DNA of 64,000 bases. Origin: Bretschneidera sinensis (Eukaryota; Streptophyta; Magnoliopsida; Brassicales; Akaniaceae). A model generated the notes under the pieces. It saw only the letters and a list, made by a program, of their open reading frames with translations. It did no database searches and was not told the DNA's origin. This document shows positions 1-64,000 of the stretch, in pieces (position 1 is the stretch's first letter; each line of letters opens with the position of its first letter). A program made the translations under genes and the position numbers. The stretch covers positions 30,130,001 to 30,194,000 of the forward strand of contig CM043700.1 in assembly GCA_023935145.1 (NCBI GenBank), written 5' to 3'.

Positions 1-1180
1 AGGAAGTTGACTCTGTGGTTCCTTCGAGGGAACAGATTGATAGTGTGGTAGGTACTAGTAGAGCTAGGAGAGAATCTGAGGTTAAGAAGGATGAATTGAG
101 AAAAGCTCTTGAGCATGCCCTAGAGAGGATGAATGCATCTGAAAAAAGAGCTGATAATTTACAGAAGAGATTAGAGGAGAGGAGTTGAATAAACCTGATG
201 TGGTGAGACAAGAGATTCATAAGGGAGAAGGTGTTTTGCACATGAGATGCAAGGTGGTTGTTTTATGAGATTTCTTAAGTTTAAACCCCAGTCTTTTAGA
301 GCTGTAAATCCTGTAGAAGTTGAACAGTGGATTAGATATGTCGAGAAATATTTTGGGGTCTTACTAGTGACAGAAAGACAGAAGGTTGCTTTTGCTTCAT
401 TTATGCTTGAGGGTGAGGCTTCTTAATGGTGGGAGGATATTTCGCCCAAGGTAAGGACACAGGTAGAACAACCTTTAATTTGAAATAAGTTTAGGGATGA
501 GTTCTTTGCGAAGTATTTGCCAGATACGTTTTGGGCACAACAAGAGAGAGATTTTATTTATCTAAGGCAAGGTAATTTATTGGTGGCTGAATATGATAGT
601 AGATTCATAGGCCTGTCAAGGTTTTTACCTGAATTAACGAATATAGAGGAGAGGAAATGTAAGAGATTTTTAGATGGATTACACTATGATATTCGGACTA
701 AACTCTCTTATATGGGCATTGGAAATTATGCTATACTGGTGGATAAAGCATTGTAACCCCAGAGGAGGCGTTCCTTGCCATAAGGAACTATAGTACAGAG
801 TCAGAGGCAAGCATAATCTGTTGCTTCTGTCGCTCAGAGTAATACCGATGGGACCCCTAGGTTCGGGAGACAGGCTATGGGAAGTGGGAGTTATAGTAAA
901 GGAGTAAGTATGCCACCAAGGGAACGTGGTAATCTGATGTATGATCGAAAGCTAAGGGTTTGCTTCAGATGTAATCAGATGGGGCATCTGTCTCGAAATT
1001 TCTCTACGCAGATCTGCTTTGTATGTGGTGAGGGATGACATATTGCTGCAGATTGTCCAATGGGGAAATCTACTGACTTAGGCATTGGAAGTGTTGGCAG
1101 AAGATTGGTGGAAAGAGGTGGTGGATCGGGAAGTATGTGGGGTAGAGGTTGAGGATCAGTAGCTGAGAGAGGATGTTCTA
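1..1180 (+). pseudogene. Ty3/gypsy gag remnant (sense strand)
   Basis: This is a decayed gag of a Ty3/gypsy element other than E1-E6. Around 79-188 a Lys/Glu/Leu-rich stretch looks like a coiled coil and ends in a stop. From about 267 the capsid domain is readable: FLKFKP, WIRYVEKYF, ASFMLEGEAS, then a TAA where Trp is expected (about 426). The longest open piece is 517-756, with RFLPELTN and KRFLDGLHYDIR. Two CCHC knuckles follow at about 961-1060. The first (CFRCNQMGH) has lost its last Cys, and the second (CFVCGEG) has an in-frame TGA. The gag type resembles Del/Tekay chromoviruses, but I cannot place it firmly. No LTR belonging to it is visible. It stops abruptly at about 1180-1195 against antisense element H. 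Confidence 0.75.
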
Positions 1181-1195
1181 TGCTACCTTAACACA

Positions 1196-1555
1196 CGTAA
1201 CTACTTTTCCTCTTCTTCGGGTTTGAGTGATGCAGCAACAATCACTGAAAATGTGACACTATCACCCAAGAATGCATTGCAAGGATGCTCAGGTAATTTC
1301 TTCAACTCTTGAGTTGTAGTTTGCTGCATCTTTTCTCTAGAAATTACATAATCAGGCCTTGCTACAATCGGATCTAGCCTTCCTACTTCATTGCTAAGTG
1401 ATGCATCCTGCTGCAAGGCTCCCAAGGCAAATACATAGTGGAGAAATTCTTCACTAACAAGAGATAAATAAAATTCACAAACAACAGAACTGGAAAAATT
1501 ATAAGCTTGAGATGAAGTGGTGATACAGCGTTCTAGGTGACCAACTAGTGCATCT
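1196..1555 (-). pseudogene. Element H, piece 1: protease-RT linker
   Basis: Antisense fragment of the old Athila-like element H, left of the E1 insertion. The open frame at 1201-1425 contains LKKLPEHPCNAFLG followed by a VIVAASLKPEEEEK stretch. This matches the region just before RT in E1, which reads [14 protein letters not shown] and [14 protein letters not shown]. The frame continues from piece 2 (11005-11791) once E1 and one copy of its TSD (CATCT, 1551-1555) are removed. H breaks off at about 1196, before the RT catalytic motifs, and directly abuts a sense-strand gag of another family. The rest of pol and the 3' LTR of H are therefore missing here. Confidence 0.75.
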
Positions 1556-2801
1556 TGTTGTGAGTTTTAATTTACTCGCAAGCGCACGAGTTGTTTGCAA
1601 TATAGCGTTGTGCAAGTGCGAGATCGAATCCACAGGGAATTGTGTTGTGAAATTATATTTTCAATCTAAACTAACTTTATCTTAACCTAGTTTCGAATTG
1701 TGAATGATATTGCAAAAAAAATATAAACTAAACTAAATTGATTTAAAATCTAATAATTAAAAACACTAAGGTTTCCGAATCCACCCCACCGAAGTTAAGC
1801 ATACATGTTCTAAAAATATAGCCTATCAAAACATTCAATGAATCCAACTATAAGACAAAAAACAAAGAATATCCCAACTAAACCAAAAGCACCCAATGTA
1901 TCCGCTTTTAACAAATCACAAAGGGAATCCAATTTAATCGAAAAGCATTCAATGTATCCATCAGATGAAACACAAAGAAAATCCAACAGAAAATTTAAAC
2001 TCAATCAATTATAAGATTAACTCAAATAATTGACAGAACATTTATACTAAAAATTGTCAGATTTGTACAAGCAAATCTGAACTACTACGCCAAACAACGG
2101 CGGGGCTTCATCTTCAACCTTAGCTGAAGAGTCTAGCCACTCATAACTATAAAACTATAATAACAAGTGCTAAACATTTAAACTAAAACAACTGAATATA
2201 AAGAAATAAATAAACAACTTTACATGGGAGAAATTCCACTTGCTGCCGGGCAGCGCTTCCCCTCGTGGTAGCAATGCCTTCGGGATCCACCAGAATGCTA
2301 GCGGACGTCCACTGGTAAACACCAAAGTGGCTTAGGAATTGTACACTGAATTATGAAGCCAGATGGTGCTTATATAGGGGAAGACCCGGAGTAATGTGGC
2401 TTGTAGAAACGATGTGGGATACAGGCCCGTGTGCGCTCGATCGCAGTGTGGTGCGATCGATCGCAGATACGATCGATCGCATGTCTTGTGCGCACGATCT
2501 CATGTGCGCTCGATCGCATGTCTGCTACGATCGATCGCAGATGCACTGAACTTCAAATATTTCGATGTGGGATGTTGACCATGCGCTCGTTCATAGGCAG
2601 GTGCGCTCGATCGCATATCTCGTTCGATCGATCGCAATGTCTCCAGAAGCTTCACATCTCCTGAAATGCTTCATTTTCTCCACAAACCTGTAAAAATACA
2701 CAAAACACAAGAAATACGTAAAATAAAGTGAAATACTACTAACTAAGAGCATAAAAAATATAAGTTAAGGGTCTAAAATATGCAATATTTAAGACTCATC
2801 A
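1556..2801 (-). repeat. E1 3' LTR
   Basis: 1246-bp LTR matching 9742-11004. The TATA box, read on the minus strand as CCTATATAAG, lies at about 2369-2380. Upstream of it in sense is the palindrome array at 2432-2636. Compared with the 5' LTR it lacks one 16-bp motif unit and one A in a poly-A run, which together account for the 17-bp length difference. Confidence 0.93.
2432..2636. repeat. Palindrome array in E1 3' LTR (8 motif copies)
   Basis: Copies of TGCGATCGATCGCA and variants start at 2432, 2452, 2468, 2489, 2505, 2526, 2602 and 2623. The first six alternate 16- and 21-bp spacing after an initial 20, which makes a 37-bp higher-order unit repeated twice. The exact 14-bp palindrome is at 2452-2465. 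The array is GC-rich and CpG-rich in an otherwise AT-rich LTR, and lies about 50-260 bp upstream of the TATA box. Confidence 0.93.
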
Positions 2802-2841
2802 AATACCCTCAAACTTATATTTTGCTAGTCCCTTAGCAAAA
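2802..2841 (-). other. E1 polypurine tract with adjacent stem-loop
   Basis: In sense orientation the PPT is AAGTTTGAGGGTATT, directly before the 3' LTR. Immediately upstream is a perfect inverted repeat, TTTTGCTA/TAGCAAAA (2820-2827 and 2834-2841), enclosing the loop AGGGAC in sense. The PPT primes plus-strand DNA synthesis. The stem-loop recurs at the same place in E2-E6. Confidence 0.8.
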
Positions 2842-4212
2842 CAAAATAAAAGACTCAATGAAAAACAAAGAACATAAAGATAAAGTCATCACTCATGGTA
2901 TCCAAAAATTTAAGGAGCACACATCACCATGATATTCATTCATAAGCAAGCTTAAAAAGGTAAACCCATCTTCGTAATGAATAGAAATGTTAAAATCTAA
3001 TTACTTACAAAAGGCAGGATAAGGCATCACAAGCTTGAATCAGTGTAAGGTGAATTAGCATATAAAAATGAAGCTTCCAAGTAACTCTAATGTGTAAGGT
3101 CTCCATGTCTCAAGATTCACCGAATTTCCCATAAAAAATGAACAAAAAGGCATAGTTTTTATTTTATTTTATTTTATTTTTTTTTAATAAGGCACGGCTA
3201 TATTTAATTCCCTTAAGCTTTCTAATTGACCCATGTAGCGAGTGTTGAGTCAATGACTCCCAAACCAGATGGTTTTAGGGCATTAGGTATACAGACACCC
3301 CTAAGGACTTACTAACTCGAGTCAAAAAGGCTACGAAAATAAACTGGTCTTAATACTACCAAGCAAAATTCCACCTTTTGACGTGAACACTCACTGCTTA
3401 CTGAGGCAAGAGGTCCAGTTACTCAGCAGAAAGTTTATTGATAATGAAATTTTTTTTTTCTTTATGCCCAAGTGTTCATCCAACAAGTCATCCAGTTTCA
3501 GTTAAGATAAGGAAAAATACACATTAAAATCACGTGTCATACCTCACATAATTTGTGCTAATGTGCTCGTGTTAGATTAGATCAAACATGTGAATTCTCA
3601 AAATGCCTAGAGTAAGTAACTAAATTTTAAAAATTTATCACCAGATCATGTGTTCAAAATGTTAAGCTCACCAATGACATCACATCATAGAAAATGTTTA
3701 GATCAACTAAAATTTCACGATAACATGAGCATGCATTTATCTCTATGACGAAAAGACAACAAATTAGGACAAAGTGTGTGATGTGTCTCCCATAACCCCA
3801 AACTTAAATTACACATTGACTCCAATGTGTGACTAATATGGAAAGAGCTGACCTAAGATATGGAGAACTATTTGGACTGGTATGGCTCGTAGCATACCCC
3901 CAAACTTGAACTGAAGTACGCTTTGTCCCTGAAAAATAAAAACTGGAAAACAAAAAAAAATACTGGAAACAAACATTAATCATAAAAATGCGAAATAATA
4001 AATAAACAAAAGAAAAGATAAGCTGTGGGGTGCCTCCCATGAGCGCTAAGTTTAACGTCTTCAGCCAGACTCTCCCTAGAATACTACACTCAATCTGAAT
4101 AACTAGGATCCTCCAACAGTATCGTCTCAATGGCCGGACTCCTCAACTCTAAGAATGGTTTTAGCCTCAGTCCATTTACCTTGAAAGTATTACCATTCTT
4201 AGGATCCTCAAT
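2842..4212 (-). other. E1 3' noncoding tail with conserved blocks
   Basis: Noncoding tail of about 1.4 kb between pol and the PPT; no ORF of interest. In sense order it holds: a block with GAAGACGTTAAACTTAGCGC and ATGGGAGGCACC (about 4023-4073); two PPT-like tracts, AAGTTTGGGGGT near 3898 and AAGTTTGGGGTT near 3794; a block with TTTCTGCTGAGTAACTGGAC and CCTCAGTAAGCAGTGAGTG (about 3376-3435); and a hairpin-forming stretch at 3283-3304 (outer arms TTAGG/CCTAA, inner arms TGT/ATA). E2, E3, E4 and E6 carry the same blocks in the same order. Confidence 0.75.
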
Positions 4213-4646
4213 CTAGATGGCCCCATAAGGAAAAACCGATCGAATAATGAATGGGCCTGACCATCGGGATTTGAGCTTGCCTGGAAAAAGATGCAGGCGC
4301 GAATTATAAAGAAGAACTCTCTGACCCGGCTCAAAAGCTCGTCTCAAAATATTTTGGTCATGAGTCTTCTTCATTTGTGCTTTGTATGATCGGGCACACT
4401 CATATGCATAATTCCGCAGCTCCTCCAATTCATTGAGTTGGAGCTTCCGTTGTGAGCTAGCCTTGGAAAAATTGAAATTTAGTTGCTTGACAGCCCAATA
4501 CGCACGATGCTCTAATTCAACCGGAAGGTGACATGCCTTTCCGTATACAATGCGATAGGGAGACATGCCAATTGGCATCTTGAAGGCTGTCCGATATGCC
4601 TACAGTGCATCCGTCAATCGCAGAGACCAATCCTTTCTATTAGGGT
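4213..4646 (-). pseudogene. E1 integrase C-terminal part (frameshifted from pol)
   Basis: Continuation of pol after a 1-nt loss near 4663-4668. It reads the integrase core end and C-terminus: [53 protein letters not shown], and [10 protein letters not shown], the GPY/F-type module of Ty3/gypsy integrases. There is a TAG where the family has Trp before AYRTAF (about 4601) and another TAG at about 4213-4215, after which homologous sequence (IEDPKNGNTFKVNG) continues. The open part is 121 residues (4213-4578). These lesions separate the last part of integrase from the main pol frame. Confidence 0.85.
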
Positions 4647-7475
4647 TCACAGTCTTTTCCAAATTTGTTTGATCTCGCGATTTGAAATTTCCACTTGACC
4701 ACTCTTCTGTGGGTGATATAGGGTGGCAACTTTGTGCGTGATACAATATTTCTTCATCAACTGCTCAAAGATCTTGTTGCAAAAGTGCTTACCTCCATCA
4801 CTTATGATTGCTCGAGGCGTACCAAAACGAGCAAAAATAGTGTCTTTCAAGAACTGGACCACAACTCTGTGGTCATTGGTCTTGCACGCAACGGCCTCCA
4901 CCCACTTGGACAGATAGTCCACAACAACTAGAATGTATAAGTAGCCAAAGGAGTTTAGGAATGGTCCCATGAAATCAATGCCCCACACATCAAAAATCTC
5001 AACAATCAGAATAGGGTTGAGGGGCATCATATTTCTCCTAGAAAGACTCCCTAGCTTTTGGCAACACTCACAAGATATACAGTAGGTGTGAGAGTTCCGG
5101 CACAGGGTAGGCCAATAAAATCCACACTGCAAAATCTTTGCAGCGGTCTTTTTAGCACTAAAATGGCCTCCACATGCATGATCATGACAAAAGGCGATGA
5201 CATTAGATTGGTCATGCTCAGGAATACACCGTCTAATGATCTGATAAGGACAATACTTGAACAGGTAAGGATCATCCCAGAAAAAGTGTTTTACCATGGC
5301 CAAAAATTTTGATTTATTTTGCCTCCCCCAATGCAAGGGCATGTGTCCAGTGACAAGATAGTTCACTATGTCAGCAAACCATGGTGCGGGACTGTGAACA
5401 ATGTGCATCAATTGCTCATCAGGAAAGGTCTCAAAAATGGGAATGGCAGCCTCACTGAATTCCACAATTAATCTAGACAAATGGTCCGCCACCACATTTT
5501 CCGAACCTTTCTTATCCCGAATCTCAATGTCGAACTCTTGAAGTAGCAAGATCCATCGGATAAGACGAGATTTAGCATCTTTTTTAGAGAAAAGATACTT
5601 CAATGCAGCATGGTCCGAGTAGATAATGACTTTAGATTCTAACAAGTAGGATCTGAACTTGTCTAATGCAAAAACGATTGCAAGCAACTCCTTCTCAGTG
5701 GTAGAATAATTGAGTTGTGCGTCGTTTAGAGTTCGACTTGCATAATAGATAGCATGGGGAAGTTTATCAACACGTTGCCTCAAAACAGTTCCAACAGCAT
5801 AGTCTGATGCGTCACACATAATCTCAAAAGGCACATCCCAGTTAGGTGGCTGAATAATGGGTGTGGACGTCAGAATTTTCTTCAGATCCCCAAATGCTTT
5901 CTTACAATCCTCATCAAATAGAAATGGGGCATCTTTTTGCAACAACTTGCACAAGGGCCTGGCGATCTTGCTGAAATTCTGGATAAATCGCCTATAGAAA
6001 CCTGCTTGGCCCAGAAAAGATCGAACCTCTTTCACCGTACGTGGGGATGGAAGGCTGAAAATCAAATCCACCTTCGCTTTGTCGGCCTCAATCCCTCGAT
6101 GAGATACGATATGCCCCAGTACAATTCCTTGCTTAACCATAAAATGGCACTTCTCCCAATTAAGCACCAGGTTCTTCTCCTTGCATCGTACCAAAACCAA
6201 AGAGAGACGGTGCAGGCACTCCTCAAATGTTGAACCGAAGATGGAGAAGTCGTCCATGAAAATCTCCAAGAACCGCTCTACCATGTCAGAGAATATACTG
6301 ACCATGCACCGCTGAAAAGTGGCGGGTGCATTGCATAACCCAAAGGGCATGCGACGGTAGGCGAAGGTCCCAAAAGGACAGGTAAATGTCGTCTTCTCCT
6401 GATCTTCGGGGTCCACGGGGACCTGGTTATATCCAGAATAACCATCCAAAAAGTAATAATACTCGTGCCCAGCCAAACGCTCCACCATCTGATCAATAAA
6501 TGGAGGTGGAAAGTGATCCTTCCTTGTGGCAATGTTCAGCTTACGGTAGTCTATACACATTCTCCACCCAGACTGCACACGAGTTGGCACCAACTCGTCG
6601 TCCTTATTCTTTACTACCGTTAACCCAGCTCGCTTGGGCACGATATGAATGGGGCTCACCCACTTGCTATCAGAGATGGGATAAATGATCCCTGCATCTA
6701 ACAGCTTAATAACCTCTGCTCTCACAACCTCTTGTATAGCAGGGTTGAGCCTTCTTTGCGGCTCCCTCGATGGCTTAGCATCTTCCTCCAAGTGTATCCT
6801 GTGCATCACCACCGAGGGGCTGATTCCCTTAATATCCTCAATGGTCCAGCCGATAGCTTCCTTGTGCTCTCTTAAAATATCTAATAATTTCTCCTCTTGA
6901 GCTTCTCCCAAATTTGAAGCTATTATCACAGGCAAACAGTGTGCTGGACCCAGGAACTTATACTTAAGATTATCCGGTAAAGGCTTAAGTTCCTTCTTTT
7001 GAGGTTCTGGTGACACCTTCTCCTCCTCCTCTTTGCTTTCTTGAGGATCAGACTCTAAAATGGCATTTACTTCCTCGAGTAACTTATCTAAACCCAAGTC
7101 CTCTCCAAAGTGAGCAAAGCATGCCTCCATGGGATCCTCAATGCTTGATTCATCCACAGTATCCTCAAGAATCTCCTCTATCAAGCATACATCTCTCATT
7201 TCATCATATTCCAATGGTTGCCTAGTGATATCAAAAATGTTCAACTCCACTGTCATATTTCCGAAGGAGATCTTCATTACCCCTGTCCTACAATTGATTA
7301 GGGCGTTAGCCGTGGCTAAGAATGGTCGCCCTAGAATCACCGGTATTTGAATCCCTACATTCTGAACCGACTCTGTGTCAAGCACAATAAAATCCACGGG
7401 GAAATAGAACTTATCCACTTTTATCAAAACGTCCTCAACTATCCCCCGTGGTCTTTTCACTGACCTGTCAGCCAA
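4647..7475 (-). CDS. pol: E1 pol: protease C-terminus, RT, RNase H, integrase
   Basis: Open frame of 942 codons encoding the replication enzymes. In order: protease end with ILGRPF (about residue 50), an acidic linker, RT with [31 protein letters not shown] and the FMDD catalytic box (about 404), RNase H with [10 protein letters not shown] (about 555) and [10 protein letters not shown], then integrase with a His/Cys zinc region (HDHACGGHF to CISCECC, about 760-805). The integrase core shows Asp in GIDFMGPF (about 832), Asp in [10 protein letters not shown] (about 892) and Glu in [11 protein letters not shown] (about 930). All key catalytic residues are visible. The frame opens just after a TAA within protease; TTG at 7475 is only the first codon after that stop, not a proven start. 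It ends at TGA after a 1-nt frameshift. Confidence 0.93.
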
Positions 7476-8783
7476 TTAAAGTGTCGTGGATGTGGGCTTC
7501 AATTCTCCTAACCCCAACTGCACATAGACTGAATAGGGTAGAAGATTCACACTCGCCCCTAGATCCAAAAGGACCCTCTCAATATGGCTGACTCCTATCG
7601 TGCAAGAGATGGTAGGACACCCCAGGTCCTTATACTTGATGGGTAGCTTGCACTGAAGGATTGAACTGACTTGCTCGATAAAAAATGCCTTCTTTGGGAC
7701 ATTTGTCCTCCTCTTGATAGTGACCAAGTCCTTTAAAAACTTGGCATATGATGGCACTTGATGGATGGCATCCAAAAATGGGATATTGATTTGGACTTGC
7801 TTGAATACCTCCAGAATTTCCTCATACTTCCCTCCTTTCTTGGGCGCCTGTAATCTCTCGGGGTAGGGCGCTCTAGGTACAAACGACCTAGGAGGGTCTT
7901 TCTCAGTAGGTGTGGCTGTAGATGGCTTAGCATCCCTCTTCTCTATGTTGCCACTCCCTGGCCCTTGCTGCATAGCAGGGCTCTCTTCCACTTGATTGTC
8001 CACTTGTCTCCCAGACCTCAGTGTGACAATCACCTGTACTTGTTCCTCCCCGTGCGTAGGAGTTGATGAACTCTCAACCATAAATTGTCCTTTTGGGTTT
8101 TGCACGGGCTGACTGGGGAACTTTCCTTTCTCTCTCTCACCCAAGTGACTTGCAATTTGCCTTATTTGACTCTCCAGCTTGGCAATTGCTTGGGTGTTTA
8201 CCATTGTTGCACTCCTCACATCGCTCATATTTTGGCTAGTCGCTTTCATGAATTCCTTAAGGGTATCCTCAAGCGACTGTGAAACTGGCGCTGGTGTTTG
8301 GGTGGGTGCGTGGTAAGCAGGTGAAGGTGCTGGATGGGCAAAACGACCATGATTAGGAATTTGTGGGGCAAATCCGGGAGGATATTGATTTTGAGCATGA
8401 TGAGAGGCTCCTCCCTGATTCATTGGTTGGTTCTGCCTCCATGAAAAATATGGGTGGTTCCGCCACCCTGGATTGTACGTCTCGGAGTACGATCCATTTG
8501 ACTGCCTTCGAAAATCATTAAAAGCATTTACTTGTTCCATAGGATACTTGACACAAGCCGGCATTGATGGGCAATTCTGTGCTAGATGCATGGGACTAGC
8601 ACAGATGGAACAACTTTCAACATTGAATGTGTTGGCAGCATTAATGGATTGGCTCACAGTGAGAGCGTCAATCTTCTTGGTGAGGGCATCTAATTTTATC
8701 CTTAAATCAGTATCCTCCCTGACCTCATAGATGTCTCCCCTCTTAGGAGCACGAATGGACTTATCTCGACAGCTTGAAAAATC
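7476..8783 (-). pseudogene. gag-pro: E1 gag C-terminus and protease N-terminus
   Basis: Open frame in the same phase as the upstream gag and downstream pol. It shows a CCHC knuckle (CSICASPMHLAQNC), the Athila-type gag signature YNPGWRNHPYFSW, a Pro/Gln-rich segment, VTLRSGRQV, and a protease with LDLGASVNLLPYSVY, where DLG replaces the usual DTG/DSG. The frame is bounded by TGA at 8784-8786 (Trp expected, SQQ-WDFSS) and by TAA at 7476-7478. E6 has Gln at the TAA position (TLQLADRS). Both stops are single transitions. Suppression of TAA by readthrough is possible, but siblings show a sense codon there, so decay is likelier. Confidence 0.88.
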
Positions 8784-9575
8784 TCACTGCTGTGAGTTGT
8801 CGGACAACTTGTCCAACGCCATGTATGCCTCGTCTCCTGTCAGACTCAAGAATGCCCCCCCATTCATAGACTCGATCATGCTACGGTTGGGTTGAGTTAA
8901 CCCTTGGTAGAAGAATTGAACGAGTCTCCACTTCTCATATCCATGTGGAGGGCATCTGATCAGTAACTCTTTAAAGCACTCCCAGCTTTCAGAGAACTTC
9001 TCATCCTCGTCCTGAGTGAAAGAGCTAATCTCCTTACGGCACTCATTCACTCTAGACATTGGGAAAAACTTATGGTAAAATTTGCTAAGCAGGTTTTCCC
9101 AAGATGTAATAGACCCGGACGTGTTGGAGTCCAACCACGCCCTAGCTCTATCGTGAAGGGAGAAAGGGAAGAGTCGAAGATGGACTGACTCCTCAGAGAA
9201 GTTCTGGAATTTGAATGTAGCACAAATGTCTTTGAACTTCTTCACATGACTATAGGGATTTTCAAGATCTAAGCCATAGAATGAGGGTAGGAGTTGGATA
9301 ACATGTGGCTTCAAATCAAAGTGTGTGGCATTGGTTGGTGGCAACACTATGCAGGAAGATGAGTTAGTCGCAACGGGTGCGAACAAATCCCTAAGGGATG
9401 TAGTGGAGTCCACGTTCCAAGCTCTAGGTTGCTCTACATGTTCAGGATGATTAAAATTTTCTCCCATCTCAGCAGTCTCTCTCTCAACTAGTGCTCTTTT
9501 CTGCCTCCTAAGAGTTCTTTCTAAGTCGGGATCTAAATGTGTCAAATTTAAGTTCAAGGATCTCCGACCAAGCAT
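8784..9575 (-). CDS. gag: E1 gag N-terminal capsid domain
   Basis: 263-residue open frame with the retrotransposon gag (capsid) domain: HVIQLLPSFYGLDLENPYSH (about residue 90), VHLRLFPFSLHDRARAWL (about 140), NLLSKFYHKFFP, CFKELLIRCPPHGYEKW, VQFFYQGL and GDEAYMALDKLSDNSQQ. Capsid assembles the particle in which genomic RNA is reverse transcribed. It begins 166 bases inside the 5' LTR. The first ATG in frame is 9575, but a later Met (about residue 37) is possible. It ends at a premature TGA, from TGG, separating it from the knuckle-bearing half. Confidence 0.9.
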   Translation of the reverse strand: MLGRRSLNLNLTHLDPDLERTLRRQKRALVERETAEMGENFNHPEHVEQPRAWNVDSTTSLRDLFAPVATNSSSCIVLPPTNATHFDLKPHVIQLLPSFYGLDLENPYSHVKKFKDICATFKFQNFSEESVHLRLFPFSLHDRARAWLDSNTSGSITSWENLLSKFYHKFFPMSRVNECRKEISSFTQDEDEKFSESWECFKELLIRCPPHGYEKWRLVQFFYQGLTQPNRSMIESMNGGAFLSLTGDEAYMALDKLSDNSQQ

Positions 9576-9717
9576 ACACCAACAGAAAAATAATGAGATA
9601 CTAATCAGCAGAAGTAACAGAATAAAGCAAACTCAAATTTTTATTTTTATTTTTTTGTAACTAACTAGTAGAAAAATAAAATCAATTCAGACCAAAAATT
9701 TTCACAAACGAAACAAT

Positions 9718-9735
9718 TCCCCGGCAACGGCGCCA
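9718..9735 (-). other. E1 primer-binding site, tRNA-Asp type
   Basis: Minus-strand TGGCGCCGTTGCCGGGGA, 18/18 complementary to the 3' end of plant tRNA-Asp including the CCA. It lies 6 bases inside the 5' LTR end. This PBS is typical of Athila-lineage elements. Confidence 0.92.
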
Positions 9736-9741
9736 AAAACT

Positions 9742-11004
9742 TGTTGTGAGTTTTAATTTACTCGCAAGCGCACGAGTCGTTTGCAATATAGCGTTGTGCA
9801 AGTGCGAGATCGAATCCACTGGGAATTGTGCTGTGAAATTATATTTTCAATCTAAACTAACTTTATCTTAACCTAGTTCCGAATTGTGAATGATATTGCA
9901 AAAAAAAATATAAACTAAACTAAATTGATTTAAAATCTAATAATTAAAAACACTAAGGTTTCCGAATCCACCCCACCGAAGTTAAGCATACATGTTCTAA
10001 AAATATAGCCTATCAAAACATTCAATGAATCCAACTATAAGACAAAAAACAAAGAATATCCCAACTAAACCAAAAGCACCCAATGTATCCGCTTTTAACA
10101 AATCACAAAGGGAATCCAATTTAATCGAAAAGCATTCAATGTATCCATCAGATGAAACACAAAGAAAATCCAATAGAAAATTTAAACTCAATCAATTATA
10201 AGATTAACTCAAATAATTGACAGAACATTTATACTAAAAATTGTCAGATTTGTACAAGCAAATCTGAACTACTACGCCAAACAACGGCGGGGCTTCATCT
10301 TCAACCTTAGCTGAAGAGTCTAGCCACTCATAACTATAAAACTATAATAACAAGTGCTAAACATTTAAACTAAAACAACTGAATATAAAGAAATAAATAA
10401 ACAACTTTACATGGGAGAAATTCCACTTGCTGCCGGGCGGCGCTTCCCCTCATGGTAGCAATGCCTTAGGGATCCACCAGAATGCTAGCGGACGTCCATC
10501 GGTAAACACCAAAGTGGCTTAGGAATTGTACACTGAATTATGAAGCCAGATGGTGCTTATATAGGGGAAGACCCGGAGTAATGTGGCTTGCAGAAACGAT
10601 GTGGGATGCAGGCCCGTGTGCGCTCGATCGCAGTGTGGTGCGATCGATCGCAGATACGATCAATCGCATGTCTTGTGCGCACGATCTCATGTGCGCTCGA
10701 TCGAATGTCTGCTACGATCAATCGCAGATGCACTGAACTTCAAATATTTTGATGTGGGATGTTGACCATGCGCTCGTTCGTAGGCAGGTGTGCTCGAGCG
10801 CAGGTGCACTCGATCGCATATCTCGTGCGATCGATCGCAATGTCTCCAGAAGCTTCACATCTTCTGAAATGCTTCATTTTCTCCACAAACCTGTAAAAAT
10901 ACACAAAACACAAGAAATATGTAAAATAAAGTGAAATACTACTAACTAAGAGCATAAAAAATATAAGTTAAGGGTCTAAAATATGCAATATTTAAGACTC
11001 ATCA
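9742..11004 (-). repeat. E1 5' LTR
   Basis: 1263-bp LTR and promoter of E1. The TATA box (TATATA in a CCTATATAAG context) is at about 10556-10567, so transcription runs leftward. The palindrome array (10619-10839) lies upstream. Several CGATCG cores intact in the 3' LTR read CGATCA here, as expected for CpG decay. Confidence 0.93.
10619..10839. repeat. Palindrome array in E1 5' LTR (9 motif copies)
   Basis: Same array as 2432-2636 plus one extra 16-bp unit, TGTGCTCGAGCGCA with flanking GG, at about 10788-10804. Two cores have decayed to CGATCAATCG. Confidence 0.92.
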
Positions 11005-11791
11005 CATCTTCTTGAAAGGTTTCTTCTACACATTTCTTGATTACATCTACCCAAAAGCAAGTACTTGGATCTTCTGGAAATCTCATAGCTTGGTAGATGT
11101 TGAACATAACCTCTTCCTTGTTTACTCTCAATGTTAATTCACCATTTTGAACATCAATTAAAGCCCTTCTCATAGCTAAGAAATGTTGGCCAAGAATTAG
11201 TGAGACTTTTTGGTGTTCCTCCATATCTAATGCCACAAAATCAGCAGGAAAAATAAATTTGTCTACTTTTACTAGTACGTCTTCTATGATTCCGCGTAGG
11301 TACTTGATGGATTGGTCTGCTAGTTGTAAAGAAATGGTTGTTTGTTTATCTCTCAAAGTCCTAATTTCCTCCAAATAAAGAGTGGCATAAGGTTAATGCT
11401 AACACCAAGATTACATAAAACTTAATCAAAAAGTGAATTTCCAATAGTGCAAGGTAAAGTGAAACTCCCTAGATCTTTTAATTTTTGAGGCAATTTCTTT
11501 TAAAGAATGGCATTGCATTCTTCAGAAACCTTTACTATTTCAAACTCCTCCAATCTTCTCTTCTTGGAAATGATGTCCTTTAGGAATCTGACATAATTTG
11601 GCATTTGTTCCAAAGCATCTGCAAAAGGAATGTTTAAGTGAATTTTCTTTAAAATATCCAAAAACTCAAAAATTGCTTATCTAGTTTTTGTTTATGAAAA
11701 CGTTGAGGGTAAGGAAGTGGAGTAGGTAGAATAGGAGGATTGTCAGGAAATGAAATTTCTAGAGGCTTGTCAGTTTCTCTTAATGTGTCAT
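11005..11791 (-). pseudogene. Element H, piece 2: gag end and protease
   Basis: Antisense coding remnant of H between the E1 and E2 insertions. Frame 11005-11374 shows LQLADQSIKYLRGIIEDVLV, KVDKFIFPADFVALDME, ILGQHFLA and FPEDPSTCFWVDVIKKCVEE, the protease C-terminal half and the start of the protease-RT linker. Further upstream in sense (11375-11791) decayed frames match the segment before protease, LPQKLKDLGSF and a LNLGVSINLMP-like active-site stretch with substitutions. GTCAT at 11787-11791 is the left TSD of E2. Confidence 0.8.
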
Positions 11792-11800
11792 CCAAAAACT

Positions 11801-13146
11801 TGCTGTGCGATTATCCACCTAAATTAATGGGCGAATAATCGCACTCATTTTACTTGCAAGTGCACAAGGTCAACTTAGTAGTATAGTGTGCGAAAGCAAG
11901 ATCATCTCCACAGAGATTGGTGAATTTCGTTTTAGAATTATATTCCTAATGTAAAAAGATAGAAATAATAAAAGAGTTGATTTTGATAAAGATAAAATAA
12001 TAAAGATAAAGGCGTAGGGACTTGATATCCACAACTAATTATGCTACCATAATATATCAGTATGCCAATGCTTTAATCATGCCATGTATACCTAATGTTT
12101 GTCAACCTAAGGGCATGGTATCTACTCCTTAAGCTATTGATCTCCCTAAGCAACGAGTTAGGCATGGTATCTACTCTAAATCTTTTCTCTCTCAAGGGAT
12201 TCAACATGGTGTATGCTGAGTTGTTCCTTAAGAGAGCATAGGATCTGTGAAAATCGACAACCACATGGGACCTAGGGCATGGTATCTACTCCTGGTTTCC
12301 CATGTTGATTAACCCAAGAATCCAGTGTGGATATCTTTTATTACTAATGTCAGACCCAGGACTCGGTCATCCAAATTGATCTAACTAACAAATCTATACC
12401 ACATGCACATATTGATCAGACATATACATATGAGGAATTTAAATAAAAACAAGTATTAATCAAGTTAAACAGCACAACATAAATATCGCAACGACACCAA
12501 TACTAAATTTATTGAGTAAACATAATTAGGGCTTCAACCAAGCCCTACTAAGAATTTAATTACACATAATAAAATAAAAAGGAAAGAAGAAACCCGAAAA
12601 CATTATGGAGAAGAGTCATCAATTCGTCTCCACAATCTCTTCCTTTGGGCTCGTCCGGCCTCCGGCCTCCTGACCTAAAACTAAACTAAAACTAAAAGAA
12701 AATTGAAAGATAAAAGAAGAGATTAGATGATGTCTATTGTGTGTGTTTTACAGGTGTATTTATAGGGGTGAATAATCCTAGAAGGCTCAGGAACCCTAAA
12801 CTTTCCTAAAACATAAAACTTCTTTATTTCTAAAACTGGTTTTGCCGCTTTACTGTTTACACCCGTATATATGCACTCGATCGCACACATAGTGCTCTTG
12901 ATCGCAAGGTTGTGCTCGATCGCTCTTCCTGGTGCGCTCGATCGCACTCCAGACAGTATCTGCTCCAGGTTTTCCAATTTTCTTCCTTTTAAGCTCCAAA
13001 AGCTTCCAAAATTCTTCCTTTTCTTCATAGACCTATAAAAACCATGTAAAACATAGAAATGAAGTAAAATGGACTAAAATAACATAACTAAGGACCTAAC
13101 ACATGTAAATAAGGGGGCTTAAATATGAATATTTAAGCACCTATCA
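11801..13146 (-). repeat. E2 3' LTR
   Basis: 1346-bp LTR, starting TGCTGTGCGATTATCC on the plus strand. The TATA box (CCCTATAAATACA in sense) is at about 12756-12768. Downstream of TATA in sense the motif GAGTAGATACCATGC is repeated. It is 40 bp longer than the 5' LTR because it carries two additional palindrome units. Confidence 0.92.
12872..12946. repeat. Palindrome array in E2 3' LTR (4 copies)
   Basis: Motifs at 12872-12885 (TGCACTCGATCGCA), about 12892-12906, about 12912-12925 and 12933-12946 (TGCGCTCGATCGCA). The middle two are absent from the 5' LTR. Confidence 0.9.
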
Positions 13147-13183
13147 CACCCCCAAACTTACATATTGCTAGTCCCTTAGCAAT
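13147..13183 (-). other. E2 polypurine tract with adjacent stem-loop
   Basis: Sense PPT TAAGTTTGGGGGTG directly precedes the 3' LTR. The inverted repeat ATTGCTA/TAGCAAT (13164-13170, 13177-13183) with loop AGGGAC sits just upstream. Confidence 0.82.
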
Positions 13184-14588
13184 ACAAAACTAAAAACTAA
13201 ATGAAAAACAAAATTAAAGATAAATTCATTTCCATGATACTCAAAGATTTGGGTTGTGCATAAAACTATGATAACCGTTCATGAGTAAGCTTATAATAAA
13301 AACACATTTTTGTATTGAAAAAGGATTTTCAAAAGTTAATGTTACTTACCTAAGGTTAGCTTAAGGCATCGCAAGTTTGATTTGTGTGTGATGAATTAGC
13401 ACATATAAGTTGGGGTTTCCACATAATTTTAGTGTATAGGGTTTCGATGCCCAAACCTTTATCGAATTTCTTATCAAAGAGAACAAAAATGGCATAATAC
13501 TTGCTTCTTCTTTCTTTTTCTTTCATCATGTGATCTTTGCCATGTTGAGTTTCATGGAACTTTCTATTTGACCTTTGTAACGAATGTTTAGCCAATGACT
13601 CCCAAACCAGATGGTTTTAGGGCATTAGGTGTAAAGACACCCCTAAGGACTTACTAACTCGAATCAAAAAGGCTACGGAACTAACAAGTTTTAATGTTTC
13701 TAAATGAAATTCCCACCTTTTGACATGAACACTCAATGCTTACTGAGGCAAGAGGCCCAGTTACTCAGTGGAAAGCTTTTTGATCACTTTTTGCATGATG
13801 AACATTTTTCTTTATTTTTTTTTCTTTATTTTTCTTATGCCAAATTGTTCTTTTCAAAATGTTATCCGATTACAGTTAGATTATGGAAACATATACAAGA
13901 GAATTATATGTCATACCCCACACAAATGTGTGTTAAATGTGCTTGTGCAAATTTGGATCAAACTCATGAATTCTTAGGTGCCTTGAGGTAGGTAACAAAA
14001 CTTTGTAAAATTCCCATTGCAAGACTATCTGTTCTAGCTTTTAAGCTTACTAATGAAGTGTTATCAAATTTTTAAATCAACCAAAATTTTTGTTTACCAA
14101 AAGAACATGCATTTATCTTCCTATAAAAAAAAACTGGGACTTAAGGTGTGCATGTGTTTCAAGTGCGTGTGTGATAGTATCTAGTATCTTCCACTACCCC
14201 CAAACTTAAAATAAACATTGTCCCCAATGTGTATGGCATGGAAAGATCTGACCTGGGAGATGGAGAACTAGGTTGCTTGCTTTTCTTGTAACACGCCCCT
14301 AAACTTGAACTGGATGCACGTACTAAGTACCTGACAAAGAAAAATAAACGTTGTTTCGGAAAACAAGAAATATAAATACTAGATATGGAAATATAAATAT
14401 AAACAAAAGAAAAATACTAAAATGAAAAGGATAAGTCTGGGGTGCCTCCCATGAGCGCTAAGTTTAACGTCTTCAGCCGGACCAAGCCTTATTCTTCCCC
14501 AAAACTAAGATTGGCAGCAACTAGCATAGGTAGTATCTTATTCTCTCCCATATAAGCATAAGTCAAGTACTTCAGCAATTTCTTCAAC
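13184..14588 (-). other. E2 3' noncoding tail
   Basis: No convincing gene. It holds the conserved post-ORF block (about 14436-14481), two internal PPT-like tracts (near 14203 and 14297, sense AAGTTTGGGGGT and AAGTTTAGGGGC), the ACTGAG/CTCAGT inverted repeat (about 13741-13770) and the TTAGG/CCTAA hairpin at 13625-13646 with loop AAAG. Confidence 0.7.
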
Positions 14589-15383
14589 TCAAAATTTGGT
14601 GTCTGGACAATAAAAGGGAAAAAAAGTAGTATTAGTAGGCATATGAATATCAAATGGATCGGTGTACTTACTTTGATGCTTTGGAGAGGCTTGAATGAGG
14701 TGCATAGTTTTGATGATGTCATCAGTAACATCCTCAGATTCTGGCACTATATTCGATCTTGTGAGACTATATATAAGAGCAGTTTCTAATGGATCAACGT
14801 GATGGTCATGAAAAACTTGTTCAACAACACTTTGCTTTTGTTTACTTAGCTCCTTAGCTATGTGCCCCACTTGTACTTCTAGTCTTTGAATAGCTTGCTC
14901 ATGCCTTACATTTATTTGGCTTTGTTCAGTCCAAAATTGTATTGCCTCTGCTATGAACTACTTTTGTGAGGTCATCAACTGTTGTTGTTGAACTGCCAGT
15001 TGCCTCACAATGCTCTCTAGGTCGCTCTCATTTGCTTTCGGAACTGATTGGACTACTGGTTGGAAGTTTCTTTGTTGCCCTTGAAGGTTCCATGCATTTT
15101 GATCATTGCTCCATGAGAAGTTGGGGTGGTTTCGCCATTCTGGATTGTAAGTATTTGCATATGGATTGTAGTTGTTTAGTCCCACATAGTTTGCTTGCTC
15201 TCGATCTGCAGATGAATATAAAGGGCAAATTTCAGTAGTGTGATCAAAATGACTACAAATAGCACATACCTGGAGTGGTGTAGCTTGTGGCTTAGGTGAG
15301 GCAATCTGAGCAATTATGACTTCTACAAGCATATCTAGCTTCCTCTCCATAGCATCTAGACAAGCATATCTAGCTTTTGCCAT
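14589..15383 (-). pseudogene. gag: E2 truncated gag fused to protease-RT linker
   Basis: One frame broken by a single TAG at about 14955-14957 (Gln in siblings). It starts near the end of capsid (AMERKLDMLVEVI), then has a CCHC knuckle (CAICSHFDHTTEIC), the YNPEWRNHPNFSW signature and a Gln-rich stretch. It then passes directly from KELSKQKQS into VVEQVFHDHHVDPLETALIY, a sequence that in H and E3 belongs to the protease-RT linker. Protease, RT, RNase H and integrase are absent, and so is most of capsid. It cannot have been autonomous in this form. Confidence 0.8.
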
Positions 15384-15467
15384 TGGTGTTTCTCCCTCGA
15401 TTGAATCAATTGAAGCGCTTCAGTGCAGCAGTTTTAGTACTACTGCTCGGGTACTCTATGGACCTTT

Positions 15468-15546
15468 TGCACTCGAGCGCACCCTGAACTGCGCTCAATC
15501 GCACTGGGCTTGCGATCGATCACACCAAGTAGTGCACTCGATCGCA
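15468..15546. repeat. Palindrome array in E2 gag leader
   Basis: Motif variants TGCACTCGAGCGCA (15468-15481), TGCGCTCAATCGCA, TGCGATCGATCACA and TGCACTCGATCGCA (15533-15546), between the PBS and gag. A sense-strand pyrimidine tract ending in CAG (15576-15578) lies just upstream. Confidence 0.88.
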
Positions 15547-15705
15547 ATGAGGATAGAAACTCCTCCTCTATACACCTGAAAAAAAATAGAAAACGAAAAG
15601 AAGGAATAAATATGATATTTGATAAAAATAAAAATAAAACGGAACAGAATAAAATAAAAATAAAAAAAACTAACGAAAATAATTCCAAAGAGAAATTTAG
15701 CACAA

Positions 15706-15723
15706 TCCCCGGCAACGGCGCCA
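15706..15723 (-). other. E2 primer-binding site, tRNA-Asp type
   Basis: Minus-strand TGGCGCCGTTGCCGGGGA, full 18-base match, six bases inside the 5' LTR. Confidence 0.92.
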
Positions 15724-15729
15724 AAAACT

Positions 15730-17035
15730 TGTTGAACGATTATCCACCTAAATTAATGGGCGAATAATCGCACTCGTTTTACTTGCAAGTGCACAAGGTC
15801 AACTTAGTAGTATAGTGTGCAAAAGCAAGATCATCTCCACAGGGATTGGTGAATTTCGTTTTAAAATTATATTCGTAATGTAAAAAGATAGAAATAATAA
15901 AAGAGTTGATTGTGATAAAGATAAAATAATAAAGATAAAGGCATAGGGACTTGATATCCACCACTAATTATGCTACCATAATATATCAGTATGCCAATGT
16001 TTTAATCATGCCATATATACCTAATGTTTGTCAACCTAAGGGCATGGTATCTACTCCTTAAGCTATTGATCTCCCTAAGCAACGAGTTAGGCATGGTATC
16101 TACTCTAATTCTTTTCTCTCTCAAGGGATTCAACGTGGTGTATGCTGAGTTGTTCCTTAAGAGAGCATAGGATCTGTGGAAATCGACAACCACACGGGAC
16201 CTAGAGCATGGTATCTACTTCTAGTTTCCCATGTTGATTAACCCAAGAATCCGGTGTGGATATCTTTTGTTACTAATGTCAGACCCAGGACTCGGTCATC
16301 CAAATTGATCTAACTAACAAGTCCATACCACATGCACATATTGATCAGACATATACATATGAGAAATTTAAATAAAAGCAAGTATTACTCAAGTTAAGCA
16401 ACACAACATAAATATCGCAACGACGCCAATACTAAATTTATTGAGTAAACATAATTAGGGCTTCAACCAAGCCCTACTAAGATTTTAATTACACATAATA
16501 AAATAAAAAGGAAAGAAGAAACCCGAAAACATTATGGAGAAGAGTCGTCAATTCGTTTCCACAATCTCTTCCTTCGGGCTCGTCCGGCCTCTGGCTTCCC
16601 GACCTAAAAGTAAACTAAAACTAAAAGAAAATTGAAAGATAAAAGAAGGGATTAGATGATGCCCATTATATGTGTTTTACAGGTGTATTTATAGGGGTGA
16701 ATAATCCTAGAAGGCTCAGGAACCCTAAACTTTCCTAAAACATAAAACTCCTTTATTTCCAAAACTGGTTCTGCCGCTTTACTATTCACGCCCGTACATA
16801 TGCGCTCGATCGCACATGTAGTGCGCTCGATCGCACTCCAGACAATATCTGCTCCAGGTTTTCCAGTTTTCTTCCTTTTAAGCTCCAAAAGCTTCCAAAA
16901 TGCTTCCTTTTCTTCATAGACCTATAAAAACCATGTAAAACACAAAAATGAAGTAAAATGGACTAAAATAACATAACTAAGGACCTAACACATGTAAATA
17001 AGGGGGCTTGAATATGAATATTTAAGCACCTATCA
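15730..17035 (-). repeat. E2 5' LTR
   Basis: 1306-bp promoter LTR; TATA at about 16684-16696. Only two palindrome copies are present, at 16801-16814 and 16822-16835. The start reads TGTTGAACG where the 3' LTR has TGCTGTGCG. Confidence 0.92.
16801..16835. repeat. Palindrome array in E2 5' LTR (2 copies)
   Basis: Two TGCGCTCGATCGCA copies 21 bp apart, matching the first and last copies of the four in the 3' LTR. Confidence 0.9.
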
Positions 17036-17126
17036 GTCATCCACAATTTCCTTTTTGTCTACTTTATTCTGGCATTGGCCATTAGTTGGAGTTGTAAGGG
17101 TGGGCTTAGTTTCCTCTGATGGTGAC
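17036..17126 (-). pseudogene. Element H, piece 3: gag C-terminal fragment
   Basis: 91-bp sliver of H between E2 and E3. Read antisense it continues the gag/protease spacer frame of pieces 2 and 4. GTCAT at 17036-17040 is E2's right TSD and GTGAC at 17122-17126 is E3's left TSD. The frame joins piece 4 at VTLRSG-type sequence (ITLRSGREIE). Confidence 0.75.
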
Positions 17127-18415
17127 TGATAAATGCTTAAATAGTCATATTTAAGCCCCTTAATTTACACTTGTTAGGCTCTTTGTTTATCTATTTTAGT
17201 AGATTCTACTTCATTTTTGTGTTTTCTGTGTTTTTCATAGGTCTTTGAAGAAAAGAAGACATTTTAGAGCTCTAAGGAATAAAAAGTAAAGATTTGTAAA
17301 CCAGCAAGGTGCACTCAAGCGCACGTCTCTTGTGATCGAGCGCATAGGCACTTGAGTGCACACTTAAAAGGCTCGAGCGCACACATGCACTTGAGCGCAG
17401 ACCCATGTGATAGAGCTCACATGCACAGAGAGGCGGTAGAGCCGGGTTTGGAAAGAAGTCTCCAGGTCTTATTTTGGATTTTAGGGTTTCTAAGGTTTCT
17501 TAAACCTTATAAATAGGCTTGTAAACATAGAAAGAAGGGTTGTTAGTTTTAGGTTAGGTTTAGTTTTACTTTTAATCTTCTCCTTGGAGAGGGAGGTTGG
17601 AAGGGTGGAAGCTTTGGGAGATGAATTGGCGACTCTTCTCTCGGGTTTCTTCTTTCCTTTATTTTAGCATGCGTAACTAAACCCTAGTAAGGGCTTGGTT
17701 GAAACCTTAATTATATTTAACCAATAATTCAGCATTGGTGCCTTTGCAATATTCATGCTATGATTCTTAATTTGATTAATGCCTGTTTTTATTTAAATTC
17801 CTCATATGTGTGTGTCTGATCAACGTATGCATGTGGTATGGATTAGTTAGTTGAATCAATTTAGATGACCGAGTCTTGGGTTCAACAATAGTTACAAAAG
17901 ATATCCACGTCGGATTCTTGGGTTAATTAACATGGGAAACCGGGAGCGGACCAAGTCTTAGGTCTCGTGTGGTTGTCGATTTCCACAGACCTTATGCTCT
18001 CTTAAAGAACAACTCAGTATACACCATGCTGAATCCTTTAAGAGAGAAAAGAGTTAGAGTATACACCATGCCTAACTTGCATAGGGAAATCAATAGCCTA
18101 AGGAGCGGACCAAGCCCTTAGGTTGACAACCAGCAGGTATTCATAGCATGAGTAGAGCATTGGTGTATTGTTTTGTTGGGGTAGCATGACTAGTGATGGA
18201 TACCAAGTCCCTACACCTCTATCATTTTTATTAATCTAGACTTAATATTTATTTCTATCTATTTTTACTTTATGAACTTAATTCTAAATCAAAATTCATC
18301 AATACCTGTGGAAATGATCTCGCACTTGCACACTATGCTACTGTAGACCTTGTGCACTTGCAAGTAAAACTATACGATTATTTGCTTATTTATTTAGGTA
18401 GATAAACGCACAACA
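17127..18415 (+). repeat. E3 5' LTR
   Basis: 1289-bp LTR starting TGATAAATGC and ending CACAACA. TATA box CTTATAAATAGG at about 17505-17517, followed by the repeated CCATGC motifs. The palindrome array sits at 17310-17420. Confidence 0.92.
17310..17420. repeat. Palindrome array in E3 5' LTR
   Basis: Degenerate motif copies such as TGCACTCAAGCGCA, TGTGATCGAGCGCA, GGCTCGAGCGCA and TGCACTTGAGCGCA. It has about one unit (roughly 18 bp) more than the 3' LTR array at 28243-28336. Confidence 0.87.
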
Positions 18416-18421
18416 AGGTTT

Positions 18422-18439
18422 TAGCGCCGTTGCCGGGGA
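18422..18439 (+). other. E3 primer-binding site, tRNA-Asp type
   Basis: TAGCGCCGTTGCCGGGGA, 17/18 match to the tRNA-Asp complement; the second base is A instead of G. Confidence 0.88.
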
Positions 18440-18901
18440 TTGTACTAAATTTCTATTTAGAATTCCTTTCGTTAATTTTATTATTTTGTTTTGTTTTGTT
18501 TTGTTTTATTATTTATTTATGCTTCATTCAATATTTAATTTATTTCTTCTTGTTTTTTATGTTTTTCCCTTTTTGTTCTAATTTTTTTCTTCTGTTTTTC
18601 TGTTTCAGGTGTGCATCAGTGCTGTTTCTGAATGCATTGCAATTGAGTGCAAGGTAAGGTGCGATCGAGTGTAGACGTGCGATCGAGCACTGTTCTTGGT
18701 GCGCTCGAGCGCAAAACATCCAGCAACTACCCAAATTGCAGTACTGATGATGCTGCACTAAAGCGTTTGAACTGATTCATACAAGGTTTTCGATCCAGGT
18801 ATCAAAACATCTTTCTAATCGATACTGGACTTGAGTGGACTATTCGACAGAGACCTAGAAACAACATTGGGGAGGAAGAAGAAGAAATAGAGGGAGAACC
18901 A
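18440..18901 (+). other. E3 gag leader
   Basis: AT-rich leader. A pyrimidine-rich tract ends in TTTCTGTTTCAG at 18608, followed by GTGTGCATC, which looks like a 3' splice site. Palindrome copies TGCAATTGAGTGCA to TGCGCTCGAGCGCA follow at 18638-18713. No clear matching 5' splice site is seen. Confidence 0.55.
18638..18713. repeat. Palindrome array in E3 gag leader
   Basis: Four degenerate copies, the last (18700-18713) TGCGCTCGAGCGCA, between the putative splice acceptor and gag. Confidence 0.85.
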
Positions 18902-20616
18902 ATGGCGTATCAGTTTAACAATCAATAGCCACCAGAGCGTAGACCTATGAAGCAATCCTTCATCCCACAGAACTTTGACTAGCCATCATGCATTGCTTAT
19001 CAACCCAAGGCAAAAGACAATTATTACATATCTCCACAGATACTCAGTGCATTGACTCACTTTAGGAGAACACCTGCTGAAGATCCACACTTGCACCTTC
19101 GGGAATTCTTCTATCTCTGCAATTTCTAGCATATCCAAGGCCTAGATCAAGAGGGAATCAGGTTAATTCTTTTCCTTTTTTCATTAAAAGATAAAGCTAA
19201 GTTGTGGTATAATTCTTTACCTGCAGTGTCCATCCATACATGGGAAGAGCTATCCAGTAGGTTTCCAAGGAAATTTTTCCCAGCCCAAAAGACAAGGCAG
19301 ATGAAGAGGGAGATTCAATCCTTCCAACAGAGGGATGTAGACATTTTTTTTGAAGCATAGGAACACTTCAATGAGCTGTTACTCAAATACCATCACCACA
19401 ATCTACCTCAGGATGAACTGGTATAAGCTTTCTATAAAGGTTTGAGTGATATTAATCTAAGTATTGTGGATTCAGGTTATAGAGGAGTGCTGATGGAAAA
19501 GAGCAGTGAAGAAGCCATGGAGCTTTTTGAGACCTTAAGTGAGCACACCCATCAATTTTCATCTAGAGGTAGAAAAGGGATTAAAAGCAAGGGTATGTAT
19601 GAGGTGAGCTTTAATGATGGATCTTCGAATCAAATGGCTGCTATGGAAAGAAAGCTAGATATGCTCATAAAAGCCATAGCTACTCAGAACAACTCACCTA
19701 GTCCACAGGCTACACAACACTAGGTATGTGCTATATGCTCTCATTGCGATCATAATACTTATACTTGTCCTTTATATCAAACTACAGATCAAGAGCAAGC
19801 AAATTATGAGGGACTGAACAATGCATATGCAAATACCTATAATCTTGGATGGAAGAACCACCCCAACTTCTCATGGAGCGATAATCGATATGCCTTGAAC
19901 CTTTAAGAGCAGCAAAGGAACTTCCAACCAGTAGCCCAACCAGTTTCGGAATCAAGGAAAAGTGACCAAGAGAGTCTTGTGATGCAACTGGCAACTCAAC
20001 AACAACAGTTAATGACTTCACAAGAACAATTGATGACTTCACAAGATTAGTTCATGGTAGAAACAAGAAAATTTTGGACTGAGCTAAGACAAACCACTGC
20101 AAAAAAAAATAATAAGCCATTCGAAGACTAGAGGTACAAGTGGGGGAATTGTCTCAGGAGCTAAATGAAAGAAAGCAAGGTGAACTCTCATCCCAAACAC
20201 TACCTAATCCAAGAGGACATCAGCAACTGAATTCCATGACAACTCTCCAAAATGGTAAGATCATAGAAGCTGATGAGCCTGGACAAGCGTCCACATCAAA
20301 GGTAAGTGAGATGGAGAAGGTAAATGGTGAGAAGGTTGAATTCATAATATTTTATGCATTAAAATTACCCCAAAATGATATAAAATGTTTTAATGTATGC
20401 ATGATGCAAAATGTTGTTCAGGAAGTTTTTCAAGTCCATCATCTTAATCCATTTGAGTCCACCCTCACCCATGGTTTCACAAGAGCCACTGTTGAGCCAA
20501 AATCCGCAGATGTTACTGATAATATCCTTGAGACCTCTCCGAAGCATCCAAGCACCAAATTTGGCATTGAAGCAGTTACGGGTGCACTAAACTCATGCTT
20601 TTCTAGGAGGGAATAA
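18902..20616 (+). pseudogene. gag: E3 gag fused to protease-RT linker
   Basis: Gag with many in-frame stops. Readable capsid motifs are ALTHFRRTPAEDPHLHLREF, GLDQEGIRLILFPFSLKDKA, WEELSSRF and SSEEAMELFETLSEHTHQFS. Then come a CCHC knuckle (CAICSHCDHNTYTC), YNLGWKNHPNFSW and a Gln-rich segment. The open part 20140-20616 runs from the gag tail through EMEKVNGEKVEF, a deletion junction that removes the protease core, into CFNVCMMQNVVQEVFQVHHL, NPFESTLTHGFTR and a tail ending CFSRRE. Most stops (TAG/TAA) stand where siblings have Gln or Trp. ATG 18902 is preceded by homologous coding sequence, so the true start is probably upstream. Confidence 0.82.
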
Positions 20617-20620
20617 GAGT

Positions 20621-20770
20621 GTCTGGCTGAAGATGTAAAACTTAGCGCTTATGGGAGGCAACCCACAGTAGTCTCACTAAAGACTTAAAACTTAGCACTT
20701 ATGGGAGGCAACCCATAGTAATCTGGCTAAAGACTTAAAACTTAGCGCTCATGGGAGGCACCCGACAACT
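20621..20770 (+). repeat. Three tandem 50-bp copies of the post-gag block
   Basis: Units at 20621-20670, 20671-20720 and 20721-20770, each with a GTCTGGCTGAAGACTTAAAA-like start and an ATGGGAGGCAACCCA-like end. All other elements here carry this block once, right after the last ORF. The third copy is closest to the single copies of E4 and E6. Confidence 0.92.
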
Positions 20771-22036
20771 TATCCTTTTATTTTTATTGTTTTTCATATT
20801 TATTTTACTATTTATTTTTAGTTTCTCTTTGTTTTCCAGTATTACTTTAGTTTTTGTTATTTTAAGGACAACGTGTACTACAGTTCAAGTTTGGGGGTGT
20901 GCTATGAGCCATGCATGTCCAACTAGTTCTCCATCTCCCAGGTCAGATCTTTTCATGATATTCAAACATTGAGGACAATGTGTAATTTAAGTTTGGGGGT
21001 ATGGGAGGCATATTCACACACTTTGTCCCAGTTTTTTTTTTTATTATCAAAAGGATAAACGCATGTTCATATTGTTTTGAAAATTTTTGTTGATTTAAAA
21101 TAAATATTATGATAAAACTTCATCAGTAAGCTTAAAATCTATAACACATAGTCTAGTAATAAGAATTTTAAAAGTTTAATTACTTACCTCAAGGCACTTA
21201 AGAATTCACAAGTTTGATCTAAATCTGACTCGAGCACATTAGCACACAATTGTGTGGGGTGTGACATATAATTCTTATGTATATGTTTCCATGACCTAAC
21301 TTTAATCAGATAACTTGTTAGATGAACACTTTTGCATAGAAAAATAAAGAAAAATGTCCATCATGCAAAAAGAGAAAATAAAATGCTCCTAATGATCATT
21401 AAATAAACTTTCCACTGAGTAACTGGACCTCTTACCTCAGTAAGAAGTGAGTGTTCACGTCAAAAGGTGGGAATTTCACTTGGCAGCATTAAGACTTGTT
21501 AGTTCCGTAGCCTTTTTGACTCGAGTTAGTAGGTCTTTAGGGGTGTCTTTACACCTAATGCCCTAAAACCATCTGGTTTGGGAGTCATTGGCTAAACACT
21601 CATTACAAGGGTCAATTAGAAAGCTTAATGGAACTCAACATGGCAAAAATATCATGGTGAAAGAAAAAGGAAAAGAAGTAAAAACTATGCCATTATTGTT
21701 CTATCTAATAAGGAATTCGATGAAGGTTTGGACACCGAAACACTATACATTAGAATTTTTTAGAAGCTTCATCTTTTATGTGCTAATTCACCACACACCA
21801 AATCAAACTTGTGATGCCTTAAACTAACCTTGTGTAAGTAACATGAATTTTTAAAATCCTTATTCATAGTGAAAATGTATTTTTATTATAAGCTTACTTA
21901 TGAACAATTATCATGGTTTTATGTGCAACCCAAATTTTTTGGATATCATGAAGAATGAATTTATCTTTGATTTTGTTTTCATATAGTCTTTTGTTTTGTA
22001 TTGCTAAGGGACTAGCAATATGTAAGTTTGTGGGTG
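20771..22036 (+). other. E3 3' noncoding tail and polypurine tract
   Basis: Noncoding. AAGTTTGGGGGT occurs near 20889 and 20988, and the true PPT (TAAGTTTGTGGGTG) is at 22023-22036. The ACTGAG/CTCAGT inverted repeat lies near 21415-21450, the hairpin with outer arms TTAGG/CCTAA at 21537-21558, and the pre-PPT stem-loop ATTGCTA/TAGCAAT at 22000-22019 with loop AGGGAC. Confidence 0.75.
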
Positions 22037-22076
22037 TGATAAATGTTTAAATAGTCATATTTAAGACCCTTAATTT
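22037..22076 (+). repeat. E3 3' LTR, first 40 bp
   Basis: Begins TGATAAATG and stops at the E4 insertion. Bases 22072-22076 (AATTT) are the left TSD of E4. The LTR resumes at 28100. Confidence 0.9.
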
Positions 22077-23320
22077 TGTTGTGCGATAATATACCTAAAT
22101 AAATAGGTGAATGATTGGACTTTGTTTTACTTGCAAGTGCATAAGGTCAATAGTGTAGTATAGTGTGCGAATGCAAGATCATCTCCACAGGGATTGGTAA
22201 AGTTCAATTTAGAATTATATTCGCAATATAAAAAGATAGAAATAATAAAAGCGTTGAGAAATAATAAAGATAAAATACTAAGGATAAAGGCGTAGGGACT
22301 TGATATCCACCACTAATTATGCTACCCCAATATAACAGTATGCCAATGCTCTTAAGCTATTGATTTCCCTAAGCAACGAGTTAGGCATGGTATCTACTCT
22401 AACTCTTTTCTTCCTTAAGGGATTCAGCATGGTATCTACTTGAGTTGTTCCTTAAGAAAACATAAGTACTATGGAAATCGACAACCACATGAGACCTAGG
22501 GCATGGTATCTACTCCTAGTTTCCCATGTTGATTAACCCGGGTATCCGGATAAGATATCCCTTGTTACTAATGTTAGACCCAGGACTCGGTCATCCAAAT
22601 TGATCTAACTAACAAGTCCATACCACATGCACATATTGATCAGACATATACATATGAGGAATTTAAATAAAAGCAGGTATTAATCAAGTTTAAGCAACAC
22701 AACATAAATATCGCAAGGTGCCAATACTAAATTTATTGAGTAAACATAATTAGGGCTTCAACCAAGCCCTACTAAGAATTTAATTACACATAATAAAATA
22801 AAAAGGAAAGAAGAAACCCGAGAGAAGAGTCGTCAATTCCGCTCCACGGTCTCCTTCTCCAAGCTAAAGCAAAAGATAAAAGAATGGATCTAAGAAGTGA
22901 TCCCCCCAAGAGGTGATGCCTTTTGTGTATGATTTAAAAGTTTATTTATAGGTCTTTGAGAAGTCTTAATCCGCTCATGAATTCCTAAACTTTCCTAAAA
23001 CGCAAAACTTCTTTATTTCCAAAATAGAGTTATTTCCAAAACAGGGTTCTGCAGTTTACTGTTCACGCCCGTACATGTGCGCTCGATCGCAATGCTGCGC
23101 TCGATCACACAGAAGAGTGCACTCGATCGCAGTTTAGCCAGCAGCTGCTCTAGGATTTCCAGATTTATTCCTTTAAGTGCCAAAAATGCTTCTTTTTCTC
23201 AAAGACCCTAGAAAAACGTGTAAAACACAAAAGTGAAGTAAAATAGACTAAAACATATAGATAAAGAACTTAACAACTGTAAATTAAGGGGCTTAAATAT
23301 GAATATTTAAGCTCCTATCA
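22077..23320 (-). repeat. E4 3' LTR
   Basis: 1244 bp; TATA (CCTATAAATAAAC in sense) at about 22940-22952. Near 22350 it lacks about 53 bp present in the 5' LTR. It also has one palindrome unit fewer. Confidence 0.92.
23078..23131. repeat. Palindrome array in E4 3' LTR (3 copies)
   Basis: TGCGCTCGATCGCA (23078-23091), TGCGCTCGATCACA and TGCACTCGATCGCA (about 23118-23131). Confidence 0.9.
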
Positions 23321-24763
23321 CACCCCCAAACTTACATATTGCTAGTCCCTTAGCAATACAAAACCAAAAACTAAATGAAAAACAAAGACGCAAAGATAAA
23401 TCCAATGCTTATGGTGTCCAACAAAAGTTTAGGTTTCACACAAAACTATGATGCGCATTCATAAGCAAGCTTAACAAGTATAAACACATCTTTGCAATGA
23501 ATACAGTTTTGAATGCAAATCACTTTCATGAGGCAGGTTAAGACATCACAAGTTTAACTGAGTGTGTGGTGGACTAGCACATAAAAGATTGAGTTTCCAA
23601 ATAATTCTAATGTGTAGTGTTTCGATGACTCAAGATTCACCAAATTTTCTATTAGAATCAACAAAGATGGCATAGATTTTCTTCTTTTCTTTTATTTGTG
23701 AGATTTTTGCCAATTTAGTTCCCTTAAGCTTTCTATTTAACTCGTGTAACGAGTGTTTAGCCAATGACTCCCAAACCAGATGGTTTTAGGGCATTAGGTG
23801 TAGAAACACCCCTAAGGGCTTACTAACTCGAGTCAAAAAGGCTACGAAACTAACTGATCTTAATGCTACCGATTAGAATATTCCACCTTTTGACGTGACA
23901 CTCACTGCTTAATGAGGCAAGAGGGCCAGTTACTCAATGGAAAGTTCTTTTTAATGATCTTTAGGAGCATTTTCTTTTCTTTTCTTTTTGAGCAATAACG
24001 AACTTTTTTTTTTTATTTTCTTATGCCACCGCGTTAATCTAATAGGTCATCTGGTTCACAGTCAAGCAAAAGAAACATACAAATCAAAATTACATGTCAT
24101 ACCCCACACAACTATGTGCTAATGTGCTCATGTTTAGTTTAAGTCAAACTTGTGAATCCTTAAATGCCTAAAAGAAAGTGATTATGGTTCAAAACTTAAT
24201 TATTGGCCCATATGTTCAAGGTGTTAAGCTCATTTATGAAGTCAAATCATATTGTTTGTTTAGAACACCCAAAAATTTTGGAACGGAATGAACATGTATT
24301 TATCTATAAAAAACAACAAAACAAAAAAAACTGGGACAAGGTGTGTGTGAATGTGTCTCCCATACCCCCAAACTTAAATTATACATTGTCCCCAATGTGT
24401 GAATAACAAGGAAAGAGCTGACCTGGGAGATGGAGAACTAGCTAGGTTGGCATGGCTCATAGCGTACCCCCAAACTTGAACGGATGCACACATTGTCCCT
24501 AAAAAATAAAAACTGACGCAATACGGGAAAACAAGAAGTAATAAAAATAAATAAATAACAATAAATACAATAAATAATAAAAATAAAATGATAAACTGTG
24601 GGGTGCCTCCCATGAGTGCTAAGTTTAACGTCTTCAGCCGGACCAAACTTTATTTTTCCCCAAAACTAAGAGTGGCAGCAGCTAGCATAGGAAGTGTCTT
24701 ATTCTCTACCATATAAGCATAAGATAAGTGCTTGAGCAACTACTTGAATTCCAATTTAGGTGC
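23321..24763 (-). other. E4 PPT, stem-loop and 3' noncoding tail
   Basis: PPT at 23321-23334 (sense TAAGTTTGGGGGTG) and stem-loop ATTGCTA/TAGCAAT at 23338-23357. The hairpin with outer arms TTAGG/CCTAA is at 23794-23815. PPT-like tracts recur near 24366 and 24469. The post-ORF block with CATGGGAGGCACC (about 24596-24646) follows gag. No gene is seen. Confidence 0.78.
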
Positions 24764-26413
24764 CTATACAATAAAAGGAAAAATAGTATTAGTAGGCACA
24801 TGAGGGTCAAATGGATCGGTGTACTTACTTGGATGCTTTGGAGAGGCCTCTAGAATGTGCATAGTTTCAATGAGGTCATCAGTAACATCCTTGCATTTGG
24901 GCTCAATATCCGATCTTGGGACACTATAGATAAGAGCAGTTTCTATTGGATCAACGTGATGGACCTTGGATGTGGATGCTTGTGCAGGCTCATCAGCTCC
25001 GATGATCTTACCATTTGTTAGAGTTGTCACGGCATTTAGTTGTTGATGTCCTCTTGGAGTAAGTAGTGGTTGGACTGGAAGTTCATCCCACTTTCTTTCA
25101 CTTAGCTCCTTAGCCAATTGCCCAATTTGTTCCTCGAGTCTTTGAATGGCTTGCTCATGTTTTGTAGTGGTTTGTCTTTGCTCAGCCATGAACTGTTCTT
25201 GTGAAGTCATCAATTGCCTCATAAGACTTTCTAGGTCATTATTTTCTGATTCCGGCACTGGTTGGGCTGCTAGTTGGAAGTATTGGTGCTTTCCTTGAAC
25301 ATTTTGAGTGTTGCTCCATGAGAGGTTGGGGTGGTTCTGCCATCCAGGATTGTATATTTGTATATGTGCTGTTCGATCCCTCATAATTTGCTTGCTCTTG
25401 ATATGTAGTTGAATACAGAGGACAAGTATAAGTATTATGATCAAAATGATAGCATATAGCACATACCTGGCATTGTGTAGCCTGTGGACTAGGTAAGTTG
25501 TTCTGATCAGCCAAGGCTTTTATGAGCATAACTAGCTTTCTTTCCATAGTAGCCATCTGATTCGAAGATCCATCATTGAAGTTCACCTCATGCATACCCT
25601 TGCTTTTAATTCCTTGTCTACCTCTCGAGGAGAATTGTTGGGTGTGCTCACTTAATGTCTCAAACAGCTCCATGGCTTCTTCACTAGTCTTTTCCATTAG
25701 CATACATCTACAACCGGAATCCACTATACCTTGATTTATGCCATTCAAACCCTCATAGAAAGCTAGGACCAGCTCATCTTGAGGTAAGTTGTGATGTGGA
25801 CATTTGAGTAGCAACTCGTTTAAGTGTCCCCTTGCCTCGAAGAGAAGGTCTCCATCCCTCTGTTGGAAGGATTGAATCTCCTTCCTCATCTGCCTTGACT
25901 TTTGGGCTGGAAAAAAATTTCCTTAGAAATCTATTGGATAGCTCTTCCCAAGTATGGATGAAATCTACAGGCAATGAATGATACCACATTTTAGCATTAT
26001 CTTTTAATGAAAAAGGGAAAAGAATTAACCTGATTCCCTCTTGATCTAGGCCCCGAATATACTGGAACTTGCAGAGATCACAGAATTCTCGAAGGTGCAA
26101 GTGTGGATCCTCAGCAGGTGAACCCCTAAAATGAGTCAAGGCACTAAGTATCTACGAAGATATATAATAATTTTCTTCCGCCATAGGTTGATATGCAATG
26201 CATGAAGGATAGTTGAGGTTCTGTGGAATGAAGGATTGCTTCATAGGTCTCTGTTCTGGGTGGCAGTTGGTTGTAAAGCTGTTCCATTGGTACTTCACCC
26301 TCAAATTCTTCTTCTCTCTCCTCTAAGTTGTTTCTAGGCTTCTTTCGAATGATCTGCTCACTTTCTATATCAAGTGAAAGGATGGTTGGGTTCCTCACTC
26401 GAAGCCCTTGCAT
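24764..26413 (-). pseudogene. gag: E4 gag fused to protease-RT linker, three frameshifts
   Basis: Gag spread over overlapping frames (26413-26144, 26139-25774, 25889-25239, 25462-24764). Motifs are ALTHFRGSPAEDPHLHLREF, DQEGIRLILFPFSLKDNAKM, WEELSNRFLRKFF, CPHHNLPQDELVLAFYEGLN, SSRGRQGIKSKGMHEVNF, a CCHC knuckle (CAICYHFDHNTYTC) and PGWQNHPNLSWSN. After a heptad-rich stretch (HEQAIQRLEEQIGQLAKEL) the frame runs from ASTSK straight into VHHVDPIETALIYSVPR, deleting protease and the rest of pol. The start at 26413 (MQGLR) is supported by homologous residues upstream of the shorter start in E3. Confidence 0.83.
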
Positions 26414-26478
26414 GAATCAATAGAAATACCTTAGTGCAGCAGCTTCAGTACTGCTGCTCGGGTAGTCTCTGGACTATT

Positions 26479-26554
26479 TGCGATCGAGGGCTCTAAGCAC
26501 TGCACTCGATCGCACCAGTGCGCTTGATCACACTTAGGTTTGCGCTCGATCGCA
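26479..26554. repeat. Palindrome array in E4 gag leader
   Basis: Motifs TGCGATCGAGGGC, TGCACTCGATCGCA, GTGCGCTTGATCACA and TGCGCTCGATCGCA, 66-141 bases upstream of the gag ATG. A sense tract CTTTCTGTTTCAG ends at 26581, upstream of the array. Confidence 0.88.
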
Positions 26555-26751
26555 GTGCCAGAATTAGCACTGATGCACACCTGAAACAGAAAGCAAGAAA
26601 ATAACAAAAACGAAGAATTAAGTTAGATAGTTGATGAAAATAAAATTAAACAAAACAGATTAAGAAAAATATTTAATGAAAATAAGAAAAATAAATTGAA
26701 CAAAATAAGAAAAATAAACGGGAAATAATTCTAAACAGAAATTTAGCACAA

Positions 26752-26769
26752 TCCCCGGCAACGGCGCCA
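26752..26769 (-). other. E4 primer-binding site, tRNA-Asp type
   Basis: Full 18-base TGGCGCCGTTGCCGGGGA on the minus strand. Confidence 0.92.
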
Positions 26770-26775
26770 AAAACT

Positions 26776-28094
26776 TGTTGTGCGATAATATACCTAAATA
26801 AATAGGTGAATGATCGGACTTTGTTTTACTTGCAAGTGCACAAGGTCAACAGTGTAGTATAGTGTGCGAATGCAAGATCATCTCCACAGGGATTGGTAAA
26901 GTTCAATTTAGAATTATATTTGCAATATAAAAAGATAGAAATAATAAAAGCGTGAGAAATAATAAAGATAAAATACTAAGGATAAAGGCGTAGAGACTTG
27001 ATATCCACCACTAATTATGCTACCCCAATATAACAGTATGCCAATGCTTTATTCATGCCATGTATACCTACTGGTTGCCAACCTAAGGGCATGGTATCTA
27101 CTCCTTAAGCTATTGATTTCCCTAAGCAACGAGTTAGGCATGGTATCTACTCTAACTCTTTTCTTCCTTAAGGGATTCAGCATGGTATCTGCTTGAGTTG
27201 TTCCTTAAGAAAACATAAGTACTATGGAAATCGACAACCACATGAGACCTAGGGCATGGTATCTACTCCCGATTTCCCATGTTGATTAACCCGGGTATCC
27301 GGATAAGATATCCCTTGTTACTAATGTTAGACTCAGGACTCGGTCATCCAAATTGATCTAACTAACAAGTTCATACCACATGCACATATTGATCAGACAT
27401 ATACATATGAGGAATTTAAATAAAAGCAGGTATTAATCAAGTTTAAGCAACACAACATAAATATCGCAAGGCGCCAATACTAAATTTATTGAGTAAATAT
27501 AATTAGGGCTTCAACCAAGCCCTGCTAAGAATTTAATTACACATAATAAAATAAAAAGGAAAGAAGAAACCCGAGAGAAGAGTCATCAATTCCGCTCCAC
27601 GGTCTCCTTCTCCAAGCTAAAGCAAAAGATAAAATAATGGATCTAAGAAGTGATCCCCCCAAGAGGTGATGCCTTTTGTGTGTGATTTACAAGTGTATTT
27701 ATAGGTCTTTGAGAAGTCCTAATCGGCTCATGAGTTCCTAAACTTTCCTAAAACGCAAAACTTCTTTATTTCCAAAATAGGGTTATTTCCAAAACAGGGT
27801 TATGCAGTTTACTGTTCACGCCCGTACATGTGCGCTTGATCGCATATGTGGTGCGCTCGATTGCAATGCTGCGCTCGATCACACAGAAGAGTGCGCTCGA
27901 TCGCAATTTAGCCAGCAGCTGCTCTAGGATTTCCAGATTTATTCCTTTAAGTGCCAAAAATGCTTCTTTTTCTCCAAGACCCTATAAAAACGTGTAAAAC
28001 ACAAAAGTGAAGTAAAATAGACTAAAACATATAGATAAAGAACTTAACAAATGTAAATTAAGGGGCTTAAATATGAATATTTAAGCTCTTATCA
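26776..28094 (-). repeat. E4 5' LTR
   Basis: 1319-bp promoter LTR; TATA (CCTATAAATACAC in sense) at about 27693-27705. Palindromes at 27831-27905. Its right end abuts the resumed E3 LTR. Confidence 0.92.
27831..27905. repeat. Palindrome array in E4 5' LTR (4 copies)
   Basis: TGCGCTTGATCGCA, TGCGCTCGATTGCA, TGCGCTCGATCACA and TGCGCTCGATCGCA; one unit of about 22 bp more than the 3' LTR. Confidence 0.9.
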
Positions 28095-29332
28095 AATTTA
28101 CACTTGTTAGGCTATTTGTTTATCTATTTTAGTAGATTCTACTTCATTTTTATGTTTTCTGTGTTTTTCATAGGTCTTTGAAGAAAAGAAGACATTTTGG
28201 AGCTCTAAGGAATAAAAAGTGAAGATCTGCAAACCAGAAAGGTGCGCTCGAGCGCACCTCTTTCGTGATCGAGCGCACAGGCACTCGAGTGCACACTTAG
28301 AAGGCTCGAGCACGGAGCCATGTGATCGAGCGCACATGCACAGAGAGGCGGCAGAGCCAGTTTTGGAAAGAAGTCTCCAGGTCTTATTTTGGAAATTAGG
28401 GTTTCTAGGGTTTCCTAAACCTTATAAATAGGCTTGTAAACACAAAAAGAAGGGTAGTTAGTTTTAGGTTAGGTTTAGTTTTACTTTTAATCTTCTCTTT
28501 GGAGAGGGTAGCCGGAAGGGTGGAAGCTTTGGGAGACAAATTGATGACTCTTCTCTTGTGTTTTTTCTTTCCTTTATTTTAGCATGTGTAACTAAACCCT
28601 AGTAAGGGCTTGATTGAAAGCCTAATTATGTTTAACCAATAATTCAGTATTGGTGCCTTTGCAATATTTATGCTTTGATTCTTGATTTGATTAATGCCTG
28701 TTTTTATTTAAATTCCTCATATGTGTATGTCTGATCAACGTATGCATGTGGTATAGATTAGTTAGTTGAATCAATTTGGATGACCGAGTCCTGGGTTCAA
28801 CAATAGTAACAAAAGATATCCACACTGGATTCTTGGGTTAATCAACATGGGAAACCGAGAGCGGACCAAGTCCTAGGTCTCGTGTGGTTGTCGATTTCCA
28901 CAGACCTTATGCTCTCTTAAGGAACAACTTAGTATAAACCATGTTGAATCCCTTAAGAGAGAAAAGAGTTAGAGTATACACCATACCTAACTCATTGCAT
29001 AGGGAAATCAATAGCCTAAGGAGCGGACCAAGCCCTTAGGTTGACAACCAGTAGGTATTCATAGCATGAGTAGAGCATTGGCATATTGTTTTGTTGGGTA
29101 GCATGATTAGTGGTGGATACCAAGTCCCTACGCCTTTATCGTTATTATTAATCTAGACTCAATATTTATTTCTATCTATTTTTACTTTGTGAAATTAATT
29201 CTAAATTGAATTTCACAAATCTCTGTGGAAATGATCTCGCACTTGCACACTATGCTACTGTAAACCTTGTGCACTTGTAAGTAAAACTGTACGATTATTT
29301 GCTTATTTATTTAGGTAGATAAACGCACAATA
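28095..29332 (+). repeat. E3 3' LTR, remainder
   Basis: AATTT (28095-28099) is E4's right TSD. From 28100 the sequence matches the 5' LTR of E3 to its end at 29332. TATA at about 28420-28432, array at 28243-28336 with cores better preserved (TGCGCTCGAGCGCA) than in the 5' LTR. Confidence 0.92.
28243..28336. repeat. Palindrome array in E3 3' LTR
   Basis: TGCGCTCGAGCGCA, TGATCGAGCGCA, GGCACTCGAGTGCA and TGTGATCGAGCGCA. Confidence 0.88.
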
Positions 29333-30550
29333 GTGACCTCTCAATTTCTCTTCCACTCCTAAGTGTGATGGCCTTGTATTATTCCTTTGGATTCACTTTT
29401 GTGTTGTTAGGAAATGTTCCTTTTTTTCGAGCATTGATGGTTGTGGCTAGTTGCCCAATTTGCACTTCAAGAATCTTCATAGTGGCTCATATGTTGCTAC
29501 AATGAGTCTCAGTGTTGTCTAACCGTGAATCATTCTTTTTAAACCTTGCTTTTATCTCCTTAACAAAAGAAATCATGGCATCCTTAAGTGACATCTTCTT
29601 CTTACTTGGTTGATTAACAAATCCTGGAGGAGGTTGCAGTACATTCTTTGTGTTTCCATGAGACAAATTCTCATGATTTTGAAGCCCTGGATGGTAGTAA
29701 TTTGGCATAGGATTACCACAATAATTGTAGTTCCGATTATTGATGTATTGAACTTGTTCTTGACTCACTTCATTACTTGGAACTGTTATACTTGGGGTTG
29801 CAACATATTGGGCACTTTGTGGTATTCCTTGTGTTGTCAAAGCTGGAATTTGATGAGACAGAGAAGCATCTTGAGCTGAAAGAGCTGCTAACGGATCCAA
29901 TTCATGAATTATAGCAACTTTCCTAACCATAGTTATTTCAGTTGGCCATTGATAATTATTTGCAGCCATTTCTTCCAAAAAAGAAGTAGTGCCTTCAACT
30001 ATCTTTGACATCAAAGTTCCACCAGATGCAGCATCAACTATGGTCCGAGTTTACCCATTTAACCCATTATAGAACATCTGAACTTGCAACCAGTCTGGTA
30101 ATCTGTGTTGAGGGCAGCGTCGAATCAAATATTTATATCTTTCCCATGTTTCATAGAGTGACTTGAAATCATTTTGCTTGAATTGACCAATCTCACTCAT
30201 GAGTTTAGCTGTTTTTGTAGCCGGGAAGAATTTAGCAAGAAACTTTTCAGCCATTTCCTGCCAGCTAGTGATACTTCCCGGTTATAGAGCTTGTAGCCAA
30301 CCTTTTGCCTTGTCCTTTAAGGAAAAGGGAAACAATCTCAGTTTAATAGTGTCTTCAGTAACACCATTAATCTTTACAGTGTCGCAAATCTCCAAGAATA
30401 TCGCTAAATGAATATTAGGATCATCCAATGGCGATCAACTAAACTGGACTTGTTGCACCATGCTGATTAAGGATGGTTTGAGCTAAAAATTGTTGGCATT
30501 AATAGGTTGACATCTTATACCCGAGTAGTTATCATTCACAAATGGCCGTA
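29333..30550 (-). pseudogene. gag: Element H, piece 4: gag
   Basis: Largest gag portion of H, antisense, between E3 and E5. Capsid motifs: GWLQAL-type and KDKAKGWLQ-like sequence (about 30280-30330), EKFLAKFFPATKTAKLMSEI, SLYETWERYKYLIRRCPQHR and VQMFYNGLNG, then a stop. Next come VEGTTSFLEEMAANNYQWPT, YYHPGLQNHENLSHGNTKN (a decayed version of the YNPGWRNHPNFSW signature) and a Lys-rich stretch, then ITLRSG-type sequence at 29340-29370. GTGAC (29333-29337) and CCGTA (30546-30550) are TSDs of E3 and E5. H is clearly the oldest of the gypsy elements with tRNA-Asp-type priming here. Confidence 0.82.
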
Positions 30551-32043
30551 TGATGAGAGTCATAAAATGCATCTAAACAGTACTTAATAGTTAGCATTTT
30601 AGAGTTGATCGAGGTTGGAATTACACTTTTATACCTTAATAACTCTAAAGTGTTATTCTTAAATCGTTGACTTATTTCAGTGCATTTTCAGGTACATTGA
30701 GCTTAAAAAAGAGATAGAAAATCTATCATCATTTTAAACACGAAGCTTCAATGAATACTCGAGTGAGATAATGGTCGCGGAAGAGCCAAGATGAAGAGAA
30801 ACCAAGAAAGGAGATTTACTAAATTGCCAGAATTGCCCATACAGATCAATCATCTTTGAAAATTAAACTCTATTGATGCAAGAAGAACCAGGCAATGAGC
30901 CATATATACTTAGAAAGATCCAGAAGTCTATTTTCTGGAGAATTTTACGGTTTGTAAAAATTATTTTTCTAGAGAAAGTTATGGCAGTTTTAGTAGACAA
31001 AGGTCAGGCTGTAGGGGATTTCAGCTTGAAGGGCATGTGAAGGCTTAAATCCCACATCCCACATCGGTTAGAAACACATTTCTATATCCCACATCCCACA
31101 TCGGATTGAAAACACATTGCACTCCTGGTATTTCCCTATAAAAGGCCTACTCCACTTCAGCTTTGAGGCATCAATCGGAGCTCATCTGAAATCATTAGAG
31201 AGTGAATCCAGAGGGCCTTTAGGAGCAATCCAGAGGGCCTTTAGGACGAATCCGAAGTATGATTTTGGAGGACAAGCTGAAGAATTGCCAAAACTTTCGC
31301 TACCAAGGAGGAGATGATCGTTGAGAGGCCGGAGGCAACTTAAGGAAGCATGAGCTCCATGGCCGGCTAGTCTCCAAGTAAGGCGAAGGGATGAATCCCT
31401 AGGTGTAGATGTTCTTATTTTCCTTTATTTGATTCAGTTGTAGTTTGGTATTATTTTCATTAAATATTGTTATGTTTTATTCTTTAATTTAATTAGTAGA
31501 TTTTTATTAGTACGGTGATTGCATGCTTCTTTTCCATATAAGTCTAGTCATGCTCTTCTTATGTGTATTTGTTTGGGTGTGATTGAGTCCAGTAGATCTC
31601 TTTTATAGATTTTTCCATTGTTGCGGTATTGTCATTTAGATATATTGTCATCTTTTGATAATTTATAAGTTAGGTCATGTGTGCTTGAAAGTAAAGAATA
31701 ATTCATATCAATTACATTAGGGTTTATACATGCGCTTTAATTGAATATTTGCCGATTTCCTGTTTGGGATGTGAAACTTGCAATCGAGATAAAAATAATT
31801 GAATCATGTTAGGATTAGGGCAATGAACCTAGGGAAGATTTCCATAACGTTGTTGTTTCTTTATTATACTATCCATCAATTATTTACACAATTTCCATAC
31901 AATTAACAAATCAGATTTTGTCACTTTAACTTTTATCGTTTGTGTTGAGATTCATACCTTCTTTTGTAATTAACTTGTTTCCCTATGGAATCGACAACCC
32001 AAAACTGTACTACAACTACCGTGTTATGTTTTGGGCGTAATCA
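30551..32043 (+). repeat. E5 5' LTR
   Basis: 1493 bp; TATA box CTATAAAAGG at about 31137-31146. Just upstream are two tandem 37-bp repeats (31049-31085, 31086-31122) containing ATCCCACATCCCACATCGG. Downstream, GAATCCAGAGGGCCTTTAGG is duplicated (31204-31248); the 3' LTR has it once. Confidence 0.92.
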
Positions 32044-32048
32044 AATTT

Positions 32049-32066
32049 TGGCGCCGTTGCCGGGGA
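32049..32066 (+). other. E5 primer-binding site, tRNA-Asp type
   Basis: TGGCGCCGTTGCCGGGGA, full match, five bases after the LTR. Confidence 0.93.
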
Positions 32067-32258
32067 AACGCACTTAGGTACAAGGAAGATTGTCAACTTT
32101 TGACATGACGATAGAAGAACTGTAAATAGTTTTTCTTTTCAGCAGTTTGTAAAGGCGATAACTTCATTCCCTCTTTTAGCTTGCTGCATTAATTTTATTT
32201 TATTTTATCTTATTCTTTCTCTTTATAGTAAATTTTTTTCATTATTTTGTTACCTTGA

Positions 32259-33888
32259 ATGCAAAGACATAGAGATGCTTGTAGGCCTGTGCTAGAGTTA
32301 AAATTCAATTCATTTCTAAATCCTTTATTTGACAGTCCATCTAGTCCCAAAAAAATGAGTGAACATGAATATCAACACCCTAGGACCCTTCAGGATTACC
32401 TCAACCCTACACGCACAACCACACCATCATGTATTATGTTTCCAGCCAATACTCGCCTATTAGAGTTTAAAACAGGGATGATACATTTACTCCCTACATT
32501 TCATGGCTTGGATAATGAAAACCCATATGTGCATATTAGAGAGTTTGAGGAATTAGTCGTGACTTTTCATAGTCAAGACGAAACCGATGACATTGTGAGG
32601 CTTAAGTTCTTTCCTTTCGCTTTGAAAGATAGAGCTAAGAGTTGGCTATACTCACTTAGACCATGATCTATTGGGTCATGGATTGAGATGACTCGAAATT
32701 TTTTTTAATAAATACTTTCCCCAACATAAGACCAATGCTCTAAAAAAGCAAATCTCCACCTTTGCACAAAAGGACAGCGAGGTATATGCCTTCACCATGG
32801 GTATGAAAGTTGGCACTTAGTGAGCTATTTTTATGGGGGACTTACATATAGAGAGCGCCAATTTGTAGAGATGATGTGTAATGGTGAGTTTTTAGAGAAA
32901 GATCCTGATGAGGCCATAGAGTACCTCAATGAGCTTGCTGAAAAAGCTCACACTTGGACTGGACCTAGTGCTACTGAAAGCACAAATAGGTCACGACCTA
33001 TAGGGCACCCAAATGGTGGTGGAATTTACCATCTTAGGGAAGAGGATAACCTTAGAGCCAAGGTCGAGATGCTCACTACGGAGCTTGATGAGTTAAAGAC
33101 TAAAAGCTTAAAGCTAACACACGTAGCTAATAATGTAAAATCTTTTGAATCATGTTTTGTGTGTGGCAGGGTAGATCATCTCGCCCAAGAGTGTCCCATA
33201 TTTTTTGAGATGAGAGGGATGTATAAGGAACAATGTAATGCCTTAGGCATGTACAAGAAGCCTTTGACACCCTTCTCTGATACTTATAATCTAGGATGGC
33301 AAAATTACCCCAATTTCAGCTGGAAGTCTAAAAACCAGCAGCTTGCACAAACCCTTGCACGATATCATGCACCTATGTCTTCTAGGAGTTCTTTAGAAGA
33401 CACTTTACATGCTTTTATTGAGGCACAGGGTAAGACTAATAAAAGACTTGAATCGTTAATTGTGCAGGTTGTTGAAGAACATAAAGAGATAAAGAGCCAA
33501 GTGTCCAAGTTAATGAGCTACTTGAGTGTGACTGAGCGAGGTAAGTTCCCTTCTCAAGCTCAGTCCACACCCCATGGTCAGCACCTAGCACAAAATAATT
33601 TGAAGGAGGTGAATGCCATTGAGACACTGAGGGGTAAGTCAGTACGTATCCCAACAACAGAAAAATCAGAGGATGTGGATAAAAGCCATCAAACACAAGC
33701 ATACACGATTGACTCATTCATGGAAAAGGTCCAGCACCTTAATCCATTTGAGTCCACCCTCATCCATGGCTTCACCAGAGCATAAATCGAGCCAGAATTT
33801 GTAGATGCTACCCAAAAGCATAGAAGCACCAAATTTGGCAATGAAGCAGTGGCAGATGCATTCAACCTATGTTTTTCAAGGAGTGAAT
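32259..33888 (+). pseudogene. gag: E5 gag fused to protease-RT linker
   Basis: Capsid part 32259-32666 has IHLLPTFHGLDNENPYVHI and VRLKFFPFALKDRAKSWLY, then TGA. A shifted frame with NKYFPQHKTNALKKQIST and a deletion of about ten codons lead back to the original frame at 32820-33785. That part has SYFYGGLTYRERQFVEMM, EAIEYLNELAEKAHTW, a coiled-coil-like segment, a CCHC knuckle (CFVCGRVDHLAQEC), YNLGWQNYPNFSW and a charged helix. It ends in KVQHLNPFESTLIHGFTRA, stop, and further homologous sequence to CFSRSE (33888). That tail matches E3's linker-derived tail, so protease and pol are deleted by a junction different from that in E2, E3 and E4. Start at 32259 or 32355 is undecided. Confidence 0.83.
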
Positions 33889-35554
33889 AAGAGTGTCTAG
33901 CTGAAGATGTAAAACTTAGCGCTCATGGGAAGCAGCCCACAACGTATCCTTTTATTTTTATTGTTTTTCATATTTCTTTTTTCTCTTGTTTATTATTATT
34001 ATCTTGCTGTTTTCCAGTTTTACTTTCGCATTTCTTTTTCAGGGACAAAAATACGAAGCAGTTCAAATGGTGGAGCACAATTTTCAGCTTCTGTGCACCT
34101 TTGGCTACAAGGGGAGTTTCCTTTACTCTTTCTTTTACATTGAGATTAATGCAATTTTTAAGTTGGGGGTGGAGGAAACGCATCTCTTTGTTTCCATTTT
34201 CTTTATTTCCATACATTTTTCTTTTTCCATTGAACTGCTTGGTGTCATTTTCCCTCTCTTTTTGTTTTAAGCATGCTTTGTGGTTGCCTTGGAGTTAATT
34301 CACATGTCAATGATATAAACTTAATTGAGATAGCAGATAGCATTTAGAAGGAGTTAAATTTAGTTTTAGTTTGAAATTAATTTAAATATCAATCTTCATT
34401 TGGTTTGAGACTCTAGTTTGTGGTAAGATTGTATGATTAGTCTATAACATCTAGAGAAATTTTATGTGTGATTATTTTGTTAATATTTTTGCGGTCTCGA
34501 CAAGCTCTAGAACTTACTTGATAATTACTTGAGGCGAATTCCTAGAATGCACACTACTTAGGATATGATATAGGCCATTTTTGAACCGTTTGAGCCTTTC
34601 AAACCTACCATTGCTATATTTATCACTAGTCACCTATTTTAGCCTTTTTCTTGAAAAGAAAAATTAAGCCTTGTTTCTTTCGATAAACCATTTACTTACC
34701 TTTATGAGCCTAAAAATATTTTTATCCTTACCTTTCTTTTAAAAGAACTTAGTTATACACATGTTGTGAGAAGTACTTAAAAGGAGTAAGGGTGGAAATA
34801 TGAAAAAATATCACAATGGCAACCTAAATACATTAAAGGAGATAAATTGGGGGTTGTGGAAAAGAAAAGAAAAAAAATGAAAAAGAAGGTGAATGGTTAT
34901 GTGCCAAAAAAAAAAGAATTATGGCAAAGAAGAAGAAAGAAAGAAAAGAAAAAAAATGGTGATTTGTTGAAAGAAATACTCGAAAAATGGTTGAAAGAGT
35001 TGGGTGTTGAAGTAAGGTTATCCAGTGCTTAACGAGTTGTGTTCAAAACTAAGAGATTAAGTTCTTCTACTTGTTGAATCCTTTCCGTTCTTTCTTAACC
35101 TTTACCTTAGCCTAACGTTACAAGCTTATTAATGACCTTTTGATCCAATGTAGTGTGATTTTTTTACAATAGTGGAGAGTGATTTGAAAAGTGAGCCTAC
35201 GGAGCTTGTTTTTGTGATTGATGTCACGCATTTTATTATGTTCTTAGAGGCCAAGACTTGTATTCATGAATGTTATGCATAAAATCATCCGGGTGTTCGG
35301 ATTAATGGTTTGTGGTAAGATGGATGTTATGAGTCAATAACAATTTTAAGATTGATGTTTGGATTACTTTTGGACTTAGATGAAATTTAATGACTCTATG
35401 TGCCATATATTATGGGCAATTTTTGAGACAAAAAGTGAATTACTCTTGGTTCAACGCGAGCATTGCTTTACTTTGTTTTTAACTCCTACCATAGAATTTA
35501 TCTCTTATTTTCGCTTCAATTGCTAGGGACTAGCAATAAGCTAGTTGGGGGTTG
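33889..35554 (+). other. E5 3' noncoding tail, stem-loop and PPT
   Basis: AT-rich and noncoding, beginning with the post-ORF block (about 33895-33945, here CATGGGAAGCAGCCCACAA). A PPT-like AAGTTGGGGGTGGAGG lies near 34161. The stem-loop ATTGCTA/TAGCAAT with 5-base loop GGGAC is at 35519-35537 and the PPT AGTTGGGGGTTG at 35543-35554. An A-rich stretch (about 34850-34990) gives Lys-rich spurious frames. Confidence 0.72.
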
Positions 35555-37034
35555 TGATAAGAGTCATAAAATGCATCTAAACAGTACTTAATTGTTAGCA
35601 TTTTAGGGTTGATCGAGGTTGGAATTACACTTTTATACCTTAATAACTCTAAAGTGTTATTCTTGAATCGTTGACTTATTTCAGTGCATTTTCAGGTACT
35701 TTGAGCTTAAAAAAGAGATTGAAAAGCCATCATTGTTTTAAACACGAAGCTTCAATGAATAATCGAGTGAGATAATGGCCGTGGAAGAGCCCAGATGAAG
35801 AGAAACCAAGAAAGGAGATTTACTAAATTGCTAGAATTGCCCGTACAGATCAAATATTTTTGAAAATTAAACTCTATTGATGCAATAAGAACCAGGAGAT
35901 GAGCCATGTATGCTTAGAAAGATCCAGAAGTCTATTTTTTGGAGAATTTTATGGCTTGTAAAAATGATTTTTCTAGAGAAAGTTATGGCAGTTTTAGTAG
36001 ACAAAGGTCAGGTTGTGCGGGCTGTGCGAGATTTCAGCGTGAAGGGCATGTGAAGGCTTAAATTCCACATCCCACATCGGTTAGAAACACATTTCTATAT
36101 CCCACATCCAAAATCAGATTGAAAACACATTGCACTCGTGGTATTTCCCTATAAAAGGCCTACTCCACTTCAGCTTTGAGGCATCAATCGGAGCTCATCT
36201 GAAATCATCAGAGAGCGAATCCAGAGGGCCTTTAGGATGAATCCGAAGTATAATTTTGGAGAGCAAGCTGAGGAATTGCTGAAGCTTTCACTACCAAAGA
36301 GGAGATGATCGTTGAGAGGCCGGAGGCAACTCAAGGAAGCATGAGCTCTATGGCCGGCTAGTCTCCAAGCAAGGCGAAGGGATGAATCCCTAGGTGTAGT
36401 TGTTCTTATTTTCCTTTATTTGATTCAGTTGTAGTTTGGTATTATTTTCATTAAACATTGTTATGTTTTATTCTTTAATTTAATTAGTATATTTTTATTA
36501 GTCTGATGATTACATACTTCTTTTCCATATAAGTCTAGTCATGCTCTTCTTATGTGCATTTGTTTGGGTGTGATTGAGTCCGGTAGATCTCTTTTATAGA
36601 TTTGTCCATTGTTGCGGTATTGTCATTTAGATATATTGTCGTCTTTTGATAATTTATAAGTTAGGTCATGTGTGCTTGAAAGTACAGAATAAGTCATATC
36701 AATTACATTAGGGTTTATACATGCGCTTTAATTGAATGTTTGCCGATTGCCTGTTTGGGATGTGAAACTTGCAATCGAGATAAAAACAATTGAATCAAGT
36801 TAGGATTAGGGCAACAAACCTAGGGAGGATTTCCAGAACGTTTTTATTTCTTTATTATACTATCCATCAATTATTTACACAATTTCCATACAATCAACAA
36901 ATCAGATTTTGTCACTTTAACTTTTATCGTTTGTGTTGAGATTCATACCTTCTTTTGTAATTAACTTGTTTCCCTGTGGAATCGACACCCCAAAACTGTA
37001 CTACAACTACCGCGTTATGTTTTGGACGTAATCA
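35555..37034 (+). repeat. E5 3' LTR
   Basis: 1480 bp; TATA at about 36149-36158. It differs from the 5' LTR by scattered substitutions, the single-copy GAATCCAGAGGGCC block and small indels. Confidence 0.92.
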
Positions 37035-37313
37035 CCGTATATAATCCTTTAAGGTGCACGGTTGTGCATCATGTTGTTCGTGTTAGCCATGGCTAGTACT
37101 TGATTTTTTCTTCGTGATCTAAAGGTTCTTTAAATCTCCTAATCAAAAGGGGTAATGTCATGATATCTAGCACGACGCATGCAACGTCAAAAACACACAT
37201 GTGGAAAATAAAAATAAAAATAAAATAAAATTCTAAATTAAAACTAATATTGCTTTGTATTGATATTTGCAAAAATAAGAAGAAATCAATCCCCGAAAAT
37301 GGCTCCAAAAATT
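37035..37313 (-). pseudogene. Element H, piece 5: gag leader and degenerate PBS
   Basis: Antisense leader of H between its 5' LTR and the E5 insertion. The PBS position (37290-37307) reads TGGAGCCATTTTCGGGGA in sense, which is 14/18 to the tRNA-Asp complement. Three of the four changes are transitions or C-to-T/G-to-A type. The poly-A/T-rich stretch at 37208-37232 resembles the A-rich leaders of E2 and E4. No gag frame of length is visible. Confidence 0.65.
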
Positions 37314-38597
37314 TGATCGGTGCAAAACTACAAGTGCACAGTATCATAGTTTTATAGTAAAGTGATAAGATTAGTATCGTTCTCAAGGATTGGTAACTTA
37401 CTTCTGATAAGTACCGAAATTATACTAATCTCGATTTTATTTAGAAAAATATTTTTTTTGTTGTTTGTAATTGCAATATGAAATAAAATCAATTTAAAGG
37501 AAATGATCAAAGGAAAAGAAAACCGTTTTTCGAATATCAAATTAATAAGAGAAAGAACTTCTAGGAAACCGATTTCACTTAATTCCTCACTATGCTTAAC
37601 TCATCTAACTAATTAAATAAGCATCTCTGTTTGTTAGTGAAATCTCTAATTTATCCAAAAGCCTTTTTCGATAGTCAATTGGAAATATTCTTGTTCATCA
37701 TTCTACACAAGAGTATGCAAATTAATAAAACAAGAAAGCATTAAGACCAACGATTTTTTTAGACTACACAGTTCATATAAGTCTTTCGATTCCTATATTT
37801 ACTTATGCTGAAATATCCAAGTTCTATCTTGTAATTCCTTCTTTCGACAGAAATCACAAGATCAAGATCATCTAATTAATGGTCAGTCAATTAGAAGCAA
37901 TATGTTCAAAATAAATCAGCAAAACATAGAAGATAATTACTGCAAATCAGCATAGAAAAGCAAGCATAGTTTGAAATTAAATTACATTGTTTTCCTAGAA
38001 TAAAGAAAGTTTAGCTCAGGCTAAAAATTAATTTTAACAGCAATGAATTAACCATAATTTCGTAAACTAGTGTGCGTTCAGCTGCTACTACTGTTGTTGT
38101 GGAGGGCTGCTGTGCGATCAGCGCTGGATACCGAATAGGGGGCGAGGTAGGTGTTGGCTGTGAGGAAGTAGCTACTGGAGGTGGCAGCTTCTAGTGCTGG
38201 ATTAGGACAACTGCTGCTGCTGGATGAGGAAGAGAGGTCTGTTAGCTATCTCTCTAGGGCTGTGTCTCTAGGGTTGCAGGTTGTCTCCTTTAATTAAGGT
38301 TTCTCCCTTTCCTTTATATAGTCTCCACAATTAAAATTTCCGTTTTTATAGGCTCTAGAGTCTTCAATTAAAATTTTCTTTTTTTATAGGCTCCAACGTC
38401 TTTAATTAAAATTTCCTTTTTGAACAAGAGAAACAGTCCCTTGACAATAGGACACTAAAATTTGGATCTTTCCCTTCTTCTAAACCTGAAATAAATTAAA
38501 TGACAACAATGAAGCCTAAAACCAACAAAAATTAATAAAATTAGATTAAAGTTAAAAGTTAAGACGTGATAAAAATGGGAAATTATGCACGGCATCA
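37314..38597 (-). repeat. Element H 5' LTR
   Basis: About 1284 bp from TGATCGGTGC to GGCATCA. The left end is fixed by the PBS. The right end is inferred from the CA dinucleotide at the junction with copia element G and has no matching TSD, because H's other end is missing. The TATA-like TATATAAAGG (sense) is at about 38311-38320. Beside it about three tandem copies of a TATAGGCTCC-AATTAAAATTT unit run from 38316 to 38423. Confidence 0.68.
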
Positions 38598-38842
38598 ATA
38601 TGCTATGACCAAGAACATTTAAGAAAAGCTTTCAAGAAGACTAGATTTCAAAACCATGATCTCACCATAATCCTATCTCCATTTCTATAAGTCTATGGAC
38701 TTAATCATGATAATATAATTAAATAGATATTTATGATAAATAAATCTTGACATTAATTATGAGAACAACTTAAATAAGAATGTTTTACAAATAATATCCC
38801 TATGCATGAAATGTCATTGGCTAATAAGGCCTACTACTAACA
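38598..38842 (-). repeat. Copia element G, 3' LTR fragment
   Basis: The sense strand begins TGTTAGTAGTAGG directly after the PPT. Only about 245 bp remain before element H. The rest of this LTR lies beyond H or is lost. Confidence 0.6.
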
Positions 38843-39277
38843 ATCTCCCACTTATACTAAAGCTAATGGCTCGTCTATCTCATACCCATTTTCTTAAGAT
38901 GACAATCGAAGTGATGTTGTGTTAATGCCTCAGTTAGTGGATCTATTGTATTCTTTGCTGACACAACCTTTTGTATTCTTATATGTCCTCTTCCAATGAT
39001 TACGCTAATCAAGTGGATAAGCTACTTAATGTCTTTGGATTTCCTGATGAGACCATGATTCCTTAGCTTGAGTTATCACCCATTGCTATCATAGTACAAA
39101 GTACTGCAAACTTAATGTTAGGAACAACACCAAGCTCGGTGATGAAATTTTTATCCAAATTGTCTCATTTGTAGCCCTAGATGCAGTAATATATTCAACC
39201 TCAGTGGTGAAATCTATAGTTGTAACTTGTTCACAACTCTTCCAGCTCACTGCACCACCATTCATGGTGAACACAAA
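38843..39277 (-). pseudogene. Copia element G: PPT and RNase H end
   Basis: The sense PPT TATAAGTGGGAGAT at 38843-38856 is typical of Ty1/copia. Upstream is the RNase H end: LSFVFTMNGGAVSWKSCEQ, TTEVEYITASRATNETIW, with Glu in the catalytic VEY motif. Decayed frames fill the rest. The sequence is cut at 39277 by E6 (TSD ACAAA, 39273-39277). Confidence 0.8.
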
Positions 39278-39466
39278 TGATAAGTACTTCAATATTCATA
39301 TTTAAGCCCCCTTATTTACACTTGTTAGGTCCTTAGTTATGTTAATTTAGTTAATTTTACTTCATTTGTGTGTTTCACATGTGTTTATAGGTCTTAGAGA
39401 AAAAAGAAGCAGTTTTGGCACTTAAGGGAAGAAGCTTGGAAATCTTGGAGCAGCTTCTGGTCAAAG

Positions 39467-39577
39467 TGCGATCGATCGCACTACTGCACGCGATTGAACG
39501 CACATGCGATCGTTCGTACACATGAAGGATTGAGCGCAGCACTGCGATCAAGTGCAAGACGTATGCGATCGAGCGCA
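39467..39577. repeat. Palindrome array in E6 5' LTR
   Basis: Exact palindrome TGCGATCGATCGCA at 39467-39480, then GCGATTGAACGCA (the unit absent from the 3' LTR), TGCGATCGTTCG, GGATTGAGCGCA, TGCGATCAAGTGCA and TGCGATCGAGCGCA. Confidence 0.92.
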
Positions 39578-40130
39578 CATGTACGGGCGTGAACAGTAAA
39601 CTGCAGAACTCTATTCTGGAAATAAAGGAGTTTTGTGTTTTAGGAAAGTTTGGGAATTCATGAGCCTTCTAGGACTACTCAAGCCCTATAAATACACCTA
39701 TAAAGCACACACAAATCATCACAACTTAGAGAACACTTCTCTTATCTTTTACTTGGAGTTGTAAGCTTTAGGAGAGAATTGACGCCTCTTCTGTCGGCTT
39801 TATTCTTCTCTTTATGTTTAGTTTATATATAATGTTTATTTTATATAGCATGTGTAACTAACTTTCTCATAAGGCTCGATTGAAGCCCTAGTTATGCTTT
39901 CTCATATATCTATTCATTGATAAAATCTTTGCCAATAAGCTTTATTATGTTGCTTAACTTGATTAATACCTATGCTTATTTAAATTCCTCATATGTATGT
40001 GTATGGCCAACATATGCATGTGGTATGGATTGATTAGTTAGATCGATTTGGATGACAGAGTCCTAGGTCTAACATTAGTAACAAAAGATATCCACACCGG
40101 ATTCTTGGATTAATCAACATGGGAAACCAG

Positions 40131-40312
40131 GAGTAGATACCATGCCCTAGGTCTCATGTGGTTATCGATTTCCATAAATCTTATGCTTTCTTAAGGAACA
40201 ACTTATGCAGATACCATGCTGAATCCCTTAAGGAAGAAAAGAGTTAGAGTAGATACCATGCCTAACTCGTTGCTTAGGGAAATCAATAGCTTAAGGAGTA
40301 GATACCATGCCC
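40131..40312 (+). repeat. Four TAGATACCATGC-type repeats in E6 5' LTR
   Basis: Copies at 40131-40146, 40204-40220, 40247-40262 and 40295-40312, downstream of TATA and therefore probably in the RNA. The same positions in E2, E4 and the solo LTR carry the same motif; E3 has diverged versions (GTATACACCATGC, GCGGACCAAG). Confidence 0.8.
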
Positions 40313-40615
40313 TTAGGTTGGCGACCATTAGGTATACATGATAAGGCTAGTGCACTGATACATTCTACAATTGGGAAAGTATGACTAGTGGTGGATATCA
40401 AAGCCCTACGTCTTTATTATTATCAAATCACATTCAACAGTTATTTATTTCTTTTTACTTTGAAGAAACTAATTCTAAAACCGAACTTACTAATCCCTAT
40501 GGAGATGATCTTGCTTTCGCACACTATACTACACTGTTGACCTTGTGCACTTGCAAGTAAAATGATTGCGATTATTTGCTTATTAATTTAGGTGGATAAA
40601 CGCGCAACAAGTTTT

Positions 40616-40633
40616 TGGCGCCGTTGCCGGGGA
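40616..40633 (+). other. E6 primer-binding site, tRNA-Asp type
   Basis: TGGCGCCGTTGCCGGGGA, full 18-base match, after the spacer AGTTTT. Confidence 0.93.
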
Positions 40634-40785
40634 TTGCGCTAAAGTTCCTTTGAGAATTACTTTCGTTTAATCATTGTTATTATTACTTTATTTTCTGTTT
40701 ACCATTTTTGTTTTTCATCAAAACCTAATCGATTTGTTTTCTGTTTTAGGCACATCAAACCCTAAATCATACTTTCTGTAATACT

Positions 40786-40821
40786 TGCAATCAATCGCAA
40801 CCTTCTGTGCGATCGAGCGCA
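40786..40821. repeat. Palindrome pair in E6 gag leader
   Basis: TGCAATCAATCGCA (40786-40799) and TGCGATCGAGCGCA (40808-40821), about 70 bases before ATG 40888. A CTGTTTTAG acceptor-like sequence ends at 40749. Confidence 0.88.
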
Positions 40822-40887
40822 AATAGGACAGAGAGTTACCCGAGCAGTTGAGTTAAGTTGCTGCACTGAAACTATTTTTGCTGATTT

Positions 40888-42430
40888 ATGCACGGACTTC
40901 GATCCGACATCCCACAGTCGTTCCCCTCGATCCCGAACTTGAGTGGACCATCCAATAAAGGCTTAAGAACAATTTCGAAGAGAATGAAGCACAAATGGCG
41001 GAACAACTCGAAAACCAGCAACCACCTGCACGGGTACCGATGAAGCACTCATTCATCCCACGGAACATTGATCAACCATCATGCATTGCATATCAACCTG
41101 AGGCGGCAAGAAACTATTACATATCTCCGCAAATATTGAATGCTTTGACTCACTTTAGGGGTACTCCTAATGAAGATCCACACTTGCACCTCCGAGATTT
41201 TTCGATCTTTGCAAGTTCCAGCACATACAAGGCCTAGACCAAGAAGGAATAAGGTTAATTTTGTTCCCTTTTTACTTGACTAAACTATGGTATAATTCTT
41301 TGCCTACAGTTTCCATCCACACTTGGGAGGAGTTGGCAAGCAAATTCCTGAAGAAGTTTTTCCCAGCCCAAAAGACGAGGCAAATGAGGAAAGAGATCCA
41401 ATCCTTCCAACAAAAGGATGGGGACCTCTTCTTCGAAGCATGGGGACACTTCAACGAGCTGCTACTTAAATGCCCACATCACAACCTACCTCAAGATGAA
41501 CTGGTACAAGCTTTTTATGAAGGTTTAAATGATACTAACAAAAGTATTGTTAATTCAGGTTATGGAGGAGTATTGATGGAGAAAAGCAGCGAAGAAGCGA
41601 TGGAGCTCTTCGAAACCCTCAACGAACACACTCAGCAGTTCTCCTCTCGAGGTAGACATGTAACCAAAGGCACTCAGCAGTTCTCCTCTCGAGGTAGACA
41701 TGTAACCAAAGGTAAAGGTGTGTATGAGGTAAATCTGAATGGAGGATCTTCCCCTCAAATAGCAGCATCGGAAAGGAAAATAGATTTATTGGTAAAAGCC
41801 ATGGCTGCTCAAAATGCCTCATCCAGCCTACCATCTACCCCACTCCAGGTATGTGCAATATGTTCCCAATATGACCATAATACTGATAATTGTCCTTTGT
41901 ATTCACCTGCAGATACAGAACAAACAAATTATGTGGGACCTAATAATTATCCGTTGAAGAACAACCCTTATGCAAACACATACAACCCTGGATGGCGGAA
42001 TCACCCGAATTTCTCATGGAGCAACAATCAAAACAATCAAGGACAGCAACGAAACCCCCAACCCACTTCTCATGCTACTCCCGAACCAAAGAAGAACAAC
42101 CCTAAAAGTCTTGTGAGACAATTGGCCACTCAGCAGTAGCAATTGATGATGTCACAAGAACAGTTCATGACTCAGCAAAGATAAATCACTGCAACATATG
42201 AGCAAGCAATTCAAAGACTAGAGGTACAAATAGGATAACTGGCTAAAGAGCTCAGTGGCAGAAAGCAAGGAGAGCTCCCAACTCAAACACTACCCAACCC
42301 TGGAGGGCATTAACAACTGAATGCTGTGACAACCCTGAGAAATGGAAAGATCATAGGCATCGATCAGCCTGCACGAGCATTTCCTGACAAAGCATCCACC
42401 CCTAAGGTAAGTGAGATGGAAAAGGTAAAT
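40888..42430 (+). pseudogene. gag: E6 gag
   Basis: Gag beginning at MHGLRSD (40888), homologous to MQGLR of E4, with an early frameshift. Frame 40995-41237 has PSCIAYQPEAARNYYIS and ALTHFRGTPNEDPHLHLRDF. After another shift, 41261-42139 has WEELASKFLKKFFPAQKT, CPHHNLPQDELVQAFYEGLN, EEAMELFETLNEHTQQFS, a CCHC knuckle (CAICSQYDHNTDNC) and YNPGWRNHPNFSW. Bases 41629-41712 are a perfect tandem duplication of 42 bp (14 codons, TQQFSSRGRHVTKG). From 41261 onward a single frame continues into protease, interrupted only by stops. Confidence 0.87.
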
Positions 42431-43441
42431 ACACCCCCACCATTTCCTTAAAGGTTGGTGAAACCTAAGAAAGAGACCAAATTGATTGACATTTTTGAAA
42501 CCTTGAAAAATGTAGAGATTAATATTCCTCTTTTAGATGCCATTAAACAAATTCCTGCATATGCCAAGTTTTTAAAAGATTATTGCACTAACAAAAGAAA
42601 GTTTCAGGAACATGAGACGGTTGCCTTAACCGAAGAGGTAAGTGCTGTGCTTTTATGAAAATTACCACCTAAACTAAAAGATCCAGGTAGTTTTACTATT
42701 CCTTACAGGCTAGGTGACCAGCTGTTCGAGCATGCACTATTGGATCTAGGAGCGAGTGTCAACCTGCTGCCATATAGTGTATACGAGACACTAGGTTTGG
42801 GGGAGCTTCAACCAACCTCCGTCACTTTGCAATTAGCTGACAGAAGCATCAAACGACCGAGAGGTATCCTTAAGGACGTGTTGGTAAGAGTAAGTAAATT
42901 TATTATACCCGCTAATTTTATAGTATTAGATATGGAAGAATGTACTCTGCCAGTGCCTCTCCCCATCATACTAGGACGCCCCTTTATGATAACTGCTGAC
43001 ACTAATATTAGTGTAAAAATAGGCATTGTCACTATGAGGGTAAATGATGAGGAGATAGAACTTCGAATATTTAATACATTAAAATCAACCAATAATGATA
43101 ATGAATATTCTAATGTGAGCTTCATGCAAAGTATTGTTGAGAAAACTTCTTAGGTCCATCACACCACTACATTGGAGACCATCCCCAAACATGAGGACAC
43201 AAGAGTGGATATTAGGCCTGAGGATGACAATGTGATTAAAGACGTCAATACTGCTGCACACCTTCTCAAGAACACACCACAGCCTTCAAGTAAGTATGTT
43301 CTTCAACTTAACCCTCCTGCATATACTAATACTACTTTTCCTTACTTTATTGACCAGGAATCAAAAGTGGCGAAGAAACAACTATCAAGGGCACTTGAAC
43401 CACCTAATGGGGGCTCTAAGTGCCCCCTTCAACTAAAGTAG
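42431..43441 (+). pseudogene. pro: E6 protease region and protease-RT linker
   Basis: Same frame as gag. It shows IFETLKNVEINIPLLDAIKQ, PAYAKFLKDYCTNKR, a TGA where siblings have Arg (before KLPPKLKD), then LLDLGASVNLLPYSVYETLG with the DLG active-site variant, TLQLADRSIKRPRGIL, VSKFIIPANFIVLDMEE and the ILGRPF flap-side motif. After a TAG (about 43151) the linker continues to PPNGGSKCPLQLK and a stop at 43439-43441. RT motifs expected next are absent. Protease would process Gag; here it is inactivated by nonsense changes, all explicable as C-to-T. Confidence 0.85.
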
Positions 43442-43612
43442 CACTGCATCAAGAGAACGCTTGAGACATTTCACATTTGCTAATCATGTAGCTCAAGCGT
43501 CTCTACTGAGGTTAGTGGTACTGAGGCCAATAACACATGGTAAGGTTGTATTATTCCAAATTTGTCATTTTTCAGCAAAGATAAGTTTTTATTTTTGCCC
43601 ATGCACACTGCT

Positions 43613-43727
43613 TGCGATCGATCGCAACATTCAAAGAGATCGAGTGCAAGAGTGCGATCGAGCGCACCAGTCAATGTGCTCAAGCGCACAAGTGCGATTG
43701 AGCGCACTCCGTGTGCGATCGAGCACA
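43613..43727. repeat. Palindrome array between protease and ORF3 of E6
   Basis: Exact TGCGATCGATCGCA at 43613-43626, followed by AGATCGAGTGCA, TGCGATCGAGCGCA, TGCTCAAGCGCA, TGCGATTGAGCGCA and TGCGATCGAGCACA at roughly 20-bp spacing. Confidence 0.9.
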
Positions 43728-44168
43728 CTTATGGTAGAAGGTTTAGCTATAAGTCTAAAAATTTTTACTCACTCTCTTCACTGTTCACTCGCACTCTCCC
43801 ATTACAATCCACCTATCATTTCACTCACTCGCACTCTGCCACCACTCCCCATCACCACTATCATCCACCATCACCACCATCACCACTCCCCATCACCACA
43901 GTCATCCACCATCACCACCATCACCAACCATTACCGCCACATACAACTTCCCCATTCCACATCCCCTCCACTACACAAGGTACCCATTTTTTTGTTTACA
44001 CGCACGGATTTTTCGTGTTTTAGTATAAACTTCCTATATATAACTTATCTTGTGAATGATTGGGTGCTATTTTTCTACTTGCAGGAGGTTAGGAACGAAT
44101 TCAAATCCTCAATACCAGAGCTTGGTTTTTTGGTGCACACCATCTGTTCGAGGAAATGCCTGATTGTG

Positions 44169-44247
44169 TGCGATCGAGAGCACGGCTGTTGCGATCAAGT
44201 GCATAGTCCAGTGTGCGATCGAGCACACCTATTTTAGATCAATCGCA
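44169..44247. repeat. Palindrome array just before ORF3 of E6
   Basis: TGCGATCGAGAGCA, TGCGATCAAGTGCA, TGCGATCGAGCACA and AGATCAATCGCA; the array ends 24 bases before the ORF3 ATG. Confidence 0.88.
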
Positions 44248-44271
44248 AATTAGGCGGAAGCAAATAGCAGC

Positions 44272-45399
44272 ATGTTTAAACCATCTGTTTCAACCTCCGG
44301 TTCATCTAGCAGCCGTGCCTCATCATCCCGGCCCAGCATCAAGCAACGAAAGCTCTTATTCGAGATCGTCTTTGCCATCGATGACGTATTCAAGCACATG
44401 GACGCCACTCAATGGGCCGTCTAAGCATTTAGACATCGAGGGTTGAAGAGACTTTTCAAGCCGGTTTGCTCGACTGCTTACTCCCAGCTCGTAGTCCAGT
44501 TCTATGCAAGCCTATCCTTTGACTGCAGCAGACCGGGAGTCCTGACTTCTTCAGTCCAGGGCACACCCGTAGAGGTGACTAGTGCTGATATAGCCACTGC
44601 TCTTCATTGCAATGACAAGTCCCCTCTAGAGGACACCAATATCAAGGAACAACCGGATTCCTTTGCCCTGGCTGAGATTATAACGGATATGTGCGCTGGT
44701 CAGTACACCGACAAACACAACAACGCAGCCAGTTGGTCAAAGTTGTCTCCATGACTTTAGCTTGTCGACACTATCCTTCAGCGCAATGTATGTCCATTAG
44801 GGCACAAGATATAGCAGAGAGACCAGTTTCTATAGACCTTATATGCCTTCCACAGAGGTCATTGGTACTCTATTCCGGCTGTTATATGGAGCCAATTGCA
44901 CAAATTTTGGGATCATGTCCATGGCCGGCAGACCACCACGGCCAATGCATGGGGTCTCCCTTTCTCGTTCCTACTCTCCTACATACTCAAGAAGAAAGGG
45001 ATTAAGGGAACCTGCAGCGATAGACCAGTGTGAGAGCATCTCATCTTCGGGAAGGCTTAGTGGACACATAGCCTCTCACACATGCCTTGAGGATTCCCAG
45101 CACCTACTCCAACAGCTGAGAGAGTTAAGGAGGATCGTATGGAGATCGAGACCCCTGTTGTTAGCCCAGTATGAGAGGAGGACCATCCGAATATGGGACC
45201 CACTGAGTCCCAACATTTTCTTGCTGAGCTGTCCTCCTTCCGATGTGAGGTCTCTATCGTCACTACACTCGTGCATCAGCTCATAGATAGTTTGGAGGCA
45301 CGATTTGTACGACAAGAGGCTATACTACAGGCTATTCTTAAATGCCTACCTCCGACACCTGGTACCTCTTCGACTGCACCACCTGATGATCAGCAGTGA
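44272..45399 (+). pseudogene. E6 ORF3 in env-like position (plant transposon-protein type)
   Basis: ATG 44272 opens a Ser-rich start, then KLLFEIVFAIDDVFKHMD, a TAA at 44422, and LKRLFKPVCSTAYSQLVVQF, GTPVEVTSADIATALHC and EIITDMCAGQYTDKHNNAAS to TGA at 44754. Further readable sequence in the same frame (ILQRNVCPLGHK, LHKFWDHVHGRQTT, WGLPFSFLLSYILKKKGIKG) has several stops. The C-terminus (45193-45399, HQLIDSLEARFVRQEAILQA, then a Pro/Thr tail) is in another frame and looks coiled-coil. The order and motifs resemble the widespread 'putative plant transposon protein' family found downstream of gag-pol. I see no signal peptide or transmembrane segment, so an envelope function is not supported. 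Confidence 0.6.
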
Positions 45400-46736
45400 G
45401 AGGATACCACGTCTAGCTGAAGACGTTAAACTTAGCGCTCATGGGAGGCACCCTAAAGCGTATCCTTTTTATTAGTTTATTTTATTATTCATATTTCCTA
45501 GTTTATTTTTCTATCACTGTCATTATTACTTGTTTTCCATTTTATGTTTGTTTTTCTTTCTTTTTCAAGGACAGTGTGAGTGCATCCAGTTGAAGTTTGG
45601 GGGCGTGCTACGAGCCATGCCAGCCATCCGTTCTCCTTCTCCCAGGTCAGCTCCTTCCATGCTATTCACACATTGGAGACAATGTGCAATTTAAGTTTGG
45701 GGGTATGGGGACACATTCACACACTCACTGTGTCCCAATTTTTTGTGGTGTTGTTCTCATAGATAAATGCATGTTCATTCTGTTCTAAAATTTTTTTGGT
45801 GATTTAAACAAAAGAATATGATTTGATTTCATTAGTAAGCTTAACACCTTGAACATATAGACCAATAATTAAGTTTTGAACCTAGATCACTTCCTTTTAG
45901 GCATTTAAGGATTCACAAGTTTAACCTAAACGATCACAAGCACATAATTGTGCGGGGTATGACATGTAATTTTGATTTGTATGTTTCTTTTACTCGACTG
46001 TGAACCAAATGACCTATTAGATTAACATCTTGGCATAAGAAAATAGAAAAAAATTGTTATTGCTCAAAAAGAAAAAAATGTTCCTAATGATCAACAAAAC
46101 AAACTTTCCACTGAGTAACTGGCCCTCTTGCCTCAGTAAGCAGTGAGTGTCACGTCAAAAGGTGAAAATTCTGATTGGTAGCATTGAGACCAGTTAGTTT
46201 TGTAGCCTTTTTTACTTGAGTTAGTAAGTCCTTAGGGGTGTCTTTACACCTAATGCCCTAAAACCATCTGGTTTGGGAGTCATTGGCTAAATGCTCGCTA
46301 CATGAGTCAAATAGAAAGCTTAAAGGGAATTAACTTGCCAAAAATCTCACAAATAGAAGAAAAGAATAAAACTTATGCCATCTTTATTGATTCTAATAGA
46401 AAATTTGGTGAATTTTGAGTCATCGAAACACTACACATTAGAATTATTTAGAAACCTAATCTTTTATGTGCTAGTTCACCACACACCAAAGTCGAACTTA
46501 TGATGTCTTAAACTGCCTCATGAAAGTGATTTACGTTCAAAACTCTTATTTATTGCAAAGATATGTTTATATGTGTTAAGCTTGCTCATGAATGCGCATC
46601 ATTGTTTTGTGTGACAACCCAAAAACGTTTTGTGGACATTATGATTATTGGTTTTATCTATGTGGCTTTACTTTTTTTCATTTCAGTTTTTAGTTTTTTA
46701 TTGCTAAAGGACTAGCAATATGTAAGTTTGGGAGTG
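45400..46736 (+). other. E6 3' noncoding tail, stem-loop and PPT
   Basis: Post-ORF block at about 45411-45460; PPT-like AAGTTTGGGGGC and AAGTTTGGGGGT near 45592 and 45692. The ACTGAG/CTCAGT inverted repeat lies near 46110-46140, the hairpin with outer arms TTAGG/CCTAA at 46232-46253, the pre-PPT stem-loop ATTGCTA/TAGCAAT at 46700-46719 with loop AAGGAC, and the PPT TAAGTTTGGGAGTG at 46723-46736. Confidence 0.77.
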
Positions 46737-48052
46737 TGATAGGTGCTTAAATATTCATATTTAAGCCCCCTTATTTACACTTGTTAGGTCCTTAGTTATG
46801 TTAATTTAGTTCATTTTACTTCATTTGTGTGTTTCACATGTGTTTATAGGTTTTGGAGAAAAAAGAAGTAGTTTTGGCACAAAAGGGAATAAGCCTGAAA
46901 ATCCTGGAGCAGCTTCTGGTCAAAGTGCGATCGATCGCACTACTGCATGCGATCGTTCACACACATGAAGGATCGAGCGCAGCACTGTGATTGAGCGCAA
47001 GACGCATGCAATCGAGCGCACATATACGGGCGTGAACAGTAAACTACGGAACTCTATTTTGGAAATAAAGGAGTTTTGTGTTTTAGGAAAGTTTGGGAAT
47101 TCATAAGCCTTCTAGGACCACTCAAGCCCTATAAATACACTTGTAAAGCACACTCAAATCATCACAACTTAGAGAACACTTCTCTTATCTTTTACTTGGA
47201 GTTGTAAGCTTTAGGAGAGAATTGACGCCTTTTCTCTCGGGTTTATTCTTCTCTTTATGTTTAGTTTATATATGATGTTTATCTTAGATAGCATGTGTAA
47301 CTAACTTTCTTATAGGGCTCGATTGAAGCCCTAGTTATGCTTTCTCATATATTTATTCATTGATAAAATCTTTACCAACAACCTTTATTATGTTGCTTAA
47401 CTTGATTAATGTCTGTGCTTATTTAAATTCCTCATATGTATGTGTATGGCCAATGTATGCATGTGGTATGGATTGGTTAGTTAGATCAATTTGGATGACT
47501 GAGTCCTAAGTCTAACATTAGTAACAAAAGATATCCACAACGGATTCTTGGATTAATCAACATGGGAAATCGGGAGTAGATACCATGCTCTATGTCTCAT
47601 GTGGTTTTCGATTTTCATAAATCTTATATTTTCTTAAGGAACAACTCATGCAGACACCATGCTGAATCCCTTAAGGTAGAAAAGAGTTAGAGTAGATACC
47701 ATGCCTAACTCGTTGCTTAGGGAAATCAATAGCTTAAGGAGTAGATACCATGCCCTTAGGTTGGCGACCATTAGGTATACATGATAAGGCTAGTGCACTG
47801 ATACATTCTACAATTGGGAAAGTATGACTAGTGGTGGATATCCAAGCCCTATGTCTTTATTATTATCAAATCACATTCAACAGTTATTTATTTCTTTTTT
47901 CTTTGAAGAAACTAATTCTAAAACTGAATTTACCAATCCCTATGGAGATGATCTTGCTTTCGCACACTATACTACACTGTTGACCTTGTGCACTTGCAAG
48001 TAAAATGAGTGCGATTATTTGCTTATTAATTTAGGTGGATAAATGCACAACA
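46737..48052 (+). repeat. E6 3' LTR
   Basis: 1316 bp; TATA at about 47129-47139; palindrome array 46926-47020. It starts TGATAGGTGC where the 5' LTR has TGATAAGTAC. Confidence 0.93.
46926..47020. repeat. Palindrome array in E6 3' LTR
   Basis: TGCGATCGATCGCA (46926-46939), TGCGATCGTTCACA, GGATCGAGCGCA, TGTGATTGAGCGCA and TGCAATCGAGCGCA; one 16-bp unit fewer than the 5' LTR. Confidence 0.92.
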
Positions 48053-49082
48053 ACAAATCCATAAGTGGAATTTCTATCATCCACATCAGACTAGAAGTCT
48101 TAATCAGTATACCCTTCCAATTTCAAGTCACTTCCTCCATACATGATGAACAAATCTTTAGTCCTTCTCAAGTACTTAAAAATGTTCTTCATAACAACCT
48201 AGTGTTCCAAACCTAGATTAGACTGATTTATGCTAATAACACTTGTAGAATGACTGATATCAGGTCTGATATATATGATGATATATATGAGATTTCCTAT
48301 TGCCGAAGCATTGGGGATTTGACTCATGTTCTCTCTTTCTTTAGGTGTCTTTGGAGACATTTTCTTATAGAGATGTACTTTATATTGGAAAGGTAACAAT
48401 CCTCGTTTGGATTTTTCTATGTTGAACCACTTCAACATTTTATGTATGTGTGCCGATTGGAAAAAGCCACGCATCATTCTAGATTTATCTCTATAGACCT
48501 TGATTCCCAAAATATAAGATGTTTCACCCAATTCTTTCATGGAGAAGTTTCTTTAAAGCCATACTTGGACTGATTATAGAATAACTACATTATTTCGAAT
48601 GAGTAGTATTTCATCAATGTACAATATAAAAAATATAAGTGTAGAAAGATAAACGTTTTCATTGCCTTATCAAATCAGATGTTCCAGCTTTAGAAAGCTT
48701 ATCATACTCCATAAATTGATCTTTGTAGCTTGCACACTTTGTGGTCACTACCACTAGATAAAAAAACCCTTTGATTGCTCAACGTATATATTTTCCTCTA
48801 TGTTTCTATTAAGGAATGTGGTTTTACATCCATTTGACACATCTCATAATCTTAGTGTTCAGCTATTGCGAGCAAGATTTTGATGGACTTAAGCAATGCT
48901 ATAAGTGAAAAGGTTTCATCAAAGTAAACTCATTGTCTTTACTTGTAACCTTTTACTACCAGCCTTGCCTTAATGGTCTCTACCTTTTCATCAGCACCCA
49001 TCTTTCTTTCATAGAACCCTTTGCAACCAATTGGTACAATACCTTCAAGGGGGTAAACTAAGGCCCGAACTTGGTTAGAATA
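48053..49082 (-). pseudogene. Copia element G: reverse transcriptase
   Basis: Antisense Ty1/copia RT between E6 and E7. The open part (48199-48540) reads MKELGETSYILGIKVYRDKS, HIHKMLKWFNIEKSKRG and IYIRPDIS. Upstream in sense are ILYIDEILL at the catalytic YVDD box (about 48600-48620, second Asp now Glu), VCKLQRSIYG and KVETIKARLVVKGYKQRQ, with stops. The YIDE change and the stops indicate it is dead. GAATA at 49078-49082 is the left TSD of E7. Confidence 0.85.
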
Positions 49083-50726
49083 TGTTGGTCCAAATTGGGT
49101 ATCAAAAAAAATTTAAATTCTTTTTGCAATCTCAAATATAAAAATATACATGGAATTAAATCAAATCAATCTTTCTAAATTACAAGCACAAAGATGAGAG
49201 AGTTTATTTCTTAATATAGAAAAGATAATTAAATTATAAAATAATTAAGCAATCAATCTCATTTATTTGAATAATAAATAATTATAAGCAAGTAATTAAG
49301 GAGATAAAGTTAAAGAGATGCAAACTCGATTTATGGTGGTTCGGCAATATCGGAATCCTTCCGATCCTACATCCACTATCTTCAAGGATCCTCTTGAAGC
49401 CTTACACTAAAACAAGCAACTTCACGGGTGTTGCTCGCACCGAATACAAACAAGCAACTTCAAGGGTGTTGCTTCAACCTTTTTCATAAGAATCCTAAGT
49501 TTGCTACCCAAGTGTATATGCCCAGCACTCACTAGCTCACTAACAAACTCTCATAAGAGTTACACTAACTCTTTTAACCAGATAATGAACGGAAAGTTTG
49601 AAACAAACAAACAAAAGAGAAATTTCTCAATGAATATTACAACTCAATATTTTCTCTCTAAAAACCTTATAGCTTAACAATGGAGTTTTTGGCTCAAGAA
49701 GAAGAGAAGAAATATTTTGCTTTAATACTTTGTTGTAGAATGTTTCTCTTGTCTTTCAAATGACCTTTGAGGCTCTATTTATAGTGTCTTGAATTCTTCT
49801 AGCCATCGGAGATAAAATAGAGCCGTTAGAGACAAGTTTTTAGTGTTTTAAATTCAAAAATATAAATGTTGTAACTTTCCTACTCGACTGTCCACTTATG
49901 GCAGTTGACTGTCCACTTATGGCAGTTAACTGTCCTTCATAACTAACGTAAAAACTGATTTTTCCAGCACCCAGTCGACTGGTACTATTCACTAAGTCGA
50001 CTGGGTCAGTTTTTGTGCACTGCTACAATGTTTTCAGGATCAATTTTCTTCATATTTCTTCATTCTTTTTTTTAGTCCCGAAAAATCTCCCAATTGAATC
50101 AAACTTTCTTGCACATTAAACACACGAGTTAAGCACTTCAAAAGTGTTCTGTTATCATCAAGATTAATCTAATCAATTTCTTAATTGAGGTATTTTTGGA
50201 TGATGATAAAACATATTACAAATTTAAGCATAATGTGTGTGAAAGGTATATGAAGAATGATATATTAAAAATGCTCAAATAATTTTCTATGTCAACATAA
50301 ATACTTCTTAAGTTCAATTAGAGCATGTTAAGTATTGAGACCAAAGAATTTAATATTTGCATTTAATAAAATGATGTAGAGATTTTAGATCTTCAATTAA
50401 TCAAGGCTATGTAATAAAATGCAATGCAAATTTAATTAGCTCCTAAAAATTGAAATTCTTATAAAGTGTATCTTAAGATTCAAATCTATAATTTAGCTTT
50501 TTTGTCTTTGAAGTTGTATTTCAATTATTCTCATTGAATTTGATCTTTTGGAGAGCTTCTTAACTTTTGAGACCATCACTTTGATTCACCAATTTCTACA
50601 ATCTTGATCTCCTTTGATGTATAAGCACTATTAACAATCTGTATCACCTAAGTAATATTCATTAATGCTTAATTAAGATTTTTGTCACTATCAAAATCAT
50701 TCAAGGTCAATATACACTTATCAACA
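49083..50726 (-). repeat. E7 3' LTR
   Basis: 1644 bp, TGTTGGTCC to ATCAACA on the plus strand. TATA (CTATAAATAGAG in sense) at about 49773-49784. Upstream of it are GTCGACT-type palindromes (49882-50005), including a duplicated GTCCACTTATGGCAGTTGAC unit. Confidence 0.92.
49882..50005. repeat. GTCGAC-type palindromic motif cluster in E7 3' LTR
   Basis: ACTCGACTGTCC, CAGTTGACTGTCC and CAGTTAACTGTCC, 21 bp apart, then CCCAGTCGACTGG (49970-49982) and AAGTCGACTGGG (49994-50005). The 5' LTR (59187-59222, 59258-59270) has fewer copies. Related motifs recur in the internal region near 52862-52996. Confidence 0.85.
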
Positions 50727-50765
50727 ATCTCCTTTTTTTTTTATGGTGACAAAAATCTTAATTAG
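50668..50765 (-). other. E7 PPT within a 20-bp inverted repeat
   Basis: CTTAATTAAGATTTTTGTCA (50668-50687) inside the LTR end is complementary to GTGACAAAAATCTTAATTAG (50746-50765) in the internal region. Between them lie the LTR boundary (50726/50727) and the PPT, sense AAAAAAAAAAGGAGATTG. The arms could bring the LTR end and internal region together in RNA or ssDNA. Confidence 0.75.
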
Positions 50766-53745
50766 AGACTAAAAAAGATAAATTAAAAAGAAATGAAGGG
50801 ATTAGAATTTTACAAAAAAAAAAAAAAAAAAATCTGATACAGTCTCCTTGTATTTCTGTCTATTGACCTCTTGCAGAAAATCAAACACAATAGAAACATG
50901 TTCCAAAGCAATTTATCTCAGTTTCAATCTTCTTTCAATAAATGCATATATATATCAATTCATTTTCCATATAAGTTTAAGATATATATGTTAAGTTAAT
51001 AATAAAAATCTCTAACAAGATCTCTAATTTCTTATTTTTCTCCCCCTTATATCATCATAAAAAAGGGTGGATTTTAAAGAAGGACTCCCCCTCAAATTAA
51101 GCTATGAAAAATATTTTGATAAAGCATGCTATAAAAGAATTGTTTTACAAGATATTAAGTAATATAAAGCTTTTGAAGGAGTTAGATTCAAAGAGACGTG
51201 CTAGAATTTTATAGAAAATAGGACAAGGTTTCTTTTATTTTTCCAATGTTTCTTTTTGCATATAGAGACAAAATTAGTGTAGCCAACTCCCAACAGAAGA
51301 ATGAATTCAAGTCTCACATGATCTAAAATAATTTTTAAGCATTATAAATCTTCAATATTTAAAATAAGCTCAATGCTTAGAGTACCTTACACTTAATCAA
51401 TAAAGGAGAAAAGTTTGAACTCATTGCTTGATTTACCAATAGGTCAAAGATAGATAAAATTCTCAAGATATAATATTCAAATTTAAAACATATCAAAGAG
51501 AATTTATCAAAGTATTTAAACTCATTTGAGTAAAATTATTTTACCGAAAGTTTTCTTTTTTTTACCAAGAAATCAGATTTTCTTCCCCTTTCAAAAAGTC
51601 TAAAGTAATTATTTTTAACTTTTAAGTGAGGATAAAAAAATGGATAAAACTTAACAAGCCTTATTGGTAGTTGATTGATTAAATAATCAAGAAAGAAAAC
51701 TCATCAACTACTCAAAAATATTTTCAAACTGGAAAGTTCTATAAGTACTTAAAAAAAGATTACTCCCCCTAAATATATGCACCAAAATATAATTTTCAGG
51801 GTAGTTTAGATTCAATAAATAGATGATTATCAATTCAATGCAAAAATAATCATTATTTTCAAACTCAACCATATATAATACAAATTTTCATATTTAGCTC
51901 ATGCTTAATAAAGAAATAACTCAAAGATAATTCTCGAATCTAAATTCAAGCTCATCACTTGATTTATCCAATGCCAAATCAAAGAGAATTTATAAAAGTT
52001 ATATTTAAAAAATAAAAGAGTATGAGATAGAGATTTGTACTATACTTTCTCCTTTAATATATGTTATGAGAATAAACATCTTATCATTCTTCTCTTTTCT
52101 ATCTTTCATCAAAAATCAATTAAGATTTGAGTTGTGAGAAGAATGAACCTACATAAAGCTTTTTGGATGGACTCAACAAACTCCATTAGTAGATGAACAA
52201 AAACGTAAGTAATGCTAAGTACTTTTCAACTTCTTCAAGAGTATGTTAGATTTCTCAAGAAAATTTGACAGAGTTTCCTCTTTTTTTTTGGATATTTTTC
52301 CTCCGTGCAACACAAGACAATTTAGAGAATTCAATTCAAGCAATAGCAATGATTTAACTTAAATAGTTCATAACTCAACTCATATGATTTCTTCCTTTTT
52401 TTATCATAGGAGTGAATGGAGTTTCTTCTTAACTTATGTATTTAACATAAGGGATGTAAGAACATGTTTGCATAATCATGCACTTGCAAATAGTTTATGT
52501 TAAACATAAGCAAGCATAAAAGAGATTAAGGTTCATATAAAAGTAGCCACAAATGATATTTTTTTTTATAAAAAAATGCAAAAACATATAAGCAACTAAG
52601 ATATATAGATATAAGCTCATGCTAGATACTAATTTTGCTCAAGTTGATCAACCAATAAATTTTTTAAGCTTAATGATTCATGGTCAACAATTGATTCAAA
52701 ATTAATTTTGAGTGGTTTGAAATCTTCATGAATAGACCACACAATAGTCTTTAAAACACTTAACCTATTATTTTGAAAATTAAATTTTTTATTAAGTTTA
52801 ACATAAAAAAATATTATTCCATTAGAAAATATGTCCAAAATTTTTAAAAAAATATTTTTGCATGTCCAGTCGACTAGGTCACTTAAAATTTGAATTTTGG
52901 GAAATGATAACTTCATCCAGCCGATTAAATCCTTGGACCAATTGACTCAATCAAGAGCAAAAACATTCTGACCCTTTTTCCAGTTGACTGGTTCAATGGT
53001 CCAGTCGAATAGATCAATCCAAAATAGTTTTTTTTTTTAGTTTTCAAACATTTTGACCATGTTAAAATCAATTTAAATTATTTTTGTCAAAAATTTTTGT
53101 AATCAAAATGAGTTTATGATAATTTAGATCAAATTTAGAAATGCAGGAAATCAATTATGCAAGTGTAAGATTTTCAGGATTAGCTAGACATAGCATATAT
53201 CATCAAAATCGTTTCCATTCTAGCTATAAATCAAACATATTTATTTAATGCATTTCATGTCATATGATTCATTTAAGAAATAATAGAGGAATCAAGCATT
53301 TATATAATCAAAATGTCCTTACCTTATAAGATACTTTTACTAAAACAAAGCTATTTTGAGTAGATGGAAAAATCCCACTCAGGCAATTTATCTTGGTACA
53401 TTATTTCTCATTTGAATCACTTGACTTTGATGATAGATGGCTAATCACACATTTCTCAACTTAAATCAAGATTGTTAGCTTATCAAAAAATAACATCAAA
53501 TACATGACTTTTAAAAGTACGTAAGATTTTGAAAATCTTTAATTTTATCTTTTTTAATATCAACCATTATTGATATATGTTTTATGTATTTTTGAAATCC
53601 TAACCATAATTTTTATTTGAAAGAATAAATTCAAAAAGTAGTTTCTTAATCTCAATTTTTTTTTAAATCATGTAATTTAAATGCAACAAAATATATAGCA
53701 AAATGCAATGCAAAAAATAAAATAAATTCCAACAAAATAAGCTTA
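50766..53745 (-). other. E7 AT-rich internal region without recognisable genes
   Basis: Almost 3 kb of AT-rich DNA. Only short frames occur (for example 52629-52916), none with pol motifs. GTCGACT- and GTTGACT-type motifs appear at about 52862-52996. It resembles a very long 3' noncoding region. Confidence 0.55.
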
Positions 53746-54987
53746 TCATTTATCAACCAAAACCATTTTAGGCCCATTAGGCTTTACATTAGATGGAATT
53801 ATATCTTTAACAACACTTACCATTTTCCTTCTAATTTTGTTATTTTTCTTCATATGACAATTATAATATACATGAAGGAAATTAGAAGTGATAAATGAAT
53901 TTCTTAATAGAGTTTTTATAGCAAAGTTATTTTTCATAATTCTTTGTTTCTTTAAATGATTATTCACTTTGTTATGACTTCTATTTTGATTTTTAATCTT
54001 TTCTTTATTTTGTTCAAATTTTATTTCTTTCTCCTTTAAAGATTCAAACTTAATTTCTTTTTCAAATTTAACATTTGATATTTTATCAAAATCAAAAGAT
54101 AGTTTAGATATTACCTTGTCATTTTCGATTAAGCAAGAATTTGCCATTTTGAGATTGAAGTCTTCTTTTGCACTTCCATCATCACTCCAAGTTGCAACTT
54201 TCTTCTTGAAATTTCTTTTCATATTGCATTGTATGGAGTGATTCTTCTTAGAGTGAAACTTTTCAAGTTTCTTAGACATTGAAGCACATTGATGGACTTC
54301 TTTTTCTTTTGATCTAGTTTCTCCATCTTCCTCTTCATCATCCCCATCATGATTAACATCTTCAATTTCCATAAGAGGTATGAATGTAGTGGAATCATCA
54401 ATTTCATAATCCAAGTAGTTTTCATGCTTCTTGAGGGATTCCATAAACTCTTCTAAGCTTTCACTTGTAAAATGCTTCGTTAAAATAATTTTCCATTGAT
54501 TTGGTAAAGACCTATGAAATATTCTCACAAGTTCAAGGTTAGATTAAATTTTACCCATGAAAGATAAAGTTTTAACAAGTATGGTAAAACGAGTTTGCAA
54601 ATCAAAATTTGATTCATTTTCATTCATTTTAAAATGCTCTAAGTCACAAACAAAATTTTTCAATTTGAAATTCTTTTCTTGCTCATTTTCTTCATATAGA
54701 ACCTCCAATAAATCCCAAATTTCTTTTGTGGTCTTATATGAGGAAATTTGATGAACTTCATTTTGATCAAGAGAACTATAAAGCATGTTCATAACTCTAG
54801 CATTTAGTTGAATGAATTTAAAATCATTTGCATCAAGATCATTTTCATTTTCAAGAATGAAATACCAAACATAATAATCATAAGCTTGAATAAAAATCTT
54901 CATTTGATCTTTCCAATGGGTGAAATTTGTTCCATGGAGAAGAGGAGGACTAGTAGGATCTCTTTCTTCTAAAAATATAGTTTCCAT
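53746..54987 (-). pseudogene. gag: E7 copia-type gag
   Basis: Two adjacent frames. 54987-54544 has LLHGTNFTHWKDQMKIFIQA, LNARVMNMLYSSLDQNEVHQ, TTKEIWDLLEVLYEEN and FDLQTRFTILVKTLSFMGKI, the UBN2-type copia gag; a stop follows. 54528-53746 continues with MRIFHRSLPNQWKIILTKH, SLEEFMESLKKHENYLDYE, an acidic patch, Lys/Glu-rich low-complexity sequence and a tail ending PNGPKMVLVDK. A stretch with YNCHMKKN stands where the zinc knuckle would be, but the Cys pattern is lost. The first ATG at 54987 is 43 bases from the PBS. The combined length (about 410 residues) suits a long-gag copia lineage. Confidence 0.82.
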
Positions 54988-55029
54988 AGGATCAACTCTA
55001 GGATATTAAGCCTAAAATAAGAGCATCTT

Positions 55030-55041
55030 GCTCTGATACCA
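55030..55041 (-). other. E7 primer-binding site, initiator tRNA-Met type
   Basis: TGGTATCAGAGC in sense, two bases from the 5' LTR; the match may extend (CAAGATGCTC follows). It is typical for Ty1/copia and differs from the tRNA-Asp sites of E1-E6. Confidence 0.9.
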
Positions 55042-55410
55042 ATTGTTGGTCCAAAATATACCATAGCAATACCCAAGAAGTGGTGAATTAGGTATTAAAA
55101 AAATTTTAAATTCTTTTTGCAATCTCAAATATCAAAATATACACAGAACTAAATCAAATCAATCTTTCTAAATTACTAGCACAAAGATGAGAAAGTTTAT
55201 TGCTTAATATAGAAAAGATAATTAAATAATAAAATAATTAAGCAATCAATTTCATTTACTTGAATAATAAATAATTATAAGCAAGTAATTGTGTAAGTAA
55301 TTAAGGAGATAGAGTTAGAGATATGCAAACTCGATTTATAGTGGCTCGGCAATATCGGAATCCTTCTGATCCTACATCCACTCTCTTCAAGGATCTTCTT
55401 GAAGCCTTTC

Positions 55411-55917
55411 TGACGTAAAACGCTAGCGGAAGAAAGAACTAGGAAGAAGAACTGTGTCTCAATCCTCAATAAACTCTCACAAAGAGAAAAGAAACCCTAA
55501 TTTTATTCAATAATAATAATAATAATCGATAATATTACATGGCCTCCTTATTTATAAGGTAAATACAAATCAAGAAAGATTAAAATTAGAAATCGAAATT
55601 AGAAAGCTTCCTAAAAACTGAAAACTGTAAAATTAGAAAGTTTCCTAAAAACTGAAAACTGCAAAATTGGAAAGTTTCCTAAAAACTGAAAACTGTAAAA
55701 TTGAAGGCCTAAACGTTGGATTTTGGCTAAAATCCCGCCACACTGATTAATCAATTTTGCTCAGTGGCCCGTTTCCAATCAGACTAGGGTCTTCGGGGCC
55801 CAATCCGAGCCCGTGGCCCTTAAAACAATGTAAACCGCACCCTTAGACTTGGAGCGATCCAACCATTCAAGGTAGTCCAGGGCCCTCTGTTCTGCTCTGT
55901 CTATCTGTTCTGCATCA
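55411..55917 (-). repeat. E8 3' LTR
   Basis: TATA (TTATAAATAAGG in sense) at about 55546-55560. Three 34-bp tandem repeats containing TTTCCTAAAAACTGAAAACT start at 55601, 55635 and 55669. It encodes the last 47 residues of the integrase frame. An ATA/AAT microsatellite lies at about 55510-55531. Confidence 0.92.
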
Positions 55918-56522
55918 TTCCCCCTTTCTTCAAAAGAACTCGACCCTGAGTTACTATCAGGATAAAGGGGTTCATCCGGCGGGTGGTACTCAAACAAATC
56001 TGCCACTTTGAAGGTGTTGGAAATGGCCATGTCATCCGGAAGTTCAATTACATAAGTATTATCATTAATGCGCTTCAGTACCCGGAAAGAGCCATACTTC
56101 CTGCTTTTTAATTTGTTGTAAGTTCCCGGGGGGAAACATTTCTTACGCAGATGTGCCATCACCAGGTCACCTTTCTGAAAAACACATTTACACCGATGTT
56201 TATCGGTGGTAACTTTGTACTTGCTGTTGGCCAGCTCTAGATTCTGGTGAACCTCCTCATGGATGCGTTGTACTTGCTCAGTCATGTTCTGAGCCGCCTG
56301 ACTGTGGTCAGGAGGTTTGGGCAAAGGAACAAGGTCCAAGGCATGCTGAGGTGCTTTGGTGAACTCCATCTCATGGACTGTAAGAAAGGTCTTTCTCTCT
56401 GCCTTAGGGATTTTGATAGCTGGCTCACATTCACTTGCAGGAACTAGTACAATCTTCTTGTCAAACCACCAGAAAACATAAGTATTATCCTGACCCTTAT
56501 GCATAGCATCTACATCAAACTG
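55779..56522 (-). pseudogene. E8 pol remnant: integrase C-terminal region
   Basis: Open frame 56504-55779. It begins after the protease with KAERKTFLTVHEMEFTKA, then the integrase C-terminal domain: VHQNLELANSKYKVTTDKHR, FQKGDLVMAHLRKKCFPPGT, KYGSFRVLKRINDNTYVIEL and FKVADLFEYHPPDEPLY. It crosses the PPT (55918-55935; sense TTTTGAAGAAAGGGGGAA, read as SSFEERGN) and ends 47 residues inside the 3' LTR at LRATGSDWAPKTLV. The deletion joins protease (56523) to this region, with RT, RNase H and the integrase D,D,E core missing. Confidence 0.85.
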
Positions 56523-57251
56523 TCATGGCCTCCCCAATAATAAATGACACGCATCCATATCAACAACATCACACACAATCTCATCTTTATAAAAATTTTC
56601 AATAGAAAAAGGAACACGACAGATATCAGTTACCCGAGTTTCAGCGCCCTTTTTGATCCAGCCAATCTTGTAGGAAGAGGGATGTTTTTCTGTCTTCAGG
56701 TTCAATGCTATGACAAGGGCCTTCGATACAATATTCTCACTGCTGCCACTGTCAATAATCACCTTGCACACTCTCTGGTTGATAGTGCACCGCGTCCTGA
56801 AAATACAGTGTCATTGGTTGTCATCCTGCTGCCTTGGTGTGAACAACAGGCGCTGAACCACACAATTAACATATACACCCTCATCTGCATCTGCTACTTC
56901 GGCAGCAACGTAATCATCAAACTCCCCAGAATAACCTTTATCTGCGCCAAAAAGATTCTCTTCCTCCTCTGCTATTTCAACCATGTTAACCTGCCGACGG
57001 TTAGGACATTCATTGGAATGATGTCCAGGTTGACCACATCTGTAACACTTTCCTGGAATGGGATGGGCATATGGATTGCTGGGCACTCCCCTGTTTTGTG
57101 CTGGGGCACCAATTGTGGGGGCTGCTGGCTTGGTGGTGTTGGTAGTACCAGTACTGGAAACTCTGCTGGTTAACGGCTGTGGTGAAGTCTGTGGTACTGA
57201 AACCTGTGATGGCTGCGAACGATAAGGTTGGGGACTTGATGAGTGCCTGGA
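56523..57251 (-). pseudogene. E8 gag zinc knuckle and protease, frameshifted
   Basis: 57303-57010 and 57086-56811 are in different frames. The latter has a CCHC knuckle, CYRCGQPGHHSNECPNRR, and acidic sequence. 56771-56523 has the protease active site KVIIDSGSSENIVSKALV, and VCDVVDMDACHLLLGRP as the C-terminal motif. DSG is a standard retroviral-type aspartic protease triad, unlike the DLG of E1 and E6. Confidence 0.85.
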
Positions 57252-58193
57252 CTATTGTGACTCCACCTTCATGGCTAGGTTGACTGCCTCGGATAGGGAC
57301 CACACAGTATGGAGGGATACCTGTTCTCGGATGGACACCCGCAACCCTCCGATATATCTAGCCACTTGCTGTCCTTCTGTTTCCTGCAGGTCATTGCATG
57401 AGTTCAACCTATAAAACTCCTCCGTATAATCACTAATGGTGTGCACCCCTTGCCTGCAATTCTGATATTGCTGGTATAGCATCTGTTCATAGTCAGGAGG
57501 AAGGAACCTTGCTCGCAGCAGCTGCTTCATCTTGGACCAGGAGCGAACAGGCTGCTTAACTTGTCGCTTGCGGCTATTTTGCGTCTGCTCCCACCACGCA
57601 GAGGCTCCCCCCTTTAGTTTATAGGCTACAAGCTTCACCTGCCTATCTCTTAGGATCTGCATATACTCAAAGAAAGCCTCCACTTCGAAAAGCCAGTCAA
57701 TAAAGTTTTCGACGTGGAGGTGGCCATTGAAACACGGTAGATCTACATTAACCCGAAAATCATGATTGTTATGTTCGTACTTGTTCTGGTTGTAACGGTT
57801 CTGACCAACACGATTCTGATTACGACTATACTGACCATCATCATTATTCTCGATGCCTAGCACTTCGAACTCATCATCACTGGATAAAGCGGCATAGGCT
57901 TGGGGCCTATGCTGCGGAGCAGGAATGCGTCCAGCAACCGGTTGGTCGCAAGTAAGGCCTCCGACATGATCGGGGTTGCGTTCTTCACCCCTGTTACCAT
58001 TGATTCTCAGACTAGTCATAGTTTGTTGTATCTCCCGCAACATACGTTCGATACGATCAAACTGTTGATTGTGATCATCAAACTGCTGATTGTGATTATC
58101 TATGGCTGCCCATAGGACTTGCACCCCACGATCAACGTCGTCAAGGTGGTTGCTTTCGTTTCCATCACCTGCCATCAGACTAGGGTAGAACAA
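57252..58193 (-). CDS. gag: E8 gag capsid domain
   Basis: Open frame of 313 residues starting 2 bases inside the PBS; a later Met at residue 8 (MAGDG) is the likely start. It has an N-terminal heptad-like segment with HNQQFDDHNQQFD, then DLPCFNGHLHVENFIDWLFE, VKLVAYKLKGGASAWWEQ, KMKQLLRARFLPPDYEQMLY and RYIGGLRVSIREQVSL. This is the capsid type common in chromoviruses. The frame is intact up to its stop, after which a frameshift leads to the knuckle. Confidence 0.88.
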   Translation of the reverse strand: MFYPSLMAGDGNESNHLDDVDRGVQVLWAAIDNHNQQFDDHNQQFDRIERMLREIQQTMTSLRINGNRGEERNPDHVGGLTCDQPVAGRIPAPQHRPQAYAALSSDDEFEVLGIENNDDGQYSRNQNRVGQNRYNQNKYEHNNHDFRVNVDLPCFNGHLHVENFIDWLFEVEAFFEYMQILRDRQVKLVAYKLKGGASAWWEQTQNSRKRQVKQPVRSWSKMKQLLRARFLPPDYEQMLYQQYQNCRQGVHTISDYTEEFYRLNSCNDLQETEGQQVARYIGGLRVSIREQVSLHTVWSLSEAVNLAMKVESQ

Positions 58194-58194
58194 G

Positions 58195-58206
58195 GCTCTG
58201 ATACCA
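58195..58206 (-). other. E8 primer-binding site, initiator tRNA-Met type
   Basis: TGGTATCAGAGC in sense, two bases inside the LTR, followed by CTTGTTC. Confidence 0.9.
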
Positions 58207-58208
58207 AA

Positions 58209-58708
58209 TGACGTAAAATGCTAGCGAAAGAAAGAACTAGGAAGAAGAACTGTGTCTCAATCCTCAATAAACTCTCACGAAGAGAAAAGAAACCCTAATT
58301 TTATTCAATAATAATAATAATAATCGATAATATTACATGGCCTCCTTATTTATAAGGTAAATACTGAACAGGAAAGATTAAAATTAGAAATCGAAGTTGG
58401 AAAGCTTCCTAAAAACTGCAAAATTATAAAGTTTCCTAAAAATTGAAAACTGCAAAATTGGAAAGTTTCCTAAAAACTGAAAACTGTAAAATTGAAGGCC
58501 TAAACGTTGGATTTTGGCTAAAATCCCGCCACACTGATTAACCAATTTTGCTCGATAGCCCGTTTTCAATCAGACTAGGGTCTCCGGGGCCCAATCCGAG
58601 CCCGTGGCCCTTAAAACAATGTAAACCGCACTCTTAGACTTGGAGCGATCCAACCATTCAAGGTAGTCCAGGGCCCTCTGTTCTGCTCTGTCTATCTGTT
58701 CTGCATCA
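58209..58708 (-). repeat. E8 5' LTR
   Basis: 500-bp promoter LTR with TATA at about 58341-58355. The first 34-bp repeat is 7 bp shorter than in the 3' LTR. Confidence 0.92.
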
Positions 58709-60016
58709 CTTTCACTAAAACAAACAACTTCACAGGAGTTGCTCAAACCAAATACAAACAAGCAACTACAAGGGTGTTGCTTCAACCTTTTTCACAAGAA
58801 TCCTAAGTTAGCTACCCAAGTGTACATGCCCAACACTCACTAGCTCACTTACAAACTCTCACAAGAGTTACACCAACTCTTTTAACAAGATAACGAAACA
58901 AAAGTTTGAAACAAACAAACAAGAGAGAGATTTCTCAATGAAGATTATAACTCAATATTTTCTCTCTTAAAAGCTTATAGCTTGACAATGGAGTTTTTGG
59001 CTCAAGAAGAAGAGAATAAAGATTTTGCTTTAATCCTTTGTTATAGAATGTTTCTCTTGTCTTCCAAATGATCTTTAAGGTTCTATTTATAGTATCTTGA
59101 AGTCTTCTAGCCCTTGGAGACAAAATAAAGTCGTTAGAGACAAGTTTATAGCGTTTTAAATTCAAAAATATAGCTGTTGTAACTTACCCAGTCGACTATC
59201 CACTTATGGCAGTTGACTGTCCTTCATAACTGATGTAAAAACTAATTTTTCAAGCACCTAGTTGACTGTGTGAATTTTTTGTGCACGGCTACAGTGTTTT
59301 CAGGATGAACAGTGTTTTCAGCATCAATTTTCTTCATATTTCTTCATTCTTTTTGGATTTTTGAGTTTCAAAAAATCTCCCAATTGAACCAAACTTTCTT
59401 GCACATTAAACGCACGAGTTAAACACTTCAAAAATGTTTTGTTATCATCAAAATTAATCTAATAAATTTCTTGATTGAGGCACTTTTTATGATGACAAAA
59501 CATATTACAAATTTATGCATAATGTGTGTACAAGATATATGAAGAATGATATATTACAAATGCTCAAATAATTTTCTATGCTAACATAAACACTTCTTAA
59601 GTTCAATTAGAGTATGTTAAGTATTGAGCCCAAAGAATTTAATATTTGCTTTTAATAAAATCATGTAGATATTTTAGATCTTCAATTAATTAAGGTTATG
59701 TAATAAAATGCAATGCAAATTTAATTAGCTCTTAATAATTGAAATTCTTACAAAATGTATCTTAAGATTCAAACCTATAATTTAGTTCTTTTGTCTTTGA
59801 AGTTGCATTTCAATTATTCTCCTTGAATTTGATCTTTTGGAGAGCTTCTTGACTTTTGAGACCATCACTTTGATTCACCAATTTCTACAATCTTGATCTC
59901 CTTTGATGTATAAGCACTATTAACAATATGTATCATCTAAGTAATATTCATTAGTGCTTAATTAAGATTTTTGTCACTATCAAAATCATTCTGGGTCAAG
60001 AGACACTTGATCAACA

Positions 60017-62140
60017 GAATACATGTATTCCATATCAGATTTCATGGCTTCAAGTTATCTCCCCGAATCAATGTCTAACATAACTTCTTTATAGTTCGTA
60101 GGATCTTTATTCCCAATAAGATGTATCTTTATTCCACCTTCGATGAGATACCCATATCTCTCTGGTTCTCTAGGTATCCTTCCTGATCTATGAAAAGGTT
60201 GTATGATAGCAAGCTCCTCAGGTTAAGTATTACTGATTTATGGTTCTTAAGACACCTATTTATATTCTATTTTACTCCCACTACTCCCTTCTATTACAAA
60301 TTCTTTCTCTTGAAAGGTAAAAAATTTATAGACAATCACATTTTGCTCAATAGAGATATAAAAGTAATATCCCAAAATTTCTTTGGGATATCCCACAAAT
60401 CTATACTTATCAGACCTTGCTTCTAACTTGTCTGCAATTAATCTCTTGACATATGCAGGACAACCCTAGATCTTAACATGTTTAAGACTAGGTTTCCTAC
60501 CATTCCACATCTCATATGATATCTTAAGTAGACACTTAAAATGAACTCTATTTAACATAAACGCGGTAATTTCCAAAGCATTGTCCCATAATGAAATTAC
60601 AAGATTATTGTAACTCACCATCGATCACAACATATCTAATAAAGCACGATTTCTTCTTTCAGACATACCATCCAACTTAGGTGTTTCAGGAGGATTCTAC
60701 TATGAGAGAACCCCATTCTCCTTGAGATGATATAAAAATTCATTCGCCAAGTATTCACCCCCTCAATTAGATCGAAAAAATTTGATACTTTTTCCAATTT
60801 GTTTTTATAGTTCATATCTAAAATCCTTGAATTTTGTTAAAGGATTCAGCTTTGTATTTCATAAGATACACATACCTTAACCTCGAATGGTCATTGATGA
60901 AGGTAATAAAGTTAGAATTACACCCTTTCTCCATGTCCATTAAATGGAGTTTTACTCATTTTTTTCATGATACAAAAATGAATCAAAGTATCCATATTTA
61001 GCTAACTTTCTAATCCTACTCTTATTGATTTAACCAACCTAAGATTCCATACAAAGGAATAATTAATTTCATCTATTTTCCTTTTATTACCTTGTTGTTT
61101 AATATCAAATATTTTACAATCCAATTCTAGATGGTGAAGCTAAGTAGAAACTCTCTTTGGATAACGTAACAACACTTGCTACATTCAAAACGAAGCTTGG
61201 CTTCTCTCTTACTTTGCTTAATGCTTCTTCTCAACACTCATAACCTTATGCAAATGTGAGAACCACACTTGGTATCTAATACCTTAGTATAAGCTTCTTT
61301 AACAAATAAGTTAATTCAACAAGTAATAACTCAAGCATTCCTTCCAAATGTTTGTCATTAATCTTGTAAGGTGATCCTTGTGATTTTTCTTCCAATATCC
61401 ATTCTTGCCACAATGGAAGCACTATCCTTTTCCTTCTTAATGTTTAAAGAACTTCCCTTGTTGACATCTCCATTTGCTTTCAATGGTTTCTTATTCTTCT
61501 TGTGACATTCTTGCCCTTAAGCTTAGAAGAAGAAGCCCTATAAACAAGCATAATGGGTATCTTACCTTTGTTAATCGTTGCTTTTGTAGTCATCAACATG
61601 TTAATAAGCTTTGGACATGTAGTTTCTATCTTTTTCATGTTGTAATTCATAACAAATTGCAAGAATGGATCTATAAGGGACTATAGAATTAAGCCATTAC
61701 TTAATTTCGCATCCGTACTAAATTTGAGCATGTCTAACTGCTCGTTATATTTGATCATTTTAATTCCATGCTTATGGACTGATGATCCTTCGGGCATCCG
61801 AGCCCTATAAATTTCTTTTGAGATCTAGAACCTTGCAGTGCGACTATGCTCACTATACAACTCTTGTGTATGAAGAAACATCGCAGAAGCACTTTCCATC
61901 TTCTCATGTTGCTAGCATATAGAACCTAGCCTTCATGTCATCCTCCTGCCACTTCTCAAAAGTAGCGACTTCTTCTTCCAGTGCATTCTCAACAACACTT
62001 GTTGGAAGCAATTGATCAAGAACGTAGCCAAATTTCTCAGAATTGAAAATGATTATCAAATTCCTCAACCATTCCAAGAAATTAGGCTTAGTCCGTCTAT
62101 TGGTATCAAGAATACTTGATAGGGGGTTGAGGTTAATCAT
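60017..62140 (-). pseudogene. Copia element G: gag, protease region and integrase
   Basis: Antisense Ty1/copia remnant. Gag starts at ATG 62140 with NLNPLSSILDTNRRTKPNFL, EWLRNLIIIFNSEKFGYVLD and FEKWQEDDMKARFYMLA, then decays. A decayed zinc-knuckle region lies near 61380-61430. Integrase is readable at about 60300-60960: FITFINDHSRLRYVYLMKYK with the first Asp, RSN-stop-GGEYLANEF where the second catalytic Asp (RSDRGGEY type) is now Asn followed by TGA, and MSERRNRALLDML with Glu. At 60017-60060 the integrase-RT linker (EAMKSDMEYMYS) is cut by E7. There are many stops. Confidence 0.85.
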
Positions 62141-62514
62141 TTTGATCTACAAATCGACAACAACAGAAAATTAGCATATATTCAATTTTATTATCTACCA
62201 ACAAATTTGGTCTTTAATCACATTGGTTCCTCCCACTATTCTTTTAGAATTCTATAATCCCACGGTACGAAATTCGGGTGACCTCATTGGAAGGTCTCCT
62301 TATGGGGATTGGGAAACCATAAGTCATTTAAAATAGCCTTACATGATAGTTTCTTAGCTATAATAGATCTTTAACAGGTAGATAGTACTTATCAATTACA
62401 TCTCGTGTAATTCCCAATCATTCCTTCGACCTCTAAAATATATTATCCTCACATGATAGTTTCTTGGACAATGTATTCTAGTTAAGTAAAACCCACCATT
62501 TTTACAAGTGTAAG
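62141..62514 (-). other. Copia element G: gag leader and probable 5' LTR part
   Basis: No gene. CACATGATAGTTTCTT-like repeats occur at about 62341 and 62450 and again at 63860 beyond the solo LTR. I do not see a clear tRNA-Met PBS, so the LTR/leader border is unresolved. Confidence 0.5.
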
Positions 62515-63834
62515 TGATAGATGCTTAAATATTCATATTTAAGTCCCCTTATTTACATTTGTTAGGTCTTTAATTACGTTAATTTGGTCTCTTTTACTCC
62601 ATTTGTGTGTTTTACATGTTTTTATAGGGTTTTGGAGAAAACGAAGCAGTTTTGGCACTTAAAGGAAGAAATCTGGAATCCTTGGAGCATTCTCTCGATA
62701 AATTGCGATCGATCACGCCATACAATGCGATCGAGCGCACATTGCGATCGTGCACACACATGAAGGATCGAGCGCAAGACATATGCGATCGAACGCACAT
62801 GTACAGGCGTGAACAGTAAACTGCATAACCCTATTTTAGAAATAAGAGAGTTTTCATTATAGGAAGGTTTAGGAACTCATGGGTCTCTTAGGACTTCTCA
62901 AAGACTTATAAATACACTTGTAACTCACACACATAAGAGACCTCAGATAGAAAACACTTTTCTCTTTTCTTTTACTTGGAGTTGAGAGCTTGGGAGAGAA
63001 TTGACGCCTCTTCTCTCAGGTTTATTCTTCTCTTTTAATTTTTAGTTTATTTATAATGTTTACTTCAGATAGCATGTGTAACTAACTTTCTTATAGGGCT
63101 CGATTAAAGCCCTAGTTATGCATTCCCATATTTATATTCATTGATAAAATCTTTGCCAATAGCTTTTATTATGTTACTTAACTTGATTAATGTCTGTGAT
63201 TATTTAAATTCCTCATATGTATGTGTAAGGCCAATGTATGCATGTGGTATGGATAGGTTAGTTAGATCAATTTGGATGACCGAGTCCTGGGTCTAACATT
63301 AGTAACAAGGGATATCTTATCCGGATACCCGGGTTAATCAACATGGGAAACCAGGAGTAGATATCATGCCATAGGTCTCATGTGGTTGTCGATTTCCATA
63401 GTACTTATGTTTTCTTAAGGAACAACTCAAGCAGATATCATGCTGAATCCCTTAAGGAAGAAAAGAGTTAGAGTAGATACCATGCCTAACTCGTTGCTTA
63501 GGGAAATGAATAGCTTAAGGAGTAGATACCATGCCCTTAGGTTGGCAACCAGCAGGTATACATAATAAGGCTAGTGCACTGATACTTTATACAAATTGGG
63601 AAAGTATGACTAGTGGTGGATATTAAAGCCCTATGTCTTTATTATTATCAAATCACCTTCCAACAGTTATTTATCTCTTTTTACTTTAGAGAAACTGATT
63701 CTAAAAGCAAATTTACCAATCCCTGTGGAGATGACCTTGCTTTTGCACACTAGACTACACTGATGACATTGTGCACTTGCAAGTATAACTAGTACGATTA
63801 TTCACCTATAATTTAGGTAGATATTCGCTCAACA
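62515..63834 (+). repeat. Solo LTR of the E6 family
   Basis: 1320-bp LTR (TGATAGATGC to CTCAACA) closely resembling the E6 LTRs, with flanks GTAAG (62510-62514) and ATAAG (63835-63839), a TSD with one mismatch. TATA at about 62905-62916. No internal sequence is attached, so it probably arose by recombination between the two LTRs of one insertion. Confidence 0.9.
62704..62797. repeat. Palindrome array in the solo LTR
   Basis: TGCGATCGATCACG, TGCGATCGAGCGCA, TGCGATCGTGCACA, GGATCGAGCGCA and TGCGATCGAACGCA, about 110-210 bp upstream of the TATA box. Confidence 0.9.
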
Positions 63835-63839
63835 ATAAG

Positions 63840-64000
63840 TGATTGAACCAACTAGCCCTCACATGATAGTTCCTTAGGCCCATTAGTTTCCTACCTCGTT
63901 ATATCATATATTTAATAAGGCATCATGAATCTCTAATAAGAGTATATCTCACATGTTTATGGCAAAATATACATAGAATAGAAGATCATGTATATCCCTA
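63840..64000 (-). other. Copia element G continuing past the window
   Basis: Resumes the sequence interrupted by the solo LTR, including another CACATGATAGTTCCTT. Noncoding; probably the 5' LTR of G. Confidence 0.45.

Follow-up and report, generated by a model that had tools for sequence, protein, structure and literature searches.

A palindromic U3 array with unit-sized, mostly loss-type differences between sister LTRs in a Ty3/gypsy retrotransposon family

LTR elements of the window

Self-comparison and edge inspection of the window, the whole stretch of 64,000 nucleotides analyzed here, revealed a nest of LTR elements. One family accounts for 11 LTRs, which belong to the two-LTR elements E1, E2, E3, E4, and E6 and to the solo LTR E7; the element E5 is unrelated. 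LTR pairs were re-delimited by their target-site duplications (TSDs), which are 5 bp long (CATCT in E1, GTCAT in E2, GTGAC in E3, AATTT in E4, and ACAAA in E6), and were then aligned. The 3′ LTR of E3 is interrupted by the insertion of E4, and the last LTR bases of E3 are altered. The coordinates of all features are listed in Table 1.

In E1, the one element in which the domain order could be read, gag is followed by reverse transcriptase (RT), RNase H, and integrase, which is the Ty3/gypsy order. The ORF list of the window contains no ORF longer than 300 aa in E2, E3, E4, or E6. By their 5-bp TSDs and this domain order, the palindrome-array elements are Ty3/gypsy LTR retrotransposons. The LTR edges carry the primer site TGGCGCCGTTGCCGGGG, which we take to be of the tRNA-Asp type, and a polypurine tract; together, these two features look presumably Athila-like. 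The Athila ORF-1 domain PF03078 had no match in the frames scanned; according to the available part of PMC6317226, it is present in only 16% of Athila elements.

Two further observations concern the structure of the nest. At the outer end of the E2 3′ LTR (11792-11800), 9 extra bases lie between the TSD GTCAT and the usual LTR end. They match sequence that adjoins the primer site and runs into it, which looks like the integration of an untrimmed cDNA end; a similar extension is found in the genomic copy L007. In the region 49093-60016, several direct repeats, with pieces 88 to 95% identical, surround a gag-like frame and a Tf2-1-like SH3-domain frame; this region is perhaps another LTR element or two.

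Table 1. Positions of the elements, arrays, and related features in the window.
Feature	Position	Strand	Remarks
E1 5′ LTR	9742..11004	(-)	TSD CATCT, 1263 bp
E1 3′ LTR	1556..2801	(-)	TSD CATCT, 1246 bp
E1 gag-pol region	4647..9575	(-)	ORFs and domain matches
E1 gag ORF	8784-9575	(-)	
E1 middle ORF	7476-8657	(-)	without Pfam match above cut-off
E1 RT, RNase H, integrase ORF	4647-7475	(-)	
U3 palindrome array, E1 5′ LTR	10615..10843	(-)	10 units
16-bp unit absent from E1 3′ LTR	10798..10813	(-)	placement slides by 5 bp
TATA-like box downstream of E1 5′ LTR array	10556..10563	(-)	consensus match only
U3 palindrome array, E1 3′ LTR	2428..2640	(-)	9 units, one lost
Array, E2 5′ LTR	16801..16835	(-)	two units
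Array, E2 3′ LTR	12872..12946	(-)	40-bp 12896-12935 absent from E2 5′ LTR
Array, E3 5′ LTR	17310..17419	(+)	17375-17392 absent from E3 3′ LTR
Array, E3 3′ LTR	28243..28334	(+)	LTR split by E4
Array, E4 5′ LTR	27831..27905	(-)	27845-27865 absent from E4 3′ LTR
Array, E4 3′ LTR	23078..23131	(-)	
Array, E6 5′ LTR	39467..39577	(+)	39487-39502 absent from E6 3′ LTR
Array, E6 3′ LTR	46926..47020	(+)	
E7 solo LTR	62515-63834	(+)	
Array, E7 solo LTR	62704..62797	(+)	
Leader palindrome clusters	15468-15546, 18660-18713, 26479-26554, 40786-40821		E2, E3, E4, E6

The palindromic U3 array

Each LTR of the family contains, within U3, an array that begins 166 to 201 bp after the LTR start. The array unit is an imperfect 14-bp palindrome, TGCG[A/C]TCGA[G/T]CGCA, and units are mostly spaced by 16 to 22 bp. 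Their number is highest in E1, with 10 units in the 5′ LTR and 9 in the 3′ LTR, and ranges from two to six in the other elements. Matches to at least 12 of the 14 motif positions occur 70 times in the window, all within elements of this family, compared with 0.05 expected under a first-order Markov model; this abundance is not chance. The array of E1 is rich in CpG dinucleotides, with an observed/expected ratio of 1.69 compared with 0.87 for the remaining LTR sequence and a window-wide value of 0.52, and as a single strand it folds better than 200 of 200 shuffled sequences (z = −4.0). A TATA-like box, recognized as a consensus match only, follows in all 11 window LTRs, about 55 to 130 bp past the last unit. 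From its position, the array is most likely the upstream promoter (enhancer) region of the element.

The palindrome also occurs elsewhere in the elements. A second, smaller cluster is located in the leader of E2, E3, E4, and E6, roughly 180 to 300 bp downstream of the 5′ LTR; in the leader of E1, no site reaches 12 matching positions out of 14. In addition, the interior of E6 (43613-44227) contains eight further motif copies, about 2.5 to 3.1 kb before the 3′ LTR, which recall the internal copies of Sirevirus motifs.

Array differences between sister LTRs

An earlier sequence-only reading of the window had proposed that the sister LTRs of one element differ by about whole palindrome units. Pairwise LTR alignment bore this out for all five two-LTR elements, each of which has one unit-sized indel within the array. 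E1 has a 16-bp array gap; the 17-bp length difference had been attributed to one unit plus one A, and its remaining 1 bp reflects a run of unequal length that lies about 900 bp from the array gap within this LTR. The unit had been placed at 10788-10804, which covers the neighboring unit (10789-10802) in the same 16-bp register; the gap itself aligns best at 10798-10813 and can be shifted by 5 bp without loss of exact matching. The single gaps of 40 bp in E2 and 16 bp in E6 correspond to two units and one unit, as had been read, and the one-unit differences estimated at about 18 bp in E3 and 22 bp in E4 align as 18 and 21 bp. The array is longer in the 5′ LTR in four of the window pairs and in the 3′ LTR in E2.

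The rest of each LTR pair had been described as highly similar. Beyond the 1-bp difference in E1, E3 has gaps of 1 and 3 bp outside the array, with 1230 bp of its interrupted 3′ LTR compared. The description is incomplete for E4, which has a 55-bp and a 1-bp gap outside its array. Among window gaps of at least 10 bp, five of six fall within 632 array bases, compared with 5878 bases outside, which is a 46-fold excess (p = 5e-5).

Extension to the genome

The comparison was then extended to the 1.21-Gb genome of the plant from which the window derives. As query we used window positions 9580-10280, which exclude the array, so that array length did not steer the choice of copies, and the best 40 of 3576 candidate 5′ LTR regions were taken; the sample thus consists of the copies closest to E1 and is not a random draw. 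Both ends were retrieved for 33 of the 39 non-window matches, and 26 of these gave usable sister pairs, which together with the five window pairs make 31. Seven pairs were left out, five (L070, L081, L082, L094, and L064) lacking an LTR at the expected place and two (L090 and L066) matching only from mid-array; L090 does contain an LTR start with a shortened array, so its omitted pair could have counted. An earlier genome search with an array-containing query favors copies of equal array length and was therefore left out of the rate estimates. The E1 subfamily comprises 27 of the 31 pairs, and the remaining four are E2, E3, E4, and E6.

Indels of at least 10 bp are present in the array in 23 of the 31 pairs and outside it in three, a result that was unchanged under four alignment settings. 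Per base, this amounts to 29 indels in 6490 array bases versus 3 in 27,566 bases outside, a 41-fold excess (p = 3.6e-18). The 26 non-window pairs alone repeat the excess found in the window, with 24 gaps in 5858 array bases versus 2 in 21,688 outside (44-fold, p = 1.5e-14). Unit count is altered in 28 of the 29 array events, and 16 of the 35 array gaps of any size are exactly 16 bp long; adjoining gaps in one LTR were counted separately, and some may represent one complex event. The gaps show no bias between the two sister LTRs (15 versus 18, p = 0.73). The data support the claim that whole-unit changes accumulate in the array at a far higher rate than changes elsewhere in the LTR, and the unit-sized indels between sister LTRs are real and well supported.

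Direction of change

The changes were polarized by using the remaining elements of the respective subfamily as a reference for each event. Between LTR positions 140 and 420 of the E1 subfamily, 26 events could be polarized, of which 24 are losses and 2 are gains. When an 18-bp loss in L060 that falls outside the array boundary is set aside, the array proper has 23 losses versus 2 gains (p = 2e-5). An independent criterion points the same way: Both gains are 100% identical to the neighboring unit, and lost stretches are at most 94% identical to theirs, often far less. For the older subfamily (the pairs of E2, E3, E4, and E6), in which only five elements can be compared, two losses, one called gain, and one undecided event were scored; the called gain, in E6, is only 69% like its neighbor unit. 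The sequence-only reading had also pictured an array that gains or loses units like a minisatellite, and this two-way picture does not match the counts in the E1 subfamily. Array change is best read as loss-biased decay rather than as two-way minisatellite change.

One unit is lost repeatedly. Of the 27 E1-subfamily pairs, 10 have lost the 16-bp unit near LTR position 192 (189-198 in single LTRs) from one sister only; the affected sister is the 5′ LTR in six pairs and the 3′ LTR in four. In L034/L072 and L045/L083 it is missing from both LTRs, which indicates that shortened arrays are apparently heritable by transposition.

Timing of the events

In the E1 subfamily, pairs with an array event have a median divergence of 1.67%, compared with 0.73% for pairs without (one-sided p = 0.009), and the number of events is correlated with divergence (rank correlation 0.40, p = 0.037). 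Because the event-bearing pairs are older, most array losses probably follow insertion. Over all 31 pairs, an event of at least 10 bp is found in 2 of 6 pairs below 1% divergence, compared with 21 of the 25 more diverged pairs (one-sided p = 0.026), and the correlation is weak (0.32, p = 0.08). Here, a clock model has a slightly poorer fit than a model in which the event number per pair is constant (log-likelihood −40.7 versus −38.3), with the order reversed in the E1 subfamily (constant −34.3 versus clock −32.8); over all pairs, the two models do not separate clearly. Only a single event is seen in each of the three most diverged pairs, but their arrays are shorter.

These data bear on the view that insertions are born with unequal LTRs, owing to slippage of RT on the array during synthesis of the second LTR. 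Tandem repeats do slip in reverse transcription, and two young pairs are already unequal: L059/L097 (0.28% divergence outside the array) has a 16-bp gain and L057/L095 (0.64%) has two 16-bp losses. The constant-number model, moreover, is not rejected over the 31 pairs. Four of the six pairs below 1% divergence nevertheless have no array indel, and in the E1 subfamily events track age, which leaves reverse-transcription slippage disfavored and, in our judgment, unlikely.

The pace of array change can be approximated from the E1 subfamily, which shows about 73 array gaps of at least 4 bp per unit LTR divergence per pair. Plant LTRs accumulate substitutions at a rate near 1.3e-8 per site per year; on this scale, the array undergoes roughly one event per million years.

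Molecular signatures and source of the losses

The breakpoints of the 27 non-gain array events have a mean exact homology of 5.5 bp, compared with 1.7 bp for random placement in the same arrays. Homology of at least 5 bp is present in 14 of these 27 events (13% expected) and none in 7 (48% expected). This excess fits slippage or single-strand annealing between neighboring units for most events. Substitutions are also 1.6 times denser inside the array, with CpG-type changes accounting for 101 of 189 there versus 104 of 557 outside, and non-CpG divergence in the 23 event pairs is equal in the two compartments (1.78% in the array versus 1.93% outside, p = 0.57). The array is thus prone to CpG decay and deletion and not to general point mutation, and its CpG decay suggests methylation.

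The same equality speaks against ectopic gene conversion or recombination with family members, which could bring arrays of other length into one LTR. Potential donors are abundant, with thousands of related copies in the genome (3,628 first-look candidates in the array-based search), and a published survey (PMC7251063) predicts conversion for roughly one in four LTR pairs of plants. Within the array, the sister LTR is the nearest relative (or tied) in only 34 of 54 cases, compared with 50 of 54 outside; when five blocks of the same size (245 alignment columns) are taken from outside the array, however, the count ranges from 30 to 51 of 54, so the lower array value may reflect lack of resolution. 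Individual candidates exist: The L057 array is nearer to other elements than to its sister, with many substitutions, and the 5′ LTRs of L039 and L057 have an identical pair of 16-bp losses that is absent from their intact sister LTRs. Imported tracts should raise non-CpG divergence in the array, and no such rise is seen, so that the main cause probably lies elsewhere than in gene conversion. We have set it aside as the main source and rate it as decidedly improbable in that role, although L057 may still be a case. Least probable is that assembly collapse or consensus error in the repeat produced false unit differences, since E1-subfamily arrays of 158-281 bp lie far below long-read length and error should not track LTR divergence, whereas the youngest pair, L040/L078, is identical (0 of 990 sites differ), four of the six youngest pairs have equal arrays, and older pairs mostly differ.

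We regard it as likely that an upstream promoter array decays by homology-guided deletion after insertion. According to this model, a cluster of imperfect palindromes in U3, upstream of the TATA-like box, would act as the promoter/enhancer region of the element. After insertion, each LTR would lose whole units, mostly by deletions guided by homology between neighboring units; replication slippage and single-strand annealing, the presumed pathways, would be expected to leave such deletions. Hairpin formation may perhaps assist deletion, and gains by tandem duplication would occur rarely. As a consequence of such unit loss in each LTR, sister LTRs would drift apart in unit number with age. Copy-to-copy variation in promoter strength, as proposed in the sequence-only reading, would be a putative further effect.

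Implications

LTR pairs are natural twins that are identical at birth, so that the loss and gain of regulatory-looking repeats can be counted directly, and the sister-LTR counts show a strong loss bias at a promoter-side array. They also call for caution in element dating by LTR comparisons that count gap length. A more far-reaching idea, which we consider quite unlikely, is that the CpG-dense palindromic array is a built-in wear point: Each inserted copy would slowly disarm itself by one-directional unit loss, and longer arrays would be renewed by selection in transposing lineages. Symmetrical methylated CpG clusters might then be nicked in demethylation repair, or hairpins might stall replication. 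If true, unit number would offer a second clock, one that records both the age of an element and the loss of its promoter.

Comparison with known systems

Among the titles and partial abstracts of the literature matches listed, none deals with the loss of units from palindrome arrays of sister LTRs. The array shares with hypervariable minisatellites that its length changes by whole units, as in the 28 unit-changing events described above. Gains and losses are both common in minisatellites, which is not matched by the 23 losses and 2 gains of the E1 subfamily. Classical hypervariable minisatellites also change far faster, at a very high rate per generation, whereas divergence scaling suggests a low rate for the array.

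A parallel is found within the window. The LTR pair of the unrelated element E5 (30551-37034), which is 5.5% diverged, differs by a 22-bp unit of its own two-copy repeat and by 9 bp. E5 has the one-unit difference between sister LTRs in common with the array family, at a different repeat and in one event only. Palindromy may therefore not be needed, and this single event suggests that tandem repeats in LTRs are generally subject to unit-sized indels.

The BII boxes of the retrotransposon Tnt1 are arranged in tandem and vary in number. They bind defence-induced factors, as stated as known in the available part of PMC3316501, and have their nature as short boxes and their U3 location in common with the array. 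Tnt1 belongs to another family and has another motif, and its boxes are described with protein binding (PMC3316501), unlike the array here.

Palindrome clusters with strong predicted secondary structure are also described for the LTRs of maize Sireviruses, where they lie in the cis-regulatory region (PMC10760457, in part) and are targets of small RNAs (Bousios et al, 2016, via PMC10760457). The same text states that repeat arrays are common in cis-regulatory regions of transposable elements and that maize Ty3 elements are generally without an obvious structural peak.

The closest resemblance is to the Ty1/copia Sireviruses themselves. Their palindromic repeated motifs, called Sirevirus-specific among the elements surveyed, form clusters in the 5′-most half of the LTR, where they precede the TATA box and adjoin CpG islands, and also occur internally (Bousios et al, 2010; PMC2829016, available part, in which unit loss between sister LTRs is not treated). 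The family described here likewise has many short palindromes in U3 upstream of a TATA box, here consensus-based, and more copies inside the element. Tnd-1, with the motif ACAATCGATTGT (PMC2829016, Table 3), shares the ATCGAT center with the array. Unlike Sireviruses, the family has the Ty3/gypsy domain order instead of that of Ty1/copia, and its core is [A/C]TCGA[G/T], the CGG-CCG core, to which Tnd-1 is the published exception (PMC2829016), being absent. Lacking both the copia order and this core, the array family is not a member of the Sireviruses, yet it looks built in the same way as their palindrome design. Palindromic U3 arrays like those of Sireviruses are thus also present in a family of Ty3/gypsy elements, and this would suggest that the design arose more than once.
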